The position numbers and the translations under genes were made by a program. The notes below the pieces were generated by a model. That model was not told the DNA's origin. It was given only the letters and a program-made list of their open reading frames with translations, and ran no database searches. A stretch of 34,163 nucleotides of DNA from an uncultured Acidobacteriia bacterium (GTDB lineage Bacteria > Acidobacteriota > Terriglobia > Bryobacterales > Bryobacteraceae), in NCBI GenBank assembly GCA_903925015.1, contig CAIYDY010000319.1, positions 1-34,163 on the forward strand, read 5' to 3'. Shown here piece by piece: positions 1 to 34,163 of this stretch; within the stretch, counting starts at the first letter, position 1, and every line of letters begins with the position of its first letter.

Positions 1-16
1 AACAGGAGATACGACC

Positions 17-199
17 ATGAAGACCATCATTCTCACCATCGCAGTCGCCGCCATGACCTTCGCCCAGACCCCGGCTCCGGCAGCCCCAACAGCTCCGGCC
101 GCTCCAGCCAAGAAGGCGGCCAAGAAGGCCAAGAAAGCCGAAACCACCAAAGTGGAAGCAGCCAAGCCCACTGAAACGGCGAAAACAGCCGTCAAATAG
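17..199 (+). CDS. Small secreted Ala/Lys/Pro-rich protein
   Basis: A 60-residue protein with a short hydrophobic N-terminus (MKTIILTIAVAAMTFAQ) that looks like a signal peptide cleaved near AFAQ|TP. The rest is almost entirely Ala, Pro, Lys, Thr and Glu, including a histone-H1-like KKAAKKAKKA block around residues 32-41. An AGGAG ribosome site lies 8-9 nt before the ATG, and a strong hairpin terminator follows at 233-267, so this is probably a single-gene transcript or the last gene of one. The mature part should be basic and unstructured. A role in binding anionic envelope material would be a guess, and no family is recognised. Gene status is well supported by the ribosome site, signal peptide and terminator. 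Confidence 0.7.
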   Translation: MKTIILTIAVAAMTFAQTPAPAAPTAPAAPAKKAAKKAKKAETTKVEAAKPTETAKTAVK

Positions 200-232
200 G
201 ACTCGCGACCGGCACTCCGTCCGCCGCGCCGC

Positions 233-267
233 AAACGGGTCCCGCCTTCCGACGGCGGGACCCGTTT
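233..267 (+). terminator. Strong hairpin terminator
   Basis: A perfect 14-bp stem (aaacgggtcccgcc / ggcgggacccgttt) encloses the 7-nt loop ttccgac and is followed by gctgttttc. It starts about 33 nt after the stop of the small secreted protein and fits a rho-independent terminator for it. Confidence 0.85.
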
Positions 268-347
268 GCTGTTTTCGACGACCATCCACAAATGAACTGG
301 CGCGCTTTCCTCCCGCTCGACGCTTGGAGTGTTGACAAGGAGAGCTT

Positions 348-1052
348 ATGCCGAACCCGAAAACCCTGATCGTAAAACCTGCACCCGGCAACAGACTGCT
401 GCAGGCGTGGACCCCCAACGGTAGATCAGACACCGGACTTTGCCCCCTCGGACTGAGGTCCAGCGCCATCGGAATTCGATGGAACGGACCCCCGGAATCC
501 GCGAGAAGCCCGGAGCACTGCACCGCGACCCGCAATCTCATGGAAGAATCCCTTCAAGGTTGGGCGATGGCCACCAACGAGCGCGGGACACTGCTATTCC
601 GCTCAAGCCAGAACGCCACCGTGTTCCTCGCAAGTGCCACCTCACTCGTCATCGCCAGCGTTTCGGATAGGACCGGAGTTTGCGCCGAAGCCTTTGCCGT
701 TCTGGGCGGACAAGTCCATCACAGCACCGCCAACGGCGAGGCTTGGACCCCATTCCATCCATTACAGCCAATCCCCCGCGAAACAGGACAGGTCCCGGAT
801 CCGCCAAGGATCTCGATCATACGGAACAGCTCCGGGCTGCTGGACGTTGTGGCCTGTTGCCGTGACGGCATCTTCCGTGCCGAGCAGACAGGGCCCTGCG
901 TGTTCCGGCCGTGGCACGCGTTTCATCGCGGCTATGACAAACGGGGAACCGTCGTCCAAGACGAGCCTCCCGGAGTGGCCGTATTCATCGCAGGGGAGGA
1001 GGGATATTCCGCGCCCTCATCCGCGCTCCCCGCGTGGAAGCGGGTCCTATAA
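348..1052 (+). CDS. Orphan protein, possibly beta-propeller-like
   Basis: A 234-residue protein I do not recognise. An AAGGAGAG ribosome site precedes the ATG at good spacing. The stop is 4 nt from the stop of the convergent HEAT-repeat gene, which supports a real gene. There is no signal peptide or membrane segment. From about residue 75 the sequence alternates short hydrophobic strands with turns, and residues around 118-135 (LGGQVHHSTANGEAW) resemble the Asp-box/BNR-like blades of Ycf48 or sialidase propellers, though only one or two blades would fit. Several Cys are present, including an adjacent pair (VVACCRDG). It could be a divergent propeller fragment or a lineage-specific protein. 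Longer plus-strand frames beginning at 440 and 634 are shadows. Confidence 0.55.
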   Translation: MPNPKTLIVKPAPGNRLLQAWTPNGRSDTGLCPLGLRSSAIGIRWNGPPESARSPEHCTATRNLMEESLQGWAMATNERGTLLFRSSQNATVFLASATSLVIASVSDRTGVCAEAFAVLGGQVHHSTANGEAWTPFHPLQPIPRETGQVPDPPRISIIRNSSGLLDVVACCRDGIFRAEQTGPCVFRPWHAFHRGYDKRGTVVQDEPPGVAVFIAGEEGYSAPSSALPAWKRVL

Positions 1053-1056
1053 AGCT

Positions 1057-2334
1057 CTACGGGGTTACCCGGCTGCGCAGGGTACGCAGGGCGTTGAAAC
1101 CTTCCTTGGCCACTTCGGCGTCTGCGTCCCTGCTGGCCTTCTCCAACGCGGCGATGGAGCCAGCATCCCCGCTGGCAGCCAGCACACGGCAGAGGCGGGT
1201 TTTCTCGTCGCGGGTGCCCTGCTCCAACGGCTGGTACAACGCCTGGCGAACATCAGCCCGGCGTGCGGCCTCGACCAGATAGGCCAAGGCGACATCGCGG
1301 TAGGCAGAGGAATTCAGGGTGTTCATCAGGTAGCGGAGGGGGGCTTCCTCCGACACCGAAACATCGCCCTGCATCACCAAGCCGAAGGCAGCACCAAGCC
1401 TTGGCAGCATTTTCTGTTCGTCCTTCCAAGCCTGTTCGATGACCGGCTTATCCGCTGGCTCGCCAGCCCGGCCCAAGCCCTCGGCTGCGGCTGCGCGGTT
1501 CTTGTCGTCCTTGGCGGACAGATACGACTTCAGAACGTTGCGGTCCTGCGGCTCCGGCATCAGGGCCAAGGAGGCCAGCGCCGACCGCTCGGCAACCTTG
1601 TTGCGCGGGCTCGACAGAATATTGCGCAGGCCCGGCAAGGCATCCTTCGCCCGCAGCAGGCCTACGGTTTCGATCGCGGCCGACTGCACCTTGTCGTCCA
1701 AATCGCGGAGGAGATAGACCACGCGGGGGCCGGCTTCCGGGTCGCGGATCTTCTGCATTGCGATCAGTGACTCATACATGACCCGGTTGTCCTTGGTCCT
1801 CAGCGCATCAATGAGGTCCAGCAATGCGCCTTGTCCCCGTAGGATTCCCACGGCCCGGCACGCATTGGCCTTGGCATCCAGCGTGGCACCGTTGCGTACC
1901 ACCGTCGCCAGCGCCGCCACTACTTCAGGGCGGACGACCACGAAAGCCTCGATCATCTGGTCGTTCGAGTCGCTAAACTTGGCCCGGATGGAATTCCCAG
2001 CCTTGATCACGGAGGAGCCAAGCCCCTGCTTGACGTACCCGGGCAGGTAGAAGTTCACCAGACCGTCCGTGGCCCGGATCTGGACCTCGGCGTCGACATC
2101 CTTGGTGCCGCGGATCAGAGGGTCGATCGTGTCCTTGCCGCCGATGGCGATCAGCTGCTTGATCACTTCGACCCGGGTGTCCACGGCGGAGCTGTTCAGA
2201 TACTGGGCGACGGTCGGAATCGTGGACGTTCCGCCCTTGGCGACAGCGCGCACGTCCTTGGGCGTTTGGGCGAGGGCGGTGCCGAAAATGCCGAGGGCGC
2301 AAAGCAGGATCGGGGCAATGTGAGTGCGTGGCAT
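1057..2334 (-). CDS. Secreted HEAT-repeat protein
   Basis: A 425-residue protein with a signal peptide (residues 1-22, ending GTALAQ). The mature part is a chain of helical HEAT/PBS-lyase-like repeats with recurring A-x-x-x-L-x-x-(I/L)-G patterns, for example DAEVQIRATDGLVNFYLPG, DDKVQSAAIETVGLLRAK and DAEVAKEGFNALRTL near the C-terminus. Such repeats form curved solenoids that act as protein-binding scaffolds, here predicted to be periplasmic or extracellular. No catalytic motif is visible. The start codon has no Shine-Dalgarno. A CATAAT hexamer lies 8 nt upstream, so the message may be leaderless. The gene is divergent from the esterase pair, with 147 bp between them. Confidence 0.85.
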   Translation of the reverse strand: MPRTHIAPILLCALGIFGTALAQTPKDVRAVAKGGTSTIPTVAQYLNSSAVDTRVEVIKQLIAIGGKDTIDPLIRGTKDVDAEVQIRATDGLVNFYLPGYVKQGLGSSVIKAGNSIRAKFSDSNDQMIEAFVVVRPEVVAALATVVRNGATLDAKANACRAVGILRGQGALLDLIDALRTKDNRVMYESLIAMQKIRDPEAGPRVVYLLRDLDDKVQSAAIETVGLLRAKDALPGLRNILSSPRNKVAERSALASLALMPEPQDRNVLKSYLSAKDDKNRAAAAEGLGRAGEPADKPVIEQAWKDEQKMLPRLGAAFGLVMQGDVSVSEEAPLRYLMNTLNSSAYRDVALAYLVEAARRADVRQALYQPLEQGTRDEKTRLCRVLAASGDAGSIAALEKASRDADAEVAKEGFNALRTLRSRVTP

Positions 2335-2342
2335 CTATACCG

Positions 2343-2348
2343 ATTATG
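2343..2348 (-). promoter_or_regulatory. Candidate -10 of the HEAT-repeat gene (leaderless spacing)
   Basis: CATAAT on the minus strand, separated by 8 nt from the ATG at 2334. The same 8-nt arrangement precedes the starts at 8178, 20125 and 21551. No convincing -35 is visible. Confidence 0.4.
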
Positions 2349-2481
2349 CCGTGGATAGCGGCAATGTTTCGTGAATTCCCTCGACGTCTTGAAATCCCGT
2401 GATCCTGGAGATGGCTCTGGGATAAGATTGGTGGGGATTTCCCGTCGTCCAAAACCCGTTGTCCCAACCAGGAGTTTCCGC

Positions 2482-3627
2482 ATGTTCCGCCTTTCACGAA
2501 CCACAATCGCCACTGCATTGTTGGCGGCGAGCGCCGCCGCCCAGACACCGCCACCGACCACGCCACCCGTTCCCGGGCCCGGTGCCCAGCGGCCGGCACG
2601 ACCGCCAGCCCCGACGCGCGACCCGAACACGCCCGGCTATGTGGCCGCGAAAGATCTGCCCGACGGCATGAACGCTCCCGCCAAGGCAGACGGAAACTTC
2701 ATCCTCGGCCCGACACACCCGGCTGCGCCCGAGATGACGGTGCAGGAGGGCGTGCCGCAGGGGGACATTTACAACTTCACGATGGAATCGTCCGACAGCA
2801 AGCTCTACCCCGGCATCGCCCGCGACATGCCCCAACCGGGGACGCCGCCTCCGACCGATCCGGCAGCGCGCCGGATCGTGTCCAGCCATCCCGCCCCGTA
2901 CACCCGCAAGGTGGCCGTCTATGTACCGAAACAGTACGTCCCCGGCACCGCAGCCCCCTTCATCATCGGCGCGGACGGCCCGGATCTGATGCTGTTCAAG
3001 GCTCTGGACAACCTGATTGCGCAACACCGGGTCCCGGCGATGATCGCGATTTCGATCGGCAACGGTTCCGGCGACGGACCTGGCAGCGAACGGGGCTTGG
3101 AATACGACACGATGTCGCCCCGCTACGCCGAGTTCGTGGAAACGGAAGTGCTCCCGCTTGTCGAGAAACAGTACAAGGTCAAGCTCACCAAGGATCCCGA
3201 GGGACGCGCCACGATGGGTGGCAGTTCCGGCGGATCGGCTGCGCTGATCATGGCTTGGTACCACCCGGAGTGGTACCACCGGGTGCTCACCTATTCCGGC
3301 ACCTACGTGAACCAGCAGTCGCCGGCGAATGCCGAGACGCCGCACGGAGCGTGGGAGTTCCACGACACGCTGATCCCGAACAGTCCCGTGAAGCCCATTC
3401 GGCTGTGGATGGAAGTTGGGGACAAGGACAATCTGGGAGCCCCGGACGGCTACCACGACTGGGTACTGGCCAATGAAAACATGGCCAAGGTGCTGGCGGC
3501 GAAGGGTTACCACTACCAATTCGTGTTTGCCCGCAATGCCGGACACACGGACCGCACAGTCAAAATGCAAACGCTGCCTGAAGCCTTGGAGTACACTTGG
3601 CAGGGTTATCCGGTCGGCACGAAATAA
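2482..3627 (+). CDS. Secreted alpha/beta-hydrolase esterase, copy 1
   Basis: A 381-residue protein of the PF00756 esterase family (enterochelin esterase/esterase D fold). The start is the ATG at 2482, preceded by AGGAG and followed at once by a signal peptide (to AASAAAQ). The longer frame from 2371 adds residues that do not fit. A Pro-rich linker follows the signal, then the hydrolase domain from about residue 135. The nucleophile motif is GGSSGG with Ser248. An acidic residue in MEVGDKDN and His in NAGHTDRT complete a likely Ser-Asp-His triad. It hydrolyses an ester outside the cytoplasm; the substrate cannot be read from sequence. The next gene, 19 nt downstream, is a close paralogue, and the two are probably cotranscribed. 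Confidence 0.88.
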   Translation: MFRLSRTTIATALLAASAAAQTPPPTTPPVPGPGAQRPARPPAPTRDPNTPGYVAAKDLPDGMNAPAKADGNFILGPTHPAAPEMTVQEGVPQGDIYNFTMESSDSKLYPGIARDMPQPGTPPPTDPAARRIVSSHPAPYTRKVAVYVPKQYVPGTAAPFIIGADGPDLMLFKALDNLIAQHRVPAMIAISIGNGSGDGPGSERGLEYDTMSPRYAEFVETEVLPLVEKQYKVKLTKDPEGRATMGGSSGGSAALIMAWYHPEWYHRVLTYSGTYVNQQSPANAETPHGAWEFHDTLIPNSPVKPIRLWMEVGDKDNLGAPDGYHDWVLANENMAKVLAAKGYHYQFVFARNAGHTDRTVKMQTLPEALEYTWQGYPVGTK

Positions 3628-3646
3628 AGATAAGGACTCCGACATC

Positions 3647-4783
3647 ATGTTCCGCAGCGCAACAATTTCCCTATTGATCACCCTCGGCTCGACGACAGCC
3701 TTGGCACAGACCCCTCCGCCCGCAGTCGGAGTTCGTCCGGCACGCCCAACGCCACCAACCCGGGACCCGCATACGCCCGGGTACGTAGCGGCCAAGGAGT
3801 TGGCCGACGGGGCCATCCCTTCGCCCAAGGAGGACGGCAACTTCATCCTTGGGCCAACGCACAACCCGGCACCCGAAATGGCTGTCCAGCCGGGTGTCCC
3901 GCAGGGCCAAGTCTTCGACTTCACGGTGGAATCCAAGGACAGCAAAATTTATCCGGGTATCGCACGGGAGCCGGGCACGTTCGGCACCCCGGACGACAAG
4001 GATCCGTCGAAGCTGATCGTGACCACGAGCCACCCGGCAGCGTACACCCGAAAGATTTCCGTGTACGTACCCAAGCAGTATGTCCCCGGTACGGTCGCGC
4101 CGTTCATTGTGGGTGCGGACGGTCCGGACAAGGGGCTGTTTCAAGCCCTGGACAACCTCATCGCGCAACATCGTTTGCCGGTGATGATCGGCATCGCGAT
4201 CGGCAACGGCTCGGGCGATGCCCAAGGGAGCCAACGCGGGTTGGAGTACGACACAATGTCCGGCCTCTATGCGGAATTCGTGGAGAAGGAAATTCTGCCC
4301 TTGGTCGAAAAGACCTGCAACGTCAAGCTGACCAAGGACCCTGACGGCCGGGCAACGATGGGCGGCAGCTCGGGCGGTTCGGCGGCGCTGATCATGGCTT
4401 GGTACCACCCCGAGATGTACCACCGGGTGCTGACGTATTCGGGCACCTACGTGAACCAGCAGTGGCCGCAGAATGACAGCGTCCCGCACGGGGCATGGGA
4501 ATTCCACGAACGGCTGATCCCGAACAGCCCGGTGAAGCCGATCCGGTTGTGGATGGAGGTCGGCGACCGGGACAACTACAACCCCAACATCATGAAGGAC
4601 AACATGCATGATTGGGTTTTGGCGAACGAGAACATGGCGAAGGTGCTGGCGGCCAAGGGCTACCACTACCAGTTCGTGTTTGCGACCAATGCGGGGCATA
4701 CGGACCGCACGGTGAAGGCGCAGACCCTGCCGGAAGCACTGGAATACGTTTGGCAGGGATACCCGGTGGGTGGGAAGAAGTAG
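3647..4783 (+). CDS. Secreted alpha/beta-hydrolase esterase, copy 2
   Basis: A 378-residue paralogue of the preceding esterase, alignable from the PTRDPxTPGYVAAK segment to the C-terminus with only small insertions, so the pair arose by tandem duplication. The ATG at 3647 has AAGGA 10 nt upstream and opens a signal peptide ending TTALAQ. The longer frame from 3416 runs back through copy 1 in another frame and is not real. The nucleophile motif GGSSGG, the acidic loop MEVGDRDN and the His motif NAGHTDRT are all kept, so both copies look active. Differences concentrate in residues 100-125 and in an insertion after GDRDN (YNPNIMKDNM), close to the triad acid. This may change substrate preference. 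Gene end and function are well supported; the substrate is unknown. Confidence 0.88.
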   Translation: MFRSATISLLITLGSTTALAQTPPPAVGVRPARPTPPTRDPHTPGYVAAKELADGAIPSPKEDGNFILGPTHNPAPEMAVQPGVPQGQVFDFTVESKDSKIYPGIAREPGTFGTPDDKDPSKLIVTTSHPAAYTRKISVYVPKQYVPGTVAPFIVGADGPDKGLFQALDNLIAQHRLPVMIGIAIGNGSGDAQGSQRGLEYDTMSGLYAEFVEKEILPLVEKTCNVKLTKDPDGRATMGGSSGGSAALIMAWYHPEMYHRVLTYSGTYVNQQWPQNDSVPHGAWEFHERLIPNSPVKPIRLWMEVGDRDNYNPNIMKDNMHDWVLANENMAKVLAAKGYHYQFVFATNAGHTDRTVKAQTLPEALEYVWQGYPVGGKK

Positions 4784-4856
4784 GGGGGCCAGGCCCCGGG
4801 GTTGGCGGGCGGTGGTGCGGGTAGGGGGGCTCCCAATCCGAAGTACCGAGGCGGCC

Positions 4857-4904
4857 GGTTGTGGCGACCTGGAATGGTCGCCACAACCAAGAATGGCTGC
4901 CCCA
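4857..4904. repeat. REP-like dispersed repeat, copy A
   Basis: A perfect 12-bp inverted repeat (ggttgtggcgac / gtcgccacaacc, 8-nt loop, 4857-4888) is followed by aagaatggctgcccca. Related copies lie at 6161-6208 and 31842-31888. This copy sits between two convergent genes and could also act as a bidirectional terminator. Confidence 0.65.
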
Positions 4905-4935
4905 GGCAAATGCACGGAGGGGGGCGGACCTTCTG

Positions 4936-6057
4936 CTACTTGCCCATCACAAGGATGGTGAACGACCCCGTAATCACTGGAGCCTGGGGGCCGCGGCCAG
5001 AACCGGCGGGAGGAGGTGGCGCGGGGCCGCGCTCCTGAGCCATGGCGAGCACATGCCCGGTTTTGGAGTCGAACGTGATGGTCCGCGCGCCGTTCATCGT
5101 CTTGAGATCCTGTTCGACCTCGAACTCCGTGGGGCTCTTCTCCTTGATGATCGTCATGGTGCCGTTGCCGTGGGTGCTGAAGGCCTCCATTGTGGGCGGG
5201 TTGAAGGCCGCGCCGTCGGAACTGCCGGCCAAGGGGAGGTTTGCGAGGATCTTGCCGTCCTTGGCGCTGAGGATCACCATCATGGGCTGGGGCGGCACCG
5301 CCGGGGGATTGCCGGAACGTCCGCAAGCCGCGAACAGGACTTGGTTTTTGACATCGAGAGCCAGACCGTTGCAGCCGCCCTTGTCGACGAGCGAGTAATG
5401 GGCGGTCGCCTTCATGGTCTTCACGTCCACCACGGTGACAGAGCCGACCGCGTCCTGCATGACGACATAGAGAGTGCCCTTGCCGTCGGCGACGCCCTGT
5501 TCGGGAACTCCGCCAAGGTCGATGGTGCCGAGGACGGTGCCGTCCTTGGAGTCGATCACGGTGGCGTCCTTGGTGGGATGGCTGAAGACGTAGACCCGTT
5601 GGTTGAAGGAATCGAAGAGGATGCCGTCGGGCCGGGCCGCGCCGACGTCGATGCTCTTGATCAGGGTCAGGGTCTTGGTATCGAACATGGACACCTTGGG
5701 ATGGTCGCTGGTGAAGCCGTGTCCGGACTTGGGGTCGACGGTGGCACCGTTTCCGCCCACGCCGGGAATTTCACCGACGGGTGCGAGGGTGTCGAGGTTG
5801 AAGACGGTGAGGCGAGGGCCGACCTCGGCAACAGCGGGGGTGGTGTCGGTGGCGGGAATGGCCTTGGCCGCGCCGCGCGGGATGTAGATGCGGCGGCCGG
5901 CGTCGTCGGCGAAAATGTAGTCCCAGCCGCCTTCGCCGCCGACGCGCGCGGTCTTGAGGACCTTGTAGGGGCCGTCTTTTCCAGGTGCGCCCTGCTGTGC
6001 CGAACCGGTCGCTGACAGCGTTGCTGCCACCCACAACATGGCAATACGTTTTTGCAT
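4936..6057 (-). CDS. Secreted YVTN/YncE-type beta-propeller
   Basis: A 373-residue protein with a signal peptide (residues 1-20, ending ATGSAQQ). The body consists of about seven repeats of the YVTN 40-residue type: LTVFNLDTLAPVGEIPG, VSMFDTKTLTLIKSIDVG, ATVIDSKDGTVLGTIDLGG, VTVVDVKTMKATAHYSL and similar. This predicts a seven-bladed propeller outside the cytoplasm. Family members bind ligands or DNA, or serve as scaffolds; none of the repeats shows a catalytic motif. A GGGAG ribosome site is 10 nt before the ATG. About 400 bp without a gene lie upstream. The long plus-strand frame covering 4861-6015 is an antisense shadow. Fold is confident, role unknown. Confidence 0.87.
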   Translation of the reverse strand: MQKRIAMLWVAATLSATGSAQQGAPGKDGPYKVLKTARVGGEGGWDYIFADDAGRRIYIPRGAAKAIPATDTTPAVAEVGPRLTVFNLDTLAPVGEIPGVGGNGATVDPKSGHGFTSDHPKVSMFDTKTLTLIKSIDVGAARPDGILFDSFNQRVYVFSHPTKDATVIDSKDGTVLGTIDLGGVPEQGVADGKGTLYVVMQDAVGSVTVVDVKTMKATAHYSLVDKGGCNGLALDVKNQVLFAACGRSGNPPAVPPQPMMVILSAKDGKILANLPLAGSSDGAAFNPPTMEAFSTHGNGTMTIIKEKSPTEFEVEQDLKTMNGARTITFDSKTGHVLAMAQERGPAPPPPAGSGRGPQAPVITGSFTILVMGK

Positions 6058-6160
6058 TTTGATTAGTCTCCCAGCCGAGTGTACCTCAGATGGAACAGCC
6101 GGGAGTTGGTGAGTCTCGGATTATTCGGTTCTCCGCCCAAGCTGACGCCAGGGGAATTCC

Positions 6161-6208
6161 GGTTCCGGCGACCTGTACAGGTCGCCGCAGACAGGAATGC
6201 CCAATGCC
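6161..6208. repeat. REP-like dispersed repeat, copy B
   Basis: It contains a perfect 20-bp palindrome, ggcgacctgtacaggtcgcc at 6167-6186, followed by a degenerate tail (gcagacaggaatgcccaatgcca). The order of elements matches copy A: ggtt, GGCGACCTG arm, GGTCGCC arm, then gaatg and cca. Confidence 0.6.
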
Positions 6209-6456
6209 ACTTACTCCCAATGTTGCTTACTTTTGGGTTGGTGCCGGATGGCCGAAACGCCGAGAGGCCCGGGAACCTGCGCCGTGCGGCGCATGAGGCG
6301 GATGAAAGCCACCTCGCAGCTTGGAAAGGCCGCCCCACAAGGCATGCGAGCACTTGCCGGAACTCGTGGACGGCCTGGGCAAAACGGTGATGCCGTGCTT
6401 TGTAGGGAACAGCAAGTGCATTGGCCAAGGATGGCTGCGCTAAATCCGCATTGGAA
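6209..6456. other. Non-coding stretch upstream of the propeller gene
   Basis: With copy B, this forms about 400 bp (6058-6456) without a credible gene. Open frames on both strands here lack ribosome sites and have compositions unlike neighbouring proteins. Local features are a small GCGCC/GGCGC hairpin near 6281-6294 and a stretch at 6300-6420 that gives low-complexity translations in several frames, as repeated or RNA-like DNA does. I cannot assign it to a known RNA family. It lies 5' of the propeller gene and 3' of the dehydratase gene, so it may hold the propeller promoter. Confidence 0.4.
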
Positions 6457-8178
6457 TCAGTGGATTTCTGGCTCGGGGGTTGGTTTCTTGCCGTCCAGAA
6501 AGTCGAAGTCGCAGCCTTGGTGGGCCTGGGTGACACGGTCGGCGTAGAGGGACATGTAGCCACGGGCGAATTTGGGCTCCGGCTTGACCCAGGCGGCGTT
6601 GCGGCGGGCCAGCTCGTCGTCGGCTATCAAGAGGTCGAGACGGCGACCGTCGACATCCAGACGGACTAGGTCTCCGTCGCGAACGAGGGCCAGCGGGCCG
6701 CCGATGAAACTTTCGGGCGAAACGTGCAGAACGCAGGTTCCGTAGGCGGTGCCGCTCATGCGGGCGTCGGAAATGCGGACCATGTCGCGGACACCATCCT
6801 TCAAGAGCTTGCGGGGAATCGGCAGCATGCCCCACTCCGGCATTCCGGGTCCGCCGAGGGGACCGGCGTTCTGGAGAATGAGCACGGAATCCGGCGTGAC
6901 TTGGAGGTCGTCGGAATGGATGCGGGCGTCCATGTCGTTGTAGTCCCGGAAGACGACGGCTGGTCCGGTGTGCTGCAGAAGCTTGGGTGTGGCGGCGGAA
7001 GTCTTGATCACGGCCCCATCCGGGCACAGGCTTCCGTAGAGCACGGCGGTGCCGCCGCTCTCGACGAGGGGATTTTCGCGGGGGCGGATGACTTCGGGAT
7101 TGATGACCTTCGCCCCGGCCACGTTCGCCCCGATGGTGCAGCCGTTGACGGTCAGCTCGTCCAGATGCAGGAACTCGGTCATTTCGGCCATGAGCGCACG
7201 GAGGCCCCCGGCATAGTAGAAATCCTCCATGAGGAAGCGGCCGGAGGGGCGGATGTCGGCGAGGACGGGAACGATGGTGGCGAGGTCGTCAAAAACGCGC
7301 ATGTCGAGCTTCAAGCCGCACCGGCCGGCCATGGCGATCAGGTGGATGAAGGCGTTGGTGGATCCGCCGATTGCCATATCGACGGCGACAGCGTTTTCAA
7401 ACGACCGCATGGTGAGGAATGCCGATGGCTTCCAATCGTCCCAGACCATTTTCACGGCGCGCTCGCCGCACTGCATGGCCATGCGGACGTGGTTGGAGTC
7501 GGCGGCGGGGATGGAGGAAGCTCCGGGGAGGGTGAAGCCGAGCGCCTCGGCAAGGGCGGTCATGGTGGCGGCGGTGCCCATGGTCATGCAGAAGCCGGGG
7601 GAACGGGCGATGCCGTCCTCGATCTCGACCCATTCCTCGCCGGTGATGGTGCCGGCGCAGCGCTCGGTCCAGTATTTCCAGAGATCGGTACCGCTGCCGA
7701 GCGGCTTGCCGTTCCAGTTGCCGCGAAGCATGGGGCCGGCGGGCAGGAAGATGGCGGGGAGGTCCATGGAGATGGCACCCATGAGCAGGCCGGGGGTGGT
7801 TTTGTCACAGCCGCCCATCAGGACCGCGCCGTCGATGGGGAGACTGCGGAGTGCTTCCTCGACCTCCATCGCCAGCATGTTGCGGTAGAGCATGGGGCTG
7901 GGTTTGGCGTAGGTTTCGGAGATGGAGAAGGCGGGAATTTCGACCGGGAAGCCGCCGGACTGCCAGACGCCGCGCTTGACAGCCTCGGCGCGCTCGCGAA
8001 GGTGGGCGTGGCAGGGGTTCAATTCGCTCCAGGTGTTGACGATCGCGATGACGGGCTTGCCGGTGAAATCTTCACGCCGGTAGCCGCATTGCTTCATCCG
8101 GGAGCGGTGGCTGAAGCCGCGCATGTTGTCGGGGCCGAACCATCGGTAGCTGCGCAGTTCTTCGGGGGACTTTGGCAT
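6457..8178 (-). CDS. IlvD/Edd-family sugar-acid dehydratase
   Basis: A 573-residue dehydratase of the IlvD/Edd family. The N-terminal YRWFGPDNMRGF and CDKTTPG segments resemble the arabinonate/xylonate/galactarate branch more than dihydroxyacid dehydratase of branched-chain amino acid synthesis. Expected iron-sulfur ligands are Cys56 (NPCHAHL), Cys124 (GGCDKTTP) and Cys197 (GFCMTMGTA). Lys126 is in the position of the carbamylated, Mg-binding Lys, and the ARMSGTAYG segment carries the Ser thought to act as base. The reaction is dehydration of an aldonic acid to a 2-keto-3-deoxy acid in the cytoplasm. The start codon lies inside a perfect 9-bp dyad. The gene is 51 nt downstream of signal peptidase I on the same strand. 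The exact sugar acid cannot be determined. The 489-codon plus-strand frame opposite it is a shadow. Confidence 0.9.
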   Translation of the reverse strand: MPKSPEELRSYRWFGPDNMRGFSHRSRMKQCGYRREDFTGKPVIAIVNTWSELNPCHAHLRERAEAVKRGVWQSGGFPVEIPAFSISETYAKPSPMLYRNMLAMEVEEALRSLPIDGAVLMGGCDKTTPGLLMGAISMDLPAIFLPAGPMLRGNWNGKPLGSGTDLWKYWTERCAGTITGEEWVEIEDGIARSPGFCMTMGTAATMTALAEALGFTLPGASSIPAADSNHVRMAMQCGERAVKMVWDDWKPSAFLTMRSFENAVAVDMAIGGSTNAFIHLIAMAGRCGLKLDMRVFDDLATIVPVLADIRPSGRFLMEDFYYAGGLRALMAEMTEFLHLDELTVNGCTIGANVAGAKVINPEVIRPRENPLVESGGTAVLYGSLCPDGAVIKTSAATPKLLQHTGPAVVFRDYNDMDARIHSDDLQVTPDSVLILQNAGPLGGPGMPEWGMLPIPRKLLKDGVRDMVRISDARMSGTAYGTCVLHVSPESFIGGPLALVRDGDLVRLDVDGRRLDLLIADDELARRNAAWVKPEPKFARGYMSLYADRVTQAHQGCDFDFLDGKKPTPEPEIH

Positions 8179-8207
8179 TGGTCCTCATTATGATATCGGG
8201 ACCAATG
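8176..8207 (-). promoter_or_regulatory. Operator-like dyad over the dehydratase start
   Basis: A perfect 9-bp inverted repeat, CATTGGTCC and GGACCAATG, with a 14-nt spacer. The spacer holds a CATAAT hexamer (8187-8192) 8 nt before the ATG, and the proximal arm includes the ATG itself. The TTGGTC/GACCAA arms resemble the half-sites of GntR/FadR-type repressors. A repressor bound here would cover both the -10 and the start. Confidence 0.5.
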
Positions 8208-8229
8208 GGCTGGGCCGCCGTACGGATTT

Positions 8230-8799
8230 CTAGTGCACGGGGCCGATTTTTGCGGGAGGCCAGTACACAAACACTGCCTTCCCGTAGATGGCGGGCCTGT
8301 CCACGAATCCCCACATGCGGCTGTCATTGGATGAACTGCGGTGGTCGCCAAGGACGAAATACCGATCCGCAGGAACGGTGCGACGGTGGAGGGTCATGTG
8401 GTCGCGGTATTCGTCGGGCAGGTACGGCTCCAGGATCTTGATTCCGTTCACAATCACGACGCCGTCGTCCACTTCGACCGTATCGCCCGGAATGCCGATT
8501 ACGCGCTTGATGTAGGACTGGCTGGGGTCCAGTGGAAAGTGGAACACCACCAAATCGCCCCTCTCAATGTTGCCGGTACCCAGCTTGTACTGGTATTTGT
8601 TGATGAAGATGCGTTCCTGGTCGGTGAGACCCGGCATCATGCTGGTGCCCTCCACCTTGACTGGCTGGTAGATGAAGACGATGAGGACGACGGCCAGGAC
8701 AACGGAAATTGCCAAATCCCGCAAGAGGGATGCCACGCCGAATACAGGCTGCGGCGCGGCAACAGGTGCGAGTGCTTCAGAAGTGGTAGGTTCTTCCAT
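8230..8799 (-). CDS. lepB: Signal peptidase I
   Basis: A 189-residue type I leader peptidase (S26 family). A single N-terminal membrane anchor spans about residues 26-44. The catalytic Ser53 is in VEGTSMMPGL, the general-base Lys98 in SYIKRVIGIPGD, and the conserved box E reads GDHRSSSNDSRMWG (151-164). It cleaves Sec and Tat signal peptides at the outer face of the cytoplasmic membrane and could process the many exported products of this window. The start at 8799 was chosen because the 74 residues upstream in the longer frame have no family counterpart. There is no clear Shine-Dalgarno, but a TATAAT lies about 30 nt upstream. The gene is divergent from the cupin gene. Confidence 0.93.
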   Translation of the reverse strand: MEEPTTSEALAPVAAPQPVFGVASLLRDLAISVVLAVVLIVFIYQPVKVEGTSMMPGLTDQERIFINKYQYKLGTGNIERGDLVVFHFPLDPSQSYIKRVIGIPGDTVEVDDGVVIVNGIKILEPYLPDEYRDHMTLHRRTVPADRYFVLGDHRSSSNDSRMWGFVDRPAIYGKAVFVYWPPAKIGPVH

Positions 8800-8829
8800 G
8801 CGAAACGAAAAATGGGCAGCTGTGACCCG

Positions 8830-8835
8830 ATTATA
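8830..8835 (-). promoter_or_regulatory. Candidate -10 of lepB
   Basis: A perfect TATAAT on the minus strand, preceded by TGGG, 30 nt before the lepB ATG. No good -35 is seen at 16-18 nt. Confidence 0.5.
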
Positions 8836-8878
8836 CCCATTTTGACGTGTCCGAGCCCGATCCGTTTCGATCCAGGGA

Positions 8879-8884
8879 TATACT
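8879..8884 (+). promoter_or_regulatory. Candidate -10 of the cupin gene
   Basis: TATACT followed by the AGGAG ribosome site at 8891-8895 and the TTG start at 8906. It would give a 5' leader of roughly 15 nt. Confidence 0.35.
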
Positions 8885-8905
8885 CGCGTCAGGAGATTTC
8901 TAAAA

Positions 8906-9352
8906 TTGTCCCTTTCCCGCCGCGACCTATCGATGATCCTGCCCGGACTTGCCGCAGCCCTTCCGTTGCCTGCCGCGGCGCTTCCCTTGCCTGCTGATGA
9001 CAAGAAAATGCTGGAGACCAAGGCCTTCGACTATCCGGACCTGCCAGTGAAAGCGAACGGCCAGAACCACTCTCGGGCCGTATTCGACTGGCAGACCCAT
9101 ACAGGCTATCCGGTGGAATTGCATATGACCGAGTTGGGACCGGGTCAGGTCCCCCACGCTCCGCACCACCACTCCCATGAAGAGGTGATGATGCTGAGGA
9201 AAGGTGTCCTGGATGCCACCTACGGCGGGCAGACGGTGCATTTGACCGCTGGCTCGGTGATCTACATGGCTTCAAATGTCGAGCACCAGTGGCGCAATCC
9301 GGGTCCGGAGCCGGCGGAATACTTCGTGATCGCCCTCGGCAAGGGCCTGTAA
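8906..9352 (+). CDS. Tat-exported cupin protein, TTG start
   Basis: A 148-residue protein starting at TTG, with AGGAG 10 nt upstream and no ATG available before the conserved part. The N-terminus has a twin-arginine motif (SRRDLSM) followed by a hydrophobic Ala/Leu/Pro stretch to about residue 30, predicting export of a folded, metal-loaded protein. The single cupin domain (about 60-145) shows a His-rich metal motif, PHHHSHEEVMML, and the second motif VIYMASNVEHQWRN, giving the usual three-His/one-Glu metal site. Small cupins include dioxygenases, isomerases and binding proteins, so the activity is open. The gene is divergent from lepB. The secreted amidase follows after 110 nt. Confidence 0.82.
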   Translation: MSLSRRDLSMILPGLAAALPLPAAALPLPADDKKMLETKAFDYPDLPVKANGQNHSRAVFDWQTHTGYPVELHMTELGPGQVPHAPHHHSHEEVMMLRKGVLDATYGGQTVHLTAGSVIYMASNVEHQWRNPGPEPAEYFVIALGKGL

Positions 9353-9462
9353 CGGGTATCGCGCTAAACTACTCTCACCGGACCAAGTGGACCGGCCTGT
9401 CCAGCCGCCCCGCCCGCGACCCTTCTCCGACCCGAAGCCCGAAACCGGCCCGTGGAGTTTTC

Positions 9463-11196
9463 ATGAAGATCACTACTTTCCTATTCTTTTCGTCCCTGGC
9501 GATGGCGGCGACGCCTTCTTTCAATGTGGTTGAAGCGTCCATCCCGGAAATCCGGGCGGCTCTGGACCAAAAACGGATCACATCCCGCGAGTTGGTCACC
9601 CTATACTTGGCGCGCATCGGCATGTATGAGGACAAGCTGCATTGCATCATCACAGTGAATCCGAACGTGTTGAAAGAGGCCGATGATAGGGACCGCGAAC
9701 GTGCCCAGGGTCGCGCGAGGGGACCCTTGCACGGCATCCCGATCGCGCTCAAGGACAATGTGTTGACTCATGACATTGTCACCACAGGCGGCGCACTTGC
9801 CTTCGACGGGTTCATACCGCCCTATGACGCCACCTTGGTCAAGAATCTGCGCGACGCGGGCGCGATTATCATTGCCAAGACCGGTTTGTCGGAACTGGCC
9901 AACTGGGTAGCGGGAGCCCCAACTCCGATGCCGGGCAACTACAACGCCATGCGCGGGTTCGGCTACAATCCCTACGACCCCCGCCGCGACCCGCGCGAGG
10001 GCTCCAACGATGGCCGTCCTGTGCTGCAAACCGGTGGTTCGAGTTCCGGTGTCGGCACTGCCGCCAACTTCTGGGCCGGGAACGTCGGAAGCGAGACGTC
10101 CGGGTCGATCCTAAGTCCTTCAAATCAAAACATGCTTGCGGGAATCAAGCCGACGGTAGGCCGGATTAGCCGTTACGGGGTGATTCCGATCACCGCCGAC
10201 CAGGATACGGCAGGTCCCATGGCCAAGACCGTGACGGACGCGGCCATCATGCTGGGAGCCCTCGAAAGTCCCGCACCCGATCCGAATGATGCCGCGACAA
10301 AGCTCTGCACTCCCCCGCCGGGCCGCGACTACACAAAATTCTTGAAAACCGATGGCCTGAAGGGTGCCCGGATCGGCATACCTCGCGCCTTTTTCTACGA
10401 GCGCGCGAACCTGCCCCAACGGCGTAGCGGGGCAGCGGAAGCTCCGGCACCCGGCGGACGTGGCGGCGGCAGGGGCGGCAACGGCGACCCGTTGACTCCC
10501 GAACAGGCACGGGCCATGACCGAGGCAATTGAAATCCTAAAAGCGCAGGGTGCGGTCATCGTCGATCCAGTGGACATTCCGAGCCTCTCCACGCAGGATC
10601 CAGACAAGAATTTCGCGCTCTGGGGTCAATGCTCCGGGCTCAACAGCGTGAAGGGGAAAGACGCCAATTGCTCTGTCGTCTTGAAGTACGGCATGAAACG
10701 CGACTTCAACGCGTGGCTGGCAACGTTGGGCCCTTCAGCTCCGGTCAAGACGTTGACGGAACTGCGGGAATGGAACATTACCCACATCACATCGGGGGCA
10801 ATCCGTTTTGGTCAGTCGCAACTGGATATCTCGGATGAGATGGACGTGCAAGCCGACCGGGCCCGTTATGAGCACGACCGTGCCAAGGATATAGAACTGG
10901 CGGGCACGAACGGTATCGACGCGGCGATGAAATCCAACCAGCTTGATGCGATTCTCTTTCCGGGACCAAATGGTGCGGGCATTGCGGCCAAACCTGGATA
11001 CCCTACGGTCATCGTGCCTTTCGCGATGGTTCCGAATACGGCGACGCCTCCGTTTCCGGCCGGATTTGAGGCGAAACCGGCTCCGTTCGGCGTCAGTTTC
11101 ACAGGTATGGCATGCAGCGAGCCCCGCTTGATCGAATTGGCCTATGCTTTCGAACACGCGTCCAAGCGTCGGGTTCCGCCGCCAGCCGTGCCGTAA
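9463..11196 (+). CDS. Secreted amidase-signature hydrolase
   Basis: A 577-residue amidase-signature enzyme. The ATG at 9463 has GGAG upstream and opens a signal peptide (residues 1-16, ending LAMAA); the longer frame from 9289 overlaps the cupin gene and is rejected. The Ser-cisSer-Lys triad is visible: Lys97 in PIALKDN, the cis-Ser in GGSSSGVG (191-198), and the nucleophile Ser215 in ETSGSI. It hydrolyses amide bonds outside the cytoplasm, like the secreted peptide-amidase branch; the natural substrate is unknown. A Gly/Arg/Pro-rich insert (APAPGGRGGGRGGNGDP, about residues 328-344) interrupts the domain and looks like a flexible loop. The gene converges with the NSAR/EamA/MFS/SDR operon, leaving only 21 nt. 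Confidence 0.9.
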   Translation: MKITTFLFFSSLAMAATPSFNVVEASIPEIRAALDQKRITSRELVTLYLARIGMYEDKLHCIITVNPNVLKEADDRDRERAQGRARGPLHGIPIALKDNVLTHDIVTTGGALAFDGFIPPYDATLVKNLRDAGAIIIAKTGLSELANWVAGAPTPMPGNYNAMRGFGYNPYDPRRDPREGSNDGRPVLQTGGSSSGVGTAANFWAGNVGSETSGSILSPSNQNMLAGIKPTVGRISRYGVIPITADQDTAGPMAKTVTDAAIMLGALESPAPDPNDAATKLCTPPPGRDYTKFLKTDGLKGARIGIPRAFFYERANLPQRRSGAAEAPAPGGRGGGRGGNGDPLTPEQARAMTEAIEILKAQGAVIVDPVDIPSLSTQDPDKNFALWGQCSGLNSVKGKDANCSVVLKYGMKRDFNAWLATLGPSAPVKTLTELREWNITHITSGAIRFGQSQLDISDEMDVQADRARYEHDRAKDIELAGTNGIDAAMKSNQLDAILFPGPNGAGIAAKPGYPTVIVPFAMVPNTATPPFPAGFEAKPAPFGVSFTGMACSEPRLIELAYAFEHASKRRVPPPAVP

Positions 11197-11217
11197 AGAC
11201 CCAGACACGGGAAGCGA

Positions 11218-11937
11218 TTATTTCTGGCTCAGGCCGCCGTCCACTGCAACCAGCTGCCCTGTGGTGAAGGTTGATGTGCGGAGGAAATACAACACGGCAT
11301 CCGCAATCTCCTCGCCGGTCCCAGCTCGACCGGCGGGAGTTGCGGCTATGAATCTTTCAATCCGGTCGTCGGTTCCCCCAAACGGAATCACACCAGGGGC
11401 TACCGCATTCACGGAAATCTTCGGTGCCCATGCGCGCGACAATGCCCGAGTCAACATCACAACACCGGCCTTGGACGCGCAGTAATGCGCGTGTTCCTGC
11501 CAGGGCCGGATCGCGCCCAGGGAGGCAATGTTGACAATCCGCCCATTGCCTGTCGGCAGCATGATTCGCGCCGCTGCTTGGCAGGAAAAAAACACAGACT
11601 TGAGGTTTACCGAATGGATGAAATCCCAGTCCGACTCTTCAATATCCAGAGGATCGAACCTGGTGAACCGCGCTGCGTTGTTCACCAACCCGTCCAAGCG
11701 GCCAAAATGGTCAGCGACGCGGTCGAACATGGATCGAATCTCCGCGACGGACTCCAAGTTGGCCTGAAACACAGGGACCCCGCCGCACTCCGACGCCGTG
11801 AGGCGGGCTTGGGCATCGGATTCGCCGTAATGGATGGCAACCCTTGCTCCCTCCGCGGCCAACGCCAAAGCAATCGAGCGCCCGATCCGTTTGGCTGCGC
11901 CCGTCACCAGAACTACCTTGCCCTCAAGCGATTGCAT
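11218..11937 (-). CDS. Short-chain dehydrogenase/reductase
   Basis: A 239-residue classical SDR. The cofactor motif TGAAKRIG (12-19), NNAA, the catalytic Ser in NIASLG and the YCASK motif are all intact, and the C-terminus VAVDGGLS is usual for FabG-like or pteridine reductase-like members. The TGAAKRIG form with an early Arg suggests NADPH. It is the last gene of a four-gene minus-strand operon. Its ATG lies 14 nt inside the MFS gene, so translation is coupled. It probably reduces or oxidises a carbonyl or hydroxyl in a pathway shared with the upstream racemase-like enzyme; this is inference from context. Confidence 0.9.
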   Translation of the reverse strand: MQSLEGKVVLVTGAAKRIGRSIALALAAEGARVAIHYGESDAQARLTASECGGVPVFQANLESVAEIRSMFDRVADHFGRLDGLVNNAARFTRFDPLDIEESDWDFIHSVNLKSVFFSCQAAARIMLPTGNGRIVNIASLGAIRPWQEHAHYCASKAGVVMLTRALSRAWAPKISVNAVAPGVIPFGGTDDRIERFIAATPAGRAGTGEEIADAVLYFLRTSTFTTGQLVAVDGGLSQK

Positions 11938-13213
11938 GAACCGACTCAGCCTCCTGAAGTGCCAATTCCCCCACCTCCGGCGGTTCCGGCAACCTGCCGC
12001 TCACGTTCAGCCAAGTCCAAACGACGGCCGTCATGGAGCTGACAATCCCGGAAACCATCCCAATTGTGCGCGGATTCCACGAGACCGACACCGCACCTGT
12101 CGCCATCATGGAAATCATCATTGTGGACCAGGTGAGGGACTCAAGCGTGGCGAAAACCCGACCGCGGAACCGGTCCTCCACGTGCCGCATCAACTGCGTG
12201 TAGTTCAACACCGAGCTCACCGCGACCGCCGCCCGCGAAACCGCGATGAAAACACAAGCCCAGGCCATCGTCGGCATTTGACTGAACAGCACGTACGCCC
12301 CGCCGTGGATCACGTACACAATGGCGACCGTCCTCTTGTACTGGACAAAATTGAGGCGCTTCCCGAGCTGATAACCCACCGCTCCGCCGCACAGCAACCC
12401 GAGGCCCGCACAACCCCAAATGACACCAATGCCATAGGGACCGGCCTTGAAAACCTTCTCCCCGAACAAGCTGAAGAGAATTTGCGCGGCGCCCCCGCCC
12501 GCAGCCCAACCTATCGTTACCACCGACACGCCCGAAAGCAAGGGTGTTGAGCGCATATATGCCAAACCATCGCGGAACTGGCGGAATCCCGTCTTCGACC
12601 GCTTCGATGCCGATTGCAGGACACGGAATCCCCTGCCATCCGCGTGATGCAGCCGTGCAATGCAGGCAGCCGACACGAGGAATGACAAGGCGTTGAATCC
12701 AAAGGCAATTGCGAAACCGGACTTCACCACCACGGCCCCCAGGAAGGCACCGATCGTAAGGCTAGCCCACGACGTGGTCTGGGTCATCGTACCAGCGGTG
12801 TGGAGTTCATCCGCCGTGGCAATGCTCGGCAACACCGCCGCACGGCCCCCTGAGAAAAAGGGCGATGCGAACATCAGCACGGCGCTAAGCCCGAAAAGCA
12901 GCCAATTCGACTTGTAGTCCACGCAAAAAATGAAGCTCAGGGCGATCACGGCCCGGACCAAATCGCTGGCGATCATGACCCTGCGCCTGTCCAACCGGTC
13001 CAAAAGCACACCCGCGATAGGACCGGCACCCAGCATCGCCACCGCCCGCGAGAGAAAGACCCCGGTGACCACCAACCCGGCGTTGCCCCGTTCCATGGCC
13101 AGACTCATCACGGCAATGTTGTTGAAGTGGTCCCCGATCTCGCTGACCACCTGCCCGGTCCACGTCCTGCGATAGTTCGCGTTGGTGCGGATCAAGCGTC
13201 CGAAATCACTCAA
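11924..13213 (-). CDS. MFS_3-type transporter, TTG start
   Basis: A 429-residue major facilitator protein with about 12 hydrophobic segments. The N-terminal RRTWTGQVVSEIGDHFNNIAVM and the loop LDRLDRRRVMIASD are typical of the MFS_3/EntS-like branch, which exports siderophores and small molecules. The start is TTG at 13213, overlapping the EamA stop in a TTGA arrangement, with GGAG 9 nt upstream. The longer frame reaching 13777 runs inside EamA and is not coding. Its 3' end overlaps the SDR gene by 14 nt. Together with EamA it gives the operon two different transporters. Substrate unknown. Confidence 0.87.
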   Translation of the reverse strand: MSDFGRLIRTNANYRRTWTGQVVSEIGDHFNNIAVMSLAMERGNAGLVVTGVFLSRAVAMLGAGPIAGVLLDRLDRRRVMIASDLVRAVIALSFIFCVDYKSNWLLFGLSAVLMFASPFFSGGRAAVLPSIATADELHTAGTMTQTTSWASLTIGAFLGAVVVKSGFAIAFGFNALSFLVSAACIARLHHADGRGFRVLQSASKRSKTGFRQFRDGLAYMRSTPLLSGVSVVTIGWAAGGGAAQILFSLFGEKVFKAGPYGIGVIWGCAGLGLLCGGAVGYQLGKRLNFVQYKRTVAIVYVIHGGAYVLFSQMPTMAWACVFIAVSRAAVAVSSVLNYTQLMRHVEDRFRGRVFATLESLTWSTMMISMMATGAVSVSWNPRTIGMVSGIVSSMTAVVWTWLNVSGRLPEPPEVGELALQEAESVHAIA

Positions 13214-14112
13214 GAGAAGCGCTCCGTCACGAAAATCCCCGCAAAGACCATGCCGCCTGCTGCAAGCGCCCCTTCGCCCACTCGTTCGCCGAGAATGAGA
13301 AAAGCCAAGGCGGTCGCGATTACCGGCTGCAGGTACTGGAACGCGCCCACCCGCGAGGCGGGAATCCGGGCAAGAACGTAGTAGTAAATCAGATAGCCTG
13401 TTACCGACGAAAACGCGCCCATGTAGAACATGCCGAACCAAGCTCCGGGTGAAAGCTTCGAAAACTGAAAGTTGCGGCCAGCCCACCACAGAAGGGGTGC
13501 CAGCAGCACCGATCCACCAACGTAGCCCATCGCATTCACGGCGATACCACCCAGTTTCGGCTTGTGCCGCTTTCCAAATACCGTCATCGCGGCCAAGGGG
13601 ATCGCACAGCCCAAAATAAGGAAATCGCCCAGTAGCGTTGGCTGTTGCTGTCCGGCGACGGATTGCGTGCGGATGAATTGCAGCGAAACCACTCCCATCA
13701 GAGCGATTCCAATTCCCAGCAGGCGGATCCGGTTGATCGGCTCCAACCGCATTGCAGCCGCCATCCCAACAACCCACAACGGAGTCGTCGCCATGATCAT
13801 GGACGAGTGCAGCACCGTCGTCCTAGCCACCCCCAGCGTCCAAAAAAGTTGGTTGACCGTGATGCCGCCAACACCGAGAACCGCCAGCAGGCACAAGTCG
13901 CGCGGCGTGGCCTCGATCTTGCGGCCTCGCGACTGGTACCAGAAAATCGGCACGATCAGAACCGCCGAGACCAAGGTGCGGATGCAGATCACAATCTCGG
14001 CCGGCACCTCGCGAAATACAATCCGGGCGGCAATATAGTTGCCGGACCAGCACAACATCATCACGGCAATCAGCAGGTACAGGAGAGCGTTCGAGGTCTT
14101 CCCGGCGCTCAT
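13210..14112 (-). CDS. EamA/DMT-family exporter
   Basis: A 300-residue membrane protein with ten predicted transmembrane segments in two EamA repeats. The first repeat covers about 10-145 and the second about 160-290, with conserved LFWTLGVARTTVLHSSMI and YYYVLARIPASRVGAFQYLQPV. Family members export amino acids and related metabolites. Its ATG overlaps the upstream enolase stop (ATGA) and its TGA overlaps the MFS start (TTGA). It is thus tightly coupled on both sides. With an NSAR/OSBS-type enzyme upstream, an amino-acid or N-acyl amino-acid substrate is plausible but unproven. Confidence 0.9.
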   Translation of the reverse strand: MSAGKTSNALLYLLIAVMMLCWSGNYIAARIVFREVPAEIVICIRTLVSAVLIVPIFWYQSRGRKIEATPRDLCLLAVLGVGGITVNQLFWTLGVARTTVLHSSMIMATTPLWVVGMAAAMRLEPINRIRLLGIGIALMGVVSLQFIRTQSVAGQQQPTLLGDFLILGCAIPLAAMTVFGKRHKPKLGGIAVNAMGYVGGSVLLAPLLWWAGRNFQFSKLSPGAWFGMFYMGAFSSVTGYLIYYYVLARIPASRVGAFQYLQPVIATALAFLILGERVGEGALAAGGMVFAGIFVTERFS

Positions 14113-15248
14113 GCCGCCGCTTTCGGCGTGGCAGCTGTCGAAGTGATGGTTTCGGTTCTAACTGTCACGTGGTCCAAATAGTCGCGGTCGATTTCATAAC
14201 CGAAACCTACGCCGTCCCGAACAGCGATGGTGCCCTGGGCCGTGGTTTCGACTTCGGGGACAATAATGTCCCGCTTCCAATAGCGCTTGCTGGCGGAAAC
14301 ATCGCCGGGCAGAGTGAAATTCGGCAAAGTCGCCAGCGCGATATTGTGCGCGCGGCCAATGCCAGCTTCGAGCATCCCGCCGCACCAGACCGGAATTCCC
14401 GCCTTCTGGCAGACATCGTGGAGCCGGATGGCCTCTCCGAAACCGCCGACGCGCCCCAGCTTGATGTTGATGATCCGTCCGGCGCGCAGGCGGATGGCCT
14501 GTTCGGCGTGGTGGGCCGAGCGGATGGATTCATCCAAGCAAATCGGCGTTTCCAACCTGGGCTGCAGCTGCGCGTGGTCGATGATATCGTCGTGGGCCAA
14601 GGGCTGCTCGATCATCATGAGCATGAATTCGTCAAGCTGGCGCAACCGGTCCGCATCGGCAAGAGTGTAGGCCGAATTGGCATCGGCCATCAAGCGGACG
14701 GTGGGGAAAGCTTCGCGCACTTTGGCAACGGCCTCTATGTCCCAGCCGGGCTTGATTTTCATCTTTATGCGCTGGTAGCCGGACGCGAGCTCCGTCGATA
14801 TCTTCTCGAGGAGTTGTTCAATAGTGTCCTGAATGCCGATGGAGACACCACAAGGAATCTCCCGGCGGGCACCCCCGCCAATTTCCTTCCAAAGTGGGTT
14901 GCCGTTGCGCCGAGCCTGGAGATCCCAAACAGCGGCCTCGACCCCACCCCGCGCCATCTTGTGGCCACGAATGTGCCGGATGAGCGGATCCACATCCTGA
15001 GCAGTTTCAATTTCACGGCCCAACAACCGGGGAGCGACGTAGTCACGCGCAATGGACCAAGCCGAAACCGTCCATTCCTCGTTGTAGAAGGGGTTCTCAC
15101 CCGCGGTAATTTCGCCCCAGCCGGAAAGCCCGTCGCTTTCGACCTCAACAACGATAATGTCGCGGGCGTACGTGCGCGAAAAACTGGTCTCAAAAAAGTG
15201 CACCAACGGCATCCGGAGGTGCCGGAGTGTAATCCTGTCGAGTTTCAT
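14109..15248 (-). CDS. NSAR/OSBS-type enolase-superfamily enzyme
   Basis: A 379-residue enolase-superfamily protein of the N-succinylamino acid racemase / o-succinylbenzoate synthase branch. Diagnostic segments are GWGEITAGENPFYNEEW, RIKMKIKPGWD, DANSAYTLAD and MIEQPLAHDD. The catalytic set is complete and falls in the positions expected for the family: Lys162-x-Lys164 and Lys263 as the two bases, with Asp189, Glu214 and Asp239 as Mg ligands. It could be MenC of menaquinone synthesis or an N-acyl amino-acid racemase. No other men gene is in view, and it leads an operon with two transporters and an SDR, so racemase-type amino-acid metabolism seems likelier. No clear Shine-Dalgarno is seen. A region of 109 bp separates it from the pseudo-MPN gene. 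Confidence 0.88.
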   Translation of the reverse strand: MKLDRITLRHLRMPLVHFFETSFSRTYARDIIVVEVESDGLSGWGEITAGENPFYNEEWTVSAWSIARDYVAPRLLGREIETAQDVDPLIRHIRGHKMARGGVEAAVWDLQARRNGNPLWKEIGGGARREIPCGVSIGIQDTIEQLLEKISTELASGYQRIKMKIKPGWDIEAVAKVREAFPTVRLMADANSAYTLADADRLRQLDEFMLMMIEQPLAHDDIIDHAQLQPRLETPICLDESIRSAHHAEQAIRLRAGRIINIKLGRVGGFGEAIRLHDVCQKAGIPVWCGGMLEAGIGRAHNIALATLPNFTLPGDVSASKRYWKRDIIVPEVETTAQGTIAVRDGVGFGYEIDRDYLDHVTVRTETITSTAATPKAAA

Positions 15249-15357
15249 GATTCAAGCATTCGGGACTTCACCCCGGCAATTTTGACCGCCCGTTTGGGAC
15301 GGCAAAGATTGCGATTGCGTGAATCTCTAGTTTAGCAAGGGTTAAGTTTAGCAACGG

Positions 15358-16962
15358 CTAAGGCTTCTTGACAGGCTGGGTTGTTATCGGCGCGGCTGAA
15401 CCGCCGTCGGCGGACGAGGGGGACGCAGACGGTGCTTGCGACACCGGCGTGGTAGGCTTGACCACCGGATCTGCCGAAGTGACGGCCTGCTCGACCACTG
15501 CCTGGGCTGCCGGAGCGGGCAATTTCGACGGTGCGTCCCAAACAGCCAAAATCCGCTCTTCGCCGAGCCGGATAATGGCGGTGACCCGGTCCGATTTGTG
15601 CTTGGCGGTAAACACACCCTTTGACAACTGCTTGGAATCGAGCAAAACTGATTGCAACTGTCCACCATCGTTGAGTATCAGGGATGCCTGTTCGAGCCCC
15701 GCCACGCCATCCCGATTCCATTGAAGGGTTACTTCGCCCTTCGATTCCGTGATCTCCAATTTGAGAGGTACCCGGGGAATCCAAATATCCTTCACAATAT
15801 AGGCGGCCAACACCAGAAGTGCCAAGGCCACGGATCCAATGACCGACCAGAAGCGGCGGGTCTTGGGCTGGGGCACAAATGGGCCCGCATATGGCTGGGC
15901 TACCGACGAGTCCCTGGCGGGGGCTTCGAATTTGGGCCGGATCGGAATTACGCCCCGTGCGCGGGGGTCGGCCTTCGTTGATTGGTTGACTTCCCTGCCT
16001 GGAATGGTAGCCGCGTTCTCCTTGGAAAACTGCGGACGGATTGGCAGAATTCCGGGATTGTCGCTTGGGACGTCGTGGCGGAAATTCGGAATGTCCGGCT
16101 GGGGCGCAAAGCGCTGCCGTTCCGGGCGGGGCTTGGCCGGGCGGAAGTCCTCTCCCGATGGCGCGGTGTTTTGAGGTGTAGTGTTTTGATGTACAGCCTG
16201 TTGCGGCACGTTGGGGCGACGTGCTACCGGAGGCCTCGCCTGGGCAGGCGGCTCCTGTACCCTCGGTGCGGGAGCCGGAGGCGGTGCGGGAGCCGGAGGC
16301 GGTGCGGGAGCCGGAGGCGGTGCGGGAGCCGGAGGCGGTGCGGGAGCCGGAGGCGGGGACGGCGGCGGCGGAGCCACCGGCGTGACTGGAGCCAGTGCGG
16401 CAACTTCGACGACCGGAACAGCACTGTCGGCCGCTTCCAGGTCGCTCAAATCCTCTTCGTCCGCAGCCCACGGGTCAACACCCGTCTGGGGGCCGCGGAG
16501 GATCACGCCTGAATCGTCGCGATGGCAAAGCACGGCCTTCGTCGTGTGCACGGCGCTGGGTTGCAGGACCAGAGCCACCTGCCATTGCTCGGGACAAATT
16601 GTGCGGTACAGCGCCAAGTCCCGCTCCCCCATCTCGATCGGACCGCGGGTTCGCGAAACATACCAACCAACGACGCTTAGCTCCCTCGGGTGCTGCGCCA
16701 ACGCGACTGCAGCCGCGATCTCGGCCTCCGTTAGGGCAAAGGAGGGTCCGGAGGCGTGGGAACAGGGAATTTCCACCGAACCGAGGATTCGCACGCCGTC
16801 GGCGGTGCGTTCGCCCAGCAGCAAACCGCCAGCACCGGCACCAATCTTGGGCACCGACAGGAACCCCAGCAAGGCATGCCGTCGAACCTGCTCCAATGTT
16901 TCCCGTGCATATTCCACGACCGAAGAGCTTCCGTCTGTATTCCAAGTGGCAATCGTTGGCAT
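15358..16962 (-). CDS. Membrane-anchored protein with degenerate MPN/JAMM domain
   Basis: A 534-residue protein read from the ATG at 16962; an alternative TTG at 17025 would add 21 residues, and neither has a Shine-Dalgarno. Residues about 24-154 look like an MPN/JAB1 domain: GGLLLGERTADG, then VVGWYVSRTRG and DLALYRTICPEQWQVALVLQP. In active JAMM enzymes the core is a Glu before GLLLG and H-S-H-x10-D. Here these positions are Gly43, Val102-Ser-Arg104 and Asp115, so zinc binding and isopeptidase activity should be lost. A Pro/Ala linker (about 197-236) contains five exact 18-bp repeats. A single membrane helix (371-390) and a periplasmic beta-rich domain with a Pro/Ser/Ala tail follow. The topology places the MPN-like domain in the cytoplasm, suggesting a binding or tethering role. 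Confidence 0.78.
   Translation of the reverse strand: MPTIATWNTDGSSSVVEYARETLEQVRRHALLGFLSVPKIGAGAGGLLLGERTADGVRILGSVEIPCSHASGPSFALTEAEIAAAVALAQHPRELSVVGWYVSRTRGPIEMGERDLALYRTICPEQWQVALVLQPSAVHTTKAVLCHRDDSGVILRGPQTGVDPWAADEEDLSDLEAADSAVPVVEVAALAPVTPVAPPPPSPPPAPAPPPAPAPPPAPAPPPAPAPPPAPAPRVQEPPAQARPPVARRPNVPQQAVHQNTTPQNTAPSGEDFRPAKPRPERQRFAPQPDIPNFRHDVPSDNPGILPIRPQFSKENAATIPGREVNQSTKADPRARGVIPIRPKFEAPARDSSVAQPYAGPFVPQPKTRRFWSVIGSVALALLVLAAYIVKDIWIPRVPLKLEITESKGEVTLQWNRDGVAGLEQASLILNDGGQLQSVLLDSKQLSKGVFTAKHKSDRVTAIIRLGEERILAVWDAPSKLPAPAAQAVVEQAVTSADPVVKPTTPVSQAPSASPSSADGGSAAPITTQPVKKP
16265..16354 (-). repeat. Five perfect 18-bp tandem repeats in the Pro/Ala linker
   Basis: The unit ggtgcgggagccggaggc occurs five times without a mismatch. 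On the minus strand it encodes six residues of Pro/Ala per copy. Perfect copies imply recent expansion, and copy number may vary between strains. Confidence 0.9.
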
Positions 16963-17045
16963 TCGTGGTCTCTGAACCGGCGGAAAAAGGTCCGCCCAGT
17001 TCAACGATAGCAAGACTGGCTTCAAATTTGGCTGGATTGGGGGAC

Positions 17046-17051
17046 TATACT
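17046..17051 (+). promoter_or_regulatory. Shared divergent -10 for the GAF and pseudo-MPN genes
   Basis: TATACT on the plus strand ends 6 nt before the GAF gene's GTG. The overlapping reverse sequence reads TATAGT, a possible -10 toward the pseudo-MPN gene. The two promoters would compete for the same bases. Confidence 0.35.
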
Positions 17052-17057
17052 GGTACT

Positions 17058-17678
17058 GTGTCCAAAGCCAAGGATCTGGAAGTTCGACTGCAGCGGACGG
17101 AACAGCAGTTAAGGCTCTTCCAGAAAGTAAGCCGCTTCATGGTCCGGGACATGAGTCTGCAGGAGGTTTTGCAGGGCATTGTCGCCATGGTGGTCGAATT
17201 CACCGAGTGCGATTCCTGCTTGGTTTACCTGTGCGACCGAGACCATCTTGTGCTCTGCGCTTCCAATTCCCAGAATGAGTCCCAGATTGGGCGCGTCCGC
17301 CTCAAGTTGAACGAAGGCCTGACCGGCTGGGTTGCCCGCGAGCGCCGACTGCTGGCAATTTCCCGCGAGGCCTACAAGGACCCCCGTTTCAAGCACTTCG
17401 GCGAACTCCAGGAGGATTCTTTCGAATCCTTCCTCTCGGCCCCGGTGATTGCCCGCAACCGCGTGGTGGGCGTTATCAACGTCCAATACCGTCAGGCTCA
17501 CCAACATTCGGGCGGCGAGATGGAATTGCTCACCACCTTGGGGGAGCAGGTGGGTTGCGCATTGGCGCTTGCACGCATTGAGCCGCAGATTCTTGCATCC
17601 ATAAACCACGCGGAACTCGTCCTATCATCTTTCGTACCCACGGGTACCGCCAGTGCGGGTGCCCGAGCCAGGCCCTAA
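17058..17678 (+). CDS. GAF-domain protein, GTG start
   Basis: A 206-residue protein. Residues 1-30 form a short amphipathic helix likely to be coiled coil (KDLEVRLQRTEQQLRLFQKV), followed by one GAF domain (about 35-178). The domain shows LQEVLQGIVAMVVEFTECDSCLVYL, LNEGLTGWVARERR and FLSAPVIARNRVVGVINVQY, which are classic GAF segments. GAF domains sense small molecules or redox state. There is no ANTAR, HTH, kinase or cyclase output domain, so it must act through a partner, perhaps by dimerising through the coiled coil. The GTG at 17058 lies 6 nt after TATACT, suggesting a leaderless message. The longer frame from 16395 is antisense to the pseudo-MPN gene. The propeller gene begins 11 nt after the stop. 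Confidence 0.82.
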   Translation: MSKAKDLEVRLQRTEQQLRLFQKVSRFMVRDMSLQEVLQGIVAMVVEFTECDSCLVYLCDRDHLVLCASNSQNESQIGRVRLKLNEGLTGWVARERRLLAISREAYKDPRFKHFGELQEDSFESFLSAPVIARNRVVGVINVQYRQAHQHSGGEMELLTTLGEQVGCALALARIEPQILASINHAELVLSSFVPTGTASAGARARP

Positions 17679-17689
17679 CCGAAAACACT

Positions 17690-18796
17690 ATGCGCAAACT
17701 CCAGCTGTTGGCGATGGCGGCGGCCTTTCTCGCGGAATCGTTGCCCGGAGCCCAACGCTGGGACATACAGTACCGATACCGCAAGATCGACTCCACCCTG
17801 ACCATCAACGATCTGGCCTTTCCGGACCAGAAGCGCGGCGTTGCCTGCGGCTACACCACCGACCGCAACGAAAAGGACAAGCCGGTAGTGCTGGTCACCA
17901 GCGACGGCGGGGCCAATTGGACCGAAACTCCGGTCAAAGAGGCCGGCATCTCCCTGTTCTTCCTCGATTCCTCCACGGGCTGGATGGTAACCGACAAGGG
18001 AATCTGGACCACAGCCGAATCCGGCCGCAGTTGGAGCAAGCTCAAGAACGCACCGGGGAGCCTTCTCCGCGTTTGGTTCCTGGACCGGCAGCACGGTTTC
18101 GCCGCCGGACTCCAAAAGCGTGTCTTCGAAACCACCGATGGCGGGGATTCCTGGAAGCCCTTGGAAATCCTGAAGGAAGTCCAAAGCGATCCGGTTTACA
18201 CCACGTTCGGCGAAATCGCTTTTGCCGATGGCAAGGGAATGATCTCGGGCTGGAACATCCCGCCGCGCCGTGGCGGTCCCGATTGGCTGGACCCCGAGCG
18301 TGCCGCACAGCGCAAGCAGGTGCCGCACTACGGCGTGCTGCTCGAAACCACCGACGGCGGCAAAAAGTGGATCAAGAGCGACGCTTCCGTATTTGGCGAG
18401 ATTACGCGGATGAGCCTCACCCCGCAGGGCATCGGAATCGGACTGATCACGTTCCGCGATATTTTCGACTACCCCAGCGAGATTATGCGGATCGACATGC
18501 GCACCGGCCGCAGCACTCGAATCTTCCGCCAGAAGGACCGCGCAATCACTGACGTCAAGATGTTCCCCGGTTCGACGGTGGCGTTCCTAGCGGGTTATGA
18601 ACCCTCCGGCCCCGTCGCCAGCAGCCCGATCCCCGGTAAGGTGAAGGTCTTGACCAGCACCGATATGGAGAAGTGGACCGAGATGACGGTGGACTACCGG
18701 GCCGTCGCCCACAGCGCCATTCTGGCCGGTCCCGACGAAAAGCATGTCTGGATGGCGACGGATACCGGTATGATTCTCAAACTGGTCGACGAATAG
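17690..18796 (+). CDS. Secreted Ycf48/BNR-like beta-propeller
   Basis: A 368-residue protein with a signal peptide (residues 1-21, ending SLPGAQR). Repeated Asp-box-like blades are visible: VTSDGGANWTETPV, WTTAESGRSWSKLK, FETTDGGDSWKPLE and LETTDGGKKWIKSD, with a weaker copy near LTSTDMEKWTEM. This is the pattern of the Ycf48/HCF136-like family and of sialidase BNR repeats, giving a propeller outside the cytoplasm. In bacteria without photosynthesis these are usually uncharacterised. Sialidase catalytic residues are not evident. The gene starts 11 nt after the GAF gene and is probably cotranscribed with it. A hairpin follows at the stop (18797-18827). Confidence 0.85.
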   Translation: MRKLQLLAMAAAFLAESLPGAQRWDIQYRYRKIDSTLTINDLAFPDQKRGVACGYTTDRNEKDKPVVLVTSDGGANWTETPVKEAGISLFFLDSSTGWMVTDKGIWTTAESGRSWSKLKNAPGSLLRVWFLDRQHGFAAGLQKRVFETTDGGDSWKPLEILKEVQSDPVYTTFGEIAFADGKGMISGWNIPPRRGGPDWLDPERAAQRKQVPHYGVLLETTDGGKKWIKSDASVFGEITRMSLTPQGIGIGLITFRDIFDYPSEIMRIDMRTGRSTRIFRQKDRAITDVKMFPGSTVAFLAGYEPSGPVASSPIPGKVKVLTSTDMEKWTEMTVDYRAVAHSAILAGPDEKHVWMATDTGMILKLVDE

Positions 18797-18827
18797 GGCG
18801 CACGAATAAGGCGGCTATGCGTGCGCC
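18797..18827. terminator. Hairpin between convergent genes
   Basis: An 8-bp perfect stem, ggcgcacg / cgtgcgcc, with a 15-nt loop, overlapping the last codons of the MFS gene. It could stop transcription from either side, but there is no T-tract. Confidence 0.35.
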
Positions 18828-20125
18828 TCGTCCTTGTCAATCGGCGTGACCGGATCGAGCCCAATCCAGAAGAACGTCCCGAGGAAATAAACCCCGGCGG
18901 CCACATAAAGAACCTTGTTCCAGTCCCCACCTGCGGACTTCAGAATGTAGGGAGCCAAGGCAGACGCGACCGCACCGCCCAGGTTCCCCATCATGTTCAT
19001 CGTTCCCGACAACGTTCCGGCGTTGCGTCCGCCAACGTCCATGCACGAACCCCAAGAGCCAGGCATCACCAAATCGTTAGAGAAACTGGCAAACGCCAGC
19101 GCCACAACGGCATAGAAGGGGTCGCTGATCATCGTGGAGATCACAATCAGGCTGGCGGCGCTCAGGAATCCAAGGCAGCCCAGCAGGCGGCGGGTCGCCG
19201 TGACGCTGCCTGTCAATTTGGTAAGCGGTTTGGCGATGAAGCCGGAGAACAGGCAGCCAATGCCCCCTAGGAACAGCGGCATCCCCGCAACCCGTGCGAT
19301 CTCGGCCGGATTCAGATGGCGGGCTTCGCGCAAGTAGGTCGGCAACCAAGTAATCGAGAAGTACCAGCTATAGGACAGGCAGAAGTACTGCCCGCCCAGC
19401 ATCCAGACCTGCGGCGACCGCACAAATTTGCCCCACGGCACGCTGCCGTGAGCGTGCGAGTGCGAATGCTTCAGCAATTCCAACTCGGCGGCATTCACGC
19501 TCGGATTGTCGGACGGCTTGTCCCGGAACCAGCGGTAGAAGGTAACGGCCCAGATGGTGCCGAGGCAGCCGAAAACCCCGAAGGCCGTGCGCCAGGAAAC
19601 GATTTGCAGGATCTGGAATACCAACACCGGCGTGATCGCCCCGCCCCACCGGGCAAACAGCCAGACAATGCCCTGAGCCCGCACCCGCTCGTCGCGTGGC
19701 AGCCACACCGAGAACGCCTTGGCGATATTCGGGAATGCACCAGCCTCGCCCATGCCAAACAGCGTCTGGATCACCAGAATCGAAAGGAAGTTGAACGCCT
19801 GCCCCGTGGCTGCGATGAACACCGACCACGCCACCACGATCCGCGTCAGCACATTGCGCGCACCCAATTTATCGCCCAAATAGCCGCTCGGGATTTCAAA
19901 CAGGGCGTAGGCGCTCAAGAAGCAAAAAAAGACCCATCCCATCTGCTCTTTGGAAAGCCCAAGGTCCTTGCTAATCTGGGGAGCTGCTTGGGAGAGGGCA
20001 ACGCGGTCGATGTAGGTGATAATCGCCAGTATGACGGCGAAAATTACGACCCAGTAACGTACCTTCGTCGGCTTTTGGAGAGGCTTCATGTCAGCGGCGA
20101 TTGCGCCGGGGGCGGTGGATGCCAT
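18815..20125 (-). CDS. ACS-type MFS transporter (sugar acid/organic anion)
   Basis: A 436-residue transporter with 12 predicted membrane helices. The segments VILAIITYIDRVALSQAAP, EIPSGYLGDKLGARNV and FGMGEAGAFPNIAKAFSVWLPRDERVRAQGI are characteristic of the anion:cation symporter branch that includes hexuronate, galactonate and glucarate carriers. It probably imports a carboxylate by proton symport. A His-rich cytoplasmic loop (HSHSHAHGS) near residues 220-228 is unusual and could bind metal. The start at 20125 has no Shine-Dalgarno, but TATGAT lies 8 nt upstream. Met13 is an alternative start, also without one. A functional link to the sugar-acid dehydratase at 6457 is possible but unproven, since they are 10 kb apart. 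Confidence 0.9.
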   Translation of the reverse strand: MASTAPGAIAADMKPLQKPTKVRYWVVIFAVILAIITYIDRVALSQAAPQISKDLGLSKEQMGWVFFCFLSAYALFEIPSGYLGDKLGARNVLTRIVVAWSVFIAATGQAFNFLSILVIQTLFGMGEAGAFPNIAKAFSVWLPRDERVRAQGIVWLFARWGGAITPVLVFQILQIVSWRTAFGVFGCLGTIWAVTFYRWFRDKPSDNPSVNAAELELLKHSHSHAHGSVPWGKFVRSPQVWMLGGQYFCLSYSWYFSITWLPTYLREARHLNPAEIARVAGMPLFLGGIGCLFSGFIAKPLTKLTGSVTATRRLLGCLGFLSAASLIVISTMISDPFYAVVALAFASFSNDLVMPGSWGSCMDVGGRNAGTLSGTMNMMGNLGGAVASALAPYILKSAGGDWNKVLYVAAGVYFLGTFFWIGLDPVTPIDKDEAHA

Positions 20126-20133
20126 AGTCTTGC

Positions 20134-20139
20134 ATCATA
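20134..20139 (-). promoter_or_regulatory. Candidate -10 of the ACS transporter (leaderless spacing)
   Basis: TATGAT on the minus strand with 8 nt to the ATG at 20125, as in the HEAT, dehydratase and sigma genes. Confidence 0.4.
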
Positions 20140-20165
20140 TACCGGCTGTCTTTGCGGACCGAAAA

Positions 20166-20948
20166 ATGGATTTCCAACTTGTCGAGAGAAACCTCCGGGA
20201 GTCGTTCCGGGCTCTGGCGCCGGGGCGGCCAAGGGCCCGGATTCTGGAGTTACCTGGGGTCTCAATTGCGTCCCTCGGAGTGGAATTCCAGATGTTCAAC
20301 TCGGCGTTTCTGAACGGACCGGTCGATTCCGGTGATACGCTGATGCGCAGACTCGACACTGCCCGGACCCACTTTGAGCGGGAGGGGATCGATTGGTCGT
20401 TCTGGTTCTGCGAGGACTGGCTGGGGTGGCTGGCTCGCCGTCGGCTTGGCGCGATGTGTGCCCGGCAGGGGCTGCGCTGTGCGGCCGAAATGCCGGGAAT
20501 GGCGACCGCCGAACTGTCCCCGCCCAAACGGCCACTTCCGGCACTCGACCTCCGCGAGGTTGACTCCGATGCCACCCTTGCCGGCTTCCGTCAGGTCGGA
20601 TCACAGTCGTTCCACGTTCCACCTAATTGGTTCTCGGAGGTGTTCGACTGCGCCGAGCCGGCCCGCCGACCGGGATTCCGCAGCATGGTTGCCTACCTGG
20701 ACGGCACCCCCGTGGCGACGGCCGCGTGGGTGCAGTCGCCCGGAGCCGTTGGATTGTACAACATCGCGACAACACCGGCCTACCGCGGCCGCGGTCTCGG
20801 GGAAGCCGTCACGAGGCTAGCCGCAGGGCGGGCGTTGTCCGAGACCGGCCCGATGCCGGTCGTTCTGCAGTCCTCACCCGCCGGTCGGGAACTGTACCAG
20901 CGGCTGGGCTTCCGCACCGTGGCCCGGATAACGGTGTACAACTCCTGA
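20166..20948 (+). CDS. GNAT-family N-acetyltransferase
   Basis: A 260-residue protein with a C-terminal GNAT domain (about 115-258). The acetyl-CoA-binding motif A is clear: IATTPAYRGRGLGEAVTRLA, followed by LQSSPAGRELYQRLGFRTV, the usual motif B. The first 110 residues form a separate domain that I do not recognise; a similar architecture occurs in two-domain GNATs. The start at 20166 (MDFQLVE) was preferred over 20088 because the longer form overlaps the divergent transporter gene. No strong Shine-Dalgarno is seen. The acceptor substrate, a small amine or protein, is unknown. Confidence 0.8.
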   Translation: MDFQLVERNLRESFRALAPGRPRARILELPGVSIASLGVEFQMFNSAFLNGPVDSGDTLMRRLDTARTHFEREGIDWSFWFCEDWLGWLARRRLGAMCARQGLRCAAEMPGMATAELSPPKRPLPALDLREVDSDATLAGFRQVGSQSFHVPPNWFSEVFDCAEPARRPGFRSMVAYLDGTPVATAAWVQSPGAVGLYNIATTPAYRGRGLGEAVTRLAAGRALSETGPMPVVLQSSPAGRELYQRLGFRTVARITVYNS

Positions 20949-20971
20949 CGGGGCCGGCATTCCAACGTCGC

Positions 20972-20993
20972 GCGAGGGCTAGGTTGCCCTCGC
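20972..20993. terminator. Hairpin between convergent GNAT and sigma genes
   Basis: A perfect 8-bp stem, gcgagggc / gccctcgc, with loop taggtt. It overlaps the sigma-factor stop region and lies 24 nt after the GNAT stop. It has no T-tract. Confidence 0.35.
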
Positions 20994-21551
20994 TCCGGCC
21001 AATTCGGAGAGGAGCCAAGCTTGGGCGAATCGGACGTCGCGATGGACCGTTGTGGGGGACAGGTCCATCACGTCGGCGGTTTCCTCGACAGTCAGTCCAC
21101 CGAAAAACCGGAGCTCCAGGATGCGTGCCTTGCGCTGATCCACTTTTCCCAGACTGTCCAGTGCATCGTGCAGCGCCAATACGCTCGGCGGTCTGTAGGG
21201 AGCACCGGCCAACGCCACGGTCAACTCCGCGTGCTGGATTCCACCACCCCGTTTGTCGGCATTGCGGGCCCGTGCATAATCCACCAGGATTTGGCGCATG
21301 ATGGTGGCCGCCACCACGTAGAAATGCTTGCGGCTCTGGAGTTCGGGCACGGCACGCCCAGCCATTCGGAGCCACGCCTCGTTCACCAATGCCGTCGGCT
21401 GCAGCAACTCGGCATCACGACTGGACAGGCACCCTGCCGCGATCTTGCGCAACTCGTGGTAAACGAGCGGAATCAGACGGTCCAACGCGGTGCGGTCCCC
21501 GGCACTGTATTCATTCAGCAACAGTGTCAGGTCGGGGAGGGAATGCTCCAT
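20979..21551 (-). CDS. ECF-type RNA polymerase sigma factor
   Basis: A 190-residue sigma factor with region 2 at about residues 15-95 (HELRKIAAGCLSSRDAELLQPTALVNEAWLRM, then FYVVAATIMRQILVDYARAR). Region 4 lies at about 125-185 and has the helix-turn-helix LTVEETADVMDLSPTTVHRDVRFAQAWL. The TALVNEAWLRM and MRQILVDYARAR signatures match the TIGR02999-like group, common in Acidobacteria and Planctomycetes. That group is often controlled by a Ser/Thr kinase rather than a membrane anti-sigma factor. Neither partner is in the window. The ATG sits in a small hairpin, and TAAACT lies 8 nt upstream, so the message may be leaderless. Confidence 0.9.
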   Translation of the reverse strand: MEHSLPDLTLLLNEYSAGDRTALDRLIPLVYHELRKIAAGCLSSRDAELLQPTALVNEAWLRMAGRAVPELQSRKHFYVVAATIMRQILVDYARARNADKRGGGIQHAELTVALAGAPYRPPSVLALHDALDSLGKVDQRKARILELRFFGGLTVEETADVMDLSPTTVHRDVRFAQAWLLSELAGARAT

Positions 21552-21559
21552 CTAATTGG

Positions 21560-21565
21560 AGTTTA
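21560..21565 (-). promoter_or_regulatory. Candidate -10 of the sigma-factor gene (leaderless spacing)
   Basis: TAAACT on the minus strand, 8 nt before the ATG at 21551. The bases between form one arm of a CTCCA/TGGAG dyad that spans the start codon. Confidence 0.35.
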
Positions 21566-21618
21566 GCGAATCTCCGACCGGTCTGGGTTCGCCCACCCCG
21601 CCGCAATCGCGAGCGCCG

Positions 21619-21624
21619 TATAAT
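21619..21624 (+). promoter_or_regulatory. Candidate -10 of the five-gene run
   Basis: A perfect TATAAT ends 11 nt before the ATG at 21636. The leader would be only a few nucleotides and there is no Shine-Dalgarno. No good -35 is visible. Confidence 0.45.
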
Positions 21625-21635
21625 TCGAATCAGAA

Positions 21636-22019
21636 ATGGTTCTGAAGTACGATCCCCTCATCGGCCCGAACGCCTTGGCCTGGACGGCCACGGACGAGGC
21701 CGGGCGCGTTGCCGCCGTTCTGAAGTTCCACATCGGGAACAAGGAAGCCAAACCCAACGACCGGCTGCATGCCGCCATCCACGCCGTGGTCGAGAACCAA
21801 GTCGCGATGGGGGCCGGCTACCCGACGGCAGCCGTGCTCGCGCGCTTGATTGGGCAAGGCTTGGACCGGCACGACGCCGTCCATGCCATCGGCTCCCTCG
21901 TCTCCGAGCACATGTTCCGGGCGCTGCGGGACCCTTCCACCGGAGGGAGTCTGGGTGCAAACTACGAGGCCGACTTGACAGCCCTGACCGCCGAGGCTTG
22001 GAAGAAGAAATTGTCGTAG
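21636..22019 (+). CDS. DUF1841-like small protein
   Basis: A 127-residue soluble protein, first of a five-gene plus-strand run. The central part, LHAAIHAVVENQVAMGAGYPTAAVLARLIGQGLDRHDAVHAIGSLVSEHMF, resembles the DUF1841 family in its His/Glu spacing (H-x3-H, then a later H-x2-H and E). It might bind a metal, but no function is established. No signal peptide is present. TATAAT sits 11 nt upstream. The cytochrome gene starts 17 nt after the stop. The family assignment is from memory of the pattern and is moderate. Confidence 0.7.
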   Translation: MVLKYDPLIGPNALAWTATDEAGRVAAVLKFHIGNKEAKPNDRLHAAIHAVVENQVAMGAGYPTAAVLARLIGQGLDRHDAVHAIGSLVSEHMFRALRDPSTGGSLGANYEADLTALTAEAWKKKLS

Positions 22020-22036
22020 CGCAGGGCGTAAACCCA

Positions 22037-22984
22037 ATGATCCTGCTGCTCCTAGCTGCCGCCGTACCGGTCTGCGCCGGTTGCCATCCGAAGGAAACGG
22101 CAACCCATGGAGCAGCACCCATGGCCCAAACGTTGTTCCGTGCCGCCGATTCTGATGTTTTGAAATCCAATCGGGCACTGGAGTTGCGCCGGGACGGCTT
22201 CCGCTGGTCCGTACGGAACGGCGTCTATTCCGTTACTGATGGCAAACAGACACTGGAGACACCTCTGCAGTGGGCGTTCGGGTTTGGGAATCTGGGCCAG
22301 ACATGGGTTTTCGAACGCAACAATGCCTTGTACGAAACCACTGTCAGCTTCTACACCTCCTCGAAATCGATCGACATTACCCCTGGCCACCTGGGTCTTC
22401 CGCGTCGAAACCTGGAAGAAGCTTTTGGTCGGATAATCGACCCGTCCGAGGTACGCCGCTGTTTCGGATGCCACTCCTCCGGCGGGCTCCCCGAACCAAA
22501 TCCGGGCGTCCAGTGCGAGCATTGCCACAAAGGAGCCCTCGGACACTCGGCTGATCTGTCGCCGATGGCCAAGCTCTCAAAGATTTCCACGGATGAGATT
22601 TCGACGCTCTGCGGCACGTGCCACCGCACTTGGGAGGACATCGCCGTGACTGGCCCCCACGACGTCCAGAATGTGCGCTTCCAGCCATACCGCCTCGCCA
22701 ACAGCAAGTGCTACGACGGTGCCGACAAGCGGATTTCGTGCACAGCCTGCCACGACCCCCACAGCGCGAAACAGGCTCCCCCAAAGGTGGTTACGACGAC
22801 CAAGATCAACGTGGACACCCAATGCAGGTCATGCCACGGGGCAACGGTGAAGAAGGTTTGCCCTGTCGGAAAATCGAATTGCGCCTCCTGCCACATGCCC
22901 GCCGTGGAAATTCCCGGCATCCACTCCAAGTTCCGGGACCATTGGATTCGGATTGCGAAACCCGGCGCAGCTTATCCTGACTAG
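22037..22984 (+). CDS. Seven-heme c-type cytochrome
   Basis: A 315-residue exported protein with seven CxxCH heme c motifs: CAGCH (13-17), CFGCH, CEHCH, CGTCH, CTACH, CRSCH and CASCH. The start at 22037 gives a short hydrophobic leader directly before the first heme motif; the longer frame from 21389 is antisense to the sigma gene. A heme-poor segment of about 130 residues between motifs 1 and 2 may be a separate ligand- or partner-binding domain. Multiheme proteins of this sort carry electrons in the periplasm or reduce small nitrogen or sulfur compounds. Nothing here identifies a catalytic heme. An NTF2-like gene follows after 6 nt. Confidence 0.87.
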   Translation: MILLLLAAAVPVCAGCHPKETATHGAAPMAQTLFRAADSDVLKSNRALELRRDGFRWSVRNGVYSVTDGKQTLETPLQWAFGFGNLGQTWVFERNNALYETTVSFYTSSKSIDITPGHLGLPRRNLEEAFGRIIDPSEVRRCFGCHSSGGLPEPNPGVQCEHCHKGALGHSADLSPMAKLSKISTDEISTLCGTCHRTWEDIAVTGPHDVQNVRFQPYRLANSKCYDGADKRISCTACHDPHSAKQAPPKVVTTTKINVDTQCRSCHGATVKKVCPVGKSNCASCHMPAVEIPGIHSKFRDHWIRIAKPGAAYPD

Positions 22985-22990
22985 AAGAAC

Positions 22991-23440
22991 ATGCTCGCAC
23001 TCACACTCCTCGCATTGCTCGCCGTTCAGAGTCCGGCCGATGCCGTCGGGACCGTTCTGGACGACTGGCATCAAGCCGCCTCAGTAGCGGACGAGAACAG
23101 ATATTTCAACCACTTCGCCCCCAACGGCGTCTTCATGGGCACGGACGGGACGGAACGCTGGACCGTGTCCGAGTTCCGGGTCTGGGCCAAGCCCCACTTC
23201 GATAAGAAGAAAGCTTGGAGCTTCCAGGCGCACCACAGGCATGTCGATTTTTCGGCTGACGGCAAGACTGCGTGGTTCGACGAAGCTCTAGATACACCCA
23301 ACATGGGCCCGTGCCGGGGCTCGGGGGTGCTGGTGCGGATCGGGAAGGAGTGGAAGATCGCGCAATACAACTTGTCGATCCCGATCCCCAATCCCTTGGC
23401 GAACGAGGTGGTCAAGCGGATCGCGGGAGCCCCAAAATGA
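22991..23440 (+). CDS. Secreted NTF2/SnoaL-like (DUF4440-type) protein
   Basis: A 149-residue protein with a signal peptide (about residues 1-18) and one NTF2-like alpha+beta cone. Segments VLDDWHQAASVADENRYFNHFAPNGVFMGTDGTERW and GSGVLVRIGKEWKIAQYNLS are typical of SnoaL-like/DUF4440 proteins. These proteins bind small hydrophobic ligands, and some are enzymes. Its stop overlaps the thioesterase start (ATGA), so the two are translationally coupled. Function unknown. Confidence 0.83.
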   Translation: MLALTLLALLAVQSPADAVGTVLDDWHQAASVADENRYFNHFAPNGVFMGTDGTERWTVSEFRVWAKPHFDKKKAWSFQAHHRHVDFSADGKTAWFDEALDTPNMGPCRGSGVLVRIGKEWKIAQYNLSIPIPNPLANEVVKRIAGAPK

Positions 23441-23847
23441 TGCCATTCCGGTGGCCCGCCCGAATTCGTTTTTCCGATACCGATGCGTCGGGGCGCATCC
23501 ACTATTCATCGCTGTTCCGCCATTTCGAGGCGGCCGAGGAGGAGTTCCTCCGGACACTTGGCTTCGACTACACGCAAATCGGGCGGGCTGAAGTTGCATG
23601 GCCCCGGGTCCATGCGGAATGCGACATCTCCGGTGCCCTGCGGCACGATGACGCAGTGGAAACCCAAGTATCCGTCGCTCGCGTCGGCCACAGTTCGTTT
23701 GCTCTGGCCTATTTGTTGGAGAACGGCGGGGTGGAATGCGCCCGGGGCAAGGTTGTCATCGTCTGCATGGACGTGGCGACCCAGAAGGCCCGCCCGCTTC
23801 CGGCGGCCTTCGCATCGATCCTTAGGCAACAGCTGGCCGCCGGGTAA
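23437..23847 (+). CDS. Hotdog-fold acyl-CoA thioesterase
   Basis: A 136-residue single-domain 4HBT-type thioesterase. The active-site segment RFSDTDASGRIHYSSLFRHFE carries the catalytic Asp16, and the hotdog helix and strands follow (VETQVSVARVGHSSFALAYLL). It hydrolyses an acyl-CoA in the cytoplasm; the YbgC/4-hydroxybenzoyl-CoA thioesterase group is the nearest in pattern. The ATG overlaps the preceding stop in ATGA form, and a second ATG follows immediately. The longer frame from 23272 overlaps the NTF2 gene and is not used. Confidence 0.88.
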   Translation: MMPFRWPARIRFSDTDASGRIHYSSLFRHFEAAEEEFLRTLGFDYTQIGRAEVAWPRVHAECDISGALRHDDAVETQVSVARVGHSSFALAYLLENGGVECARGKVVIVCMDVATQKARPLPAAFASILRQQLAAG

Positions 23848-23857
23848 GGTGGTACTA

Positions 23858-24514
23858 GTGTCCGATTTGATCTCAAAAGCCGACGTTCTGCCGCTGCACT
23901 CCCGAACACCCTTGGAGTGGGGCCGCGCCGTATTGGCCGATCCGGTGCCCTTGTTGGCGGACCACGCCTTTCTTGAAAAGAAGGCTGCGCAGAACGCGAT
24001 GGAATTGCTGACCCGATGGCCGGGCGAGTGGCTGCCCGGCTGGGTGGAAACCATGACCGGCATCGCGCGCGACGAGGCAGCGCATTTATCCCAGGTGGTG
24101 CGCCTTCTGACCCGGCGCGGAGGTCGTTTGGGACGGAGCCACAGCAACCCCTACGCCAGCCAGCTCCGCGCTTTGGTCAGGCTGGGCGGACAGGACGAGA
24201 TCATCGACCGGCTGTTCGCGTCCGCGCTGATCGAGCTGAGGTCGTGCGAGCGGTTTTCGGTTCTGGCTACGTGCGCGGCAGAGATGGAAGGCGCAGAAGA
24301 TCTGGCTGCGCTGTACAAGGCCTTGTTTTCATCCGAGCTGGGACATTTCAAGGTATTCCTGAAAGCCGCACACCGCACAGCGGGCGGCGGTGTGCGCCGC
24401 AAGCTGGCAAGCATTCCCGTCGAGTTCCGATGGCAGGAGATGCTGGCAGCTGAAGCGAAAATCCTGGAGGGCCAAGCCGTCGGCCCCCGAATCCATTCAG
24501 GCGTACCCGCCTAG
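23858..24514 (+). CDS. miaE: tRNA-(ms2io6A37) hydroxylase
   Basis: A 218-residue non-heme diiron monooxygenase matching MiaE, which hydroxylates the isopentenyl group of 2-methylthio-N6-isopentenyl-A37 in tRNA with O2. Diiron ligands fit Glu40, Glu73-x2-His76 (RDEAAH), Glu126 (ALIELRS) and Glu160-x2-His163 (SELGH). The N-terminal LHSRTPLEWGRAVLADP and the PGEWLPGWVETMTGIARDE stretch are signature regions. The GTG at 23858 has AAGGTGG 5 nt upstream; an in-frame GTG at 23849 is the alternative. It ends the five-gene run and overlaps the convergent Gfo/Idh gene by 4 nt. MiaE is best known from gammaproteobacteria. The substrate needs MiaA and MiaB, which are not in the window. Confidence 0.9.
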   Translation: MSDLISKADVLPLHSRTPLEWGRAVLADPVPLLADHAFLEKKAAQNAMELLTRWPGEWLPGWVETMTGIARDEAAHLSQVVRLLTRRGGRLGRSHSNPYASQLRALVRLGGQDEIIDRLFASALIELRSCERFSVLATCAAEMEGAEDLAALYKALFSSELGHFKVFLKAAHRTAGGGVRRKLASIPVEFRWQEMLAAEAKILEGQAVGPRIHSGVPA

Positions 24515-25764
24515 GCAAGCCGCCACGGAGCCCGGTAGGGACGGGTCAGGAGCTTCGATGCTTCCGCATCGCCAACAATCTGCTCCTTGGCACAGTCCCA
24601 CTTGAGGGACCGTCCCAACTTGGTGGAAATATTGCCCAAGTGGCACATGATCGCGGACCGGTGGCCGTCCTCGATGTCGGCGTTCGGGCGCTTGCGGCTC
24701 TTCACACAGTCGAGGAAGTTTCTGGCGTGGGTCTGGTCCAATTCCCCGCCCTTCACGTTCATGGCGGGCATTGCGGCTTTGGCGTCGCTTTTGGAACCGA
24801 TTTTCTCCGGGGTCACGGTATAGCCGTTGCGGAGAAGGGTCATCATGCCCTTGGTCCCGTAGATGTCGAGGGTGACCGGCTTGCCCTCGGCAACCTCGCT
24901 TGAGGTCCACGTAATCAACATTTTCGGGAAGCGGTAGGTGACCTGTTGGAGGTCCGGGGTTTCCCCACCGTCGGTCAGCGAGTAACGTCCACCGAAACCC
25001 GAGACTTCCGACGGCCCGTCGGCATTGGCGATCCAGCGGGCGATGTCCAGATGGTGCGCACCCCAGTTGGTCATCTGGCCCCCGGAATAGTCCCAGAACC
25101 ATCGGAAATTATAGATGCAGCGGAAGGGGTCGAAATCCCGCTTCGGGGCAGGACCCAGCCACATGTCCCAGTCGAGCGCGGAGGTCAATCCCGAAGCAAG
25201 CTCAGTGGGCTTGAGGCCGGGGTAGAGGTTGCGCTGGAAACCGGCATGGATGCGGTGGACTTCCCCGATACCGCCATCCTGAATGAGCTTGACTGCCTCG
25301 GCGTAGTGGGAACCCGAACGCTGCTGGCTGCCAGTCTGGACGACACGGTTGTTCTTCCGTGCCGCATCCACCATCTTTCGGCCCTCGGTGACGAAGAGCG
25401 AAAGCGGCTTTTCGCAGTAGACATCCTTGCCCGCTTGGCAGGCCGCGATGGTGATGTAGGCGTGCCAGTGGTCCGGAGTCGCCACGATCACGGCGTCCAA
25501 GTCCTTCTGTTCCAGAAGCTTGCGGAAATCCTTGTAGGGCTTGGCCCGGCCGCCGGTCATCTCGATGCCTTGTTCACGGAAAGGATCGTAGACGTCGCAG
25601 ACGGCCATCGGGTCCACGTCGGATTGCTTCACAAACTGGGACCAATCCTGTCGGCCACGGCCGCCTGAACCGATAAGTCCGACCCGGATGCGGTCATTGG
25701 CACCCATCACGCGGGAGGCTCCGAGGGCGGAGAGGGCTGAAATTGCAAACGTTCGTCGGTTCAT
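24511..25764 (-). CDS. Tat-exported Gfo/Idh/MocA oxidoreductase
   Basis: A 417-residue oxidoreductase. The N-terminus MNRRTFAISALSALGAS is a Tat signal (RRTFAIS). The Rossmann fold follows with GLIGSGGRG (30-38), VATPDHWHA and CEKPLSL, whose Lys is the conserved catalytic residue of the family. The C-terminal domain has the usual GAHHLDIARW helix with active-site His residues. Family members oxidise or reduce sugars and inositols using NAD(P). Because free NAD(P) is absent outside the cytoplasm, a Tat-exported member presumably carries tightly bound cofactor, as Zymomonas glucose-fructose oxidoreductase does. It is last of the exported operon, 9 nt after the enolase gene. Confidence 0.9.
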   Translation of the reverse strand: MNRRTFAISALSALGASRVMGANDRIRVGLIGSGGRGRQDWSQFVKQSDVDPMAVCDVYDPFREQGIEMTGGRAKPYKDFRKLLEQKDLDAVIVATPDHWHAYITIAACQAGKDVYCEKPLSLFVTEGRKMVDAARKNNRVVQTGSQQRSGSHYAEAVKLIQDGGIGEVHRIHAGFQRNLYPGLKPTELASGLTSALDWDMWLGPAPKRDFDPFRCIYNFRWFWDYSGGQMTNWGAHHLDIARWIANADGPSEVSGFGGRYSLTDGGETPDLQQVTYRFPKMLITWTSSEVAEGKPVTLDIYGTKGMMTLLRNGYTVTPEKIGSKSDAKAAMPAMNVKGGELDQTHARNFLDCVKSRKRPNADIEDGHRSAIMCHLGNISTKLGRSLKWDCAKEQIVGDAEASKLLTRPYRAPWRLA

Positions 25765-25773
25765 GCTGATTCC

Positions 25774-27195
25774 TTACGATTTGGACGTGCACAGGCCGGG
25801 GCCGTCCAGCCCGGCAGTCGACATGTAGCCGTCCTTGACTTCGAAAATACCGGGAAAGCGCTTCTCCCAGCCCTTGCTCGCCGACGGCACGTACTCGCGG
25901 GCGTTGGCTTCGAGCGCCGAAGTTGCCGGAACGTGCGCCGCAATCCCGACCGAATGGACCAGAGCTGCGCCCGGGCAGGTCAAATCTTGGACGCAGCGAA
26001 ACATTTTGTACTTCTGGGCGGCGGCGGCAAGGAGAAGCGTCTGCGACTGGCCTTTGCAGGCCTTCAGCGCGACACCCGTGTAGCCCATCTCGCGAGCCAA
26101 CTGCAGCGCATCGAGACCTGTGAGAGACTCGTCGATCACCACCGGGCGCAATTTCGCCGCCTCAAACATGGTGTTCTTCCGGTCGGCCGCGAGGTCCCTG
26201 GCAGTCGGCTGTTCGATGTATTGCACCCGATCAAAGGCCGTGGGTGCAATCGCCTTCAGCCGGCGGTCGAATTCCAAGAGCTGCTGGACGTTCGGGCATT
26301 TTTCGTTGAAGTCGAGCGAGTAGATCCAGTCCTTGAACCCGCGCTTGCCCTGGGCAATGGTCGTTACACGGTCGATTGCGGCCACCCTGTCGACATCCCA
26401 GGCAAGATCCGCGCCGTTGAGCTTGATCTTGATGGCGGTAACACCGCTGTGGGGAATCCAGTCCTCCAATGTTTCCGGCAACCCGTCGTGGATTGGCTTG
26501 GTGATCTCGGCGGCCGTGAGGGGATCGGATGCCCCGGCGGAATGGTACATCCGCACCTTCGGGATCGACTTCGACGAGATGTATTGGTCCAAGTACTCGC
26601 CCTTGAATTCGAGGGTTAGGTAGTGGGCCAAATCGTGCCGGACAAACTCCTTGCCCGAAACCGAGAAGGCGTTGCGGCCATGGAGCCGCCCGAAGGCGTC
26701 GTGGATCGCGGCGTCAAACGGGCTGGCGGTAACCAAGACGCAGAGTTTCGGAATCGGAACGGCCAGATTCCGTTCCTTGGACACTGCCGCGGCGGCTTTG
26801 AGATACTCGGGCTCCAGCGTAAAGTTCGCGTCCAGCGGGTGGCCAAACTCGCGGTAGGCCTTGGTAACCTCCGCGATCTTGGCGGCCAAAGCCTTCATGG
26901 CGTCCAAAGTCACCTCGTATGGCACGCCGGGTGCGGGATAGGACCAGACGTTGCCCATCGACATGGCTGCGTGGCCCTCGGCGGACTTGCCATTCTTCCC
27001 GACGATCCGGCACGACACGTTCAGCATGGTGACGCGGTCGACTTCCTTGCCGCCGAACTTGTAGGGTGTCCGGTACAGAAAGTCTTCGAACGTGAACGAA
27101 ACGTCTTCGATGCGCGCATCGGTGCTTTTGGCACCCAGAAGCAGGGCGGGCATGGCAGCTTGCGTGGCTAGGAACTGGCGGCGGGATAGGGTCAT
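25774..27195 (-). CDS. Tat-exported enolase-superfamily enzyme
   Basis: A 473-residue protein with a Tat signal (LSRRQFLATQAAMPALLLG) and an enolase-superfamily body longer than usual by an insert near residues 85-150. The likely catalytic set is Lys256-x-Lys258 (AIKIKLNG), Asp295 (SLDFNE), Glu328 (IEQP), Asp355 (IDES) and Lys378 (ALKAC). This gives bases on both faces of the site, as in racemases and some acid-sugar dehydratases. It would abstract an alpha-proton from a carboxylate substrate outside the cytoplasm, which is unusual for this superfamily. Its ATG overlaps the NHL gene's stop (ATGA). The substrate is unknown. Confidence 0.87.
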   Translation of the reverse strand: MTLSRRQFLATQAAMPALLLGAKSTDARIEDVSFTFEDFLYRTPYKFGGKEVDRVTMLNVSCRIVGKNGKSAEGHAAMSMGNVWSYPAPGVPYEVTLDAMKALAAKIAEVTKAYREFGHPLDANFTLEPEYLKAAAAVSKERNLAVPIPKLCVLVTASPFDAAIHDAFGRLHGRNAFSVSGKEFVRHDLAHYLTLEFKGEYLDQYISSKSIPKVRMYHSAGASDPLTAAEITKPIHDGLPETLEDWIPHSGVTAIKIKLNGADLAWDVDRVAAIDRVTTIAQGKRGFKDWIYSLDFNEKCPNVQQLLEFDRRLKAIAPTAFDRVQYIEQPTARDLAADRKNTMFEAAKLRPVVIDESLTGLDALQLAREMGYTGVALKACKGQSQTLLLAAAAQKYKMFRCVQDLTCPGAALVHSVGIAAHVPATSALEANAREYVPSASKGWEKRFPGIFEVKDGYMSTAGLDGPGLCTSKS

Positions 27196-28238
27196 CGGAG
27201 GACTCGGATGCGGTGGTTCTCGGAATCACCGATATAGACCACGCCCTTTGAGTCTACAAAGACGCCGTGGGGCCGGGCCAGTTTGGCTTTCCTGGGATCG
27301 CCGTCGGGACCATCCCCGCGTTCCCCGGTACCGGCTACGGTTGTGATGATGCCCTTCGGATCGACCTTGCGGATGACATGGTTTTCGGTATCGGCGATGA
27401 ACAGACTGCCGTCGGGACCCAAGCCAACACCCTTGGGACCGGACAGAGTTGCGAGCCGGGCGTCCCCGCCATCGCCGGTGAAGCCTTTTTGACCTGTGCC
27501 CGCGAATCGGTACATTTTGCCGGATTTGACATCCAGCCGGTAAATCGCGTTGCCTTCGCGCAAGGCGAGGTAATAGTCCCCCTTGGGCGAAATCGCGATT
27601 GCACGGGGCCCGTCCAGCGGAGTGGAGGCAAAAGGCGCGCCGTCGTCGATCTTGCCGCGCTGCCCGGTGCCCGCCCAGGTGTTCAACGTGGCTCTTGCCG
27701 GATCCGGGGCTAGATCCAATACCCGGACCCGGAAGTTGAGGATATCGCAGATCAGCAGCTTGCCATCCGGCGCGAAGGCGATGCTGTGGGGCTGTTTGAA
27801 TTGTGCTTGCAATGCGGGCCCACCATCGCCGCTGAAACCTTCCTTGCCGGTACCTGCCACGGTCGTAATCAGGTGCGTTTTGTGGTCGACCCTGCGGATG
27901 TTGTGGTTTGGACGGTCGCAGAAGAACAGGTCGCCAGCCTTGTTGAAGGCTATTTCATAGGGCTCGTCCACCATTGCCGCCGTAGCGGGACCACCGTCAC
28001 CGGAGTTCCCTTTCTGGCCGGTGCCCACCACGACCGTGTATTTCTTCGTCTTCAGGTCCAACCGGGAAATGCGGTGGGTGCCGATCTCGCAAATATAGAG
28101 TGCCTTGTCGGGACCAATGCCAAGCCCGTAGGGTTGGTCCATTTTCCCGTCGGTGGCACCGGCGACGCCGGTGCCGGCAATTGTCGTGATGGTCTGGGCA
28201 GTCACCAGAACTGGAAACAGCAGCAGGATGGTCTTCAT
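27192..28238 (-). CDS. Secreted NHL-repeat beta-propeller
   Basis: A 348-residue protein with a signal peptide (residues 1-15, ending LVTAQ). About six NHL repeats are visible, each with an AGTGxxGxxGDGGPA loop followed by L-x-x-P-x-G-(I/L)-A and a short D/C-x-x-N-H-R-I-R core, for example RPNHNIRRVD and DTENHVIRKVD. NHL propellers bind proteins or carbohydrates or serve as lyases; no catalytic motif is obvious. Its ATG overlaps the stop of the beta-lactamase-fold gene (ATGA), and its stop overlaps the next ATG, so it is coupled on both sides of the exported operon. Confidence 0.88.
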   Translation of the reverse strand: MKTILLLFPVLVTAQTITTIAGTGVAGATDGKMDQPYGLGIGPDKALYICEIGTHRISRLDLKTKKYTVVVGTGQKGNSGDGGPATAAMVDEPYEIAFNKAGDLFFCDRPNHNIRRVDHKTHLITTVAGTGKEGFSGDGGPALQAQFKQPHSIAFAPDGKLLICDILNFRVRVLDLAPDPARATLNTWAGTGQRGKIDDGAPFASTPLDGPRAIAISPKGDYYLALREGNAIYRLDVKSGKMYRFAGTGQKGFTGDGGDARLATLSGPKGVGLGPDGSLFIADTENHVIRKVDPKGIITTVAGTGERGDGPDGDPRKAKLARPHGVFVDSKGVVYIGDSENHRIRVLR

Positions 28239-29431
28239 TTTTCTATAGCCGCCGTCGCGAGGGCCAGAAACGCATTGATCGGATCGGAGGTGTCGCCGCC
28301 GCCGTTGGTCAACTGATAGAGGATGATGCCCACCAGATCGCGTGCCGGATCAATGAATTCATACGTCCGGTATGCGCCGCCCTTCACAATCGTCCCGACC
28401 GAATTGTAGCGGTATGTCCCGCGGGCATCGCGGATTACCTCGTACCCAAGCCCGTGGCCTGCAAACGGCGCGAACCCGGCCTTGATGTCGCCGGTCATCG
28501 ACGTTCCCATCATCTCTGCCGCCGGAATTGACAAGACCCGCTTTCCGTTCAAACTTCCCTTGTTCAAGATCATCTGGTTGAAGCGGAGAAGATCGTCGGC
28601 CGTACTGAGCAGGCCCCCCTGGGGAGCCGGGATTTTGGGGCCCGTTTGCGTCTCGACCGAGGTGGCGCGCTTCAAGACCCCGTTGTCGTCGGTATAGACC
28701 GCCGCGATCCGGGACTTCTTCGCTTCATCCGGGAAGAACGAGGTGTCCTTCATCCCCAAGGGGGCAAAGACACGGTCCGCCATGAACTTCTCGTACGGCT
28801 GCTTGGAAACCACCTCGATGATCCGCCCCAGCGCCGCGTATCCCACGTTGCTGTAGTTCCAAGCGGTACCGGGTTCAAACAGCAGCATCGTCTTGCCAGC
28901 AGGCGCGACCTGCTCGGCCAGGGTCTGCGGAGGAGTGCGGGATGCCGGAAAGGCACCGGCAAGACCCGAGGTGTGCGTCATCAGGTCCAAAATATTGATG
29001 GGACGCCTTGGCACAACCGACGCGCAATCGTACCCGGCACCCGTGCCGCACCCGACGACCTTCTGGCCCTTGAATTCCGGCAGATACCGCTCCACCGGGT
29101 CCATCACGTTCAAGCGCCCCTCGTCGGCCAGCACCATGATCCCGGCGCAGGTTATGGGCTTGGTCAAAGATGCGATCCGGAAAATGGTATCCGTCCGCAT
29201 CGGCGTCTTGGTTTCGAGTTCCTGGTACCCCATTGCCTCCAGCGCCGCCAGTTGCCCGTGCCGGGCCACCACGGTTACAAAACCGGCGGCCTTCCCTTCG
29301 GCCACGAACTCTTTCATCCGGGCCGGGATTCGGGCCAGGCGCGCGGGGTCCATCCCAGCCCGAACAGGATCGGGGGACTGCGCCAACAGCGGAAGCCCTA
29401 CCACTAAAAATGCAACAAAGACGGAGTTCAC
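28235..29431 (-). CDS. Secreted beta-lactamase-fold serine hydrolase, GTG start
   Basis: A 398-residue protein of the class C beta-lactamase / EstB family (PF00144). The catalytic SxxK is IASLTKPI, the Tyr motif is WNYSNVGY, and a third HGLG-type motif lies near GHGLGYEV. The GTG at 29431 gives a good signal peptide (VNSVFVAFLVVGLPLLAQ). The longer frame to 29827 is antisense to the quinoprotein gene. A TACAAT ends 6 nt before the GTG and there is no Shine-Dalgarno. Family members include esterases, D-amino-acid amidases and D-Ala-D-Ala peptidases, so beta-lactamase activity should not be assumed. It leads the four-gene exported operon. Confidence 0.88.
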   Translation of the reverse strand: MNSVFVAFLVVGLPLLAQSPDPVRAGMDPARLARIPARMKEFVAEGKAAGFVTVVARHGQLAALEAMGYQELETKTPMRTDTIFRIASLTKPITCAGIMVLADEGRLNVMDPVERYLPEFKGQKVVGCGTGAGYDCASVVPRRPINILDLMTHTSGLAGAFPASRTPPQTLAEQVAPAGKTMLLFEPGTAWNYSNVGYAALGRIIEVVSKQPYEKFMADRVFAPLGMKDTSFFPDEAKKSRIAAVYTDDNGVLKRATSVETQTGPKIPAPQGGLLSTADDLLRFNQMILNKGSLNGKRVLSIPAAEMMGTSMTGDIKAGFAPFAGHGLGYEVIRDARGTYRYNSVGTIVKGGAYRTYEFIDPARDLVGIILYQLTNGGGDTSDPINAFLALATAAIEK

Positions 29432-29437
29432 AAGGAG

Positions 29438-29443
29438 ATTGTA
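29438..29443 (-). promoter_or_regulatory. Candidate -10 of the exported operon (leaderless spacing)
   Basis: TACAAT on the minus strand, 6 nt before the GTG at 29431. The bases between (CTCCTT) are the opposite of a Shine-Dalgarno. The divergent quinoprotein promoter must lie in the same 58-nt gap. Confidence 0.4.
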
Positions 29444-29489
29444 TACCGCCAAAGTAATCGCTTGCTGTATCGTAAATGGGGAACTTGCC

Positions 29490-31799
29490 ATGCGATCCGC
29501 CATCCTGCTCTGCCTCGCCTCCATTTGTTTATCGGCACAAACACCGCACAACATTAGTCCTTCCGACCTCCAAGAAGGGCAAAGATTGTTCCTGGCCCAA
29601 TGCCCGTCCTGCCACGGTGCCGACGCCAAGGGCGCGCGCGGCCCGGACCTTACGTCCGGCACCTTCCGACACGGCGGCTCCGCTACAGAGATCGCGAAGA
29701 ACATCCGTGAGGGCGTCGCGGGCACGGGCATGCCTGCGTTCCCCCTGCAGGGCAATGGCCCCACGCTGATCGCCGAATGGCTGCTCTCGCTCAACCGCGG
29801 TTCCGGCGACGACCGGGTCACGGGCAACGCCAGCTCCGGCCGGGAAATCTTTTTCGGAACCGGCGGATGCTCGGGGTGCCATGCCGTCCAAGGTGTCGGA
29901 CGCAGTTTCGGCCCCGATCTGACGGCAATCGGCGGTCAGCGCTCGGTCCAAGCCCTGAGACAACAGATTTCACAACCCGGCCAAAATCCGCGCGGAGGAA
30001 ACAAGGGCGCCGAGGTCAAGACCGTGGACGGCAAGGTGATCCGGGCCGCCATCGTCAACGAGAACACCTTCACGCTCCAGCTCCGCGACCGCGACGAAAA
30101 GCTCTACCTGCTCTCAAGATCCGACATCGCCGCCCGCCAGGATCTCAAGACCCTGATGCCGAAGGCCGCCCTATCGCCCGCACAGGTCGACGATGTTATC
30201 GCATTCCTGAAGAAACCGGAGGGAATCCAACCCGACCTCTCGGTGTGGAAACCCGCCGCGGACTTCAACGTTACGTGGCAACGCCTGAGGAACGCAGCCG
30301 CAGAGCCGCAAAACTGGCTGCACTACTGGGGCGACCTACAGGGGACCCACTTCAGCGCTCTCAAATCCATCACCCCGGCCAACGTCTCCAAACTTGCCGC
30401 CCAATGGACGTTCCAGTTCGGCGGCCCGAACGTGGAAGTCACCCCGCTGGTGGCCGACGGGCTGATGTTCGTCACCGGACCGCGTGACAATGCCGCCGCG
30501 CTGGACGCCAAAACCGGCGCACCCGTTTGGCGCTACCGCCGCCCACTGCCCGAATACCACGCCAATTGCACGGTTTCCACCAACCGCGGCTTCGCGATCC
30601 TCGGGGACCGCCTCTATCTGGGCACTCTGGACGCCCATCTTGTCGCGCTCGACGCCAAATCCGGTCGTGTGGTTTTCGATGTCGCCGTGGACGACTACAA
30701 GAAAGGTTTCTCCATCACCCACGCCCCCTTGGTGGTTGGGGACAAGATCATCATCGGCGTCACGGCCGGTGAATGCGCCCTCTACGGCTACCTCGACGCG
30801 TACGACGCCAAGACCGGGAAGCGGCTCTGGCGCGTCCACACGCTGCCCCAACCTGGCGACCCCGCCCGAGCCACATGGGCTGGCAACTCCGCCGACACGG
30901 GCGGGGCGCCCACGTGGATGACCGGCACCTACGATCCGGAAACCGACACCATCTTCTGGGGGACCGGCAATCCATCGCCCGACTACGACGGCACCCCGCG
31001 CGCGGGGGACAACCTGTATTCAGACTCGATGCTCGCCATCGACCCCGCAACCGGCCGCATGAAGTGGTACTTCCAGTTCACGCCACACGACACGCACGAC
31101 TGGGACTCCAGCGAAACACCCGTCCTGGTGAACGCGCCGTACGAGGGCAAGATGCGGAAGCTCCTGCTCCACGCCGACCGCAACGGGTTCTACTACCTCC
31201 TCGACCGCGAAACGGGCAAGTTCCTGCTCGGAAAGGCGTTTACGCGTCAAACCTGGGCCAAGGGCCTCGACGCCAATGGACGCCCCATCGTGATTCCCGG
31301 AACCGATCCCACGCCGGAAGGCAACTATGTTTGCCCCGACGCCACCGGGGCCACGAACTGGAATTCGCCTTCGTACGATCCGGCTGCCAAGCTGCTGTAC
31401 ATTGGCGCCCGTGATTCGTGCGCGACCTATAAGAATGTGACGAAGCCGCCGGTTCCGGGGCTGCCCTATACCGGTACCGGCGACCAAGCGGATGAATCCA
31501 TCGGCGGCAAGGGCGTGGTTACCGCAATTGATCCGTTCACGGGCGAGGTGAAGTGGAAATACGAGTTGAAGTATGGCTCCGCCTCGGCGGGAGTTTTGGG
31601 GACGGCGGGCGGCGTCCTGTTTTCCGCATCCAAGGAGGGATATCTGCTGGCCTTGGATTCGCGCACCGGAAAGCTGCTCTGGAGGTATCAGACGGGGTCC
31701 GAGATGCGGGCTTCGCCGATGTCGTATTCGGTTGATGGGCGGCAATATGTGGCGATTGCGAATGATTCCGCCCTTACGGTTTTTGCTTTGCAGCCGTGA
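29490..31799 (+). CDS. PQQ-dependent dehydrogenase with two N-terminal cytochrome c domains
   Basis: A 769-residue quinoprotein: signal peptide (1-16), cytochrome c domains with CPSCH (38-42) and CSGCH (127-131), then an eight-bladed PQQ propeller from about residue 265. Metal and catalytic residues are Glu428 (AGECA), Asn494 (GTGN) and Asp537 (THDWDS). Asp539, two residues after the catalytic Asp, is the position that marks lanthanide-dependent XoxF- and PedH-type enzymes. The vicinal Cys-Cys disulfide usual in alcohol dehydrogenases is absent; there is a single Cys360. It oxidises an alcohol or aldehyde in the periplasm and passes electrons to its own hemes. The ATG at 29490 has GGGGAA upstream; the longer frame from 28893 is antisense to the beta-lactamase-fold gene. 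Confidence 0.92.
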   Translation: MRSAILLCLASICLSAQTPHNISPSDLQEGQRLFLAQCPSCHGADAKGARGPDLTSGTFRHGGSATEIAKNIREGVAGTGMPAFPLQGNGPTLIAEWLLSLNRGSGDDRVTGNASSGREIFFGTGGCSGCHAVQGVGRSFGPDLTAIGGQRSVQALRQQISQPGQNPRGGNKGAEVKTVDGKVIRAAIVNENTFTLQLRDRDEKLYLLSRSDIAARQDLKTLMPKAALSPAQVDDVIAFLKKPEGIQPDLSVWKPAADFNVTWQRLRNAAAEPQNWLHYWGDLQGTHFSALKSITPANVSKLAAQWTFQFGGPNVEVTPLVADGLMFVTGPRDNAAALDAKTGAPVWRYRRPLPEYHANCTVSTNRGFAILGDRLYLGTLDAHLVALDAKSGRVVFDVAVDDYKKGFSITHAPLVVGDKIIIGVTAGECALYGYLDAYDAKTGKRLWRVHTLPQPGDPARATWAGNSADTGGAPTWMTGTYDPETDTIFWGTGNPSPDYDGTPRAGDNLYSDSMLAIDPATGRMKWYFQFTPHDTHDWDSSETPVLVNAPYEGKMRKLLLHADRNGFYYLLDRETGKFLLGKAFTRQTWAKGLDANGRPIVIPGTDPTPEGNYVCPDATGATNWNSPSYDPAAKLLYIGARDSCATYKNVTKPPVPGLPYTGTGDQADESIGGKGVVTAIDPFTGEVKWKYELKYGSASAGVLGTAGGVLFSASKEGYLLALDSRTGKLLWRYQTGSEMRASPMSYSVDGRQYVAIANDSALTVFALQP

Positions 31800-31841
31800 G
31801 GGGGAATTGGGGCGGGGTGGTGCTGGCGCACCGAGTTGTGC

Positions 31842-31888
31842 GGTTATGGCCGCCTGAAAGGCTGCCGCAGCCAAGATTGGCTGCCCCA
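31842..31888. repeat. REP-like dispersed repeat, copy C
   Basis: It matches copy A from ggtt to the final ctgcccca with one gap and several substitutions. A perfect 7-bp hairpin, gcagcca / tggctgc with loop agat, lies at 31867-31884. The left end of the insertion sequence begins 10 nt further on. Confidence 0.6.
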
Positions 31889-31897
31889 CAACGGGTA

Positions 31898-33424
31898 TGT
31901 ACCGGGGAGATGGTGTACAGAATGTACCGGGGAGATGGTGGACACTTTCATGGGAAGACGATGGAGTCATGCCGTGGAAGGAATGGGGAGTGAAGGAACA
32001 GAGATTCCGGTTTATCGAGGAATGCAGGGACGAGGAGAGGAATATGGCGGAGTTGTGCCGCGATTATGGAATCTCGCGGACAACTGGATACAAGTGGTTG
32101 GTGCGGTACGAAGAGTATGGCATCGACGGTCTGGACGAGCTGTCGCGGGCACCGATGGCGCATCCCAACCGGATTGGCGATGCCATCGAGTCAAGGGTGC
32201 TGGCCGTCCGGGCCAGGCATGGCTCGTGGGGAGCGCCGAAGATCCGCGCGGTGCTGGCCAGGGAGTTGGAGCCGGGATGCCTGCCCGCGGAAAGCACCAT
32301 CGGGGAGATCCTGCGCAGGCACGGCCTGACGGTGCCGGTTGGCAAGCGGCGCGAAAGGCGGCCCGGAGCCGGTCCGCTTGCCGGGGTGGTCGGGGCCAAC
32401 CAAGTGTGGTGCGCCGACTACAAGGGCTGGTTCCGGACAGCGGACGGTGCGAGGATGGACCCGCTGACGGTCAGCGACGCGCACACCCGCTATCTGATCA
32501 AGTAGGGCCTGAAGTCGGCCAGTTCGGACAACACGCGGGCGGTAATGGAGGCGGCCTTCCGCGAGCACGGGTTGCCGGAACGGATCAGGACCGACAACGG
32601 AACCCCGTTCGCGGGCAACGGTGCCAGCGGGTTGAGCGCATTGTCGGTGTGGTGGATCAAGCTGGGAATTGTGCCGGAGCGCATCACGCCCGGCAAACCG
32701 CAGGAAAATGGCCGCCACGAGCGCATGCACCGGACTTTGAAAGCCGAGACAGCCTCGCCGCCGGCCAACAACTGGCGGGCGCAACAGGCCCGGTTCGACC
32801 AGTTCCGGCGGGAATACAACGAGCAACGTCCGCACGAGGCCCTCGGCATGGCGACGCTGGCCAGCGTGTACGGCGGTTCGCCGAGGAGGTATACGGGACG
32901 GCCCGGCCCTGTGGAGTACCCGTCGGACCGGGATGTCCGGATGGTGGCGCCGGGGGGACAAATCCGCTGGCACAGTGGGCATGTGTTCGTGGCCCATGCG
33001 CTGGCGGGCGAGCGGGTGTGGCTGGAGCAGATCGGGGAGCTGCGCTGGAGGGTATGGTTCAGCTTTTACGAAGTCGGGATCATGGAGTCCGGACGGCCCG
33101 GACTTCTCCCGCCGGCCGGAGGCGCGCAATGAACCGGGGCGTGGAAATTGATGGAAGGGGCCATTGCCCGAATGGGGACTCCGTCCCCAAGCCCCTGGGA
33201 TTTTACGCTTTCCGGCCGGGATTCCAGATCAGGGGTGCCGGTGTCGCTGGCACCCTTGAATCCCGGCGACCGGGTCGGCGCTCGGGGTGCGTCCCCGCAG
33301 AGCCCTGTCCTCCGCCCGGTCGCACCTATATTAACAGCTCAAACAACGGGATAATTGATATCCTATTACCCTTGGATGTGTCCACCATGTGCCCGGCACA
33401 AAGTGTTCACCATGGCCCGGTACA
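31898..33424 (+). mobile_element. IS481-like insertion sequence with double terminal repeats
   Basis: About 1.53 kb bounded by TGTACCGGG at the left and its complement CCCGGTACA at the right, with TG/CA outer ends. Each end carries two copies of a motif ending ATGGTGnACA, spaced 25 bp apart (left 31898 and 31923). These are probably paired transposase-binding sites. The single transposase frame reads left to right. Flanking bases (cgggta and ttcaaa) show no target duplication, so one end may have decayed or undergone rearrangement, or the boundary may be off by some bases. Confidence 0.75.
31969..33132 (+). pseudogene. IS481-family transposase with in-frame stop
   Basis: A 387-residue DDE transposase frame beginning MPWKEWGVKEQRFRFI, with a helix-turn-helix (AELCRDYGISRTTGYKWLVRY, about 28-48) and a catalytic core. 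The catalytic residues are Asp150 (WCADYKG), Asp209 (IRTDNG) and Glu246 (KPQENGRHER). Codon 179 (32503-32505) is TAG, after YLIK, and the same frame resumes directly as GLKSASSDNTRAVMEAAF. All else looks intact, so a single CAG or TGG to TAG change is the simplest cause. The first fragment has only the HTH and one Asp and should be inactive. Read-through cannot be excluded from sequence alone. Confidence 0.82.
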
Positions 33425-33467
33425 TTCAAAGACCGGACCGAGGCACTACGGTAATTGTGAAAATGCT
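33133..33467. other. Non-coding stretch: right part of the IS and flank
   Basis: About 335 bp without a gene. It holds the non-coding right portion of the IS, including a long hairpin at 33216-33266 (9-bp ccgggattc / gaatcccgg outer stem and 7-bp gggtgcc / ggcaccc inner stem). It also holds the double terminal motif (33378-33424) and 43 bp of flank. The hairpin may block read-through into or out of the element. Confidence 0.5.
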
Positions 33468-34163
33468 CTAGCGGACTGAAATTGTGACGCCTGTTTGGCT
33501 CGCGACGCCCCCGATTGTGACGAGGACGGGAATGGTCGCGCCTGGCGTGAGCCCGGCTGGCACAACGGTGTTGACCTGCAACAGGCCCGCGACGACGGTC
33601 GGCACGGTGCCCGCGTAAGTGACGGTGGCGGCAAGGCCTCCGATGGTGACCGTGACCGGAAGGTTGGGCCGTTTCAATGTCGTTCCTGTGATCTCGCCGG
33701 TGACACCGGGGGGTGACGTGACGCCTTCGCCGGTTCCATAGATCTGGATGATCGACCCTCGTGCGGCGGGGTTCGACGGGCCGTTGACCGTGTTGTCCTG
33801 GTTGAGCACGGCGGCAGATCCCGCACCGTTCGTCGCCAAGGTGAAAATACCGGGAGCGGATCCGGCGACGGGGTACGTCCCGGCCTGGATCGTGGTGCCG
33901 TTGTTCACCACGGTCACGTTGGTCGACGGGCCCTGCACTTCGTAGGGAACGATGGTGTTGATCACGGTCGGGGAAACGTAGAGCAGGGGGCCCGGAACTC
34001 CGTCGAACAGAACCTTGCCGCCGATTCCCTGCCCCAAGACGGTGACGATTTCGCCCGGCGACAGGCTGCCGACATCCTGCGACGCAGCGTTCACGATAGA
34101 CGATACGATCGGCACGATGTTGGCTTGGGGAACCGGCAGCGGACCGGGGGTCACGGTCATCGA
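33468..34163 (-). CDS. C-terminal part of a TIGR03437-type protein (cut by window edge)
   Basis: At least 231 residues, open to the right edge; the Met at 34160 is probably internal. The sequence (VSSIVNAASQDVGSLSPGEIVTVLGQGIG, then LPVTVTIGGLAATVTYAGTVP and LLQVNTVVPAGLTPGATIPVLVTIGG) matches the domain known as the TIGR03437 Solibacter C-terminal domain. That domain ends many secreted proteins of Solibacter-type acidobacteria. It consists of two Ig/IPT-like beta modules with the typical VNAAS entry and V-P-x-G-L-x-x-G exit. It probably attaches or sorts a larger secreted protein whose N-terminal function lies outside the window. Confidence 0.85.
   Translation of the reverse strand, partial: SMTVTPGPLPVPQANIVPIVSSIVNAASQDVGSLSPGEIVTVLGQGIGGKVLFDGVPGPLLYVSPTVINTIVPYEVQGPSTNVTVVNNGTTIQAGTYPVAGSAPGIFTLATNGAGSAAVLNQDNTVNGPSNPAARGSIIQIYGTGEGVTSPPGVTGEITGTTLKRPNLPVTVTIGGLAATVTYAGTVPTVVAGLLQVNTVVPAGLTPGATIPVLVTIGGVASQTGVTISVR

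Follow-up and report, generated by a model that had tools for sequence, protein, structure and literature searches.

A tightly packed run of four predicted exported proteins in a soil acidobacterium: a possible composite of two exported units

Four genes in an uncultured soil acidobacterium, known from a draft genome that is 97% complete, encode a serine hydrolase, a beta-propeller protein, an enolase-superfamily enzyme and an oxidoreductase in one tight run, and all four products begin with export-type sequences. The question raised by this locus is whether the four proteins act as one pathway outside the cytoplasm or belong to separate units that have come to lie side by side. The window, by which we mean the whole stretch of 34,163 nucleotides that was analysed, holds the following features:

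28235..29431, minus strand: SerH, a class C beta-lactamase/esterase-family serine hydrolase with a Sec-type start (PF00144, 9.8e-68)
27192..28238, minus strand: NHL, NHL beta-propeller protein, Sec-type start (PF01436 and PF25021)
25774..27195, minus strand: ENO, enolase-superfamily enzyme of the muconate-lactonizing enzyme (MLE) type, Tat start SRRQFL (MR_MLE_C, 5.2e-11)
24511..25764, minus strand: GFO, Gfo/Idh/MocA-family oxidoreductase, Tat-like start NRRTFA (PF01408, 4.7e-21)
29490..31799, plus strand: divergent dehydrogenase of PQQ type, carrying two c-type haem motifs (Pfam PQQ and cytochrome c)

The gene identities and tight packing proposed in an earlier, sequence-only reading hold: SerH (398 residues, GTG start), NHL (348 residues), ENO (473 residues) and GFO (417 residues) are joined by ATGA overlaps at the SerH/NHL and NHL/ENO boundaries and by a gap of 9 nt between ENO and GFO. 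SerH carries the SxxK (S88-LTK) and YxN (Y193-SN) motifs of class C beta-lactamase-type enzymes. The divergent di-haem PQQ dehydrogenase is likewise borne out, by PQQ and cytochrome c domains and CxxCH motifs at 38 and 127 in the product of the gene at 29490, which lies 58 nt from the SerH start. The ATGA overlaps argue for a joint transcript of all four genes. Scans for promoters (four promoter-like sites where shuffles give 0.9, with none of the four upstream of SerH on its strand) and terminators (four terminator-like sites against 5.2 in shuffles) are not informative on operon structure.

The proposal that all four products carry export signals is confirmed, with the signals called from motif and hydropathy without a trained predictor. 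The N-termini of SerH and NHL are short, hydrophobic and of Sec type. In ENO, RRQFL fits the default TatP pattern, RR.[FGAVML][LITMVF] (PMC1182353), and is followed by a hydrophobic stretch, whereas the start of GFO is Tat-like with a weaker motif, RRTFA missing that pattern at its final position. Among relatives, a Sec-like start is found in 10 of 10 NHL rows (9 distinct genes), and all 10 GFO rows have twin arginines with a hydrophobic stretch (9 distinct genes, as L059 and L190 are the same gene; L179 shares 99% identity with the window). For ENO we considered loci L056-L135, the best 80 of 111 confirmed matches, where a Tat-type start occurs in all 66 evaluable acidobacterial loci, the truncated ENO of L129 being excluded, and the strict pattern in 64 of 67, one of the three misses being truncated. 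The figure of 66 is valid for this set only, since RG replaces RR in ENO of three other close relatives from one genus (L008, L010 and L012), which stand outside it. Homologous operons lacking the signals had been named as evidence that would tell against export, and this is seen in part: in the same set, ENO is without a signal in 9 of 13 non-acidobacterial loci, but these are not homologous four-gene operons. On these motifs, the window's predicted export signals are conserved features, and ENO appears to be exported in acidobacteria and kept inside the cell by some other bacteria.

How surprising such signals are depends on the genome. The premise that enolase-type and Gfo/Idh enzymes are normally cytoplasmic fails in the window's own genome, where N-termini read by eye are of Tat type in 13 of 25 Gfo/Idh proteins (Sec type in 2) and in 9 of the 15 enolase-type proteins examined among 16 matches, tallies that include the window's own GFO and ENO. 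Export is also common in general among PF00144 hydrolases and NHL proteins. With Tat-type starts this frequent in both families, the four signals together are unsurprising, and we rejected the ENO and GFO signals alone as a measure of surprise. The high background is also a warning against assigning Gfo/Idh and enolase-type proteins to the cytoplasm on the basis of family.

The most interesting part of the locus is ENO, a widespread and uncharacterised enolase-type enzyme. The MLE subgroup is defined by three acidic metal ligands (strands 3-5) preceded by a strand-2 KxK motif and followed by a strand-6 lysine; ENO has all of these, together with the capping domain and barrel. K256, K258, D295, E328, D355 and K378 are invariant among 65 ENO sequences, and in a model with a mean pLDDT of 92.5 the conserved residues sit where the corresponding strands end. 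The 50 folds listed in a fold search span Z 31.7-36.1, the best of those listed being 3dg6 (Z 36.1, rmsd 3.0 over 346), with 1muc_A at Z 32.2. ENO resembles MLE subgroup structures (3dg6, 1muc, 3jva) in fold over 330-352 residues, in KxK, in its D/E/D ligands and in the strand-6 lysine, but differs from them in its identity of 14-22%, a length greater by roughly 90 residues, a Tat start and ExN at the end of strand 8. As modelled, ENO is an uncharacterised family with a fold and active site of the muconate-lactonizing type. A limited search of the open-licence literature found no published description of the ENO family or of exported acidobacterial enolase-type enzymes. Because 144 of the 200 family genomes sampled have an ENO match, the MLE-type site is fully conserved and a sequence search of the PDB gave no match at E 0.001, ENO probably belongs to a part of acidobacterial carbon metabolism that has yet to be read.

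The genes around ENO were surveyed in the same best 80 of 111 matches, with counts anchored on the conserved ENO domain. Genes were called with a crude ORF chooser, which got some of them wrong (e.g. in L060, L135, L175 and L177), 14 of the 80 loci have less than 900 bp on one side, and the loci are mutually related, so that the counts are not independent events. The neighbour met most often in this sample is a xylose-isomerase-like protein (PF01261), a TIM barrel of sugar type, and 25 of the 80 loci have it no more than 1.3 kb from ENO; 22 of these 25 genes are directly upstream of ENO on the same strand and within 340 bp, and only 2 matches are more than 2.5 kb away. The protein has a Tat-type start in all 18 rows that pass 42% identity over 180 residues (16 distinct genes). 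Six of the 80 loci (L058, L059, L061, L065, L072 and L127) have an orthologue of GFO (at least 70%) no more than 1.3 kb from ENO, in the order ENO-GFO in four, GFO-ENO in L059 and divergently in L127, which supports the earlier suggestion of joint action by ENO and GFO outside the cytoplasm. In L058, L061, L065 and L072, the xylose-isomerase-like protein, ENO and GFO run together in that order. The Gfo/Idh family as a whole is weakly enriched beside ENO (12 matches of any kind within 1.3 kb, 3 at 1.3-2.5 kb and 8 beyond). Across 19 genomes of the genus, GFO orthologues (at least 69%) are present in five, beside ENO in three (the window, G206 and G124) and on another contig than ENO in G041 and G153; judged by this distribution, GFO would at best be an optional partner. 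Proteins of PQQ type lie within 1.3 kb of ENO in 8 of the 80 loci, with 1 at 1.3-2.5 kb and 2 beyond, and lend mild support to the PQQ element of the earlier reading, five of the eight loci (L077, L091, L093-L095) coming from closely related records. In two non-acidobacterial loci with signal-less ENO (L132 and L135), a xylose-isomerase-like protein, also signal-less, is encoded directly or two genes upstream, and these pairs suggest that the chemistry of ENO may not require export. In the window's own genome the candidate xylose-isomerase-like partner is not linked to ENO; it is encoded on another contig (C391), is 62-63% identical to two ENO-linked proteins and has Gluconate_2-dh3 and GMC genes after it.

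GFO scores above the cut-offs for PF01408, PF19051, PF22725 and PF02894 and carries the Gfo/Idh/MocA motifs GSGGRG at 32, EKP at 118 and GAHHLD. In the inositol pair IolG/IolE, a Gfo/Idh enzyme and a xylose-isomerase-like enzyme carry out oxidation and then dehydration; the proteins described here match that pairing in family, but their scores fall far under the equivalog cut-offs (GFO 103.6 of 355 against the IolG model, the xylose-isomerase-like protein 32.4 of 290 against IolE). Precedents are known in two Gfo/Idh/MocA enzymes with Tat signals, the glucose-fructose oxidoreductase of Zymomonas and the aldose-aldose oxidoreductase CC1225 of Caulobacter (PMC4628093), and in BT2158, a periplasmic Gfo/Idh glycoside 3-dehydrogenase of Bacteroides (PMC11300592). 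GFO is like the first two in family and Tat-like start and unlike them in adjoining an enolase-type gene and in its match to 1ofg and 1h6a, which spans about 96 residues. It resembles BT2158 as a Gfo/Idh protein whose best named NCBIfam model is that of BT_2158 (NF058561), at 171.1 bits against a cut-off of 750. We know of no enolase-type partner in the BT2158 system. The glycoside oxidation/beta-elimination operon of Agrobacterium (GlycDH, AtOGE, AtHYD, Gfo), a further precedent, pairs a Gfo oxidoreductase with sugar-phosphate-isomerase-like enzymes, a beta-eliminase among them, and, unlike the window, has no enolase-type enzyme as described (PMC10628242).

The sequence-only reading took the four genes for a single periplasmic pathway that hydrolyses, isomerises and oxidises a carboxylated substrate, and it proposed conserved gene order in other acidobacteria as a check. 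In such a four-step pathway SerH would free, NHL bind or open, ENO isomerise and GFO oxidise the substrate. We consider this pathway very unlikely, since the four-gene order is not kept. Within 1.3 kb of ENO, SerH is absent from all 80 of the best 80 of 111 loci and NHL from 79, the exception being L056, and we rejected a conserved four-gene operon. SerH instead adjoins an NHL orthologue in 9 of the 19 genus genomes, the window's own included, and in four of the six pair-bearing genomes in which the position of ENO is known (G124, G153, G179 and G199) ENO is on another contig, leaving the window genome and G187 with ENO on the same one. Separate contigs in draft genomes are no proof of distance; G124 is the clear case, with SerH-NHL on a contig of 874 kb and ENO-GFO on one of 622 kb. 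The ATGA overlaps, the 9-nt gap and the export-type starts speak for a single pathway, as do two related genomes. The nearest genome, G206, has pieces 96-99% identical to the window on two contigs, which break off within NHL and within ENO, and G187 (locus L056) has PQQ, SerH, NHL and ENO in a row; there, however, a PEP-CTERM-like gene on the opposite strand parts NHL from ENO, SerH is 1.8 kb from ENO and a GFO orthologue is lacking.

At the other extreme, the lineage may simply export many Gfo/Idh and enolase-type enzymes, and the four genes may be chance neighbours with no shared pathway. The Tat-type background in both families, the variation of neighbourhoods between loci and the sporadic GFO-ENO linkage are consistent with this, but the three arrangements in which GFO orthologues recur beside ENO and the strong concentration of the xylose-isomerase-like protein next to it, with signal-less counterparts in L132 and L135, make it unlikely. 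A further alternative concerns chemistry: ENO could be an exported epimerase or racemase of peptides or N-acyl amino acids, with SerH attacking wall or protein material as a peptidase or amidase. Among the folds listed, dipeptide epimerases (up to Z 34.6) and N-acylamino acid racemases (up to Z 32.9) come not far under the best MLE match, and the sole PDB profile match to ENO, at E 0.019, is 3iji, which is named muconate cycloisomerase in the table and which we take to be a dipeptide epimerase; a gene for a family S58 peptidase also lies two genes from ENO in four loci (Pfam run on one). Dipeptide epimerases typically have DxD at the end of strand 8, however, where the ENO strand 425-429 ends in E429-A-N431, with E429 and N431 invariant in the 65 sequences, and the commonest neighbour is of sugar type. 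We regard this chemistry as unlikely.

We tentatively prefer to read the cluster as a composite, with a little less than an even chance of being right, in which an exported ENO-GFO module for sugar oxidation and elimination and an independent SerH-NHL pair were joined by rearrangement. For the module we infer substrates, reaction order and bound NAD(P) as follows. ENO and GFO would be part of a module that acidobacteria place outside the cytoplasm, made up most often of the Tat-type xylose-isomerase-like protein and ENO, joined sometimes by GFO and sometimes by a PQQ-type cytochrome c dehydrogenase. GFO would convert a ring hydroxyl on a sugar or glycoside into a ketone by oxidation, keeping its NAD(P) unreleased by analogy with glucose-fructose oxidoreductase; the xylose-isomerase-like enzyme would eliminate or isomerise beside the ketone, in the manner of IolE and of the glycoside eliminase AtOGE; and ENO, with a metal on D295/E328/D355 and the lysines K258 and K378, would abstract the proton alpha to the carboxylate of a sugar-acid or lactone intermediate. 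The likely xylose-isomerase-like partner in this genome would be the one encoded beside the GMC oxidoreductase. SerH-NHL would be an independent unit that a rearrangement in the host species or a near ancestor set before ENO.

Several observations count against this composite reading. The xylose-isomerase-like gene is near ENO in only 25 of the 80 loci and unlinked in the window's genome, the GFO orthologue is optional (5 of 19) and its family weakly enriched, both proteins score under their model cut-offs (171 of 750 and 32 of 290), and the ATGA overlaps, together with SerH and NHL upstream of ENO in G187 as well, sit awkwardly with two separate units.

It is a speculative possibility that the uncharacterised ENO family, perhaps catalysing a new reaction, forms with the xylose-isomerase-like protein and an NAD(P)-carrying Gfo/Idh enzyme an extracytoplasmic oxidise-eliminate-isomerise route for carboxylated sugars, whose core would be intracellular in some Planctomycetota and would therefore have changed compartment between phyla. 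Whether a sugar-acid route is able to switch compartments is a question for which ENO orthologues with and without a signal would make a natural comparison. As for the PQQ-type protein and synthesis of PQQ by its host, the best PqqE match in the window's genome (97% complete draft) reaches 78.7 bits against a cut-off of 381.35, and 0 of 14 control genomes passed; the protein itself scores 521.5 bits with the acido-empty-quinoprotein model TIGR04528, below its cut-off of 650, and 508.6 bits with TIGR03075, the PQQ-dependent alcohol dehydrogenase subfamily model, above its cut-off of 480.05.

Re-reading of the window sequence confirmed the four minus-strand genes at 29431-24511, together with their overlaps and N-termini; they encode a serine hydrolase (SerH, starting from a GTG codon at position 29431), an NHL beta-propeller, an enolase-superfamily protein (ENO) and a Gfo/Idh/MocA oxidoreductase (GFO), and are joined successively by ATGA, ATGA and 9 nt. 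The twin-arginine motif of ENO satisfies the published TatP pattern; that of GFO, NRRTFA, mismatches it at the last position, and a twin arginine with a hydrophobic stretch is present in all 10 GFO rows (9 distinct genes). TatC gave two partial matches in the window's genome, on separate contigs and one of them at a contig end. The sequence-only reading had taken enolase and Gfo/Idh enzymes to be normally cytoplasmic, a premise that fails in this genome because Tat-type starts are common, being read at the N-termini of 13 of 25 Gfo/Idh proteins (with a further 2 of Sec type) and of 9 of the 15 enolase-type proteins examined, this second tally taking in the window's own two enolase-type proteins. 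At these rates, a pair of proteins drawn independently has a chance of about three in ten of being Tat-type in both members, and therefore a row of four exported products is not remarkable on its own in this genome. Excerpts of published work print Tat signals for the Gfo/Idh enzymes Zymomonas GFOR and Caulobacter AAOR (PMC4628093) and describe BT2158 as a periplasmic Gfo/Idh enzyme (PMC11300592). Two other window regions encode a related protein or proteins with export-type starts:
14109-15248 (-): another enolase-type protein (MR_MLE), whose start is not of export type
2371-4783 (+): tandem pair of similar proteins, esterase-like by eye, both having Sec-type starts inside their frames

SerH and NHL orthologues adjoin in 9 of 19 genus genomes, the window's counted. 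ENO position is known for six of these nine (G204 and G206 lie outside that sample, and the sampled search returned no ENO match in G194): it is on a different contig from the pair in G124, G153, G179 and G199, and on the same contig in the window's genome and G187. Both G124 contigs exceed 600 kb, and at its pair locus (L172) an M48 peptidase gene faces the pair; same-place ORFs at L173, L174 and L176 score as relatives. The full set occurs in the window's genome and in G206, where it is spread across two contigs, in pieces 96-99% identical to the window. G187 has the PQQ-type gene, SerH, NHL and ENO and no GFO orthologue (best match 48%), and between its NHL and ENO sits an opposite-strand PEP-CTERM-like gene ending PEPGTIALMVAGLGVIVYRRR. 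GFO orthologues (at least 69%) occur in 5 of the 19 genomes: three carry the gene beside ENO (the window, G206 and, with the order reversed, G124), and two, G041 and G153, on a different contig from ENO. Divergent from the cluster are:
29490-31799 (+): PQQ-type dehydrogenase, without a CC pair and near the acido-empty-quinoprotein model
31836-33479 (+): transposase-like piece just downstream, with HTH and LZ_Tnp_IS481 model matches at 31897-32505
The transposase-like piece may be related to the putative rearrangement that would have placed SerH-NHL in front of ENO. No PqqE exceeded the cut-off in the window's genome, a weak result since 14 control genomes also fell under it.

The neighbours of ENO were counted at 80 public-genome loci, the best 80 of 111 confirmed matches, with flanks shorter than 900 bp upstream at five loci and downstream at nine. 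A xylose-isomerase-like TIM-barrel protein, assigned to PF01261 from three representatives, lies within 1.3 kb of ENO at 25 of 80 loci, compared with two matches beyond 2.5 kb. At 22 of the 25 it is the immediate upstream neighbour, sharing ENO's strand and lying within 340 bp of it. GFO orthologues (at least 70%) lie within 1.3 kb at six loci; Gfo/Idh matches of any kind number 12 within 1.3 kb, 3 at 1.3-2.5 kb and 8 beyond, and PQQ-type proteins 8, 1 and 2, respectively. NHL is within 1.3 kb at one locus, L056, where SerH lies at 1.8 kb; SerH was within 1.3 kb at 0 of 80. As many loci are related, these counts are not independent events. The observation on genes and signals stands, but the proposal of a single four-gene pathway is not upheld, given how often SerH-NHL is apart from ENO and which genes neighbour ENO; the TIM-barrel protein is an unexpected and better supported partner.

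ENO represents a widespread uncharacterised enolase family that is probably exported in acidobacteria. In the same 80-locus set, a Tat-type start is present at all 66 evaluable acidobacterial loci and at 4 of 13 non-acidobacterial ones (from records that carry the labels Kiritimatiellae, Lentisphaerae and, in two cases, Akkermansia); the nine without come from Gemmataceae or Gemmatales, from further Planctomycetota and from a single unclassified bacterium. At L117, L124, L128, L130 and L132 the ENO open frame has no room for a signal. Three ENO orthologues outside that set, from one genus of the same bacterial family as the window's genome (L008, L010, L012), have RG where others have RR, which counts against a clean export rule; TRGEFL here replaces the twin arginine but the hydrophobic stretch is strong, a naturally occurring switch in the kind of signal. 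Signal-less TIM-barrel proteins lie two genes from ENO at L132 (sharing 32-34% identity with the acidobacterial form) and directly upstream of it at L135 (24%), and since both pairs are signal-less the association seems to exist without export, although two loci are few. The L132 genes are:
L132, 213-1577 and 2676-5898: two ENO paralogues, the TIM-barrel protein and a uroporphyrinogen-decarboxylase-like protein (by eye), with no export-type starts

Among the fold matches listed, the predicted ENO structure (mean pLDDT 92.5) is most like muconate lactonizing enzymes, at Z 36.1; dipeptide epimerases and N-acylamino acid racemases score slightly lower. The lysines and acidic residues that mark the muconate-lactonizing subgroup are invariant across 65 ENO sequences. 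Dipeptide epimerases have a characteristic DxD, and ENO carries ExN at that site. The nearest models are glycoside 3-dehydrogenase and inositol dehydrogenase for GFO and IolE for the TIM-barrel protein, all with scores far under the cut-offs. An excerpt on Agrobacterium describes oxidation followed by elimination by a comparable enzyme pair, of the GFO and TIM-barrel sort (PMC10628242). Based on fold, active site, nearest models and this precedent, we favor with moderate confidence a predicted sugar-acid or glycoside route for ENO, GFO and the TIM barrel.

In the window's genome, the nearest relative of the ENO-linked TIM-barrel proteins is encoded on another contig (C391), is 62-63% identical to two ENO-linked members, and is followed by Gluconate_2-dh3 and GMC genes:
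L196 (window's genome), 8883-11993: Tat-type xylose-isomerase-like, Gluconate_2-dh3 and GMC genes in a row
The GMC gene of this row is weakly pyranose-oxidase-like.
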